Assembly (NCBI GenBank): GCA_947624435.1 | Contig: CANQKE010000002.1 | Span: 1 to 64,000, forward strand | From: an uncultured Ruminiclostridium sp. | GTDB lineage: Bacteria > Bacillota > Clostridia > Oscillospirales > Ruminococcaceae | Direction of reading: 5' to 3' | DNA length: 64,000 nt | Shown here: positions 1 through 64,000 of the stretch, in pieces | Numbering within the stretch: the stretch's first letter is position 1 | How the letters are laid out: every line of letters starts with the position of its first letter | The notes under the pieces: generated by a model | What the model was told of the DNA's origin: nothing | Databases searched by the model: none | The model's input: the letters and a program-made list of their open reading frames with translations, nothing else | Program-made: the position numbers and the translations under genes

Positions 1-49
1 GTATAACAAGAAGCGCCCCGGTAAAAACAGCTAATATTGATATGCCCAT
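1..49 (-). CDS. Start of a membrane-protein gene, cut by the window edge
   Basis: Reading leftward, an ATG at 47-49 follows a GGAGG-type ribosome binding site nine to ten bases upstream. It opens a frame beginning MGISILAVFTGALLVI, a hydrophobic stretch that reads as a first membrane segment or uncleaved signal anchor. Only 16 codons lie in the window, so the product cannot be named. The frame sits directly behind a promoter with a consensus -35 box and a palindrome over the -10 box (63-110), so it is very probably a repressor-controlled gene. Confidence rests on the promoter, ribosome site and start spacing, not on the short peptide. Confidence 0.55.
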   Translation of the reverse strand, partial: MGISILAVFTGALLVI

Positions 50-62
50 AAATATATCCCCT

Positions 63-110
63 CCGTGGTATTATTTTCTACATAATACCACGGAAAAGGA
101 CATTTGTCAA
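63..110 (-). promoter_or_regulatory. Sigma-A promoter with a 31-bp palindromic operator over the -10 box
   Basis: On the minus strand a consensus TTGACA (105-110) is followed by 17 bases and TATTAT (82-87). The -10 box lies inside a perfect inverted repeat: CCGTGGTATTAT (63-74), a 7-base loop and ATAATACCACGG (82-93). Transcription should begin near 75, inside the palindrome. The palindrome also abuts the ribosome binding site of the gene starting at 49. No T-run follows on either strand, so an operator is more likely than a terminator. The binding protein is unknown. Confidence 0.7.
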
Positions 111-118
111 GTATGTTG

Positions 119-304
119 TTACTCGACGGTTATATCTTCGAGATCGGTCTCGCAGGTCGTGCGCAGAGTAAACTGTATAGCGGCGTTCACCTCTGCCGCC
201 GAGCGCTTTACCGATACGCCGCCGCGCCACTTATAGCCCGTCTTATCGGGATAGATCAGCTTGAACCATACGCTTGTGCCCGCTTTGTCGAGCGCGCGCA
301 GCGT
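119..304 (-). pseudogene. C-terminal remnant of a possible phage tail protein
   Basis: The minus strand is open for 61 codons from the array edge (304) to a TAA at 119-121. It has no start codon and no ribosome site. Upstream, the frame meets a TGA inside the first CRISPR repeat, so this is only the 3' end of a gene cut off where the array begins. The peptide has an alternating beta pattern with segments such as FKLIYPDKTGYKWRGGVSVK and ends FTLRTTCETDLEDITVE. That pattern recalls C-terminal domains of phage tail-tube or structural proteins. The family assignment is a guess from pattern; the truncation is directly visible. Confidence 0.4.
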
Positions 305-3300
305 ATTTCAATCCACGCCCCGCATGAACGGGGCGACTCCTCGCGGCGGGTGATCATGGTGTCGAGCTCCTCATTTCAATCCACGCCCCGCATGAACGGG
401 GCGACCCGGTAGCTCGCGCAAGGTCTGCCTGCGTCCAGCATTTCAATCCACGCCCCGCATGAACGGGGCGACGTGTTTTTAAGGACGATAGGGCTTTTAA
501 TTTCCTATTTCAATCCACGCCCCGCGTGAACGGGGCGACAAATGATATATCAGGCATACAAACCGCACAAGCTATTTCAATCCACGCCCCGCGTGAACGG
601 GGCGACATCGCCCGCAGCTGGTGGGAGGATCGCACGGAATATTTCAATCCACGCCCCGCGTGAACGGGGCGACCGCCCGCACCCAGAAAGAGCTGCAAGA
701 AAAAATATTTCAATCCACGCCCCGCGTGAACGGGGCGACCTCTCGCTGAGGGCTTTGCGGACGCGGCAAACACCATTTCAATCCACGCCCCGCGTGAACG
801 GGGCGACTTGACTATATAGACCCTGCAAGCTGCGATTATCAAATTTCAATCCACGCCCCGCGTGAACGGGGCGACCAAAGGGGCGCATCTCCCGGCGCAC
901 AGCGCCAAAATTTCAATCCACGCCCCGCGTGAACGGGGCGACGGGAGTTATGGTGGAATTATCAGCAGGACGATGAATTTCAATCCACGCCCCGCGTGAA
1001 CGGGGCGACGCAGCTCTTAATGCAGCAGACGAACAAAAACGCCATTTCAATCCACGCCCCGCGTGAACGGGGCGACAGGGCGTATGCTATGGCACACAAT
1101 AAGACGGCTATTTCAATCCACGCCCCGCGTGAACGGGGCGACGGCGCGTCTGCGTCTGCGACCGTTACCGCTGCGGCTATTTCAATCCACGCCCCGCGTG
1201 AACGGGGCGACAGAATGACAAGGCGGGGAGTACCAGCGAGCAGGAAATTTCAATCCACGCCCCGCGTGAACGGGGCGACTTTTGAACCTGTCCCCAAGTT
1301 CTTTCAGGTCAAGGATTTCAATCCACGCCCCGCGTGAACGGGGCGACAGAAGCGCCGAATCAAGGCTACGACAACAACGACATTTCAATCCACGCCCCGC
1401 GTGAACGGGGCGACTGGCGTTCCTTTGCCGTCACATCCTCTATATGATATTTCAATCCACGCCCCGCGTGAACGGGGCGACTTTTTCACCAATCCTCGTT
1501 ATCATTCTGAGGACCATTTCAATCCACGCCCCGCGTGAACGGGGCGACAGGAGCTGACAGCGAAGCATAAGGAGTACGAGGAATTTCAATCCACGCCCCG
1601 CGTGAACGGGGCGACAGCAATTCAGCCCACGGAATTTCACGCACGATCTATTTCAATCCACGCCCCGCGTGAACGGGGCGACTTGCTCGGCGCTTGAGAG
1701 TGCTTATGATAACTTTATTTCAATCCACGCCCCGCGTGAACGGGGCGACCGGTTATTGATATGCTCCAGCAACAGTTGATCGTATTTCAATCCACGCCCC
1801 GCGTGAACGGGGCGACATCGTAATGTTTTCGATTCTTTCGGATTTACATTTATTTCAATCCACGCCCCGCGTGAACGGGGCGACTATAGCAATATTCCGT
1901 GGGAGATTGAAAAGAAATATTTCAATCCACGCCCCGCGTGAACGGGGCGACAACGCTGCAGCGGCGACCATCAGGACAGCAGACCATTTCAATCCACGCC
2001 CCGCGTGAACGGGGCGACAGTCATTGACAAGAAAAACGAAATAGAAAATGACATTTCAATCCACGCCCCGCGTGAACGGGGCGACCCGCAAGCTCGTTAA
2101 GTTTGTTGTTGTCATACATTATTTCAATCCACGCCCCGCGTGAACGGGGCGACTTAACGGAATTTGCTGAAATGCTTTGGATTCCCATATTTCAATCCAC
2201 GCCCCGCGTGAACGGGGCGACCCCATTCACTATCAGCGTTTTCAAATCTGTCGTATTTCAATCCACGCCCCGCGTGAACGGGGCGACAATTAGCGGTTGT
2301 CTCTGAGGTAGCGGACAAGGTATTTCAATCCACGCCCCGCGTGAACGGGGCGACCACCAAAACCGCCGCCAAAATTGCGGAATTGCTATTTCAATCCACG
2401 CCCCGCGTGAACGGGGCGACAAATCCCTTTTAATACTTTTAGTGTATTATCGCTATTTCAATCCACGCCCCGCGTGAACGGGGCGACTCCTATAGGGTCA
2501 CTCATACCAAATTCACGAATTATTTCAATCCACGCCCCGCGTGAACGGGGCGACCAATTTTACATAATACATTTAAGGATAATCAAGTATTTCAATCCAC
2601 GCCCCGCGTGAACGGGGCGACTCCCGTCTATCGGGATCGGTTCAGATTCCCTGGGTATTTCAATCCACGCCCCGCGTGAACGGGGCGACCGCGTCTGCGT
2701 CTGCGACCGCTACCGCTGCGGCTATTTCAATCCACGCCCCGCGTGAACGGGGCGACGTACGGAAGTCGTTAAGGTTACGGTACAACTGTAAATTTCAATC
2801 CACGCCCCGCGTGAACGGGGCGACTTTTAACAACTTGCTATCAACCGAGCTCCTCTCCATTTCAATCCACGCCCCGCGTGAACGGGGCGACATAAACAAT
2901 GATTTTGAGATACAGCAAAAGCCCGAATTTCAATCCACGCCCCGCGTGAACGGGGCGACCTTCTGCTTCTGGCTGCTCCAACGGCGCATCACATTTCAAT
3001 CCACGCCCCGCGTGAACGGGGCGACTAGTTGCGGTAAAGAATTTACAGGCGGCAAAATATTTCAATCCACGCCCCGCGTGAACGGGGCGACGTCGGGTTT
3101 ATCTACGTAATGGGCACAGTCAAATCCATTTCAATCCACGCCCCGCGTGAACGGGGCGACCCACGCGACTTCGTGTCCGTGATATAATCCAAATATTTCA
3201 ATCCACGCCCCGCGTGAACGGGGCGACATAAACCGTCACCGTGGACTTATAGAGATTGGCTATTTCAATCCACGCCCCGCGTGAACGGGGCGACTAATAA

Positions 3301-6300
3301 TATTTCATTATTTCAAGACGATTGCTTTATTTCAATCCACGCCCCGCGTGAACGGGGCGACCCTTATCGCGACTGCGATAAATAGCATACAAAACATTTC
3401 AATCCACGCCCCGCGTGAACGGGGCGACTATAGATGTCCCCGATAGCGAGGTTATATTTGATATTTCAATCCACGCCCCGCGTGAACGGGGCGACATACC
3501 CCCATTTATTTTTACATTAATATTATATCATTTCAATCCACGCCCCGCGTGAACGGGGCGACGAGAGAAACGTGGAAGTGTTTATTACCGTTCAGAATTT
3601 CAATCCACGCCCCGCGTGAACGGGGCGACTTGGGGTGCAATTGCTTTTGGATACACCTATGGGGTATTTCAATCCACGCCCCGCGTGAACGGGGCGACTT
3701 TCCGGTGAAAGTAATTAATTTACCCTACTAAAAATTTCAATCCACGCCCCGCGTGAACGGGGCGACGGTATGGAAAGGTTCATACAAGACCGCAAAGTAG
3801 TATTTCAATCCACGCCCCGCGTGAACGGGGCGACGAGCGCACAAAAAACCATCTCCGACTACATGACATTTCAATCCACGCCCCGCGTGAACGGGGCGAC
3901 TCGGTGAGGGTACATTTTCAACGATTATTTCTATACATTTCAATCCACGCCCCGCGTGAACGGGGCGACTTAGCTTTCAGCATTACCGCTTCAACCTCGG
4001 AAAACATTTCAATCCACGCCCCGCGTGAACGGGGCGACTATCAAAAAGGAGCAAAAATAAATGCCTGAGATATTTCAATCCACGCCCCGCGTGAACGGGG
4101 CGACTGCATTAATGTTGCGGCGAATACTAACGTTGGGTTATTTCAATCCACGCCCCGCGTGAACGGGGCGACAATAAGTGAACGCTTTGCCTCGTTAAAA
4201 AAAGCTATTTCAATCCACGCCCCGCGTGAACGGGGCGACTTTTCCCGTATGTTATGGGAGTTTGAGGGCGGCATTTCAATCCACGCCCCGCGTGAACGGG
4301 GCGACATAGCAGCGAGAGCGGCGGGGGATGAAGTTCTAGCATTTCAATCCACGCCCCGCGTGAACGGGGCGACATACAATAACAGGATTTTTTGATATGT
4401 ATTCGTTAATTTCAATCCACGCCCCGCGTGAACGGGGCGACCGCAAAAACCATCGATCCGTGGGTCCCGTTTTTAATTTCAATCCACGCCCCGCGTGAAC
4501 GGGGCGACTATAATTGTACGGGCTTCAAATTCCATTTCGTTATTTCAATCCACGCCCCGCGTGAACGGGGCGACCTATGAGCCGACAGGTAATGAAATAC
4601 CTATTGACATTTCAATCCACGCCCCGCGTGAACGGGGCGACAAAACGCCGTAAAATCAAGTGATACAGACACCGAATTTCAATCCACGCCCCGCGTGAAC
4701 GGGGCGACTCATTTGAAAGGAGTTACAATGCCAGTAAGAAAAGTATTTCAATCCACGCCCCGCGTGAACGGGGCGACTAAACCTAGTTTATATATCCCCC
4801 ATATAACCTGTATTTCAATCCACGCCCCGCGTGAACGGGGCGACTTAGGTGTTAGCGCATACAGCCGAGCTATAAGGCATTTCAATCCACGCCCCGCGTG
4901 AACGGGGCGACACGGACGCGGGACTTATTCCCCCTCGGTTATATTATTTCAATCCACGCCCCGCGTGAACGGGGCGACGTGATATTATTGCTAAAGTATA
5001 CCGAAATGGGGATTTCAATCCACGCCCCGCGTGAACGGGGCGACTAAATGTTATAACATCAACTGAAGCTAATGCAGATATTTCAATCCACGCCCCGCGT
5101 GAACGGGGCGACTTGAACAAGAAATGCTTTCCCCGGCTTGTACGATATTTCAATCCACGCCCCGTGTGAACGGGGCGACGCAAGAACGCAATCCCGATAT
5201 GTTTCGGTATTCAGATTTCAATCCACGCCCCGTGTGAACGGGGCGACTTGAACAAGAAATGCTTTCCCCGGCTTGTACGATATTTCAATCCACGCCCCGC
5301 GTGAACGGGGCGACCCTTTGGGCAGACAAAACAGGCAGGGGGGGAGAAATTTCAATCCACGCCCCGCGTGAACGGGGCGACATGAACAGACTTATGACGT
5401 TATGCAGGTCGGCACATTTCAATCCACGCCCCGCGTGAACGGGGCGACTGCTGAAATTATCCGCAACCACGACAAATACATCATTTCAATCCACGCCCCG
5501 CGTGAACGGGGCGACCCATCGGCGCTTCAATTGCTATTTTACATAAATTATTTCAATCCACGCCCCGCGTGAACGGGGCGACTGAGCGGTGGGGTTCCCT
5601 GCGGCGCCCAGCGCAGAATTTCAATCCACGCCCCGCGTGAACGGGGCGACCCGCGGTAAATAGTTCCGTTCTGTATCAGTCCGCATTTCAATCCACGCCC
5701 CGCGTGAACGGGGCGACCGTTTTCCAACTCAATGGCTATACCGTCAAGGTCATTTCAATCCACGCCCCGCGTGAACGGGGCGACCCGCGCAGCACGTCTT
5801 CCGCCATATTTTCAGAATAATTTCAATCCACGCCCCGCGTGAACGGGGCGACTTATCCTGTCGGCTTCTATGATATGCAGCCGCAAAATTTCAATCCACG
5901 CCCCGCGTGAACGGGGCGACGGTATAAACCTGCCGAGGTTCTCACTCGTGCCATATTTCAATCCACGCCCCGCGTGAACGGGGCGACCTATACAAAAATT
6001 GTAAAAAGCTCTAACGGCACATTTCAATCCACGCCCCGCGTGAACGGGGCGACCGGGAGCTTATCCTTTCCGGGTTGGTACATGGCATTTCAATCCACGC
6101 CCCGCGTGAACGGGGCGACAATGCTTAAAACCCAGCATATCTATAATAGACTATTTCAATCCACGCCCCGCGTGAACGGGGCGACCGCCGGCGTGATCTA
6201 CCGCGAGCAGGAGTTCACATTTCAATCCACGCCCCGCGTGAACGGGGCGACAATTTCGAATATAGGCTCAACCGGATCGGCAACATTTCAATCCACGCCC

Positions 6301-8003
6301 CGCGTGAACGGGGCGACGCCGCCACCGCGATCAGGAAGGAGGTGCCGAGATGCCATTTCAATCCACGCCCCGCGTGAACGGGGCGACTATAACCGCGCTC
6401 GCGGGCTTTGTCATAAATACATTTCAATCCACGCCCCGCGTGAACGGGGCGACTCTTGACCGGGGATTGAATATGCGCGGTTATTGTATTTCAATCCACG
6501 CCCCGCGTGAACGGGGCGACTTCGACCCACTGTAAGGAGGACAAGGGGGCTGCTAAATTTCAATCCACGCCCCGCGTGAACGGGGCGACGAGCCGCTTAT
6601 CCCGCTTCAGCTCGCTGTAATCGATTTCAATCCACGCCCCGCGTGAACGGGGCGACTTAACACGCTCCTTAATATCAAAACCTCGAGTATTATTTCAATC
6701 CACGCCCCGCGTGAACGGGGCGACCGGATAATCAGTATCTTTGTTCCAATGGTCAAAATATTTCAATCCACGCCCCGCGTGAACGGGGCGACCTTAAAAA
6801 TTATCTTCGTTTTGTCGAGCCTAGTAATTTCAATCCACGCCCCGCGTGAACGGGGCGACTACACCCCGATTCTCTGCGCTGGGCGCCGCAGGATTTCAAT
6901 CCACGCCCCGCGTGAACGGGGCGACCGACCCCGAATACATTCAGATCAAGAACAGCATAAATATTTCAATCCACGCCCCGCGTGAACGGGGCGACCAAGG
7001 CTGAAACGTTCAAAGTCAAGAATGACCCTATTTCAATCCACGCCCCGCGTGAACGGGGCGACGCTATTGAATGGCACAAGTCGGAATTAGGCAAAATTTC
7101 AATCCACGCCCCGCGTGAACGGGGCGACCAACAAACCACGCGACCCACGGCGCATAGTGGGAATTTCAATCCACGCCCCGCGTGAACGGGGCGACTTTAT
7201 CTGCTACCCGTCAATGCGGCGGGTAGTAGTATTTCAATCCACGCCCCGCGTGAACGGGGCGACCCTAACAGCGACACGCAGTTTACGGGGTCGGACAGTA
7301 TTTCAATCCACGCCCCGCGTGAACGGGGCGACCTGGTATGTATGGCTTATCAGGGATTTTGGTAGCAATTTCAATCCACGCCCCGCGTGAACGGGGCGAC
7401 CACAAACTATGCACCACTTACCATGGCACAACAACATTTCAATCCACGCCCCGCGTGAACGGGGCGACGTTTACCCGCTATCCGCCTGTGTGACGGGTAG
7501 CGGTATTTCAATCCACGCCCCGCGTGAACGGGGCGACCAAATGCACCGTCCGACAGGGACGGAGAAAAGGAATTTCAATCCACGCCCCGCGTGAACGGGG
7601 CGACTGATGTTTACTATTATGTATATGATTTTTATTTATTTCAATCCACGCCCCGCGTGAACGGGGCGACCCGTATGGAAAACCGATTTTGACGCTATGG
7701 CAATTATTTCAATCCACGCCCCGCGTGAACGGGGCGACTATTGTTCTGAGCCTTGTTTCGGCGGTAGATTTATTTCAATCCACGCCCCGCGTGAACGGGG
7801 CGACACCCGTCAATGCGGCGGGTAGCGGTGACATGTTATTTCAATCCACGCCCCGCGTGAACGGGGCGACAAAACCTACACGCCGAAATGATATTATATA
7901 AGATATTTCAATCCACGCCCCGCGTGAACGGGGCGACCATGGGTACAACTTCCTTTCTTCATCTTGAACCATTTCAATCCACGCCCCGCGTGAACGGGGC
8001 GAC
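305..8003 (-). CRISPR. Type I-C CRISPR array, 115 repeats and 114 spacers
   Basis: A 33-bp unit starting ATTTCAATCCACGCC on the plus strand recurs about every 67 bp without a break; I count 115 copies and 114 spacers of 33-37 bp. In the crRNA sense (minus strand) the unit begins GTCGCCCC, ends GGATTGAAAT and forms a CGCCCC/GGGGCG hairpin, typical of subtype I-C. The leader and cas2 lie at the high-coordinate end, so the newest spacers are near 7971 and the oldest near 305. Repeats 1-3 (305, 373, 440) have CAT for CGT in the loop, as expected of ageing trailer repeats. Repeats 73 and 74 (5147, 5215) share another loop change, GTGTG for GCGTG. One spacer is present twice (5113-5146 and 5248-5281). 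All other repeats look identical, which argues for continuing acquisition. Confidence 0.99.
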
Positions 8004-8171
8004 AGCAAAACCAAACAATATAATCTACATAAAAAACGAAAATATTGTAGTTTTGAACAAAACAAAAGACAAAAAGTCATTGTTTTGATTTCTTAAATAA
8101 AATTATAACACGATATTACGGCAAAAACAAGTGCGAATCAACCGAGAATTTGATGTGAGCTTGACATTCGC
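8004..8171 (-). promoter_or_regulatory. CRISPR leader with pre-crRNA promoter
   Basis: This AT-rich stretch lies between the newest repeat and the cas2 stop codon. On the minus strand it carries TTGTTT (8125-8130), a 17-base spacer and a perfect TATAAT (8102-8107). Pre-crRNA would start near 8095, about 90 bases before the first repeat. A short imperfect inverted repeat (GATGTGAGC around 8153, GCTCATATC ending near 8179) overlaps the cas2 stop and may end the cas transcript. The leader also holds the string GACTTTTTGT on the minus strand, which recurs on the plus strand beside the cas promoter near 16079. Confidence 0.8.
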
Positions 8172-8462
8172 TCATATCAAAAGCGGTTTATCCATTTCCG
8201 GTGCGGATTTTGTGCCGTAATGTTCGACTTTTGCTTTTTTGGGATCGCCTAAATAATAAATTCTCAAAGAATCATGATACGTGCTGATCTCATCAAGCAA
8301 TTTTTGTTTCAATACACGGCACTGTGCCGAGTCAACAATACATTCAAACACGGAATTTTGTACACGAACGCCGTAATTTACGCAGCATTTTGCCACGCGG
8401 CGCAGGCGTTTTCTGCCCTCTTTATCTTCCGTATTTACATCATAGGTTATCAAAATCAACAT
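8172..8462 (-). CDS. cas2: CRISPR-associated endonuclease Cas2 (type I-C)
   Basis: A 96-aa protein beginning MLILITYDVNTED, the beta-1 strand and catalytic-type aspartate (D8) of Cas2, followed by the YGVRVQNSVFEC segment seen in I-C Cas2. Together with Cas1 it forms the integrase that inserts new spacers at the leader end. I chose the ATG at 8460-8462, one base after the cas1 stop, because GGAAG lies just upstream and the family normally starts here; the frame extends further upstream only through cas1 sequence. It is the last gene of the cas operon, next to the leader. Confidence 0.96.
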   Translation of the reverse strand: MLILITYDVNTEDKEGRKRLRRVAKCCVNYGVRVQNSVFECIVDSAQCRVLKQKLLDEISTYHDSLRIYYLGDPKKAKVEHYGTKSAPEMDKPLLI

Positions 8463-8463
8463 T

Positions 8464-9495
8464 TTACTTCCATAAAAACGGCGGATACTCATCCAGATCG
8501 CCGCGCATATACCGCGCAAGCAAAAGCGCCTGCACATAGGGTACAAGACCCCATTGAACCTTTTCCTTCAAAAACGGATGGGTGATCTCGTCGTCCTTGC
8601 GAAGCTGCCAATTACGCAGAAATTCACGCCGCCCGTCATCGGTCAGCAGTACAGCGCCGTCCTCCTGACTGATAAAGGCATCTTTTGTAATTATTTTCTT
8701 ATTTATACAGGTCAGCACAAATCTGTCGCACAGCGGCGCTCTGAATTCTTCGAGCAGGTCGAGCGCCAGTGAGCGCCGTCCCGGGCGGTCGGTATGCAAA
8801 AATCCGACGTAAGGGTCAAGCCCTACCGATTCCAATGCGGAACAGCACATGCTTGTACAAAGCGAATATGCAAACGAAAGCATCGCGTTCACTCTGTCAA
8901 GCGGCGGTCTGCGGCTTCTCACCGTAAAACAAAAATCGTCATTTTGCTGTAATATCATATCGTTGAAGACCGAAAAATACACCGACGCCGCTTCGCCCTC
9001 TATACCTCGAAGAGAACCTGAGTCAGCGGCTGTCAGAGCGTCTTCCGAAGCCCTTTTCAGGTACGCCGACTTTTGTGAAAACAAATCGGTATCTATCCTC
9101 AAAGCATGGTCACGCAAAGTTCTTTCAAGCGTCCAGCGACAGTTATACAGCTTTGCGGCGATCATATTCCTTGATATAGCCAGACTTCTTTGCAAATCGT
9201 CGGAAATGCGGAACTGCTCGCGGCGAAGCAGAACGTTTCCGTTTATCTCTCCTTCGACTCTCGCCATAAATTTTCCCGAACGCGAAAAGAAAACCAGCTC
9301 TCTTTTTTCCAAAACGCATTTCTCCATAAGCGCGGGAGATGCTCCGGCGGCTCCGAATGCCATTATACTCTCAAGGTTATGAAGCGGAAAGCGTGCGATC
9401 TCTCTGTGATTTTCCGACACCACCACATTTTCCCCGTCAAGCGAAAGATAGCGCTCGGGAGAGGTGATATAAAGCGTATTGAGCAAACTTTTCAC
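8464..9495 (-). CDS. cas1: CRISPR integrase Cas1 (type I-C)
   Basis: The 343-aa length is usual for I-C Cas1. The metal-binding residues are visible: E166 in RGIEGEAA, H234 in GFLHTDRPGR, and D246/E249 in LDLLEEFR. It catalyses spacer integration as a Cas1-Cas2 complex. The start is GTG, with GGAGGAAG seven or so bases upstream. It overlaps the cas4 stop by four bases (GTGA), so the two are translationally coupled. It looks intact. Confidence 0.97.
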   Translation of the reverse strand: MKSLLNTLYITSPERYLSLDGENVVVSENHREIARFPLHNLESIMAFGAAGASPALMEKCVLEKRELVFFSRSGKFMARVEGEINGNVLLRREQFRISDDLQRSLAISRNMIAAKLYNCRWTLERTLRDHALRIDTDLFSQKSAYLKRASEDALTAADSGSLRGIEGEAASVYFSVFNDMILQQNDDFCFTVRSRRPPLDRVNAMLSFAYSLCTSMCCSALESVGLDPYVGFLHTDRPGRRSLALDLLEEFRAPLCDRFVLTCINKKIITKDAFISQEDGAVLLTDDGRREFLRNWQLRKDDEITHPFLKEKVQWGLVPYVQALLLARYMRGDLDEYPPFLWK

Positions 9496-10154
9496 GGTTC
9501 TTCCTCCAAAGCACTTTTAATATAATCGGATACGCTGCGGGCTTTGTCCAGCTTAGGCAGACATATATTTTTCAGTGAGCAGGAATTGCAGGACGCGGTT
9601 TTCCTAACCTTGGGAGTATAGCCGCGGCAAAACATATCGTGCATTTCCGTAAGCGTTTTTATTGTCAGCGCCCTCAGTTCTTCATCTATCGGAACATGTT
9701 CGCGCCGACGGGGTTCGCCGTAGAAAATGCATCCCTCCCCTATAGTGCAGCACAGCATCTCTTCAAGGCACAACGCCTGCGCGCAAAGCTGAACGCGGTC
9801 GCAGTCGTCCGACTTGGCTCTTCCCCGCTTGTATTCAACGGGTACTACGCCGAATTTCCCTCCAAGCCGAGGGATAAACACGCCGTTTGCTTCGTCACGG
9901 GTAAATTCCACAACGTCGCATTCCCCGCTGATACCGAGCTTGCGGGACATGACTCTCATTGCGCGAACCGTTATTTTATCACCGCGCTTTTCGCGAAACT
10001 CGGCGTCGTGGGCATTATCGTGAAGAAGTCTGCCGTCGGCGGTGAGAAAATTTTCTTCCCATTGCCCTTCAATATGTATCAACGCCCACTGTCGGCGGCA
10101 GAACATAAAGTGCTGAATACCCGAAAGCTGTAAAAGATCATCCTCGGAATACAT
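9492..10154 (-). CDS. cas4: CRISPR exonuclease Cas4
   Basis: A 220-aa RecB-type nuclease with an iron-sulfur cluster. Cluster cysteines are C19 near the N terminus and C189, C192 and C198 at the C terminus. The nuclease residues appear as H45, D80 in GECDVVEF, and E107/K109 in VEYKRG. In type I-C, Cas4 works with Cas1-Cas2 to trim prespacers and select those with a proper PAM. The ATG overlaps the cas7 stop by one base (TAATG) with no clear ribosome site of its own, so coupling to cas7 is likely. Confidence 0.95.
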   Translation of the reverse strand: MYSEDDLLQLSGIQHFMFCRRQWALIHIEGQWEENFLTADGRLLHDNAHDAEFREKRGDKITVRAMRVMSRKLGISGECDVVEFTRDEANGVFIPRLGGKFGVVPVEYKRGRAKSDDCDRVQLCAQALCLEEMLCCTIGEGCIFYGEPRRREHVPIDEELRALTIKTLTEMHDMFCRGYTPKVRKTASCNSCSLKNICLPKLDKARSVSDYIKSALEEEP

Positions 10155-11005
10155 TATATCAGGTCGATAATTTCGGGCTGTACTCCGGTATCTTCAACGG
10201 TAAATTCGTAATCGTCAAAGCAGGAGGGTTGTTTTATGCCGTCCTTAAGCTTAATTTTTACCGAACGGTGTATCTTCGCGGAGCTTACCTTCGGAGTGCG
10301 GCAGTCATGCTCCCACCAGTATACCCTGCAAACCTCCATACTGCCTTCCGGACGGGCGGAAGAGGCGTCGTTCTCGAAAAGCGTTGTGAGCGCTTCTTTT
10401 ATCTTTTGAGCGTCATCATAGGAAAATCCGGTCTTGTCGGCAAGCTGGCAGTTTATGCTGCCGTTTATAACGTACATGCCGAATGATACTCGGTGCTTCA
10501 TTCCCATTGTGTCGGAGGCTTTTTCATTTTTACCGCCCTCGCTGTTGACGCTTTTTGTTATCTGCATAGAAACGATATCTACCGGTGAAACGCTGACAGC
10601 CTGCTGAACAGAGACCGGACCGCGCACTCCGACCGAAACGGATTCATTTTTGAACGCGAACACCTGACCGAAGCTGCGGACATCTATCCATTCAGCGCAG
10701 GCAGCTTTAGCAAAATCCCCTTGATTGGTGCTTTTGCCCTTGTTTATCTCTTTCAAAACGCTATTGTTAGCGACGCGCTCGGCAAGGCTGCCGCAGCCGT
10801 CGTCACAGCGGTCGTTCGACTGGACGAAAACCCGCTCACCCATATCCTGTAGCCGGTTGCGTATCTTGCGTTTTATGCAGACGTCGGAGATCTCTCCGAG
10901 ACCGGTTATACTTTCGCGCGGACGGTTCCCGTTGAGCGGGTCGCCGTTGGGGTTTGCGTTTGTGGCGGTAACTATCACCTTAAAATCAATTTTGTGTTCA
11001 AGCAT
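10154..11005 (-). CDS. cas7: Cascade backbone subunit Cas7 (Csd2)
   Basis: 283 aa with the Csd2 signature NANPNGDPLNGNRPR near residues 16-30 and a basic RRF-like fold with KRKIRNRL. Several copies coat the spacer part of the crRNA in the type I-C effector. A strong GAGGAGGAA ribosome site precedes the ATG, consistent with the high stoichiometry needed. Only three bases separate it from the cas8c stop. It looks intact. Confidence 0.96.
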   Translation of the reverse strand: MLEHKIDFKVIVTATNANPNGDPLNGNRPRESITGLGEISDVCIKRKIRNRLQDMGERVFVQSNDRCDDGCGSLAERVANNSVLKEINKGKSTNQGDFAKAACAEWIDVRSFGQVFAFKNESVSVGVRGPVSVQQAVSVSPVDIVSMQITKSVNSEGGKNEKASDTMGMKHRVSFGMYVINGSINCQLADKTGFSYDDAQKIKEALTTLFENDASSARPEGSMEVCRVYWWEHDCRTPKVSSAKIHRSVKIKLKDGIKQPSCFDDYEFTVEDTGVQPEIIDLI

Positions 11006-11008
11006 TTT

Positions 11009-11395
11009 TTATTCCTCCTCGGTATTGGTTTTTCTTGATTTGTAAATTTCCGCTGTGAAATGGTGGTATCCCAGCAGATAATTCGGGCTTAATGCGCCGT
11101 CGTTTTCAAATTTCTCGACGGTAAACTTGCCGGCGATCTCTTCGAGCATTCTTTCAAAGCGCAGCCCGGTCTTTCTGCCGTACTCGTTTGTTTTGTCGAG
11201 ATACGGAAGCAGCTTTTCCGCGATTATCTTCCATGTTGTCCACGGACGCTGTGAAAAAGCGCTCCAGTATCTGCGGGCGTTTGTTACGCGGCCGCCGTCG
11301 TTCTTTTCGTAAGTGTTGCTTTCAGCCGCGTCTGCGACTGCGAGCAGGCAGCCGTAAAGGTAGCTGCGGTCGGTTTCATTAGGGTCGTAAGCCAT
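11009..11395 (-). CDS. cas11c: Probable internal Cas11c small subunit, from within cas8c
   Basis: Inside cas8c, an in-frame ATG at 11393-11395 (residue 494 of Cas8c) is preceded by GGAAGGAG with an eight-base gap, an unusually good ribosome site for the middle of a gene. Translation from it gives 128 aa beginning MAYDPNETDRSYLYG and mostly helical in appearance. In studied type I-C systems the small subunit Cas11c is made this way, from an internal start near the 3' end of cas8c, and has about this size. The site is seen directly; its use is inferred. Confidence 0.72.
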   Translation of the reverse strand: MAYDPNETDRSYLYGCLLAVADAAESNTYEKNDGGRVTNARRYWSAFSQRPWTTWKIIAEKLLPYLDKTNEYGRKTGLRFERMLEEIAGKFTVEKFENDGALSPNYLLGYHHFTAEIYKSRKTNTEEE

Positions 11396-12874
11396 AGCTG
11401 TAACTCCTTCCTTTCGGTCAATGTTGAATTTTCGTATCAAACCGCAGGCGGTTTCCACTACCTTGCGGTGATTTTTGGTTTTTTCGTCGTAAGCAAGCGG
11501 TTCGGAGGCTTTCCGGCAAGCCGCTCTTACGATATCTGCGGGCAGCTTTCGCCCTTGCGTGATGCACGGGAGCAGACGGAGAACGAGGTCTTTTTTCAGC
11601 TCTGCCTTACATTCTACAAGCCCTGTTGAGCTTTCCGTACCGTAGACATAATTCGATATTTCGTAAATCGAAAACGAATTTGTTCTGCTGTGTTTTCCGT
11701 AACCTCTGAACACTGCCGTGTCCTCGTGCCATTTAAGAAGATTGTCGTAGAACAGCGAGCCCTGAAGCTCATCGTACAGCGACACGGAAAGTCTGCCGGT
11801 AGTCGCCGCGTCTACGCACATTATCATTACCTTTGAGGAAAACGTCATTTCGTCTTTATTTCCGAAAATGCGCTTTCTCAGCATGTCTTTGTAGCCGTCT
11901 CCGATGTTTATCTTGGGAGCACTGTCGAAAGGATCGTCCTCGTCGAACTCGTCGTCGGGAATACCCTTGCAGCATATATCCGGAAGCTGTTCCATAGTGT
12001 TCGACCAGACTATCATCGTCAGCGAATCGAAATGCAGTCCCTGCCGCGAGATGAGCCATTTTAATGCGCTGTGCATTTTCTGACTGAATTCATAGCTTAC
12101 CGAAAACGCTTCCTTATCGTTTGAAAATCTTCCGCGGTAGGTAAAGTTCTGCGTGTCGTTTGTTGAGATAAGCTTTGCTTTATCCCCGCTGTGCCGTATT
12201 TTTGACGGATGCTTTACCGCGGGAGGAAGCTCCTTTCCCAAGGCATAACACAAGACCGGTTCGCCGAGGGTATCGTTGTAATAGTTGATGTATTTTTCCG
12301 AAAGCTTCTCATTTTTCCATGTTTCGGGTTCGTCTATCCCCTCTATCCTGAATCTTACAAAGCTGTCTTTCTGGTCTATTGTCGCTATTTTGGAATTATC
12401 CAGCATTCCGGTATCGGGATCGACCGACAGCACGCCGCACTCTATAAGATCTCCCATAACAGTGCCTTTACTTATGTAATTGTAAAGAGCATTTACGGCG
12501 GGGTGAGTGTGGATGCTTTCGCTCCAGCTCTTTAGCTGCTCAATGTAAAGAGAGAACTTTTTGGAATTGTCGCTCCCTTTTCCGTCAACATAATTCGGAT
12601 AATCGGCGGCAATATATGGCAGCTTGTCCGCAAACGGCATCGCCGAATCGCCGCTGGTCCTGCCGGCGGAATCCTCCGTTACCTGGATAGGCGTGTTTTT
12701 ACCCTCTTCTTTTGAAAGCTGACGCGCTCCGATAAAATCGCCGTTACTGCTCAGCGCTATCTGTATTTGCGCGTTTGCGGTGGAGTGGGAGATTTTAGGA
12801 AGTCCCTCCTCCCCGTCAAATTCCTTGCCGCACTGAGTTTCGTAAACGTTGTAAAGCTCATTTTCCCAGCTCAT
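11009..12874 (-). CDS. cas8c: Cascade large subunit Cas8c (Csd1)
   Basis: A 621-aa protein in the usual Csd1 size range, starting MSWENELYNVYET. It is the large subunit that recognises the PAM and stabilises the R-loop in type I-C Cascade. I prefer the ATG at 12872-12874 over an in-frame GTG nine bases upstream because GGAGG lies eight bases before the ATG and touches the GTG. It overlaps the 3' end of cas5 by 17 bases. An internal start at residue 494 should yield Cas11c (separate entry). Confidence 0.93.
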   Translation of the reverse strand: MSWENELYNVYETQCGKEFDGEEGLPKISHSTANAQIQIALSSNGDFIGARQLSKEEGKNTPIQVTEDSAGRTSGDSAMPFADKLPYIAADYPNYVDGKGSDNSKKFSLYIEQLKSWSESIHTHPAVNALYNYISKGTVMGDLIECGVLSVDPDTGMLDNSKIATIDQKDSFVRFRIEGIDEPETWKNEKLSEKYINYYNDTLGEPVLCYALGKELPPAVKHPSKIRHSGDKAKLISTNDTQNFTYRGRFSNDKEAFSVSYEFSQKMHSALKWLISRQGLHFDSLTMIVWSNTMEQLPDICCKGIPDDEFDEDDPFDSAPKINIGDGYKDMLRKRIFGNKDEMTFSSKVMIMCVDAATTGRLSVSLYDELQGSLFYDNLLKWHEDTAVFRGYGKHSRTNSFSIYEISNYVYGTESSTGLVECKAELKKDLVLRLLPCITQGRKLPADIVRAACRKASEPLAYDEKTKNHRKVVETACGLIRKFNIDRKEGVTAMAYDPNETDRSYLYGCLLAVADAAESNTYEKNDGGRVTNARRYWSAFSQRPWTTWKIIAEKLLPYLDKTNEYGRKTGLRFERMLEEIAGKFTVEKFENDGALSPNYLLGYHHFTAEIYKSRKTNTEEE

Positions 12875-13628
12875 CTGTTCCACCTCCGAAAAATTCGGAC
12901 AAGCCTTCTTCCTCTAGCCCCGTAAAGTTATCGGTATCTTTTCCGAACGGCTTTATCGCCTGCGGTTTGATATGGCGCTTTATCGTGCAATCCTTCGGCG
13001 GGATAAAATCAATAACCCCGTTTACCATGACCGGATTCCAAAAGCGTACCGTAAGCTGTCCCTTGTCCTCCTCGTTTTCTGCTTCGTCGGCGTAGGTTAT
13101 GCCATGGTACATAAGGCTGTAAGGAATCTCTCCCTTACCGTCGTAAAATCCACCGCCCTCTCCGAATTTACACGGCTCAACATAGCCCTGACATTCGCGC
13201 GTACCTAAGAAGATATCACGCCGCCCGCCGCGCTCTATCATTCTTCTGGCGATGGACAAATGTTTTCCGGCGTCGCGGTCGCAGGCTAGCTCGGGGCGGT
13301 TGTAGTTCCACTCGAAATGCGCCTTTACCTGATAGCAGACGTCGTCAAGGTAAGTATAATACGCAAGGTCGTTGCTGCCGTCATTGTATTTGATAGGACG
13401 GACGCCCCTGCGAACCGTTTTTATCTGGTTCATAACACGCACCTTGTCTATTATCCACGTGATGGTCGGTTTCCAATAGGTGCTGTGAAGCACGCCTTTA
13501 ATCGCCTCGTAAGTCGGTATCATGTAAGTACATCGCTCGCCGCCGACCTTTGTAAGAATATCGGTAAACAACGCCGATTCACCGCTCACCTGAAATTCTA
13601 CGCCCCATTCTCCACTGCTTTTTTCCAC
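12858..13628 (-). CDS. cas5c: Cas5c (Cas5d) crRNA-processing nuclease
   Basis: 256 aa from a GTG at 13626-13628, preceded by AAAGGAG seven bases upstream and 13 bases after the cas3 stop. An in-frame ATG at 13667 would overlap cas3 and lacks a ribosome site. Type I-C has no Cas6; Cas5c cuts the pre-crRNA. The expected catalytic GKH motif is present (K122, H123 in AGKHLSIARRMIERG), as are Y40 in PTYEAIKG and the conserved FLGTREC segment. The enzyme should cut at the base of the repeat hairpin. Confidence 0.94.
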   Translation of the reverse strand: MEKSSGEWGVEFQVSGESALFTDILTKVGGERCTYMIPTYEAIKGVLHSTYWKPTITWIIDKVRVMNQIKTVRRGVRPIKYNDGSNDLAYYTYLDDVCYQVKAHFEWNYNRPELACDRDAGKHLSIARRMIERGGRRDIFLGTRECQGYVEPCKFGEGGGFYDGKGEIPYSLMYHGITYADEAENEEDKGQLTVRFWNPVMVNGVIDFIPPKDCTIKRHIKPQAIKPFGKDTDNFTGLEEEGLSEFFGGGTDELGK

Positions 13629-13641
13629 AGTATCACTCCTT

Positions 13642-15987
13642 TCAAATATTAAGAAATTCTCTTTCACACGGGTCTTCGGTTATCCCGAATTCCTCGCTGT
13701 AATACCTTTTTTCAAGTGCATATGCTTTGCAGGCGAGTTCATATATCCCGCCGCTTTCGCATAGCTTTTTGAACAAATTCGGATAGACGTTCACGGTATA
13801 TTTCTGCGCTAAACGGAGCAGTTTTGTCTGCTCGGCAAATGTTATATCGGAATTCAGTCCGGCTATTATATTCTTTGCCTCGTCGTTGTACGGGACTATC
13901 ACGCCGACCGTTCCGTCCGGTATCACCTCAAACAAGCCGCCTGCCGTCTTAAACGCCTGAGCGCAGTTTTTCAGATTTTTATTTTCCGACAGCTCAAACC
14001 ACTTTTTGTTTTCGGAAAGGAAGTCCAAAAGATTTCCATCCGGCTTTTCGGTATTGTAGAACAATTTATTTGAGCTTGTCCGGTACAGCTCGGTAAAATA
14101 TGCCTCCATAGCTTCAACGCCTATCAGATCGGAGAAATTCTCGCTTTTAAGCATTGATATCGAGATATCCTGTGCCGCGGCTATCTCCGGCAGTCCCGAA
14201 AGATTTTCACCGCGCAGATTCATAAGATATACCGGACGCACTTCGCCGCATTCGCCGCTTCGGTTGCAGCGTCCGGCGGCTTGGACCGCGTTGTCCATGC
14301 CCGCGATTATCCTTACGACGCAGCCGAACGATATATCCACGCCCGCCTCTATAAGCTGAGTGGTAACGCATATCGTTTCAAAATTGTTATCGCGCAGCTC
14401 TTTGATGATCCGCGTTCGGTGTTCGGGGCACATATTCGTGCTTAAATGCACTGTTTTTGCGCTTGAACATTCCTTCAGCAGACCGAACAGCTCTTTAGCC
14501 TCGGCTTTGGTGTTTACCACCAGCAAAAGACTGCCGAATTCCTTTTGCTTTTCAGTGCAAAACCGCGCTGTTTCTTCGGTGGTATAGCCTTCGGAACGGA
14601 ACAGGTCTGCAATTTCCACCCGTTTGAAAATTTCAAAATCCTCTTTTGTATCACCGGTGATATTCGGCGTGTTTTTATCCAGCAGCAGCGGGAATTTATC
14701 CAGTTTGTCAAAAGGCGGCTGAGTCGCGGTGCAAAGCACGACAGTCGCACTGCATACCGTGGATAAAAAGTTCATAGCAAGGTTGAAGATATAAACGCAT
14801 TTTATCGGCAGCGACTGGACTTCATCTATTATAAGCACCGACCTTGTCAGCCTGTGCATACGCCGTACATCGGTAGTTTTACCCGAGAAAAGAGCGTTCA
14901 GCAGCTGCACCATCGTTGTCGCGATAACCGGGCTGTCCCATTTCTCACTGCGCAGCTCATATTCATGTAATTCCTGCTCGTCGTCGATAATTTGCGATAT
15001 GTGGTTTGAGTGATGCTCAAGAAAATTTTCCTCCCCCGCTATCTTCCGAAATTCGTCCGCGTTTTGCTCGAGTATAGACAAAAACGGCGCGGTGTAAACT
15101 ATCCTTTCTTTGCCGTGCTTTTTGCAATACTCTATCGCAAATCGCAGCGACGAAAGCGTTTTCCCGCCGCCGGTAGGAACGATGAGTTTAGTGATCCCGA
15201 CCGTATTTGCGGCGGCGTTTTTACAGCGTTCGGAAATATCTTTCCTGCGAATAGAAATGCTGTCGGTAAGTCCGTCGAACTTTGCGAGCCGTCTATCCAT
15301 CTGCGTTTGCATATTATCAAGAATCGCGGAAAAATCATATTCGATCTCGGTCTTTTCGTCCGAGCAGAAATCCGCGGTGTCTATCCTGTCCGCGTCGATA
15401 AGGACAGATTCGGCAAGCCTTTCAAACATTCCCATATAAAAGGCAAACGCCTGCTTGCGCCGCTGTTCGGGAATGTTCATCGTGAGATCGATAAGCGATT
15501 CTCTTACCCTTTTGTACTCCTCGGCGGCTTTTTTCAGCATTTCATCGGTAATTTCCAGCTCGGGAAACTGTTTAAGATTGTTTATTATCTCCTCGTAATT
15601 ATCCGTTTTTCCCGTTAGCCTTGAATAATTATCCCTGCCCTCATCGTCCACCCAATCCTTAAGTCCGTGGTGTGACAGGATAACCCGCCCGATAAATCTG
15701 CCGACAGCGCTCAAGCTTTTGTCATTTTTGGTAAGCTCCCGTATGTACTTTGCTCCAGCGAAGCTGTGGTCGATCTCTCCGCGGCGGCAATTGTTTTCCC
15801 CGCGGATATATTCGTTGAATTTTTTAATAAGCTTTCCGATGTCATGCAGCAAACCCAGTATCTCGCAAATGAACGGTATACCTATGGCCAGTCCGAATTT
15901 TCGCGCTAATACGGAAACGTTTTTACAGTGCTCGGCGACTGTCTGTACCCGGTCGTCTTTCTGACGTATATGCGCCGCAAATTTCAT
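13642..15987 (-). CDS. cas3: Cas3 HD nuclease-helicase
   Basis: 781 aa. The N-terminal HD domain shows H48-D49 in LLHDIGK and HH at 106-107. The superfamily-2 helicase shows PTGGGKT (motif I), IIDEVQ in the DEAH-box position, a motif V segment TQLIEAGVDI, and QAAGRCNRSG (motif VI). It unwinds and degrades target DNA recruited by Cascade. I start it at the ATG at 15985-15987 because AGGAGGAAAGCAGC precedes it; a longer frame to 16062 would run into the promoter palindrome. It is the first gene of the operon. Confidence 0.96.
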   Translation of the reverse strand: MKFAAHIRQKDDRVQTVAEHCKNVSVLARKFGLAIGIPFICEILGLLHDIGKLIKKFNEYIRGENNCRRGEIDHSFAGAKYIRELTKNDKSLSAVGRFIGRVILSHHGLKDWVDDEGRDNYSRLTGKTDNYEEIINNLKQFPELEITDEMLKKAAEEYKRVRESLIDLTMNIPEQRRKQAFAFYMGMFERLAESVLIDADRIDTADFCSDEKTEIEYDFSAILDNMQTQMDRRLAKFDGLTDSISIRRKDISERCKNAAANTVGITKLIVPTGGGKTLSSLRFAIEYCKKHGKERIVYTAPFLSILEQNADEFRKIAGEENFLEHHSNHISQIIDDEQELHEYELRSEKWDSPVIATTMVQLLNALFSGKTTDVRRMHRLTRSVLIIDEVQSLPIKCVYIFNLAMNFLSTVCSATVVLCTATQPPFDKLDKFPLLLDKNTPNITGDTKEDFEIFKRVEIADLFRSEGYTTEETARFCTEKQKEFGSLLLVVNTKAEAKELFGLLKECSSAKTVHLSTNMCPEHRTRIIKELRDNNFETICVTTQLIEAGVDISFGCVVRIIAGMDNAVQAAGRCNRSGECGEVRPVYLMNLRGENLSGLPEIAAAQDISISMLKSENFSDLIGVEAMEAYFTELYRTSSNKLFYNTEKPDGNLLDFLSENKKWFELSENKNLKNCAQAFKTAGGLFEVIPDGTVGVIVPYNDEAKNIIAGLNSDITFAEQTKLLRLAQKYTVNVYPNLFKKLCESGGIYELACKAYALEKRYYSEEFGITEDPCEREFLNI

Positions 15988-16039
15988 GCTGCTTTCCTCC
16001 TCGTTGCCGGCCGCTGCGCCGTTCCGGTTTCTTTTTCTT

Positions 16040-16071
16040 ATTATAACATACTTTTTGTACAATAAAAAGTA
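16040..16071 (-). promoter_or_regulatory. cas operon promoter with operator-like inverted repeat
   Basis: On the minus strand TATAAT (16040-16045) lies about 50 bases before the cas3 start. A perfect inverted repeat, TACTTTTT (16049-16056), seven bases and AAAAAGTA (16064-16071), covers the spacer and the expected -35 position, where only a poor TTTTTA is found. A further copy of CTTTTTGTA starts at 16081. The arrangement suggests a repressor or activator site controlling the cas genes. The regulator is unknown. Confidence 0.6.
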
Positions 16072-16089
16072 CAGAGATGACTTTTTGTA

Positions 16090-16303
16090 AAATTTTTCTC
16101 CGATATCCGGAATTTTACTTCACATATATTTATTATATCGTTTTCAATGTTATATTTCAAGTATATATTCAAAACCCGCGCAAATACTCTCCTATGAATC
16201 ATATAGTATAAGCAAGAGTAAAGCTGCTCTACGCTTACTTTCCGAAATCCAATTTTTGTATATTATCCACAAATCCGGCAAATTATTTTAATCAAATTGA
16301 CTA
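16090..16303. other. Divergent intergenic region, no gene seen
   Basis: AT-rich spacer between the leftward cas promoter and the rightward promoter of the first binding protein. I see no open frame with a ribosome site and no strong hairpin with a T-run. A weak imperfect stem (AGTAAAGC and GCTTACT near 16212-16240) is the only structure noticed. Confidence 0.5.
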
Positions 16304-16361
16304 TTGATATTTTCAAACGATTATGGTAAAATAATATACATAAGGCGTGTAAACGATTACA
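16304..16361 (+). promoter_or_regulatory. Promoter plus cre/LacI-type operator
   Basis: TTGATA (16304-16309), 17 bases and TAAAAT (16327-16332) make a good sigma-A promoter. Just downstream, TGTAAACGATTACA (16348-16361) fits the catabolite-responsive consensus TGWAANCGNTNWCA at every position and is also the form of LacI/GalR operators. It lies at about +10, where a bound repressor would block transcription. Sugar-responsive or CcpA-type repression of the binding-protein gene is inferred. Confidence 0.75.
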
Positions 16362-16392
16362 CGAAGCTACTCGAATAATCGGAGGTACAACA

Positions 16393-17859
16393 ATGAAATT
16401 AAAAAGAGGCATTGCATTTTTCCTCGCGGCAAGCGCATTAGTTTCCCTATCCGCTTGCTCGTCGGGTACGACGACGGAATCGGCTTCAACTGCTGCAAGC
16501 TCAGACGAATCGTCGATAGACGACGATATCCGCAATCCCGTTGACGTCAGCGATCTCAGCTTAGGCGGCTTAAGTGAAGCGGAGGATATAGAGCCGGCAG
16601 AATTGACCTATCTCGGCAGTTATAATATAACCACCGCCGGAGACGTCAAGCCCGCATACAAATACTTTAATGAAAACTACGACTGCACTATCAAATGCAC
16701 CATCGTAGGCTCGGCGGCGATCACTTCCAGATTGACGACGGCTATAGCGTCCGGTGAATCGCCCGATCTCATCGACTATACCGAAAACGTCTTTCCTCTT
16801 ATGATGTCCAAATCCATGCTTACTCCGCTTGAGGATTACATGGACCTCAGCGCGCCTCAGTGGGCGGGTCTTGAAAGCTATATCAATAAGTATAAATGGG
16901 GCGGCCATAACTATTACTACCCGTGGTCATACAATGTATCCCCGATATTCCTTATGTATAACAGAGGTCTGTTCTCGGAGCTGCATATAGACGACCCCAA
17001 GGATCTTTATGATTCCGGCGATTGGGATTGGGATTCATTTAAGAAGTGTATCCAGGACTTTATGGACAGCGACCCGGACGGAAAGCGTCAGGGACTTTAC
17101 GGGTATACCGCTACCGCTATGTTTGATTCTACCGGCGTTCCGCTTATCGAGATCGGCGAAGACGGTATGCTTAAATCCAACCTTGTAAACCCGAATATTG
17201 AGCGTGCCGCAAACTTCCTCCAGGATCTTAAGAGAGAGGGTCTTGCGCTTTATCCCGAGGGAGATTATATGAATGTTGACGAAGAACCGCTGGTAGAGGG
17301 GCTGTCGGCGTTCCAGGCAATGGGCGAATGGAAATTCGCGGGTTATGCGCAGCGTATGGAGGAGGATCCCTCGCTGGATTTCTTCCTTGTTCCCTTCCCC
17401 AGAGACCCTCAGGCAGATGAGTATTATATCTCAATGTCCACTTTCGGTTATATGGTACCGGCAAACGCTCAGCATGTCGAGCAGGCCGCCGTGTTTATAA
17501 ATTGCTGCCGACTCAGTAAGACCGATGAGGCGCTTATCGAAACCACAAAAGACAGCATTATGGTGGATAAGCATTACAACGAGGAGCAGTACGAATTTAT
17601 CCTCGGCTTCCAGCAGATAGAAAATTATCACCCGGTAGTAGACGAGCCTTACGGAATGGACGACACCACCGCGGAGCTTCTCAGACAGATGATAGACAAC
17701 GTGGTATTCCAGTCAGGTGACGAAACGCTTAACGGCAAGAGCTGGACTCAGATGAGAGAAGAAAACAGCGCCGTTATAGACGCTCAGGTAGCATATTATA
17801 ACGATCTTATCGCGAATAAGAACGGCGTTGCTCCGAGCGATGACACTTCCGAAGCATAA
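16393..17859 (+). CDS. Sugar ABC-transporter substrate-binding lipoprotein (family 1)
   Basis: 488 aa. A type II signal peptide ends in LVSLSAC (C22), followed by a Ser/Thr/Asp-rich linker and an extracellular solute-binding fold. Typical features of family-1 carbohydrate-binding proteins include a GESPDLIDY-type segment and the DWDWDSFK motif near residue 215. It should capture an oligosaccharide or sugar outside the membrane and pass it to an MalFG-like permease. No permease gene lies nearby, so the partners must be elsewhere. It is closely similar along its length to the next gene. The operator upstream suggests sugar control. The substrate is not readable from sequence. Confidence 0.88.
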   Translation: MKLKRGIAFFLAASALVSLSACSSGTTTESASTAASSDESSIDDDIRNPVDVSDLSLGGLSEAEDIEPAELTYLGSYNITTAGDVKPAYKYFNENYDCTIKCTIVGSAAITSRLTTAIASGESPDLIDYTENVFPLMMSKSMLTPLEDYMDLSAPQWAGLESYINKYKWGGHNYYYPWSYNVSPIFLMYNRGLFSELHIDDPKDLYDSGDWDWDSFKKCIQDFMDSDPDGKRQGLYGYTATAMFDSTGVPLIEIGEDGMLKSNLVNPNIERAANFLQDLKREGLALYPEGDYMNVDEEPLVEGLSAFQAMGEWKFAGYAQRMEEDPSLDFFLVPFPRDPQADEYYISMSTFGYMVPANAQHVEQAAVFINCCRLSKTDEALIETTKDSIMVDKHYNEEQYEFILGFQQIENYHPVVDEPYGMDDTTAELLRQMIDNVVFQSGDETLNGKSWTQMREENSAVIDAQVAYYNDLIANKNGVAPSDDTSEA

Positions 17860-17877
17860 AAGCATAAATACGATCAT

Positions 17878-17915
17878 AAACAGAGGGGAGAAAATTCTTC
17901 CCTCTGTTTATTTAT
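17878..17915 (+). terminator. Rho-independent terminator
   Basis: AAACAGAGGG (17878-17887) pairs with CCCTCTGTTT (17900-17909), followed by a T-rich tail. It lies 18 bases after the first binding-protein gene and separates its transcript from the paralogue. Confidence 0.85.
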
Positions 17916-17963
17916 TATGTATTATGCACAAAATAAAGGCGGGTTTTTTAGCTATAATGTTTA

Positions 17964-17992
17964 TTGAACAGGTCAGCTGATTATGATAAAAT
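17964..17992 (+). promoter_or_regulatory. Promoter of the second binding-protein gene
   Basis: TTGAAC (17964-17969), 17 bases, TAAAAT (17987-17992). Unlike the first paralogue, no TGTAAnCGnTTACA operator is seen here, so the two genes may be controlled differently. Confidence 0.6.
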
Positions 17993-18049
17993 ATTTATAT
18001 GAAATGCTTAAAATAGGAGCTTTTTATCAAATTAAAACGGAGGATTAAG

Positions 18050-19471
18050 ATGAAAACCAAAAGAATAATCGCTGCGCTGCTCGCAGTATCTACTCTTGTT
18101 TCTCTTTCCGCATGCTCAAACGGCCAAACCGCTTCTCAGCAGGACGTATCATCAGGAAGCGAATCATCTGTTGACGACGATGAACGCAACCCGGTAGACG
18201 TCAGCGACTTAGAGCTCAGCGGATTGACTCAGGAAGAAGAGATCGAGCCGGTAGAACTTCAGTATCTGGGTGTTTATAACCTTACTACCGCGGGAGACGT
18301 TAAGCCGGCTTACAAATATTTCACGGAGAATTACGGCTGCACCATCAAGCCTACCGTCGTAGGTTCGGGCGCGCTCGCGCAAAGACTTACCGCGATGCTT
18401 TCAAGCGGCGAATCTCCCGACCTTGTCGATTACGCTACCAACACTTTCCCGCTGATGATGTCCAAGAATATGTATACTCCTCTTGAGGATTACATGGACC
18501 TCAGCGCGCCTCAGTGGTCAGGTCTTGAAAGCTATATCAATAAGTACAAGTGGGCAGGTCACAACTATTACTACCCGTGGTCCTACAACGTATCGACACA
18601 GTGGCTTATCTACAACCGCGGACTGTTCAGCGAGCTTCAGATACCCGACCCCAAGGAGCTTTACGATGAGGGCAATTGGGATTGGGACGCTTTCAAATCC
18701 TGCATGCAGGATTTCGTGGATTCCGAAGAAGGAAGAACAGGTCTGTACGGTCAGCTGGGTACCGCTATATTCGATACCACCGGCACTCCCCTTATTTCAA
18801 TATCCGAGGACGGTATGTTACAGTCCAACTTCCAGGATCCTAATATAGAAAGAGCGGCTTCGTTCTATCAGGATCTTAAGAGAGAGGAACTGTGCAAATA
18901 CGCTACCGGCGATTATATCGACATTTCCGAAGAGCCTATAGTAAACGGCTTGTCCGCTTTCCAGGGCATGCAGGAATGGATAATCACCAACTATGCGCAC
19001 AAAATGCAAAAAGACGAATCTCTGGATATCTTCTTTATTCCTTTCCCGAGAGATCCCGATGCAGATAAATATTATATGGGTATGAGCACGTTCGGATATC
19101 TGGTTCCCGCAGGCTCCAAGAACGCAAAGCAGGCTGCGGTGTTTATCAACTGCTGCCGACTGAGCAAGACCGATCCCGCGCTTAAAGCCACCACCACCGA
19201 AAGCATCATGAAGGATAAGGGCTACACCGAAGAACAGTTTGAATTCCTTATCAGCTTCCAGGAGGTAGAGAACTTCGACGCTGTCGTTGACGAGCCTTAC
19301 GGACTGGACGACGCTACCGCAGATATCATCAACACTATGCTGCATGACGTAGCTTTCCCGAGTGACAGCGGTGAAGATCAGAGCTGGACTCAGATGAGAG
19401 AGGCTAATGCAGGCGCTATCCAGGCACAAGTTGATAACTATAACGAGCTTATCAAACAGAGCAACACTTAA
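18050..19471 (+). CDS. Second sugar-binding lipoprotein, paralogue of its neighbour
   Basis: 473 aa with a lipobox LVSLSAC (C22) and the same domain layout as the gene at 16393. Long blocks are shared, such as EDYMDLSAPQW and GHNYYYPWSYNVS, so the two arose by tandem duplication. Differences cluster in the linker and scattered surface positions, which could tune ligand choice. Its own promoter and the terminators on both sides make it a single-gene unit. As with the first copy, no permease or ATPase gene is adjacent. A convergent AraC gene follows. Confidence 0.87.
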   Translation: MKTKRIIAALLAVSTLVSLSACSNGQTASQQDVSSGSESSVDDDERNPVDVSDLELSGLTQEEEIEPVELQYLGVYNLTTAGDVKPAYKYFTENYGCTIKPTVVGSGALAQRLTAMLSSGESPDLVDYATNTFPLMMSKNMYTPLEDYMDLSAPQWSGLESYINKYKWAGHNYYYPWSYNVSTQWLIYNRGLFSELQIPDPKELYDEGNWDWDAFKSCMQDFVDSEEGRTGLYGQLGTAIFDTTGTPLISISEDGMLQSNFQDPNIERAASFYQDLKREELCKYATGDYIDISEEPIVNGLSAFQGMQEWIITNYAHKMQKDESLDIFFIPFPRDPDADKYYMGMSTFGYLVPAGSKNAKQAAVFINCCRLSKTDPALKATTTESIMKDKGYTEEQFEFLISFQEVENFDAVVDEPYGLDDATADIINTMLHDVAFPSDSGEDQSWTQMREANAGAIQAQVDNYNELIKQSNT

Positions 19472-19481
19472 ATGGTATATT

Positions 19482-19513
19482 AAAAACTCCGGTTTTCACG
19501 CCGGAGTTTTTTT
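19482..19513. terminator. Bidirectional terminator shared by convergent genes
   Basis: AAAAACTCCGG and CCGGAGTTTTT form a perfect stem with T-runs on both strands. It ends the second binding-protein gene (plus) and overlaps the last codons of the AraC gene (minus). Confidence 0.9.
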
Positions 19514-20323
19514 ATCGCGGTATTCTGTGGGAGATAATTGTTCTTCATTTTTGAATAACCGCGAAAAATACATAGCGTCCTCAAATCCTACCGAACGTGC
19601 AACAGTGCAAACAGGCAGCTTAGTATTCGCCAGCAGCTTTTTCGCCGCTGTCATTCTAAGTCCGATAAGATACCGCATCGGCGAGATACCCTCGACGCTT
19701 ATAAACGCGCGGTACAGTGTAGTGCGCGAGACTCCGGCAAAATCTGCCGCATCCTTTATGCCGATGTTCATAGCGTAATTGAAATTCATGTAGGTCTGCG
19801 CGCGTCTGACGCAGAGCTCGGCTCGGCTTTGCAGGCCGTTTTTCGCCCTGCTGCGGCTGATGATTATTCCGAGCGTGATATAAAGCTGACCGGTCATTTT
19901 CAGCATATCGGAGGTATGTCTGCCGCTCATATCATAAGCGGCTTTTATACTGTTTTTAAGCTCATCGCCGAAATCGGAGGATATCACCGGATAGTCGCGC
20001 GTGAAATCCGCCGAGGAAAGCAATCGCTCGGCGTCGGAGCCGTTGAAGCCTATCCAGTAATACGACCACGGATCATCCGCGTCGGCGGTATAAGTTATCT
20101 CGGTATTAGGATAGATAAGAAAGGTATCCCCCGCGCTTAGCCGGTAGTCCTTTCCCCCGACGGAATATATCCCGGCGCCGCTTACAATATGATGTATAAG
20201 ATAATGATCCCGCACGCCGCTTCCCCATTTGTGCAGCGGCGCGCATTTTTCATACCCAACGTTATAAACGGACAAGGTCTCGTTTTCCTTGTTGTCCGCC
20301 CTGAAAGAATATTTGTTATCCAT
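19496..20323 (-). CDS. AraC-family transcriptional regulator
   Basis: 275 aa from an ATG at 20321-20323 with GAGGTG seven bases upstream; a longer in-frame start at 20374 has no ribosome site. The N-terminal half is a cupin-like ligand-binding domain (HHIVSGAGIYSVGG, a segment common in sugar-responsive AraC proteins). The C-terminal third has two helix-turn-helix units, including IKDAADFAGVSRTTLYRAF and VARSVGFEDAMYFSRLFK. It faces the binding-protein genes and probably regulates sugar uptake or use, perhaps those genes. A promoter is seen at 20343-20371. Confidence 0.9.
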   Translation of the reverse strand: MDNKYSFRADNKENETLSVYNVGYEKCAPLHKWGSGVRDHYLIHHIVSGAGIYSVGGKDYRLSAGDTFLIYPNTEITYTADADDPWSYYWIGFNGSDAERLLSSADFTRDYPVISSDFGDELKNSIKAAYDMSGRHTSDMLKMTGQLYITLGIIISRSRAKNGLQSRAELCVRRAQTYMNFNYAMNIGIKDAADFAGVSRTTLYRAFISVEGISPMRYLIGLRMTAAKKLLANTKLPVCTVARSVGFEDAMYFSRLFKNEEQLSPTEYRDKKTPA

Positions 20324-20342
20324 AGCCGTCACCTCTATAAGG

Positions 20343-20371
20343 ATTGTAGCACATTTTATTATAAATTGCAA
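20343..20371 (-). promoter_or_regulatory. Promoter of the AraC-type regulator
   Basis: On the minus strand TTGCAA (20366-20371), 17 bases and TACAAT (20343-20348), placed 20 bases before the chosen ATG. Confidence 0.55.
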
Positions 20372-20403
20372 CAAATATCCATATAATTGAAACGAATTTC
20401 ATA

Positions 20404-20432
20404 TTGAATTTTTCCTGCGGATATGTTATATT
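20404..20432 (+). promoter_or_regulatory. galE promoter
   Basis: TTGAAT (20404-20409), 17 bases, TATATT (20427-20432), divergent from the araC-type promoter. An AAAGGA ribosome site precedes the galE ATG. Confidence 0.6.
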
Positions 20433-20477
20433 AATATCAGCGAAAACAAAACACTCACGCAGAAAGGATATGATCAT

Positions 20478-21503
20478 ATGGCAAAGATACTCGTTACCGG
20501 CGGCGCCGGATTTATCGGCAGCCACACCGCGGTCGAGCTGCTGAACGCGGGGCAGGACTTGGGCGTAGACGATATAGTTATAATGGATAACTTTTCCAAC
20601 TCCAAGCCCGAAGCGCTGAACAGGATACGCAAGATCACCGGCAAGGATTTCAAATTTTACGAGGCGGACATGCTGGATCTTGAGGCGACCGAAAAAATAT
20701 TCGCCGAAAACGACATTGACGCGGTGATACATTTCGCCGGACTGAAAGCGGTCGGAGAATCGGTAGCAAAGCCGGTTGAATACTATCACAACAACATTAC
20801 CGGCACTCTCAACCTGATAAGGGCAATGAGAAAATACGGCTGCAAAAAAATGGTGTTCTCCTCCTCGGCTACGGTATACGGCCCTGTAAATAAAGCGCCA
20901 TATACTGAAGATATGCCGACGTCTGCAACAAATCCCTATGGTTATACAAAGGTCATGATAGAACAGATACTGCGTGACGTATGCAAGGCGGACAGTGAAT
21001 GGTCGGTATCGCTGCTGAGATACTTTAATCCTATAGGCGCTCATAAGAGCGGACTTATAGGTGAAGACCCCAACGATATCCCCAACAATCTTATGCCGTA
21101 TATCTGTCAGGTAGCGGTAGGCAAGCTGGAGAGGCTGGGCGTATTCGGCAACGATTACGATACGCCGGACGGCACGGGCGTAAGGGATTATATCCATGTT
21201 GTTGACCTTGCGAAAGGACATCTCTGCGCGCTTAAATACATCATGGAGCATAAGGGCTGCGACGCGGTGAACCTCGGCACGGGAAAAGGCTCGTCGGTGA
21301 TGGACGTGCTGCATAGCTTTGAAAAAGCATGCGGCAAGGAGCTTCCCTACAAGGTTCTGGACAGACGTCCCGGCGATATCGCGACCTGCTACGCGAATAC
21401 CGACAAGGCTAAGGAAGTATTTGGCTGGCAGGCGGAACTGACGCTGGACGAAATGACCGCCGACAGCTGGAACTTTATAAAGAACAATCCCAACGGACTT
21501 TAA
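20478..21503 (+). CDS. galE: UDP-glucose 4-epimerase
   Basis: 341 aa, a usual length for GalE. The Rossmann NAD site TGGAGFIGSH is at residues 7-16, the catalytic Ser/Thr region SSSATVYG at 128-135 and the YxxxK pair at Y154/K158. It interconverts UDP-glucose and UDP-galactose for galactose use and for cell-wall or capsule sugars. It is a single-gene unit with its own promoter and terminator. No other Leloir-pathway gene lies nearby, so a role in polysaccharide precursors is as likely as galactose catabolism. Confidence 0.95.
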   Translation: MAKILVTGGAGFIGSHTAVELLNAGQDLGVDDIVIMDNFSNSKPEALNRIRKITGKDFKFYEADMLDLEATEKIFAENDIDAVIHFAGLKAVGESVAKPVEYYHNNITGTLNLIRAMRKYGCKKMVFSSSATVYGPVNKAPYTEDMPTSATNPYGYTKVMIEQILRDVCKADSEWSVSLLRYFNPIGAHKSGLIGEDPNDIPNNLMPYICQVAVGKLERLGVFGNDYDTPDGTGVRDYIHVVDLAKGHLCALKYIMEHKGCDAVNLGTGKGSSVMDVLHSFEKACGKELPYKVLDRRPGDIATCYANTDKAKEVFGWQAELTLDEMTADSWNFIKNNPNGL

Positions 21504-21521
21504 TGGATAATAAATAATTCG

Positions 21522-21554
21522 ATCGGAGCGAAGTTAAATTTGCTCCGATTTTTT
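21522..21554 (+). terminator. Terminator after galE
   Basis: ATCGGAGC and GCTCCGAT pair around an A/T-rich loop and are followed by a run of six Ts. The remaining stretch to 21749 is AT-rich with no gene seen. Confidence 0.85.
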
Positions 21555-21749
21555 GTTTTTGGGTTAAGCGGAAGATTTCTCCATTTGAAGAAAATAAAAC
21601 ATGCCGCTTTTTGTATTTGTTATAGTCGTTTATAGAAAATAGCTTTTTACTGAAATCAATTATTAAAATTTGTATACAAAATATTATCGACATTTTTATG
21701 TGTATTTTACAAAAATCAATAAATTATTCCAAATAGGCTATAAATTACA

Positions 21750-21777
21750 TTGACAACACGCCAAAAAGTGGTATAAT
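21750..21777 (+). promoter_or_regulatory. Strong promoter of the secreted-protein gene
   Basis: Consensus TTGACA (21750-21755), 16 bases, consensus TATAAT (21772-21777). It is among the best promoters in the window and implies high expression of the 156-aa protein. It is also the only clear promoter for the lipoprotein/ABC genes downstream. Confidence 0.8.
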
Positions 21778-21867
21778 AATTATTAACGAACACAGAAGTT
21801 AATAAGCTTTGAAAATTTTGATCGGCAAATCTAAAAAATCAAAGCTGTTATTCAAAGGAGGAACATC

Positions 21868-22338
21868 ATGAAACTTAAAACTTTAGTGAGATCCGCAGCC
21901 GCTATACTGCTTGCAGCTGCAACATTGGGAGTGTCCACGACCGCATTTGCTACTAATTCCGGAACATCGTACAGCGCATATGTGGACGGAACACAGGTCA
22001 TAACTATCGGCACCAATTTTACCAAGGGTACAAAGTCGTATCATAGTGTTGATCTGAAAACCTATACTTCAATGCCGGAAAACTATATTGCAAATACAAT
22101 AGAAGTTATTTGGTATGGCGTCGATTCGTCCAGCGGCAATAGTGTTGTTACTAGAACCGTTGCAACGGAACATAACACTAATGAGGCATGGGCATTAAAC
22201 AACTACCCATATCAGCTATTTCCTAATAATATAAAATGGACTGCTCGTCACCGTGCCACAAAAAACAACAAAGCGGGAAAAGCTATTGATTTAATCGATA
22301 GATACACCGTAACAGAAACAAAAGCCATGGAAGAATAA
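21868..22338 (+). CDS. Secreted 156-aa protein of unknown function
   Basis: A Sec signal peptide (basic start, hydrophobic core, AFA cleavage near residues 27-29) precedes a mature domain of about 127 aa. The mature part has a beta-rich pattern with few cysteines (none seen) and a basic patch KWTARHRATKNNKAGK near its end. An AAAGGAGG ribosome site and a consensus promoter suggest strong expression. A terminator follows at once, and then the lipoprotein/ABC genes. A highly expressed secreted product ahead of a weaker membrane-protein operon resembles bacteriocin or secreted-effector loci. I do not recognise the family; a superficial likeness to lactococcin-972-type proteins is too weak to claim. 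Confidence 0.75.
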   Translation: MKLKTLVRSAAAILLAAATLGVSTTAFATNSGTSYSAYVDGTQVITIGTNFTKGTKSYHSVDLKTYTSMPENYIANTIEVIWYGVDSSSGNSVVTRTVATEHNTNEAWALNNYPYQLFPNNIKWTARHRATKNNKAGKAIDLIDRYTVTETKAMEE

Positions 22339-22354
22339 GTTTTCCATGTAACAT

Positions 22355-22397
22355 CATGGGCATTTTCAATGGATTTGAAATGCCCATGAAATTTTTT
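22355..22397 (+). terminator. Terminator between the secreted protein and the lipoprotein array
   Basis: CATGGGCATTT (22355-22365) pairs with AAATGCCCATG (22378-22388), followed by a T-run. It sits 16 bases before the first lipoprotein start. No new promoter is visible in between, so downstream genes are probably transcribed by read-through at a lower level. Confidence 0.85.
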
Positions 22398-22413
22398 GTA
22401 AAGGAGCACCACC

Positions 22414-23541
22414 ATGAAATTCAAAAAAAATTTTGCATTGATACTCGCCGTTTCTATGCTCTCCGGTTGCTCAGTGAGAGAAAATTATAGTGAATATATA
22501 TCCGTCCAAAGTGACAGCGTTGAAAGCTCCGCAGATATACCGGATATTTCGATAGATGATCCTTCGATATCAGATGAGATCAGTTTTGACAAAGATTATG
22601 ACCCCGACAAATACTCTATCATGGGAGCTGTCGTTAATTTTGCGGATGATGAAAATATTGAATACAACGGTGAACCTATTACATGTCATGCCTCGGTAAG
22701 CGGAACTAACGGCAACACCGCCGCAATAGAACTTGGAATATCGCTGTTTATAAACGGCTTTCGTCAAGTTATAAGCGTAAACGGCAGCGAACCCACCGAG
22801 ATGTATATAAAAACATACGAGCCTGATCAGGGAGATTTGTTGGAGATAACTTTTGACCCGAAAATTCTCGAAAAGGATAAAGACAAAACTACGATGTATA
22901 TCGATATTATAAAATTCTGGTTTCCTACATATGATGATAAAACATACCATAACGACTTGAAAAGTATACGAGGAGCTTCTTCCGGAGGAAACTCGCCTAT
23001 GTATATAAATACGCCTATAACAAATTATGTATCCGGCGAGCAGGAGCAAATCGAGTTGATAGAAAAAACTCCGCAAAACATGGCAAGCCGCATAATCGGA
23101 TACAGAGAGCCTGGTTCAATAGGAGAAGCTGGTACTTATGTCGATATACAGCCCGCCAAAGATTACCGGGATTATATCACATTTTACGCAAACGACGACA
23201 ACAGCGGAGATATCTCTGTATACTCGGCATTAGAAGATAATATGACCTATCGGGTGACCTTGTTCGGCAAGGACGGAATGCTTATCTTCAACGATGGTAA
23301 AAGCTATCTCGAAATGGAAAACAAAAAGAAAACGCTTTGCTTTGCTGCCGTCAATATACCCGACTTAAAGCCGGACGATTTCATTTACGCGGTGTTCACG
23401 CCGATAAAAAGAGTATTAAAGTACAATGAAGAAGAAGACGGAATGGAAATATTAAACGAATACGGCGAAAAGTATTACGGTACTGCCGTAACAAGCGGTT
23501 TGCTTTATGTTGCAGACCCCGGCTTGAAACAGGAGCAGTAA
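22414..23541 (+). CDS. Array lipoprotein 1
   Basis: 375 aa. Signal peptide with lipobox MLSGC (C19), an acidic Ser-rich linker to about residue 60, then two beta-rich modules. Conserved landmarks across the five paralogues are YNGEP, GTNGNT, EMYIKTY, LEKDKD, the PITN segment, FNDGKSYLEME and NIPDLKP. The protein should sit on the outer face of the membrane. It is close to lipoprotein 5 over most of its body. The ribosome site AAAGGAGCACCACC is repeated almost exactly before genes 2, 4 and 5. No known family was recognised. Confidence 0.85.
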   Translation: MKFKKNFALILAVSMLSGCSVRENYSEYISVQSDSVESSADIPDISIDDPSISDEISFDKDYDPDKYSIMGAVVNFADDENIEYNGEPITCHASVSGTNGNTAAIELGISLFINGFRQVISVNGSEPTEMYIKTYEPDQGDLLEITFDPKILEKDKDKTTMYIDIIKFWFPTYDDKTYHNDLKSIRGASSGGNSPMYINTPITNYVSGEQEQIELIEKTPQNMASRIIGYREPGSIGEAGTYVDIQPAKDYRDYITFYANDDNSGDISVYSALEDNMTYRVTLFGKDGMLIFNDGKSYLEMENKKKTLCFAAVNIPDLKPDDFIYAVFTPIKRVLKYNEEEDGMEILNEYGEKYYGTAVTSGLLYVADPGLKQEQ

Positions 23542-23553
23542 AGGAGCGCCACC

Positions 23554-24684
23554 ATGAAATTCAAAAAAATCGCCGCATTTATCCTAGCCGCTGCACTGCT
23601 CTCCGGCTGTGCGGTGAGAGAGGATTACAGCGAGTATATATCCGAGCCTGTCCAGTCTGTCCAAAGTGACAGTGTTTCGGAAAGCTCCGCAGATATATCT
23701 GATATTTCGATCGATACATCAATATCGGAAGAAAGCAGCGACGACGAGGAAATAAACACTTCAGTTTATGCAGAAAAATATTCCAATTTCGGAGCGATCG
23801 TTAATTTTGAAAACGAAGACAAGATCGAATACAACGGCGGGAATGTTACGGTACCTATATCTGTCGGAGGAACTAACGGCAACACTACTGACTTAGAACT
23901 CGGTATTTTGCTTTGTATAAACGGATTTTGTCAAGAGATAAGTGTAAACGGCAGCGAGCCCACCGATATGTATATAAAAACATACGAGCCTGACCGGGGA
24001 GACTTGCTGGAGATAACCTTTGAACCGAGAATACCCGAAAAGGATAAGGACAAGACGATACTGATATGTAATATTGTCGCTTATTTCTTCCCTACGGTGA
24101 CAGATGAAAAAAACAGCGTTGCGTTAGATCACTCGCGTTCTGTGTCTTTTCACGGTGCAGCCCCGATGTATCTGAACACGCCGATAACCGATTTTATTGA
24201 CGCCGAGCCGGAAGAATTTGAAACGATACCTAAAACAATGTCAACTATCAAGGAAAATATAAATCTTTACGGCGACCCTAATGTAGAAACCGGAAACCCT
24301 GACAGGATCTTCGGCATCCAGCCTTCAAAAAGTGAAGAATATATCAACAAGTTTGTTCTAAACGACGACGGCAGCGGGGATATAACAGTGTACGGCGGAC
24401 TTGAGGACGAACAGCTTTACCGCATAACTCTGTATAAAAAAGGCGGGAAACTGCTTACCTTCAACGGCGGGAAGTCGTATCTTGAAATGGAAATGAAAAA
24501 AGACGAATTATATATGGCCGATCTGAATATACCCGATCTAAAGCCGGGCGATTACGTTAGTGCGTTTTTTACTCCGATAGTTGACGCAACACTCGACGAT
24601 AGAGGTATTGCGGACTTTTCGTATGGAAAATTAGATCAAGGAGCGGCAAGCTGGATAATGTTTGCAGAAGAAAATAAAATTTAA
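23554..24684 (+). CDS. Array lipoprotein 2
   Basis: 376 aa, lipobox LLSGC (C19). The linker (SEYISEPVQSVQSDS) matches that of lipoprotein 5, while the body is the most divergent of the set. It carries the shared EMYIKTY, LEKDKD-like PEKDKD and NIPDLKPGDY landmarks, but the middle and C-terminal ends differ. It starts 12 bases after gene 1. It is presumed to be surface-anchored; function is unknown. Confidence 0.84.
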   Translation: MKFKKIAAFILAAALLSGCAVREDYSEYISEPVQSVQSDSVSESSADISDISIDTSISEESSDDEEINTSVYAEKYSNFGAIVNFENEDKIEYNGGNVTVPISVGGTNGNTTDLELGILLCINGFCQEISVNGSEPTDMYIKTYEPDRGDLLEITFEPRIPEKDKDKTILICNIVAYFFPTVTDEKNSVALDHSRSVSFHGAAPMYLNTPITDFIDAEPEEFETIPKTMSTIKENINLYGDPNVETGNPDRIFGIQPSKSEEYINKFVLNDDGSGDITVYGGLEDEQLYRITLYKKGGKLLTFNGGKSYLEMEMKKDELYMADLNIPDLKPGDYVSAFFTPIVDATLDDRGIADFSYGKLDQGAASWIMFAEENKI

Positions 24685-24702
24685 GACACATAGGGAGGAA
24701 AT

Positions 24703-25821
24703 ATGAAAAAATTATCAGTCGCTGCTCTTTTTCTTATCGCTTCCCTGCTCTCCGGCTGCGCGGTGAGAGACGAAAACAGCAGTCCGACTCCCGAAACACA
24801 GAAGAACGAAAGTGCTCAGTTCAGCTCGACTGAAATTTCCGAATACTCGTCCGACAATCCTACAGATGAAGAAAGCAGCTCGGAAGAATATAATCATGAA
24901 GACCGAGAGAAATATTCAATTCTCGGAGCGACGGTTAATTTTGAATACGAAAATTTTCTTGAGTATAATGGCGAACCTATAAACTTTCAGGCAGTTGTGA
25001 GCAATACCAACGGCAACACCACCGACTTAGAGCTTGGCATATCCATTACTATAAACGGATTTAGGCAGACATTCAGCGTCGACGGCGGAAAGCCGACCGA
25101 GATGTATATAAAAACTTATGCGCCGGGCAGCGGTGATTTGCTGAATATAACTCTTGACCCTCAAATTCTTGAAAAAGATAAAGATGCGGAATTATTAGCT
25201 ATTAATTATGTGGTATTTTGGTTCCCAACTGCTGTTGATAAGCAAAACCCTATTACATTAGACGACGCTCGTCATGTTTCTTTCGATGGTTCTGCAATAA
25301 TGGAGATCAACTCCCCGATAACAAACTTTATAGATGAAAAGCAGGAGGAAAACGTTGAGGTAACTAAGAAAACGCTCAAAAACGAGCGGGAGCTGGTGGG
25401 CGAAAATTATTCCCCCTACTCAAGCGGTGAGGGCAATTTTATTTTAGGTATCGAACCCGCCAATATATCTGAGGAAAACGACAATTTTCTTATCAACGAC
25501 GACGGCAGCGGGGATTTTACGGTGTACGGTGATGTTGAGGACAACAGAAAATACCGCGTTACGATATTTGACCAAAACGGAATGAGAACCTTTAACGACG
25601 GAAAGACCTACCTTGAAATGGAGATGAAAGAGGGCGACCTGTGTTTCAAAAAAGTAAATATTCCTAATCTTAAACCGGGAGATTATATTTACGCACTGTT
25701 TACACCGTTTGATATGGAGGTCGGCTATGACGACGAATACGGAAAGTATTTCACAAATCTTATTACTCGTGCGAATAACGGCATGGCCTCCGATATCCGG
25801 TTCGCTGACAAAGATCAATAA
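24703..25821 (+). CDS. Array lipoprotein 3
   Basis: 372 aa, lipobox LLSGC (C19). Its signal peptide begins MKKLSVAALF, unlike the MK(F/L)KK start of the others, and its ribosome site is a plain GGGAGG. From the linker onward it is nearly the same as lipoprotein 4, including DNA-level identity over the C-terminal half (for example the region 25305-25430). The central module differs more. It is presumed to be surface-anchored with unknown ligand. Confidence 0.84.
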   Translation: MKKLSVAALFLIASLLSGCAVRDENSSPTPETQKNESAQFSSTEISEYSSDNPTDEESSSEEYNHEDREKYSILGATVNFEYENFLEYNGEPINFQAVVSNTNGNTTDLELGISITINGFRQTFSVDGGKPTEMYIKTYAPGSGDLLNITLDPQILEKDKDAELLAINYVVFWFPTAVDKQNPITLDDARHVSFDGSAIMEINSPITNFIDEKQEENVEVTKKTLKNERELVGENYSPYSSGEGNFILGIEPANISEENDNFLINDDGSGDFTVYGDVEDNRKYRVTIFDQNGMRTFNDGKTYLEMEMKEGDLCFKKVNIPNLKPGDYIYALFTPFDMEVGYDDEYGKYFTNLITRANNGMASDIRFADKDQ

Positions 25822-25833
25822 AGGAGCACCACC

Positions 25834-26952
25834 ATGAAATTAAAAAAAATTTTTGCATTGATACTCGCCGCCGCACTGCTTTCCGGCTGTGCGGTGAGAG
25901 ACGAAAACAGCAGTCCGACTCCCGAAACACAGAAGAACGAAAGCGCTCAGTTAAGCTCGACTGAAATTTCCGAATACTCGTCCGACAATCCTACAGATGA
26001 AGAAAGCAGCTCGGAAGAATATTACGAATATGGTATTCAAAAATATTCCTGTATAGGAGCGACTGTAAATTTTGCCGATGATCACATACTTGAATATAAC
26101 GGAGAGCCGATGATATTTCACCTGTCTGTCGGGGGAACAAACGGCAATTCTACCGATTTAGAGCTCGGAATAGCTATCGTTATAAACGGATTTCGGCAGA
26201 TATTCAGCGTCGATGGCGGAGAGCCGACCGAGATGTATATAAAAACATACGAGCCTAATCGCGGAGATTTGCTGGAAATAACGTTAGACCCTCAGATACT
26301 CGAAAAGGACAAAGACGCCGAAATTCTCGCCATTGACGTTATCACCGTATTTTTCCCGACTGCTGTTGATGAACAATATCCGGATACAATAGACGGCGCC
26401 CGTCACGCGTCGTTCAGCGGCGCCATGATAGCCTCTATCAACTCCCCGATAACAAACTTTATAGATGAAAAGCAGGAGGAAAACGTTGAGGTAACTAAGA
26501 AAACGCTCAAAAATGAGCGGGAGCTGGTGGGCGAAAATTATTCCCCATACCCAAGCGGTGAGGGCAATTTTATATTGGGCATCGAACCCGACAACATATC
26601 TGAGGAAAACGATAATTTTCTTCTCAACGAAGACGGCAGCGGGGATTTTACGGTGTACGGCGATGTTGAGGACAACAGAAAATACCGCGTTACAATATTT
26701 GACCAGAACGGAATGAGAACCTTTAATGACGGAAAGACCTACCTTGAAATGGAAATGAAAGAGGGCGACCTGTGCTTCGGAAAGGTAAATATTCCTAATC
26801 TTAAGCCGGGAGATTATATTTACGCACTGTTTACGCCGTTTGATATGGAAGTCGGCTATGATAACGAGCACAGAAAATATTTTACAAACTTTATTACTCG
26901 CGCGAATAACGGCATGGCTTCCGATATCCGGTTCGCTGACAAAAATCAATAA
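25834..26952 (+). CDS. Array lipoprotein 4
   Basis: 372 aa, lipobox LLSGC (C19). It combines the signal peptide and ribosome site of genes 1, 2 and 5 with the linker and C-terminal module of gene 3, so it looks recombinant. The central beta module around residues 65-190 is its own variant. The near-identity of the 3' halves of genes 3 and 4 points to recent duplication or gene conversion. Function is unknown. Confidence 0.84.
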   Translation: MKLKKIFALILAAALLSGCAVRDENSSPTPETQKNESAQLSSTEISEYSSDNPTDEESSSEEYYEYGIQKYSCIGATVNFADDHILEYNGEPMIFHLSVGGTNGNSTDLELGIAIVINGFRQIFSVDGGEPTEMYIKTYEPNRGDLLEITLDPQILEKDKDAEILAIDVITVFFPTAVDEQYPDTIDGARHASFSGAMIASINSPITNFIDEKQEENVEVTKKTLKNERELVGENYSPYPSGEGNFILGIEPDNISEENDNFLLNEDGSGDFTVYGDVEDNRKYRVTIFDQNGMRTFNDGKTYLEMEMKEGDLCFGKVNIPNLKPGDYIYALFTPFDMEVGYDNEHRKYFTNFITRANNGMASDIRFADKNQ

Positions 26953-26964
26953 AGGAGCACCACC

Positions 26965-28089
26965 ATGAAATTAAAAAAAATCACCGCATTGATACTTACC
27001 TCCGCACTGCTCTCCGGCTGTGCGGTAAGAGAGGATTACAGCGAATATATATCCGAGCCTGTCCAGTCTGTCCAAAGTGACAGTATTTCGGAAAGCTCCG
27101 CAGATATACCGGATATTTCTATCGACGATACAACAGATGACGAGATCAGTTTTGACGAAAATTACGACCCAGACAAATACTCTATCATGGGAGCTGTCGT
27201 TAATTTTACGGATGATGAAAACATCGAATACAACGGTGAACCTATTACATGTCATGCCTCGGTAAGCGGAACTAACGGCAACACCGCCGCAATAGAACTT
27301 GGAGTATCGCTGTTTGTAAACGGCTTTCGTCAAGTGATAAGCGTAAACGGCAGCGAACCCACCGAGATGTATATAAAAACATACGAACCTGATCAGGGAG
27401 ACTTGCTGGAAATAACCTTTGACCCGAGGATACTCGAAAAGGATAAAGACGAAACTATGATGTATATTGATATTATAGAATTCTGGTTTCCTACATACGA
27501 GGACGAAACATACCATAACGACTTGAAATATATACGAGGGGCTTCTTCCGGAGGAAACTCACCGATGTATATAAATACGCCTATAACAAATTACGTATCC
27601 GGCGAGCAGGAACAAATCGAGTTGATAGAAAAAACTCCGCAAAACATGGCAAGCCACATAATCGGATACGGAGAGCCGGGTTCGAGCGGATCGTCCGGCA
27701 CTTATATCGGTATACAGCCCGCCAAAGATTACTGGGATGTTCTCAACTTTTACGTAAACGACGACAACAGCGGAGATATCTCCGCATACTCGGCATTAGA
27801 AGATAATATGACCTATCGGGTGACCTTGTTTGGCAAGGACGGAATGCTTACCTTCAACGATGGTAAAAGCTATCTTGAAATGGAAAACAAAAAGAAGACG
27901 CTTTGCTTTGCTGCCGTCAATATACCCGACTTAAAGCCGGACGATTTCATTTACGCGGTGTTCACGCCGATAAAAATGATTATAAAGAGTGATGGAATAT
28001 TCAACGAATACGGCGAAAATTATTACGGTACTACCATGACAAGCAGGTTGCTTTACGTCGCAGACCCCGGCTTGAAACAGGAGCAGTAA
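26965..28089 (+). CDS. Array lipoprotein 5
   Basis: 374 aa, lipobox LLSGC (C19). The linker matches lipoprotein 2 and the body matches lipoprotein 1 almost throughout, again a mosaic. It ends DPGLKQEQ exactly like gene 1. It is 14 bases from the ABC ATPase gene, which places the array and transporter in one operon. Confidence 0.84.
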   Translation: MKLKKITALILTSALLSGCAVREDYSEYISEPVQSVQSDSISESSADIPDISIDDTTDDEISFDENYDPDKYSIMGAVVNFTDDENIEYNGEPITCHASVSGTNGNTAAIELGVSLFVNGFRQVISVNGSEPTEMYIKTYEPDQGDLLEITFDPRILEKDKDETMMYIDIIEFWFPTYEDETYHNDLKYIRGASSGGNSPMYINTPITNYVSGEQEQIELIEKTPQNMASHIIGYGEPGSSGSSGTYIGIQPAKDYWDVLNFYVNDDNSGDISAYSALEDNMTYRVTLFGKDGMLTFNDGKSYLEMENKKKTLCFAAVNIPDLKPDDFIYAVFTPIKMIIKSDGIFNEYGENYYGTTMTSRLLYVADPGLKQEQ

Positions 28090-28103
28090 GAAAGGAACGT
28101 ATC

Positions 28104-28967
28104 ATGGAGCTTAGACTTAACGGGATAACAAAATCCTATACCAAGGGCAAAAAGCACAGGAATGCGCTGGAGGATTTCACCCTCACCATGACCGAGGGGG
28201 TGTACGGTGTTTTAGGTCCTAACGGCGCGGGAAAATCCACGCTAATAAACATCATCACCGGCATAATCTCACGGGACAGCGGCAGCATAGTCTTTGACGA
28301 CAACGGAAATCACGATTATCTGTCCCACCTCGGCTTTATGCCGCAGGGCATGGACTTTTACCGCAACTTTACCGCTAAGGACTATATCAAGTACATAATG
28401 ACGCTTAAAAAGTACAAAACGGCGGACGACAACGCTTATGCGCTTGATATACTCGGCAAGGTGAATCTGCGCGAGGACGCGGACAGGAAAATAGGCGCGT
28501 ATTCCGGCGGAATGAAACAGCGCCTGGGGATAGCACAGGCGATAATCGGAGAGCCTAAAGTGCTTATCTTCGACGAGCCGACGGCGGGACTGGACGCAAA
28601 GGAGCGCATACGCTTTCGCAACGTGATAAGCTCGCTTGCGGCGGACAAGATAGTTATTTTAGCTACCCATATCGTTACGGATATTGCCTATATAGCGAAA
28701 ACCGTCGTGCTTATGGATAAGGGGAAAATAATACAATACGGCACGCAGGAGGAGCTTTGCGCCGACGCCGCGGGCAAGGTTTGGGAGTGCGAGGCGGACA
28801 GTTCCGAGGTCATGGACTGCATGAACAGAATGCGGGTATCCAACGCCGTCAGCACCGGCGGAAAATACACACTTCGCATAATATCCGAGGACTGCCCGAT
28901 GGACGGCGCGGTAAAAGCGGAGCCGTCGCTTGAGGACGTGTGCATTTACCGCTTTGGAGATATGTGA
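28104..28967 (+). CDS. ABC transporter ATP-binding protein
   Basis: 287 aa with Walker A GPNGAGKST (38-46), signature YSGGMKQR (133-140) and Walker B LIFDEP (154-159). The layout is that of BcrA/NatA/LanF-type ATPases, which pair with ABC-2 permeases in export of antibiotics, lantibiotics or lipids, or in self-protection. An AAGGAA ribosome site precedes the ATG. The stop overlaps the ribosome-site region of the permease that follows, so coupling is expected. Confidence 0.95.
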   Translation: MELRLNGITKSYTKGKKHRNALEDFTLTMTEGVYGVLGPNGAGKSTLINIITGIISRDSGSIVFDDNGNHDYLSHLGFMPQGMDFYRNFTAKDYIKYIMTLKKYKTADDNAYALDILGKVNLREDADRKIGAYSGGMKQRLGIAQAIIGEPKVLIFDEPTAGLDAKERIRFRNVISSLAADKIVILATHIVTDIAYIAKTVVLMDKGKIIQYGTQEELCADAAGKVWECEADSSEVMDCMNRMRVSNAVSTGGKYTLRIISEDCPMDGAVKAEPSLEDVCIYRFGDM

Positions 28968-28968
28968 T

Positions 28969-30126
28969 ATGAAGCTGTTTATATACGAGCTTAAGAAAAA
29001 TATTTTCAGAGTGTCGCTGCTTGTCCTGACCGTGATACTTATGGCGGTGAATATCTATAAGGCGATGGAGGAACGGCGCTTTTTCGGAGAAACGCGAGCC
29101 GCCGCCGCTATGACCGACTATTTTGGCGGAGAGCTTAACGAGGAAAAATTTGCCGAGCTTAACGAGTATAGGGCTCGTATGGAGCAGGAGGCAAACGCAA
29201 TTGACGGATCCGAAGAGATAGAGTATGATTATGAGCGTTATATCACCGGAACAGCGGCGGGTGACGCCTCCTATGCCGAATCGGATATAAAGCCTAAGAT
29301 GGAATATGCGTACCTTTACCGCAACACCGTGCTGGACTATCTTGCGCTTGCGGACGAGAACATCGCGTTTTACGACGGTAAAAACAGCTATGAAACGAGC
29401 TATGCGCAGCTTGCAAAGCAGCTTTACAGCGGCAGGATAATAAAATCCCTCGGGCAGTACAACACGCCGAGATTATATTTCGATTACGAGTTTTCCACGC
29501 TTGCGGTGATAATACTGGTGATATTTGTTTTCTCCTCGGCGTTTTCTTCCGAGCGGGCGACCGGCACCGACAGGATAATAATTTCAAATAAGCGCTCCGG
29601 CTCGGTATTCTGGGCTAAGCATTTCACGCTGTATCTGTTTGCCGCCGCCGCGGTGATACTGTTCAGCGTTTCGGACATTATCGTTTTTGCGCAAAAGTAC
29701 GGTATAGGCACGCTCGACCAGCCGCTTTTTGCGATACAGGAATATCAGTTCACGCCGCTGAACGTCACGGTGCTGGGCGTTATGCTGATAACGCTTGTTT
29801 TAAGGATATTAGCGGTGCTGTTTGTCGGCGAGGTAATAATGGTCGTCTCCACCGTTACCAAAAACATCGGCGCATGTATAGCGCTTTCGTTCGGCGTTGT
29901 AGGAGCGCTGGTGTTGATAAGCGAGTTTATAGACCCGTATCTTTCTCCGATAAACCTTGTCAACACGCGCAGCATGTTCAAAAATCTTGACTGCTATGAT
30001 ATTTTCGGAACGGCTGTTCCCTGCCAGCTGATAACGCTGCTTATCGCTGTTGTGCTTATCTTGGCATTGCATGTAATATGCTACCTGCGCGCTGTACCGA
30101 AACGGCTTAAGGAGGCGGACAAATGA
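28969..30126 (+). CDS. ABC-2 type permease
   Basis: 385 aa from the ATG at 28969, which has GGAG about nine bases upstream and lies one base after the ATPase stop; a longer in-frame start lies within the ATPase gene. It has one N-terminal membrane segment (about 12-28), a soluble loop of roughly 150 residues, then five or six segments after residue 170. This is the usual ABC-2 layout with a large external loop. Both permeases begin MKLF(I/L)YELKK, so they are paralogous halves of one channel. It overlaps the next gene by four bases (ATGA). Confidence 0.88.
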   Translation: MKLFIYELKKNIFRVSLLVLTVILMAVNIYKAMEERRFFGETRAAAAMTDYFGGELNEEKFAELNEYRARMEQEANAIDGSEEIEYDYERYITGTAAGDASYAESDIKPKMEYAYLYRNTVLDYLALADENIAFYDGKNSYETSYAQLAKQLYSGRIIKSLGQYNTPRLYFDYEFSTLAVIILVIFVFSSAFSSERATGTDRIIISNKRSGSVFWAKHFTLYLFAAAAVILFSVSDIIVFAQKYGIGTLDQPLFAIQEYQFTPLNVTVLGVMLITLVLRILAVLFVGEVIMVVSTVTKNIGACIALSFGVVGALVLISEFIDPYLSPINLVNTRSMFKNLDCYDIFGTAVPCQLITLLIAVVLILALHVICYLRAVPKRLKEADK

Positions 30127-32015
30127 AACTGTTTCTTTATGAGCTTAAAAAAATAGCGCTTAAACAGTACGCGCTGTTTATCTTCTTAGCGGTCATAGTT
30201 GTGCAGTTGTTCTCGCTCACCTATGATAAAGGGCTTACATACGGGCTTGCCACCGAGACGGAGCGCAGCGAGTATCTTGAAACTATCCGCCCTCTCACCG
30301 GAAAGCTTAACGAGGAAAAAGAAAACATCATCATAGCAATGAAAGATGAGCTTATGCAGGCTCAGCAGGAGGAAGCCGAGATATACGACGCCTATACGAA
30401 CTGGGAATGCACCGCCGATGAGCTTAATCAAACTATAGACAGCATTAAGCCGATACTGGACAAAGAGGACATAACCGAGGCGATAACGGCACAGTATGAT
30501 TACGTCTGCGAGGATAAGGAGCACCGCGTTATACTCCCCTCCTCCGCTATACCGATAATGGACAACGATCCTATAAATTATCTTATGCTATTGGCGGTGA
30601 TATTCTGCTGTGCTTATGCCGTTATGGCGGAAAGCAGCACAAAGGGCGACCTTATGCTCAGAACTACCCCGAACGGTCAGCGCGTAACGATGGGCGCAAA
30701 GCTGATAATACTTGCGCTTTTGATAACCGTCACAAGCGTGATACTGTCCTGCGTCGATCTGATACAGCTTTCGCGGCAGCTCCCGCTCGAATACTGGGAG
30801 TATGACCTTTGTTCGCTTGCAAGATACGAATGTACGCCGTTTGATATCAGCATAATATGGGGATTTTTCTCGGTGCAGCTGCTTAAGCTTACCGGTTATC
30901 TCTTTATCGGCGCTGCGGCGATGCTCACGGCGTTTTTCACTAAAAGCTACCCCGCGTCGGTATTCCCGTACATAGCTATACCGGTAGCCGCCGATTACGT
31001 CGCGGAGGGCAAGGGGCAATCCTACTACCTGCCCACCGGACTTATAAAGGGGTACGGCTATCTTTACGGCAACGTCGGTTATTATGAGCAGACGGGACTT
31101 GCAGAGTTTTACGGTATACCGGTCTATTATACCACCGCTGTCGTGATATTCTCGGTCGCTTTCATCGCGGCGGCGTCCGTGATCATGATAGGCTTCAGCG
31201 CAAACCGCCTTAAAAAGCTAAAACACGGCGCTAAAAAAGCCGCGCTGCTCGCCTCGGTCATGGTGCTGTTGCTCAGCGGCTGCTCACAGCAGCAGAATGT
31301 TATATATAACGGTATCGTTTCTATAATAGACGGCGCTACGGAAAACAGCAGGTACACGTTTGCGATAAAGGATACTACCCCTTGGGATCAGGAAGGCGGA
31401 TATGACGGACTGCCTATCTTTCTCATAACCTATACCGATAAGGAAAGCGGGCAGGTTTACGAGATACCGAGATCCTTGCACGGGACTATTTCGATGAACA
31501 GCCAGCTTTTCGCCACTGAAAATTACCTTTACTACAGCGGAATGAATTTAGAGGACGACGAACAGTATATAGAGCGGATAAACCTCAGTGATATGTCACG
31601 GGAAAGGATATATACCATCGGCAGCGGCGAGGTGCGCTCGGCGTTCGGGCTTACCATCGACTATGACGAAGAAACTATGATACTCAGCATAAAAGAAGTT
31701 TTTTCCAACGACAAGGAATTGTTCTTTACCGACCACATGGGCAGAGTTTTTTCGGTGGACGCCTTTAAGAACCGTCGCTGCATAATCGAAGAAAACACCA
31801 AAAACGGCCTGTTCTTTGACGGGGAGAATATCTGTTACGTTACCGAAAAGCTGCGGCTTATGAGATATAACATCTCCTCCGGAAAGACCGATTCGCTGTA
31901 TGACGCTCCCATCGATCCGGATTCCCTTGCGGTGGAAAACGGGCTGCTGCATTTTGAAACGAATGGTAAAAAATACGCTGTAAATATTTCCGACTTAAGT
32001 ATTGCCGAAGAGTGA
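30123..32015 (+). CDS. ABC-2 permease fused to a lipoprotein-like domain
   Basis: 630 aa. Residues 1-360 form an ABC-2 permease like the preceding gene. A basic stretch at 361-372 leads into a hydrophobic segment ending LLLSGC (C387), which looks like a complete lipoprotein signal sequence in mid-protein. Residues 388-630 form a beta-rich soluble domain with repeated blades (LYYSGMNL, LFFTDHMGRVFSV, GLFFDGENICYV) resembling a propeller or DUF5050-type sensor. The likely origin is fusion of a permease gene with a lipoprotein gene that lost its start. The topology puts the C-terminal domain outside if segment seven crosses the membrane. The reading frame is uninterrupted. Confidence 0.85.
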   Translation: MKLFLYELKKIALKQYALFIFLAVIVVQLFSLTYDKGLTYGLATETERSEYLETIRPLTGKLNEEKENIIIAMKDELMQAQQEEAEIYDAYTNWECTADELNQTIDSIKPILDKEDITEAITAQYDYVCEDKEHRVILPSSAIPIMDNDPINYLMLLAVIFCCAYAVMAESSTKGDLMLRTTPNGQRVTMGAKLIILALLITVTSVILSCVDLIQLSRQLPLEYWEYDLCSLARYECTPFDISIIWGFFSVQLLKLTGYLFIGAAAMLTAFFTKSYPASVFPYIAIPVAADYVAEGKGQSYYLPTGLIKGYGYLYGNVGYYEQTGLAEFYGIPVYYTTAVVIFSVAFIAAASVIMIGFSANRLKKLKHGAKKAALLASVMVLLLSGCSQQQNVIYNGIVSIIDGATENSRYTFAIKDTTPWDQEGGYDGLPIFLITYTDKESGQVYEIPRSLHGTISMNSQLFATENYLYYSGMNLEDDEQYIERINLSDMSRERIYTIGSGEVRSAFGLTIDYDEETMILSIKEVFSNDKELFFTDHMGRVFSVDAFKNRRCIIEENTKNGLFFDGENICYVTEKLRLMRYNISSGKTDSLYDAPIDPDSLAVENGLLHFETNGKKYAVNISDLSIAEE

Positions 32016-32040
32016 TGAAATTCTCACGATAGATAACGAA

Positions 32041-32070
32041 AATCCCCCGATTTTAATCAATCGGGGGATT
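32041..32070. terminator. Bidirectional terminator between convergent operons
   Basis: AATCCCCCGATT and AATCGGGGGATT form a perfect 12-bp stem. It ends the lipoprotein/ABC operon (plus) and the spoVA operon (minus), whose stop codon is six bases away. Confidence 0.85.
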
Positions 32071-32075
32071 TAATG

Positions 32076-32453
32076 TTATTCCTGTCTTGTCCTGTCGGTA
32101 CGTTTGAAGATAAGCGCCACCGCAAGGCCGAACACTATCGCGGCGGTAACGCCGGCGGCACAGGCGGTGAAGCCTCCGGTAAATATTCCGAGCAAGCCGT
32201 CCTTATCTATAGCCTCGCGCATTCCTTTTGCTAACATACTTCCGAATCCGGCAAGCGGAACGGTAGCGCCCGCTCCGGCGAAATCTATTATAGGCTGATA
32301 CCAGCCCAGCGCACCGAGTACCGTTCCCGCAACGACATAAGATACTAAAATACGCGCGGGGGTAAGCTTTGTAAGGTCGATAAGCACCTGCCCTATCGCG
32401 CAGATAAAACCGCCTACCAAAAACGCTTTGAGGTATTCTATAAAAATTTCCAT
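32076..32453 (-). CDS. spoVAE: Stage V sporulation protein AE
   Basis: 125 aa, nearly all hydrophobic, with four membrane segments and the family segments GGFICAIGQ and GAGATVPLAGFG. SpoVA proteins form the channel that moves dipicolinic acid into the forespore and out at germination. The ATG at 32451-32453 has GGGGGAAAATATT upstream; a longer frame to 32519 overlaps spoVAD. It is 13 bases after spoVAD. Confidence 0.93.
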   Translation of the reverse strand: MEIFIEYLKAFLVGGFICAIGQVLIDLTKLTPARILVSYVVAGTVLGALGWYQPIIDFAGAGATVPLAGFGSMLAKGMREAIDKDGLLGIFTGGFTACAAGVTAAIVFGLAVALIFKRTDRTRQE

Positions 32454-32466
32454 AATATTTTCCCCC

Positions 32467-33480
32467 TTATAAAGTATCGGATATTTCCACCACATGAGAA
32501 ATGCCGGGTATACTTTCACCCTGCTGTGACATAGTAGTGGACATCAGCGCGCCGGTCGCGGCAAAAAGTACGTTGTGCAGCTTTCCCTCCGCTATCTGAG
32601 GCAGGATATGTGCGCAAAGCACTGACGCGCTGCACCCGCAGCCGGAACCTCCCGCGTGTACGTCCTGCTTTTCCCTGTCGTAAAGCATAAGCCCGCAGTC
32701 CTTATGAACGCGGCTTATATCTATCCCGCGCTTTTCAAAAAGCTCATGCAGGATATCGGTGCCGACCTGTCCGAGATCTCCGGTAAATATGCCGTCGTAT
32801 TCGTCCGGCGTGCGTTTAAGATTTTCCATATGCCTTGACAGGCTGTCATAAGCCGCACCCGCCATCGCAGCTCCCATATTATTAGCGTCCTTTACGCCCA
32901 TATCGGTTATTTTTCCGGCAGTAACAGCCTTTATAAACGGAGGCTTGTCGGCGGATTTAGTGATACAGCAGCCGGACGCGGTAGCCGTCCACTGCGCGGT
33001 AGGCGGACGCACGCCGCCGTAATTTATCGGGAAACGGAACTGCCGCTCCGCCGAGCAAAAGTGCGACGAGGTTATCGCCGCGAAATAATATCCCAGCCGC
33101 ATATCCGCGTACAGCGACGCTAACATCAGGCTTTCCGCCATTGTAGAACACGCGCCGTACAATCCTATAAACGGCGTGTCGCTGTCCCTCAGCCCGTATG
33201 CCGAGCCGGTGCATTGATTGAGCAGATCGCCCGCAAAGATAACGCTGATATCCTGCTTTTGCAGCTTTCCCTTGCTAAGCGCTATTTCAAAAGCATACTG
33301 CTGAAGCTTGCTCTCCGCCTTTTCCCAGGTTTTCTCGCCAAGCTCCGCGCCCTGTGAGATATAGTCAAAACACTGTCCGAGCGGGCCTTCGCCCTCCATT
33401 TTTCCGACCGCCGCCGCGTACGAGCAGGCAGACGCGCCGTTACTCAGCCGGATAGTGCCGTCTTTTATATATTCAGCCAT
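32467..33480 (-). CDS. spoVAD: Stage V sporulation protein AD
   Basis: 337 aa with the thiolase-like fold of SpoVAD, including GACSTMAESLMLAS and DLGQVGTDIL. It binds dipicolinic acid on the membrane surface and feeds the SpoVAC/AE channel. AGGAGGAATT precedes the ATG. Located between spoVAC and spoVAE, the conserved clostridial order. Confidence 0.95.
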   Translation of the reverse strand: MAEYIKDGTIRLSNGASACSYAAAVGKMEGEGPLGQCFDYISQGAELGEKTWEKAESKLQQYAFEIALSKGKLQKQDISVIFAGDLLNQCTGSAYGLRDSDTPFIGLYGACSTMAESLMLASLYADMRLGYYFAAITSSHFCSAERQFRFPINYGGVRPPTAQWTATASGCCITKSADKPPFIKAVTAGKITDMGVKDANNMGAAMAGAAYDSLSRHMENLKRTPDEYDGIFTGDLGQVGTDILHELFEKRGIDISRVHKDCGLMLYDREKQDVHAGGSGCGCSASVLCAHILPQIAEGKLHNVLFAATGALMSTTMSQQGESIPGISHVVEISDTL

Positions 33481-33497
33481 AATTCCTCCTATAAAAA

Positions 33498-33947
33498 TTA
33501 TGAAAAAAATCCGTAGATATAATAAATGATACCGTAAATAAACGCAGCGGCTATGCCGTAAACTATTACCGGTCCGGCAATGACGAACATTTTTGCGCCG
33601 GTGCCCAGCACATAGCCCTCTGTCTTGAATTCCAGCGCGGGAGATACCACCGCGTTTGCAAATCCGGTTATCGGCACGAGAGTACCCGCGCCGCCGTGCT
33701 TTGCTATCCTGCCGTACCAGCCGAATCCGGTGAACAGCGCGCTTAAAAATACCAGCGTTATCGAGGTGTACGCCGACGCCTGGTCAAAATCCAGACCGGC
33801 AAGCTGCTGATACATATTGAGGAAAAATTCCCCGATGCAACAGATAAGTCCGCCTATCAAAAACGCCATTGGTATCGTTATATACATTTTCGACGAGCCG
33901 GCGTGCTTTTTAGCCGTCTGCTCATATTCTTTTTTTGAAATATCCAT
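33498..33947 (-). CDS. spoVAC: Stage V sporulation protein AC
   Basis: 149 aa with four or more membrane segments and the segments PMAFLIGGLICCIGE and GTLVPITGFANAVVSPA shared with SpoVAE. In Bacillus, SpoVAC behaves as a mechanosensitive dipicolinate channel. The ATG at 33945-33947 follows AAGGAGCATATC; the longer frame to 34040 is not supported. First gene of the operon, expected to be expressed in the forespore, but I could not pick out a clear sigma-G promoter. Confidence 0.93.
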   Translation of the reverse strand: MDISKKEYEQTAKKHAGSSKMYITIPMAFLIGGLICCIGEFFLNMYQQLAGLDFDQASAYTSITLVFLSALFTGFGWYGRIAKHGGAGTLVPITGFANAVVSPALEFKTEGYVLGTGAKMFVIAGPVIVYGIAAAFIYGIIYYIYGFFS

Positions 33948-33984
33948 GATATGCTCCTTTTTTGGTTTTCTTACAATATTATCA

Positions 33985-34023
33985 GAAAAAACCGCGCCGT
34001 TATAAGAGGAAAAAAACGGCGCG
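33985..34023 (-). terminator. Terminator-like hairpin upstream of spoVAC
   Basis: On the minus strand CGCGCCGTT and AACGGCGCG (33993-34023) form a perfect stem followed by GTTTTTTC. It points into spoVAC, so it would stop antisense transcripts leaving the divergent promoter region, or act as an attenuator if a promoter lies further upstream. Confidence 0.6.
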
Positions 34024-34029
34024 CTGCAA

Positions 34030-34058
34030 TTGACAGACAAGCAAAAATATGGTATACT
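34030..34058 (+). promoter_or_regulatory. Promoter of the phosphoglycerate mutase gene
   Basis: Consensus TTGACA (34030-34035), 17 bases, TATACT (34053-34058), about 48 bases before the ATG. Confidence 0.8.
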
Positions 34059-34105
34059 GATTCATATAAAAAATCAAATAAACAAAAGAAAGAAAGTGAC
34101 CTTTA

Positions 34106-35305
34106 ATGAAATATGTTGTTCTGCTTTGCGACGGTATGGCAGACCTGCCGCGCGAGGATATCGGCGGCACTCCGATGAGCAAAGCCGACAAGCCCAACAT
34201 GGATAAGCTGGCAAAAATTTCCCGCGTGGGTCTGGTAAAGACTGTCGCCGACGAGCTTAAACCCGGCAGCGACGTTGCAAACCTCTCGGTGCTTGGGTAC
34301 GACCCGGCAATATACTATTCCGGAAGAAGTCCGCTGGAGGCGGGAAGCATCGGAATAGACATGAAGCCGACCGACGTTTCTTTTAGAACGAACTTAGTAA
34401 CGCTGTCAGACGAGCCCGCATACGAGGACAAAACGATGGTGGATTACTGTGCGGACGATATCTCTACCGCGGAGGCTGCGGAGCTTATAAAATACATAGA
34501 CGAAAAATTGGGAACAGATGAATTCAGCTTTTACAGCGGCGTAAGCTACCGTCACTGCCTTATCTGGGATAACGGCACGCTGGACATCGGCAAGCTTACT
34601 CCCCCGCACGATATAACCGGAAAACCAATAAAGAACTATCTCGGCGCTAACGAAAACGGCAAGCCGCTTATCGAGATGATGAAGAAAAGCTACGACCTGC
34701 TCAAAGATCATCCGGTAAATAAAAAACGTATCGAACGCGGACTTCGTCCGGCAAACAGTATATGGTTCTGGGGCGAGGGCGTGCGCAAGGAGCTTACTCC
34801 GTTTTATGAGAAATACGGCAAGCATGCCGCAATGATCTCGGCGGTAGATTTGCTCAAGGGTATCGGCAAATTCACCGGCATGGACGTTATCAACGTTGAG
34901 GGCGCTACCGGATATATTGACACGAATTTTGACGGCAAGGCCGAGGCCGCGGTAGACGCTCTGAAAAGCGGCAAGGATTTCGTCTATATCCATGTAGAAG
35001 CCCCGGACGAATGCGGACACCGCTTTGAAATACAAAACAAGATAAAGTCCATTGAGCTTATAGATAAAAAGATACTCGGTAAGATATTAGAGGAGTTTGA
35101 GGGTGAGGATATCAAGATACTGATATGTCCCGACCACCCCACTCCGCTGGAGCTCAGGACTCATACCAACGCTCCGGTGCCGTTCATGATATACGACAGC
35201 ACCAAAAAGCTTAACGGCGTGGATAACTTCTGTGAAGAAAGCGCCGCAAAAACAGGTGATTTCGTTCCTTTAGGTCATGAACTTATGAATGAATTTCTTA
35301 AATAA
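34106..35305 (+). CDS. apgM: Cofactor-independent phosphoglycerate mutase, archaeal type (ApgM)
   Basis: 399 aa, the size of the archaeal-type enzyme and shorter than the roughly 510-aa GpmI. The alkaline-phosphatase superfamily metal sites are visible: CDGMAD near residue 9, the GSDVANLSVLGYDP segment near 54-67, and DECGHR and CPDHPTP in the C-terminal part. It interconverts 3- and 2-phosphoglycerate in glycolysis. Single-gene unit with promoter and terminator. Confidence 0.92.
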   Translation: MKYVVLLCDGMADLPREDIGGTPMSKADKPNMDKLAKISRVGLVKTVADELKPGSDVANLSVLGYDPAIYYSGRSPLEAGSIGIDMKPTDVSFRTNLVTLSDEPAYEDKTMVDYCADDISTAEAAELIKYIDEKLGTDEFSFYSGVSYRHCLIWDNGTLDIGKLTPPHDITGKPIKNYLGANENGKPLIEMMKKSYDLLKDHPVNKKRIERGLRPANSIWFWGEGVRKELTPFYEKYGKHAAMISAVDLLKGIGKFTGMDVINVEGATGYIDTNFDGKAEAAVDALKSGKDFVYIHVEAPDECGHRFEIQNKIKSIELIDKKILGKILEEFEGEDIKILICPDHPTPLELRTHTNAPVPFMIYDSTKKLNGVDNFCEESAAKTGDFVPLGHELMNEFLK

Positions 35306-35314
35306 CATCATAAA

Positions 35315-35346
35315 CAAAAACCGCGCGGCCGCGCGGTTTTTGTTTT
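35315..35346. terminator. Bidirectional terminator
   Basis: AAAAACCGCGCG and CGCGCGGTTTTT form a near-perfect palindromic stem with A- and T-runs. It separates apgM (plus) from the DUF2508 gene (minus), whose stop lies at the edge of it. Confidence 0.9.
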
Positions 35347-35590
35347 AGAAAATATCTTCAATTCTTATATCCGTTTTGATATTGCGGGAGGTTTTGATAA
35401 GATGGTTAAGGCTTATCATAAGAGCCTTTTCCTCATAGATCAGAGCGTCTATCTGATCCGGATCGGACTCCATATTAAACAGCTGCCTCACCTTTTCCAG
35501 GCGGTTCTGCAAATATGTAAGCCGCGTCCTGTATTCCGCAAACTCCCGATACCCTGCATTCTCTTCTTTTTTCCGGAATATGGCTGTCAT
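35345..35590 (-). CDS. DUF2508 (YaaL-like) small protein
   Basis: 81 aa, charged and helical. The central pattern of aromatic/Leu spacing followed by LFNMESDPDQIDALIY matches the DUF2508/YaaL family, usually found beside recR and bofA in Bacillus; those genes are not here. A GAGGGG ribosome site lies upstream. Function is unknown in the family. Confidence 0.7.
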   Translation of the reverse strand: MTAIFRKKEENAGYREFAEYRTRLTYLQNRLEKVRQLFNMESDPDQIDALIYEEKALMISLNHLIKTSRNIKTDIRIEDIF

Positions 35591-35658
35591 TCATCCCGCC
35601 CCTCTCAATTTATTTCAGTAATTATATATGAGAGAATCGGGACAAATATACATGTAAT

Positions 35659-37044
35659 TTACTGAGAATCCTCCTCTTGTGCGCAGAGCCTGATTATACT
35701 TTTTGCGAATATAACGGCGTTTTCCGTAAACTCATTTATCGGCAGAAATTCATCCGCGCCGTGTATTTTATAATCCGTTCCGTCATGCTCCGGCCCGAAT
35801 GCGACGCCGCCGTCTATCTCATGCACATAAGTTCCTCCGCCGATGGCTATGCACTCCGCCTTTTTACCGTAAAATTCCTCATAAACCGAAAGCAAAGCCT
35901 TTACAAGCTCGCTGTCGGAGTCGGTATAATGCGGTTCTGCGCCGGTAAATGATACGATAGAGATACCGTAAGGCTCAAATGCGGCGGATAAACGTTCATG
36001 TATCTGCTGTTTTGATGAACAAATTGGAAATCTTATATCCATTTTGCAGCATAGTTGTTCATCTTTTGTTTCTATTATGCTCAATACTTCAGTCAGCTCG
36101 CCGGATATTTCATCGCAAATGTCCAGTCCGAGCGACGCTCCGTTCGTTTCACCGAAAGGAAACAGCCTGCATAGCGCGTTTATCGCCTCGTTCTGCCCGC
36201 CAAGGTCTATCTTACTAAGCGCGTTCAGCAATCCGGTGACGGCGTTTATTCCTCCCTGAGGAGTGGACGCATGAGCGGATATGCCGTTGAAATTTATTAT
36301 AAGCTCATCGCCCTGCTGCTCAGTGGTGATATTCTCGCATTCGGATACAGCGGCCGCTATCGTTTTGGAAAACTCGGCGTTTACTACCGCGCGCGCCGAC
36401 GAGGGGACGGCGTTTATTACCTGTCCGCCGGATATGCTCTTTATCGCTCCCGATGGGAACGGCAGTGAAAATTCCACCCGTATCATTCCTTTTTCGCAGT
36501 TTATAAGCGGATACTGCGCGTCGGGAGTGAAAGTCATGGGCGGCATTTTTTCTTTGGTAAGATAATATTCTATGTCAGACGAACCGTTTTCCTCATCGGT
36601 GCCGAATATCAGTCTTACGCCGCTTTTCAGCTTTATACCGAGCGATTTTACGGCGTATAACGCGTACAGCGCCGCCACCGCCGGACCTTTGTCGTCGGTA
36701 ACTCCCCTGCCGTAAAATTTTCCGTCCTTCTCGGTAAGCTCAAACGCCGGCATTGTCCAGCCCTCGCCCTCGGGAACTACGTCGAGATGAGCCAGTATAC
36801 CCAGCTTTATCCCGTCCGCTTCACAAGGAATATAGTCCACGCAGCCGCAATAGCCGTCTACGTCCTTTACCGAAAATCCCAGCTTCTCAGCCGCCGACAG
36901 CATGACCTCCAACGCGCGCTTTGCTTCCTTTCCGAAAGGCATTCCGGGGCCCTGCCCGGCTCTGACGCTTTTGCACTTTACAAGCTCCGACAGCAGCGCG
37001 GTCATTTCGCCGCGGCAGCCGTCAATAAATTTTTCAAGCTCCAT
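35659..37044 (-). CDS. pepV: M20 family dipeptidase, PepV-like
   Basis: 461 aa. Metal and catalytic residues are in place: HLDVVPEGEGW (H86, D88), GRGVTDDKG (D117), GTDEENGSSD (E151-E152), and EHDGTDYKIHGADE near the C terminus. PepV-type enzymes are cytoplasmic dinuclear zinc dipeptidases of broad specificity. The length fits the family (about 460-470 aa). The small DUF2508 gene follows after 68 bases. Confidence 0.9.
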   Translation of the reverse strand: MELEKFIDGCRGEMTALLSELVKCKSVRAGQGPGMPFGKEAKRALEVMLSAAEKLGFSVKDVDGYCGCVDYIPCEADGIKLGILAHLDVVPEGEGWTMPAFELTEKDGKFYGRGVTDDKGPAVAALYALYAVKSLGIKLKSGVRLIFGTDEENGSSDIEYYLTKEKMPPMTFTPDAQYPLINCEKGMIRVEFSLPFPSGAIKSISGGQVINAVPSSARAVVNAEFSKTIAAAVSECENITTEQQGDELIINFNGISAHASTPQGGINAVTGLLNALSKIDLGGQNEAINALCRLFPFGETNGASLGLDICDEISGELTEVLSIIETKDEQLCCKMDIRFPICSSKQQIHERLSAAFEPYGISIVSFTGAEPHYTDSDSELVKALLSVYEEFYGKKAECIAIGGGTYVHEIDGGVAFGPEHDGTDYKIHGADEFLPINEFTENAVIFAKSIIRLCAQEEDSQ

Positions 37045-37154
37045 ATAATCACCTCATATCTTACAGTATATCCCTATTTTGCCGCTTGGTCAATATCCAA
37101 AAATATAAAAAGATAAATAAACGTAAAAAATTTTATATAATCCGTATAGAAAAG

Positions 37155-37183
37155 TTGACTTCTAAACCATTGTGTGGTATAAT
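37155..37183 (+). promoter_or_regulatory. Strong promoter of the toroid/CapA pair
   Basis: TTGACT (37155-37160), 17 bases, consensus TATAAT (37178-37183), about 75 bases before the first gene. Divergent from pepV. Confidence 0.8.
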
Positions 37184-37257
37184 TTAACTAACAATATTCA
37201 CTGTTTTCGGGATATTAAAAAATGCTTTTACGGCATAAACAAAAGGAGAACATGCCT

Positions 37258-39024
37258 ATGAAAAAGACCGAGCTGCTTACGGAATTTGACAAAAAGTGCG
37301 CTGCACTGCGTCAATTTGTTTTTGCCGATCCGTACATTGCGGAAAGCACCGGCGAATACAAGCTCACAACGTTGTTTAAGAACAGCGTCGTGTTTATCTC
37401 CGTCTCCGACGGAAAGGAACGCGCAGCGGTATTCAACTGTGCCGCGCCGACCATAGAACAGGCATGGGACGGCGCTTATGCGCTTGCAAAAAAATATGTT
37501 TCAGATAAAAAGCTGCAAACTCTCTGGCTGAAAGCCGACATAATGAACGACTGCCGTATAAGCGATTATGCAGCGGTACGGCAGGATATAAAGCGTTCAC
37601 GGGAGTATTTCTACAAAAGAGGGATAAGCTTTGACGCCGAATTTTACACCGCTTTGCTTGAAGCGCAGCTTAACTGCGGCGGTCTGATAGATTACAAGGC
37701 AAAGGCGCTGGACTTAGACAAGCTGAGAGAATATTTTACCGCTGCCGGAAACGATATGTTCGTTTCCATTCCGGAACAGGTGATAACCTTTACCACCATA
37801 GGTTATATCTGCGACGAGGATATGAAGACATATAAGCTGTATCCCGACGAGGAAAATTACGGCAGACGAATCACCGGAGAGATAAACGCCGCGCAGCTTG
37901 GCGACGTTATCGCAAGATCCTCCGAGTATCTTTCAAAATGCCTTGATGAAAACGGCAGATTCGACTACGGAGTAAATCCCGTTACCGGAGAGCATTTCAC
38001 GTCATACAACATACTGCGCCACACCGGCACGATATGGAGCATAATCATGCAGTACCGCGCCACCGGCAACGAAGCGCTTGTGCCCAAGATAGAAAGCGCG
38101 ATAGATTTCATGCTGCAAAGCGTCGAGCAGCCGGATGACGACCACGCTTATCTGGTGGAAAGAAAATCCGACGAAATAAAGCTTGGCGGCAACGCGGTGA
38201 TGATAATTACGCTGTCGGCATACATGGAGGTATTCGGTACCGATAAGTACAACGAGCTTATCCGCCGCACGGCAAATTCCATACTGGATATGCAGGAGGA
38301 AAACGGCAGTTATTTCCATGTGCTTTCTTTCCCCGACTATGAAAGAAAAGACCGCGACAGGATAGTTTACTATGACGGAGAGGCCACGTTCGCTTTAGCG
38401 AAGGCTTACGGCGTACTTAAAGACGAAAAATATCTCAATGCCGCGCGCAAGGCGTTGGATTACTTTATAGCTAACGGCTACACGCGTTTTTGCGACCACT
38501 GGATAGCCTACGCCGTAAATGAGGTAACACTGTACGATCCGCAGGAGAAATACCTGACCTTCGGGCTGAAAAACGCTAACGAAAACCTCAACCGGATATT
38601 CAATCAGGACACCACGTTCCATACGTTTTTAGAGCTGCTTATGGCGACCTTTGAGCTTTACAGCAGGATAATCAGAGATAATCTGCCGACGTCATACCTC
38701 AACAGATTCAACGCCGATCATTTCATGAGGACGATATTCCGCAGGATACATTATATGCTGAACGGTTATCTTTATCCCGAAATTGCGATGTATATGCACG
38801 ACCCGCTTGAAGTAGTATACACGTTTTGCGTAAGGCATGACAGCTATCGTATAAGAATAGACGACGTGCAGCATTATATCGGGGGTTATTTCAGCGCATA
38901 TAACCATTTCGACGAGCTGAAAGAACACTTTGACAAGCTCGTAAAGCGGGCGGCGATACGCGAAGAGGACAAACAGGCGGACGACCGCGCCGAGTTTGTA
39001 AAGTGGATAATCGAAAACACTTAA
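37258..39024 (+). CDS. Predicted alpha/alpha-toroid protein, function unknown
   Basis: 588 aa from the ATG at 37258, nine bases after AAAGGAG; an ATG six bases earlier is too close to that site. No signal peptide. The region from about 215 to 500 has repeated helix pairs with YLSKCLDENGRFDYG, IMQYRATG, ILDMQEENGSYFHV and YYDGEATFALAKAYG. These are typical of six-hairpin glycosidases, polysaccharide lyases and lanthionine-cyclase-like toroids. The next gene, 47 bases downstream, has CapA and SGNH-like domains. The pair may act on a cell-surface glycopolymer. No catalytic residue can be assigned with confidence. Confidence 0.7.
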   Translation: MKKTELLTEFDKKCAALRQFVFADPYIAESTGEYKLTTLFKNSVVFISVSDGKERAAVFNCAAPTIEQAWDGAYALAKKYVSDKKLQTLWLKADIMNDCRISDYAAVRQDIKRSREYFYKRGISFDAEFYTALLEAQLNCGGLIDYKAKALDLDKLREYFTAAGNDMFVSIPEQVITFTTIGYICDEDMKTYKLYPDEENYGRRITGEINAAQLGDVIARSSEYLSKCLDENGRFDYGVNPVTGEHFTSYNILRHTGTIWSIIMQYRATGNEALVPKIESAIDFMLQSVEQPDDDHAYLVERKSDEIKLGGNAVMIITLSAYMEVFGTDKYNELIRRTANSILDMQEENGSYFHVLSFPDYERKDRDRIVYYDGEATFALAKAYGVLKDEKYLNAARKALDYFIANGYTRFCDHWIAYAVNEVTLYDPQEKYLTFGLKNANENLNRIFNQDTTFHTFLELLMATFELYSRIIRDNLPTSYLNRFNADHFMRTIFRRIHYMLNGYLYPEIAMYMHDPLEVVYTFCVRHDSYRIRIDDVQHYIGGYFSAYNHFDELKEHFDKLVKRAAIREEDKQADDRAEFVKWIIENT

Positions 39025-39071
39025 AGCTATGAAAGGAGAATGCCTCCTTTGCACGGGGCTAGAGCACAAAT

Positions 39072-42000
39072 ATGAATTTTAAGGAACTGAGTGAAAACAG
39101 TCAGGCGTTCAAAGTAACGGTAAAGACTGCGCCCGGCATAACCGAGCTGGTATGGGACGCGGTAGAACACGCGGACGGTTACAGAATATTCAGCAGCGCT
39201 CACGGAAAGAACAGCTTCCGGGGGCTTGCTACGGTAAACGATACCACCGCCAGATTTTCCGGCTGTAAGAACGGTCTGCCGGTAGATTACAAGGTAAAGG
39301 CGTTCAGGATAGCGGACGGACCGGACAACTTTTTCGCCGAATCCGAACAGGTAACGGCCTGCCCGATGATAACGCCCTCCGAAATAAACGTAAAGACCGA
39401 TTCCTCCGGCAGAGTATGCGTATACTGGGACGGCAGCGAGGGCTGTGACGGATACAAAATATACGTTTCCAAAAACGGCGGAGAGTATGAGTTTTCCGGC
39501 TACTGCACCTCCGCGCCGTACGTTTTGGCTCCGGGAATGCCGGTTACCGACATCGGCCTAAAGCTGCGTGCGTTCAGGGTGATAGACGGCATGGAAAAGC
39601 TGAGCAACTTTTCCGAAGAGGCGAAGATCCCCGCGGCGGAAAAGCCGGTCGTTAATACTATGCAGCTGGAAAGGCCCGCTGTACGACAGATGCCGGACGA
39701 GCTTACCCGCTTCAGCGAAAAGGATGACAAGCTGGAAAGCAGCATTAAAAAATGCACTATAGTTATCGGCGGCGATATCTCTACTTCTAAAAACGTACAG
39801 CGCGAGGCTTACGGCTGCGATAAGAGCTTTGACTTTGCGTTCGCTTATATAAAATCGCTGTTTACTTCGGCGGATTTCTCGATAGCGAGCCTTGATACGG
39901 AGCTTAACGACGATTTGCTTTATACCTATGAGGACGAAACCGTCAACAACTGTCCGTCGTTTTTAGCGGAGGCGTTCAAAAGGAACGGGCTTGACGCCGT
40001 CACGCTTAACCGCTGTGCAAAAGACGCGGCAAAGGTGCTTAATAACTTCCCTGTTGCGGTGATAGGACAGGACACCGTAGGCTCACGCAAAAAGAAAAAA
40101 TATCTGGTGGCCGATATATGCGATATAAAGGTCGCGTTTGTTGTTCTTTCGGCAAACGGCAGGAACAACGAAGCGGAGATAAAAGCAGCTAAGGACGCCG
40201 GCGCGGAATACGTCATAGTGTTCTGCGACTGGAACGATAAGCATTCACCGGTGGTAAAGCCCGCGTGGCGCACCGCCGCACAGCGTATCGCAAACGCAGG
40301 AGCGGATTATATCATCGGTACCGGCACAAACTCGCTTTGCGAATATGATATCCTTACCTCAAGCGACGGCAGAGAGGTACAGACCGCATATTCGCTCGGC
40401 TGTATCGTCAGCAATTCTCCCGCGACGAAGTTTGAGCTTATAGGCGCTATACTCTGCGTTACATTGCAAAAGGATGCGTCAGGAGTAAATCTCACAAGGA
40501 GCGGATATTTCCCGTATGCCATGCGTTCACGCGGAGCCGGCAAGGTCGCCGTTCCGCTGTTTGAAAACAATCTCAACCGGTTTACCGGCGCGGAGTTTGA
40601 CGATCTGTCGGCGGCTATCGCGGAAAAGCTCGGCAAAAAGATACTGCCTACCAGACGCACCGAAAAGCCCAGAAAGATAAGCTTTATGCTCAACGGCTCG
40701 TCGCTTATCTCCGGACTGTTCGCAAGCCGTGACAACGTCAAGACCGACCGCTCCCACCTGTTCATCTCGCAGTTTGCCATGTGCGGCAAAAAGCGCGATG
40801 TAGACAAGGCTCTGTACGCCGATTCTCCGATACCGCTGTATCACAATCTTACAAAAGGGTTTGAGGAATATCTCGCCGAGAACAAAAGCGAGTACCTTAT
40901 ACTTGACCTTTATTATGCGGCGTCCGGCACGCTTTATGAGATGGACGGCGTTACCTATTCGGGCGGCAGGACGTTTGTAAAATCGGCGTTTTACAAGAAA
41001 TACAAATCAAAGCTCAAGCAGATAGATTTCACCCGTGAATCCACCTGGAAAAGATATCTTGACAAATATATAGACGCTGTTACCTCAACGTTCCCCTCCG
41101 GAAAGATAATACTTGTAAAGGTCAGCGACCCGTGTCTTTACAAAACAAACGTAGGACTGACTGCGGAACAGGACGCTTCTGTGAATTTCAGACTGCTCAG
41201 CGCTATGCAGGATTACTTCATTCATAAAGCGCGTCCGTATATAATAGACGTACCCCGCTTTTTCTGCGGCAAAGCAAACAAAGCCGGCGCATGCTATGCG
41301 ATAAACCGCGCGGAAGAATATTCCGATTACATTTCCCAGATAGCGCTTGCGGCGGCACGCGGCGACGCCGATCCCAGGACCGGCGGAGGCTTTGCGAAGC
41401 TGTGGCTTTCACATATCGCGAAAGAATTTGACGAGATACGAAAGCTTAACAACAAGTCGTTCTTCTTTGATAAGAACAACTGCGCCGACAGTATCATCAG
41501 CCGCACTTCCGGCCAGTTTATCAGCATGAATTTCAACGATATGGTAAGGCTGAAAAGCAGCGGGTTCGCCTCCTATAACGAGCTGCTGACAAGGTTTGAT
41601 TTCGGCGGAAACTTCCTGCTGGAGTCGGTATGCCGTGCGCTTTACAATCTGCGGCGCGGAAAGCTGGAGGACCCCGGCTTGGCGCTGCTGATAGAGCTTG
41701 ACTTAGCGGCTGCCGACGATTTGATCGCGGCTTTGTCTGCGTTTTACAATGAACAGGGCATAATCCCAAATTGCAGGCTTAATTATAACGATCTGGATTT
41801 CTATCTCAAATGCGCGCAGATGTACATTACCGGAAACAACAAAACTTCCGTTTGCCGCTTAGTGACGGAGTTCTATAAAAAGAACCGTCCGGTAGTGGTA
41901 GACGTGTGGGGTTCTTCCCTGCTCAGCCGCGCAACGGAAAATGCGGACAGTGCTATCCTCGGCACGAAGCTTTCGGATTGCTCGGCTCTGACCGCGTCCT

Positions 42001-42740
42001 GTGAAAAGCCGAAAGCCGATCTCAGCTATATCGACCGCGGCAGCGCCTATTACCGCGAGCTGTGCGGCAGCTTTACCGACAGACTGAGCAAAAACGGCGA
42101 CTGGATATTACTGGATTTTTCAAATATCGTGCTGCCGGTATATCAGTCCGGCACGGCGTATTATTCGCTTATCGACGGCTTTGACAAGACTAATTTCTTC
42201 AAGGCGTTCTGCAAGGACGATATACGCACATTACCCTATCAGGCGGGAGATATAAGCGACGATTTTGTAAAGACCGCGCTGGATAAGACGGTATCGTTCC
42301 TTAAAGAAAAGTACGGCGGAAATATCATACTCTGCCGATTCGAGAACAAGTTCAATTATATCGACCTTGACGGCACGATAAAGCCGTTCGACGATGATGA
42401 AGCAAAGCTGAAAAATCGTTTTATCAAGGCATTTGAGGATGAATTTATCAAGCAGACCGATTGCTATGTGATAGACCTTGCGAATAAATTCATTGCCGAC
42501 CGTTCCTCCTGCCGGAGCAAGCCGTCAAGCGGTGCGTTTGAGGGACTGTACTATTCATCCGCGTCGGCTGCGTTGGAAAAAATAATCAGCGGCAAGGCGG
42601 AGAAAAAGAAGTTCACCAATATAGACCTTGTAAGCTATATTGAGCGCACAGAGAAAATAATCTCCGATAATCCGGATATGCCGAAGGCATTGCTTAGGCA
42701 GATCTGCGGAGGAATGACCGAGCTTATGATGGATAAATAA
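39072..42740 (+). CDS. FnIII-CapA-SGNH-like multidomain protein
   Basis: 1222 aa without a visible signal peptide. Residues about 12-95 and 102-190 are fibronectin-III-like repeats. Residues about 228-510 resemble a CapA/PGA_cap metallophosphatase, opening IVIGGDISTSKN and containing ANAGADYIIGTGTN. Two later regions, from about 533 and 939, each open with a strand plus G-S-S (LNGSSLISG, VWGSSLLSR) and carry long alpha/beta segments, tentatively DUF6270/SGNH-like. An in-frame TAG four codons upstream fixes this ATG as the first possible start, yet no ribosome site lies near it. The pair with the toroid gene suggests surface-polymer work. Confidence 0.75.
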   Translation: MNFKELSENSQAFKVTVKTAPGITELVWDAVEHADGYRIFSSAHGKNSFRGLATVNDTTARFSGCKNGLPVDYKVKAFRIADGPDNFFAESEQVTACPMITPSEINVKTDSSGRVCVYWDGSEGCDGYKIYVSKNGGEYEFSGYCTSAPYVLAPGMPVTDIGLKLRAFRVIDGMEKLSNFSEEAKIPAAEKPVVNTMQLERPAVRQMPDELTRFSEKDDKLESSIKKCTIVIGGDISTSKNVQREAYGCDKSFDFAFAYIKSLFTSADFSIASLDTELNDDLLYTYEDETVNNCPSFLAEAFKRNGLDAVTLNRCAKDAAKVLNNFPVAVIGQDTVGSRKKKKYLVADICDIKVAFVVLSANGRNNEAEIKAAKDAGAEYVIVFCDWNDKHSPVVKPAWRTAAQRIANAGADYIIGTGTNSLCEYDILTSSDGREVQTAYSLGCIVSNSPATKFELIGAILCVTLQKDASGVNLTRSGYFPYAMRSRGAGKVAVPLFENNLNRFTGAEFDDLSAAIAEKLGKKILPTRRTEKPRKISFMLNGSSLISGLFASRDNVKTDRSHLFISQFAMCGKKRDVDKALYADSPIPLYHNLTKGFEEYLAENKSEYLILDLYYAASGTLYEMDGVTYSGGRTFVKSAFYKKYKSKLKQIDFTRESTWKRYLDKYIDAVTSTFPSGKIILVKVSDPCLYKTNVGLTAEQDASVNFRLLSAMQDYFIHKARPYIIDVPRFFCGKANKAGACYAINRAEEYSDYISQIALAAARGDADPRTGGGFAKLWLSHIAKEFDEIRKLNNKSFFFDKNNCADSIISRTSGQFISMNFNDMVRLKSSGFASYNELLTRFDFGGNFLLESVCRALYNLRRGKLEDPGLALLIELDLAAADDLIAALSAFYNEQGIIPNCRLNYNDLDFYLKCAQMYITGNNKTSVCRLVTEFYKKNRPVVVDVWGSSLLSRATENADSAILGTKLSDCSALTASCEKPKADLSYIDRGSAYYRELCGSFTDRLSKNGDWILLDFSNIVLPVYQSGTAYYSLIDGFDKTNFFKAFCKDDIRTLPYQAGDISDDFVKTALDKTVSFLKEKYGGNIILCRFENKFNYIDLDGTIKPFDDDEAKLKNRFIKAFEDEFIKQTDCYVIDLANKFIADRSSCRSKPSSGAFEGLYYSSASAALEKIISGKAEKKKFTNIDLVSYIERTEKIISDNPDMPKALLRQICGGMTELMMDK

Positions 42741-42755
42741 AATCTCTATATGAAT

Positions 42756-42787
42756 AAATCGGCGTGTCCAAACGGATACGCCGATTT
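42756..42787. terminator. Terminator between convergent genes
   Basis: AAATCGGCGTGTCC and GGATACGCCGATTT form a 14-bp stem with one mismatch. It serves the 1222-aa gene (plus) and the DUF4405 gene (minus), whose stop is two bases away. Confidence 0.8.
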
Positions 42788-42788
42788 G

Positions 42789-43466
42789 TTATGTACTCTG
42801 TTTTTGTATTTTCTTCAAAAGCAAGCCCAAATAATGCCCCGCGAAGACAAACGCTCCCATGATTGCAATATAGTCCAAAAGATACAGTATCAGCGGCTCG
42901 TCAATGTCAAAGAAAACAAAGTGAATTTGCAGGAGCATATAACCCGCAAAGTTTCGCTTGATAAAGGCGTAAATTCCGTAAACAGCGATAAGCCAGCCGA
43001 TAATGCGTATTGCCCACCTGCGGACTGACGAGCGCTTTTTGAAGAGCCGCCCCACCATATTTGTTATATTGCTCCAATGCAATCCTAAATGCAGCGACAA
43101 AAGCGCAAAGCCCCAATACGCGCACAGCATATGCAACGTTTGCGCCTGCGCTTGAAAAGGTCTGCCGCCGAGGAACTCGAAAACCGTGCGGGAAAGCAGC
43201 ACGCCGCTTATCATTGAGCCGAGCATTGCGAGCAGCACAAGCAGCACCGCCGCCGTCTGAGCTATGCGATAGGGAGTGTATTTGCCCTTAAAGAGCGACT
43301 TGCTCCACCTTACATTTAAGATATGGTGAATAATGAAGAGCACAAATATCCCCACGCCGAGCCATTCGTGCGCACTTTCACCTACTAAGCTGTACGCCAT
43401 AAGCAGTAGAAGAACGGCGGTCATTGCCGCATCGACGGAAATTTTAAGTATCAATTTTGGCTTCAT
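42789..43466 (-). CDS. DUF4405 / cytochrome b-like membrane protein
   Basis: 225 aa with about six membrane segments. Histidines on predicted helices (HEWLG, HHILN, LHMLCAYW, LHLGLHW) are placed like haem ligands of b-type cytochromes, as in DUF4405 proteins. It may carry electrons across the membrane for the redox enzymes encoded upstream. It starts three bases after the esterase stop. Last gene of the cluster. Confidence 0.8.
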   Translation of the reverse strand: MKPKLILKISVDAAMTAVLLLLMAYSLVGESAHEWLGVGIFVLFIIHHILNVRWSKSLFKGKYTPYRIAQTAAVLLVLLAMLGSMISGVLLSRTVFEFLGGRPFQAQAQTLHMLCAYWGFALLSLHLGLHWSNITNMVGRLFKKRSSVRRWAIRIIGWLIAVYGIYAFIKRNFAGYMLLQIHFVFFDIDEPLILYLLDYIAIMGAFVFAGHYLGLLLKKIQKQST

Positions 43467-43469
43467 AAA

Positions 43470-44552
43470 CTAATTCTCAAAAAACATCGGCAGCGCGTTG
43501 TAAAGATACTCCTGCACGGCGTCAAAATCGTGATAGCCGCCGTCCTTCTGATAGAACACATAATGCTCGGGCGTAAACACGTCGGGGCGGTTAAGCATTT
43601 CTTCTGCCTGCATAAGCGTTTGGCTTTTTACAGCGTCTTTAGTTCCCACAGCGTGATAAATAAAATACCCTCGCTCGTCAAGATCATTATCCTTTACAAG
43701 CTGCTGGATAAAATCGACGTTCTTCTCCGTCTGAAAATCGCCGTAAGTGCCGTAATACCAGCACGACCCGCTCATCGGCAGAAAGTATTTTATATAATCA
43801 TAATCGTAGCAAAATTCAAGCCACGTTGTGACCGAACCGAGCGAAAATCCGCCGAAAACGCGGTGATCGCGGGAGGCTTTCAGATCCTCCGCGCTCATCG
43901 AGGCGGCGTAAGTGTGAAATTTTCCCTCGACCATCGGCATAAGGTTATCCTCAAAGTCGCGGTGAAACTCGCGGAATTCGGCTATAGAGCTACTAAATTC
44001 CGTGCTGCTGTTTTCGTTGTAAAAGGTCGCCGATACGATTATGACGGGCGGGATATCGCCGTTAGCGATAAGGTTATCGAACATATTCTTCGTGGGCGTG
44101 TATTCAAAATATTCTCCTGCGTGCCCGCCCCAGCCGTGCATTAAATAAACGATGTTATAGCGGGTTTCGCTGTCGTTTTCATCGTACCCGTAAGGCAGAT
44201 AGACATACGCCGTTTTGGTTATAGGCGCACTGTCGCGCAGATAGTCGAGTGAGCCATATTTCAGCTCCACCACCTCGCCCTGCTTATCGGCGGACTGCTT
44301 GTATTCTTCGGAAACGGCGGTTGTAAATCCGGTTTGAGGAGTTGCCGCCTCGGTAGAGGAGGTATTTTCCGAGGTGCTCGGCTCGGTCGTGCTTTGCTCC
44401 GAGCCTGTTTCGTCAGCTTCCGATGAAGCCGCCGAGGTTTCTAATGCCGCGGTGCTTTCCGCCAAAGCCGAGCTTTCACCCGCGTTATTTTGGCAGGCTG
44501 TTAAATTCAGTGCTAACATTCCCGATATGATCATAATTAAAAGCCTTTGCAT
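43470..44552 (-). CDS. Esterase lipoprotein (alpha/beta hydrolase, esterase D-like)
   Basis: 360 aa from the ATG at 44550-44552. Lipobox LNLTAC (C20), then a Ser/Thr/Glu-rich linker to about residue 75. The hydrolase domain has an oxyanion-type LMHGWGG (H139) and the nucleophile elbow GGFSLGS (S237). It resembles feruloyl/acetyl esterases linked to plant-polysaccharide use. It is anchored outside the cell. It starts ten bases after the alcohol dehydrogenase stop. Confidence 0.85.
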   Translation of the reverse strand: MQRLLIMIISGMLALNLTACQNNAGESSALAESTAALETSAASSEADETGSEQSTTEPSTSENTSSTEAATPQTGFTTAVSEEYKQSADKQGEVVELKYGSLDYLRDSAPITKTAYVYLPYGYDENDSETRYNIVYLMHGWGGHAGEYFEYTPTKNMFDNLIANGDIPPVIIVSATFYNENSSTEFSSSIAEFREFHRDFEDNLMPMVEGKFHTYAASMSAEDLKASRDHRVFGGFSLGSVTTWLEFCYDYDYIKYFLPMSGSCWYYGTYGDFQTEKNVDFIQQLVKDNDLDERGYFIYHAVGTKDAVKSQTLMQAEEMLNRPDVFTPEHYVFYQKDGGYHDFDAVQEYLYNALPMFFEN

Positions 44553-44562
44553 TTTTGACCCG

Positions 44563-45723
44563 TCACCTGCATTCATTCAAGACCTCAAGCAATTCTTCCT
44601 TAGTAAACTCCTTGCAGCAGCCTGCTGTTAAGACCGTGCTGTCCGCTATCGCCTTATAGTCGGCATCGTCGGCAATGCCCATTTCGGAAAATTTTGCGGG
44701 CAGACCCACTTCTTTTATAAAGTCTGACAGCGTATTTATAAATTCCTCGGCGAGCCTGCTTTCGCTCTTGCCGTAGGGAGAAATTCCCCACACATTCACC
44801 GCGAGGCGCGCAAACTGTGCCTGCGCCTTAGGGAGCATATGACGGTATAAAACAGGGTGAATTACGGCTAGTCCCTCGCCGTGATTGCAGTTTGTGTATG
44901 CGCCCAGCTGATGCTCCAGCATGTGAGCCTGAAAGTCCGTTATCTTGCCTATCTTCAGAATACCGTTTTCCGCCATTGCCGCCGCCCAAATAAGCTCGCT
45001 GCGAGCGGCTGTATCCTGCGGCTCATTGAGCGTTGCGCGAAGATTACGGATAATATTTCTCTGGCACGCCTCGTTTATCTCGTCCGAAAGATTGGTTTTT
45101 CTCGGCGTTCCCATATAGGTTTCCATACAATGCGAAAGCGCGTCGAATGAGCCCGATATCACCTGCCTTAACGGCATTGTCATGGTGTAAACGGGGTCTA
45201 ATATCGCAAAGCTGTAGAACGCTCCCCACAGCGCACCCTTTATCTTCTTTTCCTCGTGAGTGATGACCGCGCCGTTGTTCATTTCCGCGCCCGTGCCGAA
45301 AGCCGTCACCACCGCTCCCATCGGGATAAATTCACTCGGCGAGCCGTGCTTTTCGGTTTCAAACGTCCACAAATCGTCGCTTATTTTTGCCTGCGCGGAA
45401 ATGACCTTGCAACAGTCGATAACGCTGCCGCCGCCGACCGCAAGGATAAAATCGACGCTGTTTTTCTTGGCAAGCTGAGCACCCTGCTGCACCTTATTAT
45501 ATGTTGGATTTGACATTATCCCCGAAAACTCGGTGACGTTCTTCCCTGCGGCTTTCAGTATGCCCATAAGCTCGTCATATACGCCGTTTTTCTTTATCGA
45601 GCCGCCGCCGTAAGCGAGCATAACGTTTTTCCCGACTTTTTTAAGCTCGGCGGGCAAGCTGTTTTTTGCCGCCTTTTCGCCGAAATATACCTTTGTGGGA
45701 TAACTGTATGTGAAAGTGTTCAT
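44563..45723 (-). CDS. Iron-containing alcohol dehydrogenase (butanol dehydrogenase type)
   Basis: 386 aa from an ATG with CGGAGG upstream. The NAD(P) site GGGS appears twice in the N-terminal half (YGGGSIKKNG, VGGGSVIDCCK). The metal-ligand histidines are in DALSHCMETYMG and HMLEHQLG...NCNHGEG. It is close to BdhA/YqhD-type NADPH aldehyde reductases. With the adjacent aldo-keto reductase it points to detoxification of reactive aldehydes. Confidence 0.93.
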   Translation of the reverse strand: MNTFTYSYPTKVYFGEKAAKNSLPAELKKVGKNVMLAYGGGSIKKNGVYDELMGILKAAGKNVTEFSGIMSNPTYNKVQQGAQLAKKNSVDFILAVGGGSVIDCCKVISAQAKISDDLWTFETEKHGSPSEFIPMGAVVTAFGTGAEMNNGAVITHEEKKIKGALWGAFYSFAILDPVYTMTMPLRQVISGSFDALSHCMETYMGTPRKTNLSDEINEACQRNIIRNLRATLNEPQDTAARSELIWAAAMAENGILKIGKITDFQAHMLEHQLGAYTNCNHGEGLAVIHPVLYRHMLPKAQAQFARLAVNVWGISPYGKSESRLAEEFINTLSDFIKEVGLPAKFSEMGIADDADYKAIADSTVLTAGCCKEFTKEELLEVLNECR

Positions 45724-45779
45724 ATTTGCCTCCGTATTTTTCAAACGGCGCACCGAGTTCTCACGGTACGCCGCATATC

Positions 45780-46625
45780 TTAGTTAAATCTTCCGTGCAA
45801 TGCCTTTACAAAATTCGGATCAAAGTGGTTTACAATTTCGCTGTGACCGATGTCCATTTTAGCGATAGCCACCATATCCTCGTCCGACAGCGTAAAATTC
45901 CAGATGTCGATATTTTGCTCCATGCGCTCACGGTGAACGGATTTAGGAATGACTACCACGCCGCGCTGTACGTTCCAGCGGAGGACTACCTGCGCCGCGG
46001 ATTTACCGTACTTTGCGCCTATCTCGGTAAGCACCGGATCGCTGAAAATACCGTGCTTGCCCTCTGCAAAGGGTCCCCACGCCTCGGGCGTTACCTCGTA
46101 TTCTTTCATAAGCTCAAGCGCGTTTTCCTGCTGGAAGAACGGGTGCAGTTCGACTTGGTTTACAGCGGGTATGACCTCCACGGTCTCGCAGAAATCAGCC
46201 AAAACGTGGGGATAGAAATTACACACGCCGATAGCGCGAATGCGACCCTCTTTATACAATTCCTCCATCGCTCTCCATGCGCCGTAATAGTCGCCCATAG
46301 GCTGATGAATGAGATACAAGTCGAGATATTCCAGCCCCAGCTTTTTAAGCGAGGTCTCAAACGCTGATTTTGCCTTGTCATAGCTTGCGTCGGACACCCA
46401 GAGTTTTGTTGTGATAAACAAGTCCTCCCGGCAAGCGCCGCTTTTCTTGATCGCCGCGCCGACAGCCTCTTCATTTGCGTAAGCCGCCGCCGTGTCTATA
46501 AGCCTGTAGCCGGTGCTTATCGCGTCAAGCACCGCCTGCTCGCATTGCTTAGGGTCAGGCACCTGAAATACCCCAAAGCCCTCCATAGGCATTTTTATGC
46601 CATTGTTTAATACTGTGTACTCCAT
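45780..46625 (-). CDS. Aldo/keto reductase
   Basis: 281 aa with the full catalytic tetrad D44, Y49, K74 and H107, and the NADPH-binding VIPKSVHRERMEQN near the C terminus. Similar to 2,5-diketo-D-gluconate reductase and other bacterial AKR5-type enzymes. AGGAGG precedes the ATG. It lies between flavodoxin and alcohol dehydrogenase genes. Confidence 0.94.
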   Translation of the reverse strand: MEYTVLNNGIKMPMEGFGVFQVPDPKQCEQAVLDAISTGYRLIDTAAAYANEEAVGAAIKKSGACREDLFITTKLWVSDASYDKAKSAFETSLKKLGLEYLDLYLIHQPMGDYYGAWRAMEELYKEGRIRAIGVCNFYPHVLADFCETVEVIPAVNQVELHPFFQQENALELMKEYEVTPEAWGPFAEGKHGIFSDPVLTEIGAKYGKSAAQVVLRWNVQRGVVVIPKSVHRERMEQNIDIWNFTLSDEDMVAIAKMDIGHSEIVNHFDPNFVKALHGRFN

Positions 46626-46638
46626 AAAAATTTCCTCC

Positions 46639-47154
46639 TCATATTGAATTTTTAGCCCATTGTGAAATTATTTTTTCCGACCTTGCAGCGTCCGCGCCGT
46701 GTACCGCAAGACCTTTTTTGAATGTTGCGCCCTTGCAGATGTTTTTGATATCCCGCTCGCTGCTGCCCATGCCGCTGCCCTCGTGGGTCATAAGCGGAAT
46801 TACTTTCTTACCGGTGAAGTCAAGCCTTTCCAGCTGAGAAAAGATTGCCATCGGGAATGTTCCCCACCAGCACGGTCCGCAGACGAAAATATTATCGTAC
46901 TGCGAAATATCCGACAGATATTCTTTCAGCGCGGGACGAGCGTTTTCGTTCAGCTCTTTCTTTGCCTGTTCAATGCAGATATTATAGCTTTCGGAATACG
47001 GAGCTAATGTTTCCACCTCGAACATATCGCCGCCGACGGCTTTCTCTATAAACTCCGCCGCGATCTCGGTATTGCCCTTTTCTAGCATTTTCAAAGACCC
47101 GTTTACATAATTCTCGCCATTGCGGGAGTAATAAATTATAAGATTTTTTGACAC
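46639..47154 (-). CDS. Flavodoxin-like protein
   Basis: 171 aa from a GTG start with GAGG seven bases upstream. It has the FMN phosphate loop IIYYSRNGENY and the isoalloxazine loop CGPCWWGTFPMAIF. No signal peptide, so it acts in the cytoplasm. It is the soluble partner of the lipoprotein flavodoxin encoded two genes upstream. Confidence 0.9.
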   Translation of the reverse strand: MSKNLIIYYSRNGENYVNGSLKMLEKGNTEIAAEFIEKAVGGDMFEVETLAPYSESYNICIEQAKKELNENARPALKEYLSDISQYDNIFVCGPCWWGTFPMAIFSQLERLDFTGKKVIPLMTHEGSGMGSSERDIKNICKGATFKKGLAVHGADAARSEKIISQWAKNSI

Positions 47155-47172
47155 TAAAATCCCTCATAAAAA

Positions 47173-47352
47173 TTATTTTGAAAACAGCCAGCCCATAATA
47201 TCCTCGTCATACGCCGCAAATCCACCGCCGCCGTGTTCGTTATCTATCTGTATATCCCCGTCATTTTGCGAATGATAAACGTTATCTATAATAAAGCCAT
47301 TGTATGTTTCGGTCCCGACTTCAACGTTATAATTTTTGTCGAAACCGATCAT
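47173..47352 (-). CDS. Small 59-aa protein coupled to flavodoxin gene
   Basis: The ATG at 47350-47352 overlaps the flavodoxin stop (ATGA), so translation is probably coupled. The peptide is acidic with HSQNDGDIQIDNEHGGGG in the middle and ends DEDIMGWLFSK. A TTG further upstream also keeps the frame open but overlaps more of the flavodoxin gene. I recognise no family. It could be the last part of a broken gene, or a genuine small protein; the ATGA junction favours the latter. Confidence 0.5.
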   Translation of the reverse strand: MIGFDKNYNVEVGTETYNGFIIDNVYHSQNDGDIQIDNEHGGGGFAAYDEDIMGWLFSK

Positions 47353-48065
47353 AGTCCCAAGCTTGCTACCCAATCCTTTACCGTGCTTTCATCTGCTCTT
47401 GACTGAAAACGCTGTCCTTCAAGCCAGTTTCCGGTGCCTGCCATTTCGGCAAGAAGAGTGCCACTGCTGCCAAGTCCCGATGACGACGAGGTGCAGAACG
47501 GAATGACCGTTTTATTTGTAAAATCGTTAGCCTTTACAAACGTATCGGTAGGCCATGCCGCTATTCCCCACCAGATAGGATAGCCGATAAACACCGTGTC
47601 ATAGTCCGCCCAGTTTTCGACAGAAGTCGAGGTAAGCTCAATATTGCGTAAAGCTTCATCGTTATGCTCGCGGGATACGCGGCTGTCTGGATCAGTCCAG
47701 TCAAGGTCTGCGTCGGTGTACGGCTCTGTCGGCGTTATCTCGAACAAATCAGCGCCCGTCGCGGAAACGATATAGTCTGCGACAGCCTTAGTGTTGCCAG
47801 ACGCGGAGTAAACGACCACAAGGGTCTTGCCGCCCTCGCTCGGAGTTTCGTTTGCAACGCTTTCCGGCTCGGATTCATAGGACTCTGCCGCTTCGCTTTG
47901 TTCTTCGGTGCTCTCGGTATTATCGGCGCTTGTCGCCTCCGCCGGGGTCGCTTCACTTTGCGCCTGACTGCTCTCCGCATTAGAGGAAGCGGTAGATGTG
48001 CTTTCGCAGCCCGCCAAAGCGAGCACAAGCATAACGCTTAAAACTGATGCAAATAATTTTTTCAT
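47349..48065 (-). CDS. Membrane-anchored flavodoxin (lipoprotein)
   Basis: 238 aa from the ATG at 48063-48065. Lipobox LALAGC (C20) and a long Ser/Glu/Ala linker (to about 85) place a flavodoxin domain outside the membrane. FMN loops are VVYSASGNTKAVADY and GYPIWWGIAAWPTD. Exported flavodoxins are uncommon outside this kind of clostridial redox cluster. It is followed by the coupled 59-aa gene. Confidence 0.88.
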   Translation of the reverse strand: MKKLFASVLSVMLVLALAGCESTSTASSNAESSQAQSEATPAEATSADNTESTEEQSEAAESYESEPESVANETPSEGGKTLVVVYSASGNTKAVADYIVSATGADLFEITPTEPYTDADLDWTDPDSRVSREHNDEALRNIELTSTSVENWADYDTVFIGYPIWWGIAAWPTDTFVKANDFTNKTVIPFCTSSSSGLGSSGTLLAEMAGTGNWLEGQRFQSRADESTVKDWVASLGL

Positions 48066-48084
48066 TAGAAACATTCCTTTCTTT

Positions 48085-48999
48085 TTATAAAATAAGATTT
48101 ACGATCATTCCCGTTACAAACGAGAACAGAATAACAAATGCGATATATAATAAAAACCGCTTTACGCCCAGCACGATCTTGAGCGCGCCGAGATTAGTTA
48201 TCTTTGTTGACGGTCCGGTAAGCATAAACGCCGCCGCGCTTCCCATGCTCATTCCGGAGTAGAGCCATTCACGGATAAGCGGGATCGTCCCGCCGCCGCA
48301 GGCATACAGGGGAACGCCGATAGTCGCCGCCATCAAAACGCCGAAGCCCTCGCCGGATTCTCCAAATAAAGACGCAAACCAGTCCGCCGGAACATACCGC
48401 TGAAACAGCGCCGAAAGCAGCACACCTACTAAAAACCAAGGGGCGGTCGCCTTGATATTTCTGCCGATATTCTTGATAAGCCGCCAAAACAGATTCGGGT
48501 CTGTATCATGATTGTGCGGCTCGTCAAAGCCGGTGAAATTGAAAAACGGTTTATCCTTGTAGAACAGTCGTATCAGCAATCCCGCGACGCATCCGCAGAC
48601 AAAGCAGGAAACAATGCGCACCGTCAGCGCCGCAGGGCCAAGCGCGGTGCTGTAAATGATAAGTTGCGGATTTAAGAGGACGGAACTCATCATAAACGCC
48701 GCCAGCCAATCGTCCCGAATACCGCTTTTGGAGAAAGACGCCGCAAGCGGGATAGTCCCGTACATACACAGAGGCGACGCGATACCGAGAATACTTACCG
48801 GAATAATGCCGAGGACGCCCAGCTTTTTATCGCCCATGCTGCGGAAAAGTCCGTGAATTTTGTCCTTGACGAATACCGAGATGATAGAGCCGAGGACGAT
48901 ACCGAGAACGTAATAGAGGGCGATCTGCCGCAGCTGCACGGTAAAGTAGTACCATACATAGACAAATTCCCGCTGGAACACCTCCCATATCTGTTCCAA
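48085..48999 (-). CDS. YraQ/DUF318-type permease
   Basis: 304 aa, about eight membrane segments in two homologous halves, with SPLCMYGTIPLA and YACGGGTIPL at matching places, characteristic of the ArsP/YraQ (DUF318) family. Some members export organoarsenicals; the substrate here is unknown. The start is TTG, with GGTGGTGAG upstream. Sits between the DUF362 and flavodoxin genes. Confidence 0.88.
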   Translation of the reverse strand: MEQIWEVFQREFVYVWYYFTVQLRQIALYYVLGIVLGSIISVFVKDKIHGLFRSMGDKKLGVLGIIPVSILGIASPLCMYGTIPLAASFSKSGIRDDWLAAFMMSSVLLNPQLIIYSTALGPAALTVRIVSCFVCGCVAGLLIRLFYKDKPFFNFTGFDEPHNHDTDPNLFWRLIKNIGRNIKATAPWFLVGVLLSALFQRYVPADWFASLFGESGEGFGVLMAATIGVPLYACGGGTIPLIREWLYSGMSMGSAAAFMLTGPSTKITNLGALKIVLGVKRFLLYIAFVILFSFVTGMIVNLIL

Positions 49000-49022
49000 A
49001 GCCGCTCACCACCTTATATCTC

Positions 49023-50093
49023 TTAATTATCCACGCTTTCCAGCTTATAGGAGCGGCTGCCAAGCCCGATAGCTTCGCCCGCCTCCAGAACATGCACGGC
49101 GTGCTGTCCTTCCATTCGACGGACAAAGCTCTCGTTGCCCTCCGCCTGATAGATAAGATCTACGCAAGCCTGATCCAGCGCTACAGGGTCGGTAGAGGCA
49201 AGGATACCGATGTCATGGATGTCCGGCTCGGATGGATTTCCGTCACAGTCGCAGTCAATGGACAGTCTGTTCATCACGTTGATAAAGAGAATATTGCCGT
49301 CCAGCGCGTCTACTACTGATTTTCCCGCGTCTGCCATCGATTCAAGAAAAGCGTCCTGATCGCCGCCCCACGGACTGGTATGGCTGCTGCCCGCCGTATG
49401 GATAAGGCATTTACCCTCCTGAGAGCCGATACCGATAGAGATATTCTTAATAGCTCCGCCGAAACCCGCCATTGCGTGACCTTTGAAGTGCGAAAGTACA
49501 AGAAAACCGTCAAAGTCGCCGAAATGAGCGCCGACGTAGTTTTCGGAAAGCTGCTGCCCTCCCTCTACGGGAAGTATCATAGATTCGCCGTCCTCGTCCA
49601 TTATGACGAAGCCTTTTCCGAGATCGGTAAAGCCGTGGTCCTTTGCCACCTGATAGTGCATAGCGGTTTCGGAACGCGAACCTCCGTAAGCGGTGTTGCA
49701 CTCCACAATAGTGCCGTCTACCTTTTCTACCAGATCGCGGATAAGGTTAGGGTCGAGATAGTTGGACGCGGGCGGTTCTCCTGTAGAAAGCTTCACCGCG
49801 ATATTGTCGCCGGTAAGCTCCACGCCCAGCGCCTCATATACTTTCATTATCCCCTCCGGTGAAATATCCGTCGTCATGTAAACCGTAGGAGCGTCGGTTT
49901 GGGTGCCGTCATTCGGTGCTTGAGAGCTCTCGCTGATTTCTTCTTCGCTGTCTGAGCTTTGTCCTACATCGGCAGACTCTGCAACATTGTAGCTAGTTCG
50001 TTCTGTTTCGGAATTTTCCGCCGTACCCGCGCTTTCGCAGGCTGTAAAAATCATCATTATAAAGCTTAACAGCAGTGCGACTTTTTTCTTCAT
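49023..50093 (-). CDS. DUF362 domain lipoprotein
   Basis: 356 aa from an ATG with AAAGGAG upstream. Lipobox IFTAC (C19), a Ser/Glu-rich linker, then a DUF362 domain with NTAYGGSRSETAMHYQVAKD, HFKGHAMAGFGGAIKNISIG and DPVALDQACVD. Many DUF362 proteins carry extra ferredoxin modules; none is seen here. First gene of the leftward redox cluster. Function of the domain is unsettled. Confidence 0.88.
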   Translation of the reverse strand: MKKKVALLLSFIMMIFTACESAGTAENSETERTSYNVAESADVGQSSDSEEEISESSQAPNDGTQTDAPTVYMTTDISPEGIMKVYEALGVELTGDNIAVKLSTGEPPASNYLDPNLIRDLVEKVDGTIVECNTAYGGSRSETAMHYQVAKDHGFTDLGKGFVIMDEDGESMILPVEGGQQLSENYVGAHFGDFDGFLVLSHFKGHAMAGFGGAIKNISIGIGSQEGKCLIHTAGSSHTSPWGGDQDAFLESMADAGKSVVDALDGNILFINVMNRLSIDCDCDGNPSEPDIHDIGILASTDPVALDQACVDLIYQAEGNESFVRRMEGQHAVHVLEAGEAIGLGSRSYKLESVDN

Positions 50094-50207
50094 TCGTAAT
50101 GCTCCTTTCAAACTGCTTTTGCGTAGTTAATTCTCCATCTGCCGCTCCCAAAAGGAAACGGCGTCGTTTATCCGACCCTCGGCTATTGTTCCGGTGTTCA
50201 TGATTTT

Positions 50208-50240
50208 ATTATACAAAAAAATAGACCTCCTGAGAAGTCT
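50208..50240 (-). terminator. LysR-gene terminator overlapping a possible promoter
   Basis: On the minus strand AGACTTC and GAGGTCT form a short stem (50224-50240 region) followed by seven Ts. Overlapping it, TTCTCA (50231-50236), 17 bases and TATAAT (50208-50213) could be the promoter of the DUF362-led cluster. Both readings can be true; the -35 box is poor. Confidence 0.55.
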
Positions 50241-50263
50241 AAATTAGTTTACCAGTTGTAACC

Positions 50264-51151
50264 TTAAGTTATAACCGTCTTTACAGCCTCCAAAAAGCGC
50301 TCAACAGTGCGGGACGGCTCGTTTGAATACAGCACGCCAAACGGGATACTGTGCTCCCACTCCACGGGGATGACCTTTAGCATCGGGTGGACGCAGTTCC
50401 AGCTTTGAATTACCAGCAGCACGTTTTTCTCCTGCTCGCAGCGGTTGAAAATGTTAATATCGTAAAAGTCGAAATCGACAATTTTTATCTGTTTGTGTTC
50501 AGAAAGCTCGTCGCGCAGCTTGTCAACATAACTGCTCCAACCGCGGTGCATCAAAAGCAATTCCTCGCCGTACAGATCGCGAACCGTCAGCTTGTCCTTT
50601 TTCGCAAGCGGGTGATAAATGGAAACCGCACAGCAAAGCGGTTCTTTCGCTATTTCAAGTCCCGCGCACCCGCGAACTTGGAGCAAGGTATCGTCAAAAA
50701 GCCCTGTCACCACGTCGATATTCTGACCGAGATTTTTAAGAATTTCCCGCGCGTTTTCGGGCGTATTCTCAAACGGCACAAGTTGAAAACTGATATCGGA
50801 GCAATGCTCGTGTATCTTCGGCCACAGGTCGGTAAGTATCTGCGCGGGAGTAATCGGCGAAGTGCCTATGCGGATAACGGCGCTTTTCTCAAGGCTCGCG
50901 TTTCTCGCGCGGCGGACCGCCTCCTCGCTGTAAGACACTATATATTTCGCGTCGGTGTAAAGCGACTCGCCCGCTTTAGTGAGCTTCAGTCCCCTGTGCG
51001 TGCGCTCGAAAAGCTGAACGCCGACTTCGTTTTCTAAAAGATTTATCTGCTTTATAACGGCGGTGGAGGTTATATAAAGCTGCTCTGCCGCCTTGTTGAA
51101 GCTGCCAGCCTCGACTATAGCGATAAAGGTTTCAAGGTGTGTATTGTTCAT
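50264..51151 (-). CDS. LysR-family transcriptional regulator
   Basis: 295 aa with a winged helix-turn-helix in residues 1-60 (FIAIVEAGSFNKAAEQLYIT, then KQINLLENEVGVQLFERTHRG) and a substrate-binding effector domain. AAAGGAG precedes the ATG. It is upstream of and in the same direction as the redox cluster, so it most likely controls those genes. Confidence 0.93.
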   Translation of the reverse strand: MNNTHLETFIAIVEAGSFNKAAEQLYITSTAVIKQINLLENEVGVQLFERTHRGLKLTKAGESLYTDAKYIVSYSEEAVRRARNASLEKSAVIRIGTSPITPAQILTDLWPKIHEHCSDISFQLVPFENTPENAREILKNLGQNIDVVTGLFDDTLLQVRGCAGLEIAKEPLCCAVSIYHPLAKKDKLTVRDLYGEELLLMHRGWSSYVDKLRDELSEHKQIKIVDFDFYDINIFNRCEQEKNVLLVIQSWNCVHPMLKVIPVEWEHSIPFGVLYSNEPSRTVERFLEAVKTVIT

Positions 51152-51262
51152 AGTTCTCCTTTCTATAGGAAATAAACATCGCTTTTGAGATTCATTCTGT
51201 TCGTCTTACATCTACATTTTAACATTGTATTAAAGAAAAATCAATATGAAATTTTCATAATA

Positions 51263-51297
51263 TTACCTCCCTTAAGGAAATTCCCCAAGGGAGGTAA
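51263..51297 (-). terminator. Hairpin after the PdaB-like gene
   Basis: TTACCTCCCTT and AAGGGAGGTAA form a perfect 11-bp stem 38 bases past the deacetylase stop codon. It lacks a clear T-run, so termination is plausible but not certain. Confidence 0.5.
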
Positions 51298-51334
51298 ATA
51301 AATATTAATTATTCTTTAGCAGCGCTTTACATCG

Positions 51335-52696
51335 TCAGTCCTTATTTCCCTGGATTATAATAGGCGACGGAGTTTCGTCAGAGGACGAGGTGTCAGACGC
51401 GGTGGTTTGCGGGGCGGAAATATCCGGCTCGGCGGTTTCCGGCGTGCTTTCGGTATTACTGTTTACCTCCGGAACTGAGGGCATATTCTCCGCCGTACCG
51501 GGATCAACGGCAGACGGCGCGGTCGTGATCGCCGGACTGTCCTTATCGGGAAGCGTGGTGACAGGCGGCGCGGAGCTTTCGTTATCGGTGTTGCTTTCAG
51601 CGACTATAGGCTGAGAGTTTTCCGAAGTGCCGTCGTTATTTACGTCCGACGTTTCGGGAACGGAAACATCACCGTTTTGTACGGCGTCCTCCTTGGCGTA
51701 AACAGCGGCGGTGAGCTTTGAGAATATCTCTACCAGTTCTTCGTATGATAAGGTAGCGATAGCGTCCTGTTGGCTCTCGGTAAGCAGGCTGCCGGTGCGC
51801 TCCGCCATTTCGGCCGACATACCCTCGGAGGCTATGCGGTCTACCTCCTCGCGCGTCAGCCCCGCGGCAAGCGCTTCAAACGCGGAGTTCACCTCCGGAT
51901 CGTCGCTGTAAACTATCGTGGATACGCTTTCCTCCAACTTTATCTGCTTTCCGGTGCCGTCGATAGTGTAATTGTCGGCATATACAAGCTCTGATACCTT
52001 GACCGGCTCAAATCCCTGATCTAAAAGGCTTTGGAGCACCTTTGGCAGCGCCTGTGTGGTATTTTCAAGATCATTATGGAACAGCAGGATAGAGCCGGAC
52101 GCAATATTTTTAGTAGTGCGCTCTACTATAGTCTGAGCGGACGGATTATCCCAGTCTATACTGTCAATGTTCCACTGTATCAGCTTTAAGCCTATTCCCT
52201 CCACGGTGGTAACGGACTTGTCGTCATACTCGCCGTAGGGCGCGCGGTACAGAGTCGGCTCTTCTCCCGTTATCATCTTTATCTTGCGGGAACATTCCTT
52301 GGTGTCCTCTATAAGCTCGTTGATATTCATGCCGTTTATATGAGGGTGTTTGTCGGAATGGTTGGCTATCTCGTGACCCGCGTCATAGAATTTTTTCACG
52401 TCGTCCGGGTACTTGTCGCAAAACTCGCCGGTCACGAAGAACGTGGCTTTCACGCCCGCCTGCTCAAGTATAGATATAAGCTGGTCGGTATTGCTGTTTT
52501 CCCATGCGCAGTCGAAAGTCACGCTTATTTTGTTGTCCGCCCTGTCAACGCAGTAGATAGGCGTTTTGACGCTCTCCGCCCTTGTATTGACAGAGGATAA
52601 AACGGCGAATATCCCTATTGCCGCTCCGGTAATAAGTACAAGCAGCAGCGTTATCACACGCAGCAGCCTGCGTTTAGTCATAGTCATAACAAACAT
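51335..52696 (-). CDS. PdaB-like polysaccharide deacetylase with long S/T/P tail
   Basis: 453 aa. An N-terminal membrane anchor (about 11-33) precedes a NodB-type domain (about 55-240). The motif TFDCAW replaces the usual TFDDG, as in sporulation PdaB proteins; the zinc histidines are in NHSDKHPH and the RAPYGEYD motif is present. Residues 250-335 are helical. The last 110 residues are a Ser/Thr/Pro/Glu-rich tail, unusual for PdaB (about 250 aa). Expected to act on spore or wall peptidoglycan. AGGAGGAAACAAT precedes the ATG. Confidence 0.87.
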   Translation of the reverse strand: MFVMTMTKRRLLRVITLLLVLITGAAIGIFAVLSSVNTRAESVKTPIYCVDRADNKISVTFDCAWENSNTDQLISILEQAGVKATFFVTGEFCDKYPDDVKKFYDAGHEIANHSDKHPHINGMNINELIEDTKECSRKIKMITGEEPTLYRAPYGEYDDKSVTTVEGIGLKLIQWNIDSIDWDNPSAQTIVERTTKNIASGSILLFHNDLENTTQALPKVLQSLLDQGFEPVKVSELVYADNYTIDGTGKQIKLEESVSTIVYSDDPEVNSAFEALAAGLTREEVDRIASEGMSAEMAERTGSLLTESQQDAIATLSYEELVEIFSKLTAAVYAKEDAVQNGDVSVPETSDVNNDGTSENSQPIVAESNTDNESSAPPVTTLPDKDSPAITTAPSAVDPGTAENMPSVPEVNSNTESTPETAEPDISAPQTTASDTSSSDETPSPIIIQGNKD

Positions 52697-52755
52697 ATTG
52701 TTTCCTCCTATAGGTTTTGTACTGCTTGATTATATGTCCGGGACAAAAATAAAAT

Positions 52756-52937
52756 ACCTGTCTTTCAAAAAAACAAGACAGGTCAGCTTGTCGAAAAACC
52801 TCCCTACGGTCGGATTTTTCGACAAGCTGACCAAAAAAAATGAGCAAGTATGTGCTGACATACTTGCTCATTTTTTGCCGCTCTGCGAGCGGCACTTATC
52901 ACTAATGAGGGTGAAAACCCTGATGGTTTTCCCCTCA
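52756..52937. repeat. Cluster of five stacked hairpins in an intergenic region
   Basis: The 342-bp gap 52697-53038 has no gene but five stems. (1) 52756-52783, 9 bp. (2) 52781-52832, an 18-bp perfect stem starting GGTCAGCTTGTCGAAAAA. (3) 52838-52873, a 16-bp perfect stem with T-runs on both strands. (4) 52877-52893, 6 bp. (5) 52905-52937, 14 bp with one bulge. Stems 1 and 2 overlap by three bases and cannot both form fully. Stem 3 is a convincing bidirectional terminator; the rest could be a palindromic repeat/MITE cluster. Confidence 0.75.
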
Positions 52938-53038
52938 TGCTCCTCTTTCCTTCCGGCTTTTAAGAACTTTTTCTACAGCCTAGACATGTATTTTATAAAA
53001 TTTTATTTGAAGATCATATACAAAATTTTATTCGGTGA

Positions 53039-53464
53039 TCATTCTCCCGCGTCGTAGCCGTACTCGTCGGGTGCGACATCGGTCACCATCAGCCTGTGAG
53101 TGCAATTGGAGCAGTACTCGGAATCGTACTTGTTTTTAGTGCCGCAGACAGGGCAGGTGATGATTTTCTTCATCTCATCTATACGCTTGCGCAGAACGTT
53201 CATTTCCTTATATAAACGCTCTATATCGCTTACGGAGCTTGCGATAAGGTCGCTGTCGGCGGAATCCGTCTTTACCATTTTATATACGTCCCTGCCGAGC
53301 TGAGTATATTTCTGCTTTATCTTGTTATCCAGCTTTATGCAGCCGAATTTAAGGCGTGACATCTTTATCATCTCATCGGTCTTTTTTATGCCTGTATCGG
53401 TAAGCTCCTTTGCCTTGCCGAGAACATTATCGACCTCTTCTCTAAAACGAATGTCCATCTTCAT
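53039..53464 (-). CDS. Coiled-coil zinc-ribbon protein
   Basis: 141 aa. Helical, charged N-terminal 95 residues with heptad character lead to a C-terminal zinc ribbon CPVC...CSNC. No signal peptide or membrane segment. A GGGAAAG ribosome site precedes the ATG. No function can be assigned. Confidence 0.75.
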   Translation of the reverse strand: MKMDIRFREEVDNVLGKAKELTDTGIKKTDEMIKMSRLKFGCIKLDNKIKQKYTQLGRDVYKMVKTDSADSDLIASSVSDIERLYKEMNVLRKRIDEMKKIITCPVCGTKNKYDSEYCSNCTHRLMVTDVAPDEYGYDAGE

Positions 53465-53561
53465 TGTACTTTCCCTTTCCTAAACTGTATTATCGCCGGC
53501 ATTTCGGTATATCCGGCCTGCTATTAAGATTTTACCATATAAAAGTCGGATTGTCAAATAT

Positions 53562-54998
53562 TTATCCGTTGCGGGTAAAAAATTTACGAAGCTGCTCCAC
53601 CCTGCCGTCCAGCATTTTATCAAATCCGGATATATATTCAAACGGGTATTTGTAATTTACTATGCGCCTTATACCGCCGCCGTCCACTAATTTGGACGAG
53701 GCGGCACAACCCGCGGCAATGATGCTTTGCAGCTCCTCCATCATGTAAATATTGTAAAAGCACTCCCGCCCCGGCTTGCAATAGCCGACGTTCTCAAGAT
53801 TGTCCGCGATGTTTTTCTGTCGGTACATATAATAGGGATAATATCCGGTGCTTTCCAAAAGCCGCGCCGCGTCCTCTACCATTGCTGCCGCTCCTGAAAT
53901 GTTCGCTTTTTCACGCTTATAAAACAGCGTTGAGGAACGTTTGAGCGAGAGCGTATGTACCGTAACATTCTCCGGTGAAAGCTCCCGAAGCCTTTCCAGC
54001 GTATCGTGAAAGCTGTCCGTATCATCGCCGGGAAGTCCCGCGATTATATCCGTGTTTATATTGTCAAAGCCGCACTGCCTTGCCAGTGAAAACGCGTTGT
54101 AAACCTGCTTAGCGGTGTGTGCCCTGCCGATATTTTTCAGCACATCGTCATTAAAGGTCTGGGGATTTATAGATATGCGGGTAACTCCTCCGCGTTTTAA
54201 TGCACGCAGCTTTTCTTCGGTTATGGTATCGGGTCTGCCCGCCTCCGCGGTAAATTCTATAACGGAGGAAAGGTCGAACCTTGCCAGTCCGTCAAGCAAA
54301 AGCGAAAGCTCGTCCGGCTCCAATACCGTCGGAGTTCCGCCGCCGATATATACCGTAGACACGGTAAGACCGCAGTCATGTATCAGCTCGCGGTAAATAT
54401 CCAGCTCACAAAGCAGCAGCTTCAGATATTCGCCCTTTAACTTAAGCGCGTTTCCGGCGGAGGAAATAAATGAGCAATAGCTGCACCTGGTCGGGCAAAA
54501 CGGTATGGAAACGTACAGACTGACGGAGTTTTTGCCCAGCCTCTCTAAAGCGCCGCGCTGAGCCGATATTATTTTATTCGCCGTCGCCTGTCTTTCCTTT
54601 GATACGCGCAAAACATCAAAAATATACTCGCCGGCACGGTCGCGGTATTTATCATACGCCGCTCTTATCACCTTTACCGGTCTTACTCCGGTAAGTATTC
54701 CCCACGGCATGGATATGCCGGTGTGCTCCTTTAACAGGTCGTACATAAGTCCGCAGAGTAAAAGCTCATCCCTGCCGCCGTCTTTTGAGGAAGGCAGCGA
54801 CAACTGTTTTCTATCGCCATCGGATAAAACCGCCTGCAAGCTTTCATCATCCGCATACAGCGATACCCAGCCATCGCCCTTAGGCTCGCTGTCAAAGCAA
54901 AGCTCTATCCGTTCCGACGGGAAAAAAGCCGTTATCAGTCTTTCCGCCTCGTACTTATATTTTCCCGCACCGCCCAAAAAATACAAAGAACTTATCAT
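53562..54998 (-). CDS. hemZ: Radical SAM coproporphyrinogen III oxidase-like HemZ
   Basis: 478 aa. The radical SAM cluster motif is C168-x3-C172-x2-C175 in FCPTRCSYC, followed by GGGTPT and the HemN-like ISINPQTFND segment. The N-terminal 150 residues and GVRPVK are characteristic of HemZ rather than HemN/HemW. HemZ proteins oxidise coproporphyrinogen anaerobically in some bacteria, but the role in clostridia is unclear. It overlaps the upstream MBL gene by four bases. Confidence 0.92.
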   Translation of the reverse strand: MISSLYFLGGAGKYKYEAERLITAFFPSERIELCFDSEPKGDGWVSLYADDESLQAVLSDGDRKQLSLPSSKDGGRDELLLCGLMYDLLKEHTGISMPWGILTGVRPVKVIRAAYDKYRDRAGEYIFDVLRVSKERQATANKIISAQRGALERLGKNSVSLYVSIPFCPTRCSYCSFISSAGNALKLKGEYLKLLLCELDIYRELIHDCGLTVSTVYIGGGTPTVLEPDELSLLLDGLARFDLSSVIEFTAEAGRPDTITEEKLRALKRGGVTRISINPQTFNDDVLKNIGRAHTAKQVYNAFSLARQCGFDNINTDIIAGLPGDDTDSFHDTLERLRELSPENVTVHTLSLKRSSTLFYKREKANISGAAAMVEDAARLLESTGYYPYYMYRQKNIADNLENVGYCKPGRECFYNIYMMEELQSIIAAGCAASSKLVDGGGIRRIVNYKYPFEYISGFDKMLDGRVEQLRKFFTRNG

Positions 54999-55633
54999 CG
55001 TCTTTCCAGATAAGCAATATTAAGATACGGATTGTAAGCTTTTTCGGTTGCAAGGTCGGTAGCCTCTCCGTGTCCGGGATATATTTCGTAATTTCCGCTC
55101 ATATTCGATATTTTAGACAGCGATTCCCGCTGCTTTTTTATGCTGCCGGAATAAAAATCCGTTCTTCCTACCGAGCCGCAAAAGATCGTATCGCCGGAAA
55201 AAATGCAATTATCTGTGATAAACATAACGCTGCCGTCGGTATGTCCGGGAGTGTGCATTACCGTAAACGTTATTTCGTCCAGCTTTATCTTGTCGCCGTC
55301 GGATATGATAACATCGGGGTCAAACGGCTGCAAAACATATCCCGGCAGCAGATACGAAACGTTCTTGCGGCTGTCATACGGCATATCCGCGTCGGCGGAA
55401 TGAAGATATATTTTAGCGTCGGTCTTCTTTTTAAGCGCCGCCACCGCGCCCGTATGGTCAAAATGTCCGTGGGTAAGCAGTATAGCTTCTAACGTAAGAC
55501 CGTTTTGTTTCAATTTATCAAGGATAAGCGGGGCGTTATCCGCGGGGTCTATTACCGCCGCGCTGCCTTTATCCGAGGAAACTATATAGCAGGAGGTGTC
55601 AAGCTCTCCTAAATGCAGGGTGATTATCTTCAT
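54995..55633 (-). CDS. MBL-fold metallo-hydrolase (glyoxalase II-like)
   Basis: 212 aa with the zinc motif HGHFDH (H55, H57, D59, H60), then HTPGHTDGS and a C-terminal PGHGEAT. YcbL/GloB-like hydrolases cleave thioesters such as S-lactoylglutathione; the natural substrate here is unknown. Coupled by four-base overlaps to rel (upstream) and hemZ (downstream). Confidence 0.9.
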   Translation of the reverse strand: MKIITLHLGELDTSCYIVSSDKGSAAVIDPADNAPLILDKLKQNGLTLEAILLTHGHFDHTGAVAALKKKTDAKIYLHSADADMPYDSRKNVSYLLPGYVLQPFDPDVIISDGDKIKLDEITFTVMHTPGHTDGSVMFITDNCIFSGDTIFCGSVGRTDFYSGSIKKQRESLSKISNMSGNYEIYPGHGEATDLATEKAYNPYLNIAYLERR

Positions 55634-57804
55634 TGCTTGCCCGTCCTTTCCACGGATATTATGCCCTGTATCTTCTGTAAGCGTTGGATAATGTTTTTAA
55701 GCTGCTCGATACCACTGACTTCCACAGTGACGATAATATTGCCGTTGCCGTTTTTGAGATAATGTGCGTTTATCTCGTGTATAGGCAGCCTGTTTCCGGC
55801 TATGGTAGCGGTTATATCCGCGATAAGCGCGGTGCGGTCCTCGGCGATTATATCTATCGTCGCGCGGAACGAGCTGCTTGCGTTCGACGCCCAGAACGCG
55901 GGGCGCCAGCGCTCTTTATTTTCGCTTTTAAGCCCTTCGATAACGTTGCGGCAATCCGCCTTATGCACCGATATTCCGTATCCGCGCGTGATAAAGCCCA
56001 TTATCTCATCTCCGGGCAGCGGATTGCAGCACTGTGCGTATTTTATCGGGTAATTGTCGATGCCGTCTATAATAACGCCGTTTTTACGCTCGCGCGCGTT
56101 TGCCTCCTGAACCAGGCGGTCAACGTCCACCGTCTGCTGAGCGGCGGCGTTCAGTTTATTCTGCCGTATCTGTTCTTCCTTTAAGCGGGTGGTGATCTTG
56201 GATATCTGAACTCCGGCGTAACCTATTGCGGCGTAAAGATCCTCCACCGTGTCAAAATGATGGCGTACAGCCGCGTTTTTAAGCATTTCATCGTCGGCGA
56301 TTATGCCGTTGCGCTTAAGCTCTCGGTCAAGCTGCGCCTTGCCGCGCTCGATGTTCTCTTCTCTGCATTCCCGCTTGAACCATGAGCGTATCTTCGCTTT
56401 TGCCTCGTTGGTCTTTGCGACCTCCAGCCAGCTCCTGCTCGGACCGCTGGAGCTGCTGCCGGTCATTACCTCGACGATATCTCCGGTGCTGAGCGTATGG
56501 TCAAAGCTCACCATGCGCCCGCCCACCTTAGCGCCTATCATTCTGTGGCCGACTTCGGTATGGATAGCATAGGCAAAATCTATTACATTTGAACCGGCGG
56601 GAAGCGTTATCACGTCGCCTTTGGGGGTGAACACATATACATCGTCCGGCGCAAGGTCTACCTTTATCGCCTCGGATATCTGTTCGACGTCGTCCGCCTC
56701 CTGCTGCTGTTCGAGAATATGACGTATCCAGTCGAAGCGCTTTTCGCCCGCAACGCTGCCCTGTATGCCCGCCTTGTACTTCCAGTGCGCGGCAACGCCG
56801 TACTGAGCGGTGTTGTGCATTTCCTGCGTGCGTATCTGCACCTCGAACGGAACGCCCTCTCTGCCTATAACGGTGGTATGCAAGGACTGATAGCGGTTAG
56901 GCTTGGGCATGGCGATATAATCCTTGAAGCGGTACGGTATCGGGCGGAACATATCGTGTATTATACCCAGCACGTTATAACATTCCACCACGGTCTGCAA
57001 GATCACTCTCACTGCGTAAATATCGTATATCTCGCTGAAGTCCTTGCCCTTTATATAAACCTTTTTATAAATGCTGTAGGTGCTTTTTACTCTGCCCTCA
57101 ATTATCGGAGGAGGCTCTATATCGGAAATACGCTCTCGTATGCGCTCTTTTATAGATTCTATAAATTCCTCGCGCTGCGCCTTGTTAAGGCTCAGCTGGC
57201 GCTGTATCTCCTGAAAGCCGTACGGGTCGAGGTATCTAAGCGCGATATCCTCCATTTCCTCCTTGATGTCGCTGATACCTAAACGGTGGGCGATAGGCGC
57301 GTAAAAGTTCATCGTTTCCAAAGAAGTCTTGCGCTGCTTTTCCGGCGGGCGCGCCTCTAACGTGCGCATGTTGTGAAGTCTGTCCGCGAGCTTGATTATT
57401 ATTACGCGGATATCCTTTGACATGGCTATCAGTATCTTACGGATATTTTCCGCCTGCTGCTCTTCGCGGGTATTCAAAGGCACAAGACCTATTTTTGTTA
57501 CGCCGTCTACAAGTCTTGCGACGTCCTCGCCGAATTTTTTCTGTATCTCCTCAAGGGTTATATCGGTGTCCTCTACCACGTCGTGCAGCAAAGCCGCGCA
57601 GATAGTGTCCGTATCCATCCAGAATTTTTCCAGCAGGATATACGCCACCGCTACCGGATGAGAGATATACGGGTCGCCGGAGGTACGCAAAACGCCCTCG
57701 TGTGCTTTCTCGGCAAGCTGATACGCCTGTATGATCTTTTCCGTGTCATAAGTTTTTTCGCTGCTTTTTATCCTGTCTATAAGCATGTCTATCGTATACA
57801 GCAT
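55630..57804 (-). CDS. rel: Bifunctional (p)ppGpp synthetase/hydrolase
   Basis: 724 aa with the full Rel domain order. The HD hydrolase shows LLHDVVEDT (H74-D75), the synthetase shows DIYAVRVIL and KDYIAMPKPNRYQSLHT, the TGS domain opens DVYVFTPKGDVI, and an ACT domain closes the protein. It sets alarmone levels in the stringent response. GAAAGGAG precedes the ATG. The adjacency of rel and recJ is common in Firmicutes. Confidence 0.96.
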   Translation of the reverse strand: MLYTIDMLIDRIKSSEKTYDTEKIIQAYQLAEKAHEGVLRTSGDPYISHPVAVAYILLEKFWMDTDTICAALLHDVVEDTDITLEEIQKKFGEDVARLVDGVTKIGLVPLNTREEQQAENIRKILIAMSKDIRVIIIKLADRLHNMRTLEARPPEKQRKTSLETMNFYAPIAHRLGISDIKEEMEDIALRYLDPYGFQEIQRQLSLNKAQREEFIESIKERIRERISDIEPPPIIEGRVKSTYSIYKKVYIKGKDFSEIYDIYAVRVILQTVVECYNVLGIIHDMFRPIPYRFKDYIAMPKPNRYQSLHTTVIGREGVPFEVQIRTQEMHNTAQYGVAAHWKYKAGIQGSVAGEKRFDWIRHILEQQQEADDVEQISEAIKVDLAPDDVYVFTPKGDVITLPAGSNVIDFAYAIHTEVGHRMIGAKVGGRMVSFDHTLSTGDIVEVMTGSSSSGPSRSWLEVAKTNEAKAKIRSWFKRECREENIERGKAQLDRELKRNGIIADDEMLKNAAVRHHFDTVEDLYAAIGYAGVQISKITTRLKEEQIRQNKLNAAAQQTVDVDRLVQEANARERKNGVIIDGIDNYPIKYAQCCNPLPGDEIMGFITRGYGISVHKADCRNVIEGLKSENKERWRPAFWASNASSSFRATIDIIAEDRTALIADITATIAGNRLPIHEINAHYLKNGNGNIIVTVEVSGIEQLKNIIQRLQKIQGIISVERTGKQ

Positions 57805-57847
57805 ACCGTTCTCCTTTCGTGTTCATAAAACTTATACCGCGCGAACG

Positions 57848-59872
57848 TCAGCTTTGTCCGCAGCAGCTTTTTATTCGTTTGATAACGGCGGAATGTTCCA
57901 GCTCTATCCGTCTGCCGCCTTTTATAAACTCCATTGTTCCTCTTACTCTGTCCAGCTTCAAATGTCCGAACTCCGCAAAAATATGCAGACACATCATAAA
58001 CTTGCAGTAATTCACTCCCATAGTCAGCGCATATTCTGCCGCGTCGGAAAGTCCGGTATAGCTTCTTGAAATATCAAACGGCAATTTCATTTCCTCGGTG
58101 GTAGGCATTATTCTGCTCAAAAGTCTGGGATCGACTTTTTCGCCGTTGACTATTTTGTTATATATCTCCTCGGCGGCAAACAATTTATTCTGATCGATGC
58201 CGCTGCGCCGCAATTCTCTTACCCGTATGCTGACGCTTTTAACATCATTATATTCATTTATCTCAAGATTTGCAAGCAGATCGACCTTTTCACCTATGCG
58301 GTAATGAAAATCATCGTACTTTATTCCAAAGCACAAAAACTTATGCTGCTTTCCCTGAAATATTGCATGAAAAGCGGTGTACTTGCCGTCTTTAAGAGGA
58401 CGGGTGGAGGTGATCTCGCATTCCCTCATCAAAAACAGCGGAGTGGGGTTCCCCTCGCCGAACGGCTGTAAATATTCGAGGTTTTCCACCGCGGATATAT
58501 CAAGGTCTGAAATAGTCAGCTCCTTGTCCGCTTCTATCACCTGAACCGGCATTACCGGGAATTTTTCCTTGCAGTAATCCTTGACCATCTTACAAAACGC
58601 CGGTATATTTTCCTCTTCGATGGAAAATCCTCCGGCGGCGTCATGTCCGCCCTGCTTTATCAATAATCCCTTGCAATGATCGAACAGCCGCGCTATCGAA
58701 AAGCCCTCTATGCTGCGGGCGCTGCCGCGTGCCTCTTTGTTTTCTAAGCCTATAACTATAGACGGCTTGCCGAACCGCTCGGTGAGCTTGGTAGCGACCA
58801 AGCCTATAACGCCGTGCCTCCACCCCTCTCCGACGACTATCAGCACCGGCTCGTTGAACCGCTGCGGGTCATCGGAAAGCTGCGCTATCGCCTGTTCTAC
58901 AAGCTCGCTCTCGTATTCCTTTCTTTCGGTGTTGAAGCCGCAGAGCTCTTCCGCCCTGGCCTGGGCCGCAGAGCGGTTTTGTGACAGGAAAAGCTCCGCC
59001 GCCTTAGAGGGGATGTCCATTCTGCCGACTGCGTTTATTCTAGGACACAATCCGAAAGAAACGCCGACGGCGCTCATATTGTCCGCGTGAAGTCCCGCCG
59101 CATTTATAAGCGCGTACAGACCCGCGTTTTCGGTGTATTCCATTCCGCTGATGCCGGTGCGGACTATTATGCGGTTCTCCCCTACAAGCGGCACCGAATC
59201 CCCCATCGTTCCTATGCAGGCAAGGTCCGCGTACTGCTCCAGCACCGTTTCACAGTCATGCTCAAGCGCCATGATTAGCTTCAGCGCCACGCCGCAGCCC
59301 GCAAGATACTTGCATTTGCAGGTATCGTCCCTGCGGTGCGGATCAACGACAGCCTCCGCCCTAGGCAAAGTATCGGGGACTGCGTGGTGGTCGGTTATCA
59401 CCAGCTTCATACCCAGCTCATATATAAGCTCCGCCTCTTTTACGGCGGAAATTCCGTTATCTACAGTGATTATAAGTCCGGTGCCGTTCTCGGCTATCTT
59501 TCGCACGGCGTCGACGTTCAGCCCGTAGCCCTCTTCTCTGGTGGGGATATACCAATCGGCTTCCCCTCCCAACGCGCAAATATGATCGGTCAGTATCACC
59601 GCAGCGGTTATGCCGTCACAGTCGTAATCGCCGTAAACGGTTATTTTATCGCCGTCTTCCAGCGCCTGCTCGACGGCGGCGACCGCCTTGTCCATGTCCT
59701 TTATAAGATAGGGGTCGGACAGCTCGTTTGCGTAAAAAAAGCTCTCCGCCTGCTTGGCGGTATGTATGCCCCGAACGGTCAGCAGCTCGCTTACAAGCGC
59801 AGGCAGTCCGGTTTCCTTGCGCAGATCTTCGGCTATAGCGGTATCCAGTTGTTTAAGCAGCCATTTTTTCAT
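57848..59872 (-). CDS. recJ: Single-stranded-DNA exonuclease RecJ
   Basis: 674 aa from the ATG at 59870-59872, eight bases after GGAG; a GTG two codons earlier is too close to that site. The DHH phosphoesterase motifs are clear: YGDYDCDGITA, TVDNGISA, ITDHHAVPDTLP and VDPHR. The DHHA1 motif GGHDAAGGFSI and a C-terminal OB-like domain follow. It digests 5' single-stranded DNA in recombination and repair. Confidence 0.95.
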   Translation of the reverse strand: MKKWLLKQLDTAIAEDLRKETGLPALVSELLTVRGIHTAKQAESFFYANELSDPYLIKDMDKAVAAVEQALEDGDKITVYGDYDCDGITAAVILTDHICALGGEADWYIPTREEGYGLNVDAVRKIAENGTGLIITVDNGISAVKEAELIYELGMKLVITDHHAVPDTLPRAEAVVDPHRRDDTCKCKYLAGCGVALKLIMALEHDCETVLEQYADLACIGTMGDSVPLVGENRIIVRTGISGMEYTENAGLYALINAAGLHADNMSAVGVSFGLCPRINAVGRMDIPSKAAELFLSQNRSAAQARAEELCGFNTERKEYESELVEQAIAQLSDDPQRFNEPVLIVVGEGWRHGVIGLVATKLTERFGKPSIVIGLENKEARGSARSIEGFSIARLFDHCKGLLIKQGGHDAAGGFSIEEENIPAFCKMVKDYCKEKFPVMPVQVIEADKELTISDLDISAVENLEYLQPFGEGNPTPLFLMRECEITSTRPLKDGKYTAFHAIFQGKQHKFLCFGIKYDDFHYRIGEKVDLLANLEINEYNDVKSVSIRVRELRRSGIDQNKLFAAEEIYNKIVNGEKVDPRLLSRIMPTTEEMKLPFDISRSYTGLSDAAEYALTMGVNYCKFMMCLHIFAEFGHLKLDRVRGTMEFIKGGRRIELEHSAVIKRIKSCCGQS

Positions 59873-59885
59873 AAGCACGCTCCGG

Positions 59886-60761
59886 TCATATCCGACTTAT
59901 AAGCTGTCTTATCTGCTCGGAAGTAAAGCTGTACTTCTTTTCGCAAAAATGGCAGCACAGTTCTGTTTCGCTCTGCTCCTCCGCCAGCTTAAAAAGCTCT
60001 TCTTTTCCCAACGCGGCAAGCACGCGCTCCGTCCTTTCACGGGAGCAGTTGCAGTAATACTCCGCCTCCCACTTATCGAGAATATCGCCGCCCAGTCCCT
60101 CAAGTCCTTTCAGCGCGATCTCTTCGGGAGTAAGCCCTGCGGACAGCAGCTCTGTCACCGACTGCATATCCTTGATATTCTGCTCGATAACGTCTATAGC
60201 GGATTCGTTTATCGGCGGTACGAGCTGTATCATATAGCCGCCCGCACATTTTATTTTAAGATCGGTATCTACCAGCACGCCTAACGCACATACCGTCGGT
60301 ATCTGTTCGCTCGTCGCGTAATACTGGGTTATATCCATAGCTATCTCGCCGCTTATTATCGGTATCTGTCCGGCGTAAGGCTCTTTCAGACCGAGATCCC
60401 TTATTACCGCCAGATAACCGTCAGTCCCCACTATGCCGGACACATCCAGCTTTCCCTGCTTGTTTGGCGGAAGATCGGCAAACGGGTTATCTATGCTGCA
60501 TTTTACATTTCCCATATAATCCGCCACAGCCGTTATCGTGCCGACCGGACCGCCGCCGTTTATCCTTACGGTGATGCGGTCGGTCTCGTTTTTCATAAGC
60601 GCCCCCATAAGACTTGCCGCCGTGACAAGTCTGCCTGCCGCGGCAGACGCTGTAGCCGAGGTCTTGTGTATCTCATGCAGCCTTTGTACAATATCGGTAG
60701 AATCCATGGCGAAGCACAGCGCACTGCCGTCTGCGGATAACGCCCTTGCTATAATTCCCAA
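59886..60761 (-). CDS. hslO: Redox-regulated chaperone Hsp33
   Basis: 291 aa, usual for Hsp33. The C-terminal zinc switch CNC...CHFC is intact. The N-terminal domain has GRLVTAASLMGALMK and the GTITAVAD region. It is a holdase activated by oxidation and unfolding. The likely start is TTG with AGAGGAA upstream. 13 bases precede recJ. Confidence 0.95.
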   Translation of the reverse strand: MGIIARALSADGSALCFAMDSTDIVQRLHEIHKTSATASAAAGRLVTAASLMGALMKNETDRITVRINGGGPVGTITAVADYMGNVKCSIDNPFADLPPNKQGKLDVSGIVGTDGYLAVIRDLGLKEPYAGQIPIISGEIAMDITQYYATSEQIPTVCALGVLVDTDLKIKCAGGYMIQLVPPINESAIDVIEQNIKDMQSVTELLSAGLTPEEIALKGLEGLGGDILDKWEAEYYCNCSRERTERVLAALGKEELFKLAEEQSETELCCHFCEKKYSFTSEQIRQLISRI

Positions 60762-60775
60762 ATCTCTGTTCCTCT

Positions 60776-61522
60776 CTATTGGTGTTTTCTTTTATTCACG
60801 GCGGAAAACAGTACCTTTTCGCACTGCTCGCCGCCCTTGTTTTCGGCCATAAAATCATATATCTCTATATCGCCGAAGCCCGAACGTATAAGCAGCTGCT
60901 CTACGCGGTCAAGCGGCATAGCCCATTCGGAAAATTCCTCACCGTCGCGAGAATAAAGTCCGTCCCGCTGTGTGAATATATCAAGTGCGATATCCACCCG
61001 CCCGCTGTCCGGCTCGTAATAATTCTGCCATACGCAGTAAACGTCGTCAAGGTCATACACGAACGTGTTATCGCCGAGTATCTCGCGGTGCTTTCTCACC
61101 GTGTTATAATCAAACAAAAACACGCCGCCGGTCTCCAAAAACATAGACACCGAGTCAAAGCACGCGGACATTTCACGCTCGCCGTCAAGATGATTTATCC
61201 CGTCCAACGTGCATATAGTAACGTCGTTTGTCCCGTACATATCAAGGCTGCACATGTCCTGACAAAGATACTCTATACCGTCATGCGGCTTTGACAAGGC
61301 GACGTTCAGCATATCCGGACTGATATCCACCGCGATAACGTCATAGCCGAGGTCTTTCATGCCGACGCTGACGTTACCTGTGCCGCAGCCGAGCTCTAAC
61401 AGGATACCCGTGCCGCGGCCGCGTTTTTTCGCCATGCGGTCGTAATATCCGCACAGCTCTTTATAGTCGATATTTTCGGTCAGGCGGTCATACACCGACG
61501 CAAAGCTGCCGTATCCTCCCAC
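60776..61522 (-). CDS. Class I SAM-dependent methyltransferase
   Basis: 248 aa with motif I LLELGCGTGN (41-50) and a conserved DGINHLDGE region (post-motif II). The opening YGSFASVYDRL and overall length match the YqeM-type methyltransferases often found in Firmicutes; the substrate is unknown. GTG start, two bases after the yerC stop. Confidence 0.88.
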   Translation of the reverse strand: MGGYGSFASVYDRLTENIDYKELCGYYDRMAKKRGRGTGILLELGCGTGNVSVGMKDLGYDVIAVDISPDMLNVALSKPHDGIEYLCQDMCSLDMYGTNDVTICTLDGINHLDGEREMSACFDSVSMFLETGGVFLFDYNTVRKHREILGDNTFVYDLDDVYCVWQNYYEPDSGRVDIALDIFTQRDGLYSRDGEEFSEWAMPLDRVEQLLIRSGFGDIEIYDFMAENKGGEQCEKVLFSAVNKRKHQ

Positions 61523-61524
61523 CG

Positions 61525-61833
61525 TTAATTTTCCTCGTCGTCGGGCAGCTCTTTCAAGCGCTCAAAAACTACCGAATAGCCGTCGTTGCCGCCTTTGAGA
61601 GAACGGTTCACCCTGCTTATGGTGGCGGTGCTGGCGCCGGTCTTTTGGACGATGTCGCTGTATACCAGTCCGTCGCTGAGCAGCTTCGCCACGTGAAGGC
61701 GCTGCGAGATAGACTCAAGCTCCTGTATCGTGCAAAGGTCGTCAAAAAAGTTGTAGCATTCCTCTATCGTTTTAAGCTGCAATACCGCCTTAAAAAGATA
61801 ATCCTTGTCCCTGCTTTTAAGTTTATTGTTCAT
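61525..61833 (-). CDS. yerC: TrpR-like YerC/YecD family DNA-binding protein
   Basis: 102 aa. FFDDLCTIQELESISQRL and the helix-turn-helix TGASTATISRVNRSL define the YerC/YecD branch of the TrpR superfamily. I start it at the ATG at 61831-61833 because family members begin a few residues before the KSRDKDYLF-like segment. The nearest ribosome site, AAAGGAG, is 26 bases upstream, with a small GCTTGC/GCAAGC hairpin in between. First gene of the yerC-methyltransferase-hslO-recJ-rel run. Confidence 0.88.
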   Translation of the reverse strand: MNNKLKSRDKDYLFKAVLQLKTIEECYNFFDDLCTIQELESISQRLHVAKLLSDGLVYSDIVQKTGASTATISRVNRSLKGGNDGYSVVFERLKELPDDEEN

Positions 61834-61985
61834 ATTTATACCATGCTTGCAAAGCAAGCTTCTCCTTTCGAGTTTTTGCAACGCAAAGTCTTAAAAATTT
61901 ATTTTTAAGACTTTCCTGCTCCTGTCGTTATGCGGTGTTAAAAATATTTCTATATCATTTTATCACACTAAAGCGTAAAAGTCAA
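61834..61985 (-). promoter_or_regulatory. Promoter and structured 5' leader of yerC
   Basis: On the minus strand TTGACT (61980-61985), 17 bases and TAAAAT (61957-61962). The leader of about 115 bases contains a perfect 13-bp stem, AAAGTCTTAAAAA and TTTTTAAGACTTT (61885-61914), then AAAGGAG and a second small stem. The first stem may also end the thioesterase transcript. Confidence 0.65.
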
Positions 61986-62425
61986 GACTGCAAGCACAGC
62001 TCTTTATAATCGTTGAACACGTTATAAATACCGATGTGCTCTTTTTTCACTCTGATCGGGCGCAGCGAATTATCCACGAAAAAGTGGCGGGTCTCTCCGA
62101 CGGCTTTCAGCACGCCGTCCTCCTTGCCGGTAACGGTATATGTTACGGTCATTTTGAAGCCGTTGAACTCGGTCACCTTAAGGTCGATAAGCACCGTTTC
62201 GTCAAAGCGTATCGCGTTTTTATACTCGCAGGAGGCAGAAAGCACCGGTATCATCACGCCTTCCTCCTCCATTTTGCGGTACGGATAGCCGCACTTTTCG
62301 AGAAAATACACCCTTGTTTCCTCAAACCAGCGGATATAATTGGAATGGTGTACTATCCCCATTTTATCCGTTTCGTAATAGTACGCCGTCCTTTCATAGG
62401 GCGGTATCATCGTCTTTTCCGACAT
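61982..62425 (-). CDS. Acyl-CoA thioesterase, YbgC-like hotdog fold
   Basis: 147 aa. The active-site segment ETDKMGIVHHSNYIRWFEETR (D20, then HHSNY) is that of 4-hydroxybenzoyl-CoA thioesterase/YbgC proteins. AAAGGAG precedes the ATG. It hydrolyses acyl-CoA or acyl-ACP; the substrate is not readable. Follows the NUDIX gene after 15 bases. Confidence 0.92.
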   Translation of the reverse strand: MSEKTMIPPYERTAYYYETDKMGIVHHSNYIRWFEETRVYFLEKCGYPYRKMEEEGVMIPVLSASCEYKNAIRFDETVLIDLKVTEFNGFKMTVTYTVTGKEDGVLKAVGETRHFFVDNSLRPIRVKKEHIGIYNVFNDYKELCLQS

Positions 62426-62440
62426 ATCGTATCTCCTTTA

Positions 62441-62941
62441 TCATAAACCCTTGCTCAGTATATCCTTTATAAGCTCGTCGCCCACCGTAGTTTTACCCAG
62501 CAATTCGACGGTCTGTTCAATGTCGAACCATTGTGCGCCGCAAAGCTCGTCGGAAAGCTGAAATTCTCCCTCGCTTACATCTGCGGCGTACCCCAGCATA
62601 AGCATTTGCTTTTTATTATAAACGTAAGTTGAAACAAGCTTGCAGGACATCACGTCAAGCCCTAATTCTTCCTTTACCTCGCGCCTTGCCGCTTGTTCCC
62701 CGCTTTCATTGGTCTTTATATAACCGGATACGCAGACGAATTTATCACGTTCGCTCTTTTCGCAGCTGTTTTGCTTTATAAGCGCGTACTTTCCCTGCCG
62801 CCGCGCCAAAACGATAACGCAGCAGGGAAACATTTCAAACCACGGTTTGCCGCAGCCGTCGCACCACGGCACATTAAGCTCATCGCCGAGGTCACGCGCC
62901 GACAGCCTTTCGCCGCAATCCGGGCAAAAAGAAAATCTCAT
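62441..62941 (-). CDS. NUDIX hydrolase with N-terminal zinc ribbon
   Basis: 166 aa. A zinc ribbon C6-x2-C9...C27-x2-C30 precedes a NUDIX domain whose box runs from G73 to about L95 with REVKEE at 87-92. The layout resembles shortened NudC-like pyrophosphatases. It probably hydrolyses NAD(H) or related nucleotide diphosphates. Confidence 0.9.
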   Translation of the reverse strand: MRFSFCPDCGERLSARDLGDELNVPWCDGCGKPWFEMFPCCVIVLARRQGKYALIKQNSCEKSERDKFVCVSGYIKTNESGEQAARREVKEELGLDVMSCKLVSTYVYNKKQMLMLGYAADVSEGEFQLSDELCGAQWFDIEQTVELLGKTTVGDELIKDILSKGL

Positions 62942-62999
62942 TGTATCTCTCCTGTAATTTAGCGGAAAGCTCCGATATAAAACGTATTTTACTTAAAGT

Positions 63000-63028
63000 A
63001 TTATACCCCTATTTTGAAATAAAGTCAA
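63000..63028 (-). promoter_or_regulatory. Promoter of the NUDIX-thioesterase pair
   Basis: On the minus strand TTGACT (63023-63028), 17 bases, consensus TATAAT (63000-63005), about 60 bases before the NUDIX ATG. Confidence 0.8.
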
Positions 63029-63063
63029 GTAATGCTAAATTCGCAAATTTTATCCCGCTATGA

Positions 63064-63092
63064 TTGACAAAAATCTTTTTGTATGATAAAAT
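63064..63092 (+). promoter_or_regulatory. Promoter of the zinc-ribbon membrane protein
   Basis: Consensus TTGACA (63064-63069), 17 bases, TAAAAT (63087-63092), about 95 bases before the chosen start. Confidence 0.8.
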
Positions 63093-63186
63093 TAGGATAA
63101 TTACATTATATTTTGTTTTTCGGAAGAGCCGCTTAAACGATATAATGCAAAATCTTCCGTTAAAAACGGAAATTCAGGAGGAAAAT

Positions 63187-63810
63187 ATGTTACTTTTAGT
63201 TTTTTCGATAATCATACTTTGTATGGTACCGGGCTACAAAACCATGCAGACCAGCGGAAAGCGCACGGGAATAAGAGTGCTGTCCATAATAAATATTATT
63301 CTGGCCGTGATAAATATTTTCAGTATGCTCGGATTGATAGTAATGCTATGTATGAGGGGATTCTTTGAAAATATTCTCGCAGAGATAACGCACGAACTTA
63401 TAAGTGATGGCGACCTTGCGGCAGCTTCCATGATGCAGGATGTTATTGATATGATCTTCGACATGGCTCCCATATTGATGATAATTACTTTAGCGCTTAC
63501 GGTATTCGCTCTTGTAACCGGAATATACGGTCTTAAGGCTACAAGAACGCCGCTTGCTCCTACCGGAATGGTATATCAGCAGCCCGGCGCTTACTACGGC
63601 GCTCCCCAGAACAACGCCTACAACCCGCAAAACGGCGCTCCCGTTCAGCCTATGCAGCCTGTTCAGCCCGTTCAGCCTGTTCAACCCGTTCAGCCCGAAC
63701 AGCAAGCCGCACCGTCCGATTATCAATGGTATTGTTCAAACTGCGGAAGAATGAACCCCGAATCCGTGAACTTCTGCCCCTCCTGCGGCAGCGCAAGACC
63801 TCAGCAATAA
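63187..63810 (+). CDS. Membrane protein with Q/P/V repeats and zinc ribbon
   Basis: 207 aa from the ATG at 63187, which follows AGGAGGAAAAT; a longer frame back to 63064 would include the promoter. Three membrane segments (about 1-16, 30-58 and 95-115) are followed by a Tyr/Ala/Pro/Asn-rich stretch and repeated PVQ units. A C-terminal zinc ribbon CSNC...CPSC closes the protein. Zinc-ribbon tails of this kind are common on uncharacterised Firmicutes membrane proteins. Confidence 0.8.
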   Translation: MLLLVFSIIILCMVPGYKTMQTSGKRTGIRVLSIINIILAVINIFSMLGLIVMLCMRGFFENILAEITHELISDGDLAAASMMQDVIDMIFDMAPILMIITLALTVFALVTGIYGLKATRTPLAPTGMVYQQPGAYYGAPQNNAYNPQNGAPVQPMQPVQPVQPVQPVQPEQQAAPSDYQWYCSNCGRMNPESVNFCPSCGSARPQQ

Positions 63811-63881
63811 AGCATTCAGATGATAGCGTCAAAAAGGAATAAAACATGGAAATCGTTCGTTCTTTCTTATAAGGAGCAGAT

Positions 63882-64000
63882 ATGATACAGACATTGATAA
63901 TAATCGCCGCGGTGATAACGCTTATAATAACTTTGAGATTCATCGCTTTCCCAACTTTGGGAAAGCGGAAAATGATAATCGTCTTCTCCGTTATCGTCGG
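63882..64000 (+). CDS. Start of a membrane protein, cut by the window edge
   Basis: ATG at 63882 with AAGGAG seven bases upstream, opening MIQTLIIIAAVITLIITLRF and staying open to the end of the window. Two hydrophobic segments are visible in 39 codons. Not identifiable. Confidence 0.6.
   Translation, partial: MIQTLIIIAAVITLIITLRFIAFPTLGKRKMIIVFSVIV

Follow-up and report, generated by a model that had tools for sequence, protein, structure and literature searches.

An undescribed locus of a Ruminiclostridium genome encoding a secreted protein, five mosaic lipoproteins and an ABC transporter with a lipoprotein-fused permease

Lantibiotic immunity depends on a LanI lipoprotein and a LanFEG ABC transporter, such as NisI and NisFEG, which are encoded in one operon near the secreted antimicrobial, and LanF carries an E-loop where a Q-loop would be expected. 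Lactococcin 972 is an unmodified, Sec-secreted bacteriocin with a beta-sandwich fold and with ABC genes nearby, and Bacillus YxeA is a precedent for a transporter accompanied by a secreted protein that is small and non-toxic. Two ABC operons of Bacillus subtilis, YtrBCDEF and SigY-YxlCDEFG, are tied to the envelope-stress response or to an ECF sigma factor; to our knowledge, neither contains a lipoprotein bank, a secreted protein or a fused permease of the kind described here. TMcin loci of Gram-positives combine a secreted bacteriocin with ABC subunits; a metalloprotease is used, the peptide contains a transmembrane helix, and the available part of their description mentions no lipoprotein bank (PMC12328743).

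We analysed a 64,000-nucleotide stretch of an uncultured Ruminiclostridium sp. (the window), which holds at 21750-32071 one of four related gene sets of this genome (window, C35, C1 and C55). The first-pass annotation had listed a consensus promoter, a secreted 156-residue protein (SP156), a terminator, five lipoproteins (LP1-LP5), an ABC ATPase and two permeases (P1 and P2) in tight order, and all of these were recovered from the open reading frames, a 12/12 promoter and a hairpin (Table 1). The intergenic gaps are 12 bp (LP1-LP2, LP3-LP4 and LP4-LP5), 18 bp (LP2-LP3) and 14 bp (LP5-ABC), in agreement with the 12-18 bp claimed for most genes, and P1 and P2 overlap by the 4 bp claimed; the ABC-P1 gap is 1 bp and falls outside that range. 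Sugar-type solute-binding proteins are encoded upstream of the locus at 16393-19471.

Table 1. Features of the locus, with positions in the window
Feature	Position	Strand	Basis
Promoter TTGACA-16-TATAAT, extended -10	21750..21777	+	12/12 in scan; kept in sister species
SP156, Sec-type secreted, 156 aa, undescribed family	21868..22338	+	ORF, family and profile searches
Hairpin and T run in SP156/LP1 gap, probable attenuating terminator	22354..22397	+	Fold energy
LP1 lipoprotein, 375 aa, LP-A domain	22414..23541	+	
LP2 lipoprotein, 376 aa, LP-A domain	23554..24684	+	
LP3 lipoprotein, 372 aa, LP-A domain	24703..25821	+	
LP4 lipoprotein, 372 aa, LP-A domain	25834..26952	+	
LP5 lipoprotein, 374 aa, LP-A domain	26965..28089	+	
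ABC ATPase, 287 aa, canonical Q-loop	28104..28967	+	Pfam/NCBIfam, Q-loop inspection
P1, ABC-2-like permease, 385 aa	28969..30126	+	ORF, hydropathy
P2, ABC-2-like permease with fused C-terminal domain, 630 aa	30123..32015	+	ORF, hydropathy
P2 C-terminal domain behind lipobox-like LSGC	31272..32015 (start approximate)	+	DUF5050-like at best
Terminator-like hairpin closing the gene set	32040..32071	+	Terminator scan

The ATPase was the only protein of the locus to reach a Pfam cut-off (PF00005, 94.3 bits). Like lantibiotic immunity systems, the locus combines lipoproteins with one ATPase and two permeases, and the ATPase scored 148.6 bits on the lantibiotic-protection ATPase model TIGR03740; this is, however, below the cut-off of 309.75 and below its scores on the GldA (170.1) and DrrA (153.9) models. 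The Q-loop GFMPQGMDF was found in the window ATPase and in those of loci L064, L044 and L061, and the glutamine also in L045, L130 and L132. Membership of the lantibiotic immunity systems was therefore dropped, given the canonical Q-loop and the missed cut-off; one permease carries an extra domain, and the substrate here, at 103-127 residues, would be a folded protein. No gene for a lantibiotic precursor or its modification came to notice in the gene maps. Sec secretion and nearby ABC genes are shared with lactococcin 972, but PF09683 (Lactococcin_972) matched none of the nine SPs (of 11) searched one by one with E limits of 1 or 5, and P1 and P2 did not match bact_immun_7tm; membership was rejected for want of a Pfam match. 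The Bacillus subtilis operons resemble the locus in joining an ABC operon to envelope stress or an ECF sigma factor, and are distinguished from it by their described gene content.

An ATPase beside two multi-span permeases is the composition of an ABC-2-type exporter, with seven spans in P1 and five in P2 by a simple hydropathy count, and no ABC-2 model in Pfam or NCBIfam matched either permease. For P1, the 385-residue frame from ATG 28969 was preferred over a 398-residue frame from TTG. The fused lipoprotein-like domain of P2, with its lipobox-like LSGC, was rightly noticed in the first pass and is not peculiar to this locus: it is a trait of the family, and in some relatives the domain is a separate protein. 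Compared with two diverged sets, the window set has 77-83% identity in the ATPase against 27-43% in the SPs, lipoproteins and permeases.

In Pfam, NCBIfam and PADLOC, none of the tested SP, LP, P1 and P2 proteins scored above cut-off, and many weak family-search matches fell in signal peptides. The PADLOC defence models gave nothing for three SPs, P1 and P2, a marginal match of LP5 to an orphan methyltransferase (E 0.015), and generic ATPase matches only for the ABC protein. A known family for the secreted protein or the lipoproteins was thus sought and not found; together with the silence of the open-licence literature, a coverage that leaves most subscription papers outside, this agrees with the earlier statement that no described system has this gene order.

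The SP family diverges fast and was seen in 7 of 71 genomes of the genus. Context-free searches, with SP156 alone and then with a three-row profile, recovered five other SPs from the 71 genomes, all five directly upstream of a lipoprotein gene. In G050, two SP-lipoprotein pairs lie in tandem, the gaps being 7 and 11 bp. There are exceptions: the SP of L059 (625-1020), one of 11, is not followed by a lipoprotein gene, and the lipoprotein that comes after the SP of L082 is not of the LP-A type. The SPs bear Sec-type N-terminal signal peptides, as judged by eye, and the ten mature proteins analysed, hydrophilic and of pI 4.4-9.1, differ in this from cationic peptides that act on membranes. A full-length SP profile matched 78 of 396 family genomes at E up to 0.01; the strong matches were six, in three genomes, and all were known SPs. 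Most of the remaining matches fell in the signal peptide, and later searches were therefore run with the mature region. A plasmid search with two SPs matched nothing.

LSGC ends the signal peptide of all five lipoproteins. Codon-aligned DNA comparisons in 40-codon windows gave uneven identities, which bears out the description of the five paralogs as mosaic: LP1 and LP5 are 76-97% identical, LP3 and LP4 67-96%, and LP2 and LP5 92% in the first window, 88% in the fourth and 38-68% in the remaining eight. The dN/dS ratio, computable for 7 of 10 pairs, was 0.16-0.33, which looks like purifying selection; averaged over genes, the window lipoproteins gave no sign of arms-race positive selection.

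The promoter, with TG before the -10 element, was the top of 35 sites scoring at least 9/12 in the scan, against 22.0 +/- 4.2 such sites in shuffled sequence. The hairpin 3' of SP156 (about 22354-22389, then the T run) folds at -20.1 kcal/mol; it was absent from the output of the terminator scan, which permits no bulge, and is a probable attenuator.

Comparisons among relatives showed that the core of LP-A, ATPase and permease genes is commoner than the SP and often occurs without it, so the core can work without the SP. Of the 26 mapped stretches in which LP-A is encoded alongside P1 or P2, 7 have an SP; over all 41 stretches the count is 9. The same locus occurs in the sister species (G069), where the DNA is 89% identical as far as the promoter and at least five lipoproteins, two of them incomplete, are encoded, but SP156 is missing and the retained promoter leads directly to a lipoprotein gene; putative protection genes are thus present there without the secreted gene. 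The joining of two contig ends of this genome into one lipoprotein gene was dropped, as the overlap is 85% identical over just 47 bases. The difference reflects either a gain of SP156 by the window or its loss by G069; in the two next closest genomes by galE (G036 and G065), DNA homology to the window ends at the galE stop, beyond which about 1.5 kb is visible in G036, the contig of G065 ending at that stop. In two species, G001 and G053, a block that begins roughly 100 bp before the SP and runs through LP-ABC-P1-P2 is 97% identical and the upstream regulators differ. Linkage was upheld in relatives: the secreted protein is tied to lipoprotein and ABC genes where present, and it alone is missing from the locus of the sister species.

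Regulatory genes adjoin several loci. A paralogous locus of the same genome (L064) reads agrA-agrC-agrD-SP-lipoprotein-ATPase-permeases (AgrD, LytTR regulator and GHKL kinase), and in another species (G060, locus L082) agrB-agrD precedes the SP. The bacteriocin-like layout proposed in the first pass gained from these quorum-sensing genes beside two sister loci; the window set itself has no adjoining agr gene. LP-A is also the ectodomain of six anti-sigma-like proteins, all six adjoining a sigma-70-family gene, in four loci without an SP. LP-A proteins of L061 and L079 were dropped as anti-sigma candidates, since their starts were miscalled and the lipobox lies further in. Sigma genes also lie close to the SP loci L044 and L046, and the anti-sigma-like neighbour in L044 is of another kind (DUF4367), so the type of regulation is not neatly divided by the presence of an SP.

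The best reading of these data, which we put forward tentatively from the sequence, is that the locus encodes a secreted antagonistic protein and a protection module of lipoproteins and ABC proteins. A strong promoter would drive SP156, which Sec would export for release from the cell, and the hairpin would let fewer transcripts reach the protection genes. Anchored on the outside of the membrane, the lipoproteins would bind SP-type proteins of the cell or its rivals, five diverged copies widening the range of tolerated variants, and the ATPase with P1 and P2 would spend ATP on keeping the bound protein off a membrane or wall target, by analogy with lantibiotic immunity. In sister loci, agr quorum sensing may activate the set in dense populations, and in some SP-free loci a sigma factor and an anti-sigma-like LP-A protein may turn on protection in response to a rival's protein. 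Counted for this reading are the context-free SP-lipoprotein linkage, the G050 tandem pairs, the G001/G053 block, the SP-free locus of the sister species, the agr genes before SPs, the anti-sigma-like LP-A proteins and the contrast in ATPase conservation. Counted against it are the hydrophilic SPs, the many SP-free cores, the sigma genes of L044 and L046, the exceptions L059 and L082, the lack of agr at the window set, the YxeA precedent and the purifying selection on lipoproteins. A broader proposal, rather unlikely, would be a new family, at genus level, of folded protein bacteriocins secreted by Sec, with a new kind of immunity that joins a variable lipoprotein bank to a shared ABC ATPase, a permease with a built-in lipoprotein whose conserved lipobox may be a site for signal peptidase II, LP-A reused on anti-sigma factors for induction in non-producers, and agr-switched producers.

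The same core may instead protect the envelope, with lipoproteins and ABC proteins detecting and removing antimicrobials from other microbes or the host that act on the membrane or wall, and with the SP as a non-toxic helper (a decoy, drug-binding protein or signal); we regard this as possible, if on the whole doubtful. It would fit a core that is mostly SP-free, and LP-A on anti-sigma-like proteins implies that a ligand outside the cell is sensed. Next to the cores of L048, L052, L061 and L063 lie second ABC ATPase genes together with genes for multi-span membrane proteins, MacB-like by eye (the one membrane protein tested among them had no Pfam match), and an OmpR-type two-component system adjoins the more distant relative L131. 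YtrBCDEF offers a precedent, being induced by lipid II cycle inhibitors according to the available part of its description. Envelope protection alone, however, leaves unexplained the SP diversity, the pairing with lipoproteins, the agr placement at two loci and the window's perfect-consensus promoter.

It is improbable that the set serves surface binding, with glycan- or nutrient-binding or adhesive lipoproteins, the SP as a released binding protein and the ABC proteins as helpers of assembly or uptake. In clostridia, polysaccharide use is regulated by anti-sigma proteins whose ectodomains sense the substrate, which counts for it, as do the sugar-type solute-binding proteins encoded upstream and the insignificant PDB matches of the SP (an adhesin chain, E 0.26), LP (a colonization factor, E 1.2) and P1 (a glycan-binding protein, E 2) profiles. 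Those searches, with P2 included, gave nothing under E 0.05, and the adhesin chain was the sole SP-profile match, so the surface adhesin set suggested earlier was not borne out. Moreover, the ATPase fits exporter-type models (GldA and DrrA) best, the set lacks separate periplasmic-type importer parts, and SP and LP exceeded no cut-off for carbohydrate, adhesin or solute-binding families. That the ABC transporter is a dedicated SP exporter would fit the gene order and the SP-ABC linkage, but is very improbable because the SPs have their own Sec-type signal peptides and the transporter is kept where the SP is absent.

The locus is real and undescribed. Related gut clostridia carry many copies of such sets, and the tested secreted, lipoprotein and permease proteins lie below Pfam and NCBIfam cut-offs. 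If the antagonist reading is true, these genes would represent a class of gut protein antagonists with matching protection genes, for which quorum sensing and anti-sigma sensing would be the handles. The lipobox-bearing permease and the ATPase-free sets raise clear, testable questions about the construction and sharing of ABC transporters.

All the open reading frames that the first-pass annotation had described as a secreted protein, five lipoproteins and an ABC-2 exporter at 21750–32070 were confirmed in content and order on the + strand, and so was the consensus promoter in front of the gene for the 156-aa secreted protein (SP156), which matched at 12/12 positions with an extended −10 element. 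Between SP156 and the first lipoprotein gene, LP1, a hairpin and then a T run abut the LP1 ribosome-binding site; 3' of LP1 the intergenic gaps are 1–18 bp, and the genes of the two ABC-2-like permeases, P1 and P2, overlap by 4 bp. The set is flanked upstream by galE (named from sequence alone) and downstream by spoVA genes on the opposite strand. The ATPase was the sole protein of the set recognised in Pfam and NCBIfam; matches of SP156, the lipoproteins and the permeases stayed below cut-off. Elsewhere in the window, a CRISPR array (24-base repeat core, 110 exact copies, spacing 66–70 bases, one 202-base gap) lies beside cas genes identified by Pfam as Cas1, Cas4, Cas7, Csd1, Cas5 and Cas3.

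Coordinates of the gene set in the window and of features at related loci (L, mapped loci)
Feature	Stretch	Position	Strand	Remark
Promoter	window	21750-21777		motif scan
SP156	window	21868-22338	+	ORF
LP1-LP5	window	22414-28089	+	ORFs
ABC ATPase	window	28104-28967	+	ORF
P1	window	28969-30126	+	ORF
P2	window	30123-32015	+	ORF
CRISPR array and cas genes	window	507-7994, 8464-15987		type I-C-like
Sugar-type solute-binding lipoprotein genes	window	16393-20323		two neighbours, then opposed AraC-type regulator gene
Secreted proteins behind sigma genes	L044	5791-6195
	L048	1716-2126
	L074	3995-4474
Secreted protein, 159 aa	L142	4743-5222		G001, between lipoproteins; ABC set more distantly related
Shared SP 5' leader	L044	6100-6277
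	L047	2560-2742
	L046	10638-10840
	L063	9977-10180
P2 of second G054 set	L078	3057-4931		present as two separate ORFs of 139 aa and 481 aa
AgrD, 201-aa secreted protein, lipoprotein	L082	4162-6041		parallel agr-secreted protein-lipoprotein unit

Relatives of LP5 were found in 16/71 genomes of the genus sample and relatives of P2 in 23/71 (E up to 0.001), the weakest P2 matches including P1-like permeases. We mapped 41 stretches, namely the window and 40 fetched at lipoprotein or P2 matches, weak ones too; in some cases several stretches derive from a single contig. Of these 41, 26 carried a gene for LP-A, the domain common to the lipoproteins, together with a P1 or P2 gene. Gene order and lipoprotein number, for which the first-pass annotation had pointed to related genomes, were compared: the order lipoprotein–ATPase–P1–P2 recurred, and the largest number of LP-A lipoproteins observed was that of the window, five, matched by the sister species G069 with at least five. 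Lipoproteins were instead located 3' of the permeases in some loci (L045, L060, L065 and L068). The window's own genome contained copies of this lipoprotein–ATPase–permease core on contigs C35 (L064), C1 (L066) and C55 (L065). P1 matched in 40/295 genomes of the order-level sample (E up to 1e-10). Of the 20 loci fetched from these matches, a part of which belong to the same genus, 8 (L129–L136) encoded LP-A. The relatives named in the genome collection (15 loci) all came from uncultured Ruminiclostridium or Clostridia assemblies, several of which originate from the guts of deer, goats and, going by assembly names, rabbits. Five sets (L049, L052, L054, L066 on own-genome contig C1, and the second one in L058) run from lipoprotein directly to P1 within 1–45 bp with no ATPase between, which we take as a sign that the ATPase may be shared. 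The match of L049 to L044 leaves out exactly the ATPase stretch.

Many relatives of P2 also had its fused C-terminal domain. P2 of G026 (L053) and G034 (L055) is without this domain; instead, six stand-alone proteins (254–267 aa) consist of it there, 3/6 with a lipobox by pattern match; one separate copy weakly resembled DUF5050 (E 0.0005, below cut-off). The cysteine of the P2 lipobox-like motif was conserved in 12/12 aligned P2 proteins with the domain (alignment A3), and in the window P2 it sits inside the protein, before the domain. LP-A, of ~300 aa, occurred in three settings: alone in a free lipoprotein, in the N-terminal half of larger lipoproteins of ~700 aa, and outside the membrane in proteins that have ~40–60 N-terminal residues and a single span before this ectodomain; LP-B, the back half of the C35 protein, had relatives in some, not all, other large lipoproteins. 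Six LP-A membrane proteins were found, two each in L053 and L055 and single ones in L056 and L072, and a sigma-70-family gene was located directly 5' of 6/6, with spacing from a 4-bp overlap to 18 bp; four of these sigma genes were Pfam-checked and the two of L055 were assigned by similarity to the others alone. The position and layout of the six proteins led us to read them as putative anti-sigma factors, and the three that were tested gave no anti-sigma family match. Different small secreted proteins of 134–159 aa lie 3' of sigma genes, next to these sets in L044 and L048, and that of L074 weakly resembles the LMxysn_1693 family, below cut-off.

A search with SP156 only gave relatives in G001 and G053 at 30% identity, and a three-row profile added three others, two of them from G050 and the third from G001; 5/5 of these secreted proteins (SPs) were encoded directly upstream of a family lipoprotein gene. 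Others were added from small secreted ORFs near lipoprotein genes (own-genome C35, two in G032, one each in G054 and G060). A ten-row mature-region profile matched 11 places in 7/71 genomes (E under 1e-10), all at loci already mapped, with two more weak matches in G008 and G048; since it was trained on context-found SPs, only the SP156 search and the three-row profile are context-free. In the family-level sample, SP matches were observed in 3/396 genomes, all three of this genus. The 11 SPs are spread over nine loci, and for 9 of them the next gene was an LP-A gene; the exceptions were the G060 SP, whose next gene encodes another type of lipoprotein, and one of the G032 SPs, which lies at the distal edge of the lipoprotein genes. 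Mature SPs (ten measured) were hydrophilic, 103–127 aa long, with pI 4.4–9.1; in a six-row alignment, two C-terminal positions were invariant, a histidine and, five residues further along, an asparagine. Their signal peptides are Sec-type as judged by eye, and the SPs would not need the ABC transporter for their export. Despite differing SPs, the SP genes of three species had 5' leaders that resemble one another and contain a pair of small inverted repeats (GACAGC...GCTGTC and GCTC...GAGC in L044).

Comparisons between species bear on gain or loss. The SP–LP–ABC–P1–P2 block is 97% alike in G001 and G053, starting ~100 bp upstream of SP; further upstream, G001 carries a sigma gene and genes for a DUF4367 protein and a secreted protein of 134 aa, and G053 a LytTR/GHKL two-component system. 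G054 carries the lipoprotein and permeases of this block but lacks both the ATPase and this SP, and another SP is located elsewhere (L077). As P2 here contains an internal stop and P2 of a second set (L078) is split, G054 may be losing such sets. In the sister species, whose galE is 99% identical to that of the window, the DNA matches through the promoter and resumes at the ribosome-binding site of the lipoprotein gene, so that SP156 and its terminator are missing, and the ten-row profile found no SP in the G069 genome.

Quorum-sensing genes adjoined some SP sets. The order on C35 is LytTR regulator, GHKL kinase, AgrD (TIGR04223, 34.3 bits vs cut-off 19), SP, lipoprotein, ATPase, P1 and P2, and the same genome encodes AgrB away from C35, at the edge of contig C31. 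In G060, an assembly with contamination listed as 7%, the order is AgrB (PF04647, 94.3 bits; cut by the stretch edge), AgrD, SP, lipoprotein, ATPase, P1 and P2, with a second AgrD further on, ahead of genes for a secreted protein of 201 aa and for a lipoprotein. The 201-aa protein of L082 appeared CHAP-like by eye, and Pfam gave no match. LytTR regulators were found in 4/9 SP loci (one a fragment) and in two SP-less loci; the window gene map has no LytTR, GHKL or agr gene adjoining the set.

Linkage without need, lipoprotein pairing, fast divergence, agr neighbours and strong separate expression would all be expected of a secreted antagonist that comes with its protection genes. The same facts also allow a defensive module in which the SP would be a harmless helper protein, a reading only a little less probable. 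If the SP is an antagonist, G069 would have lost it and retained protection, or else SP156 would be a gain on the side of the window.
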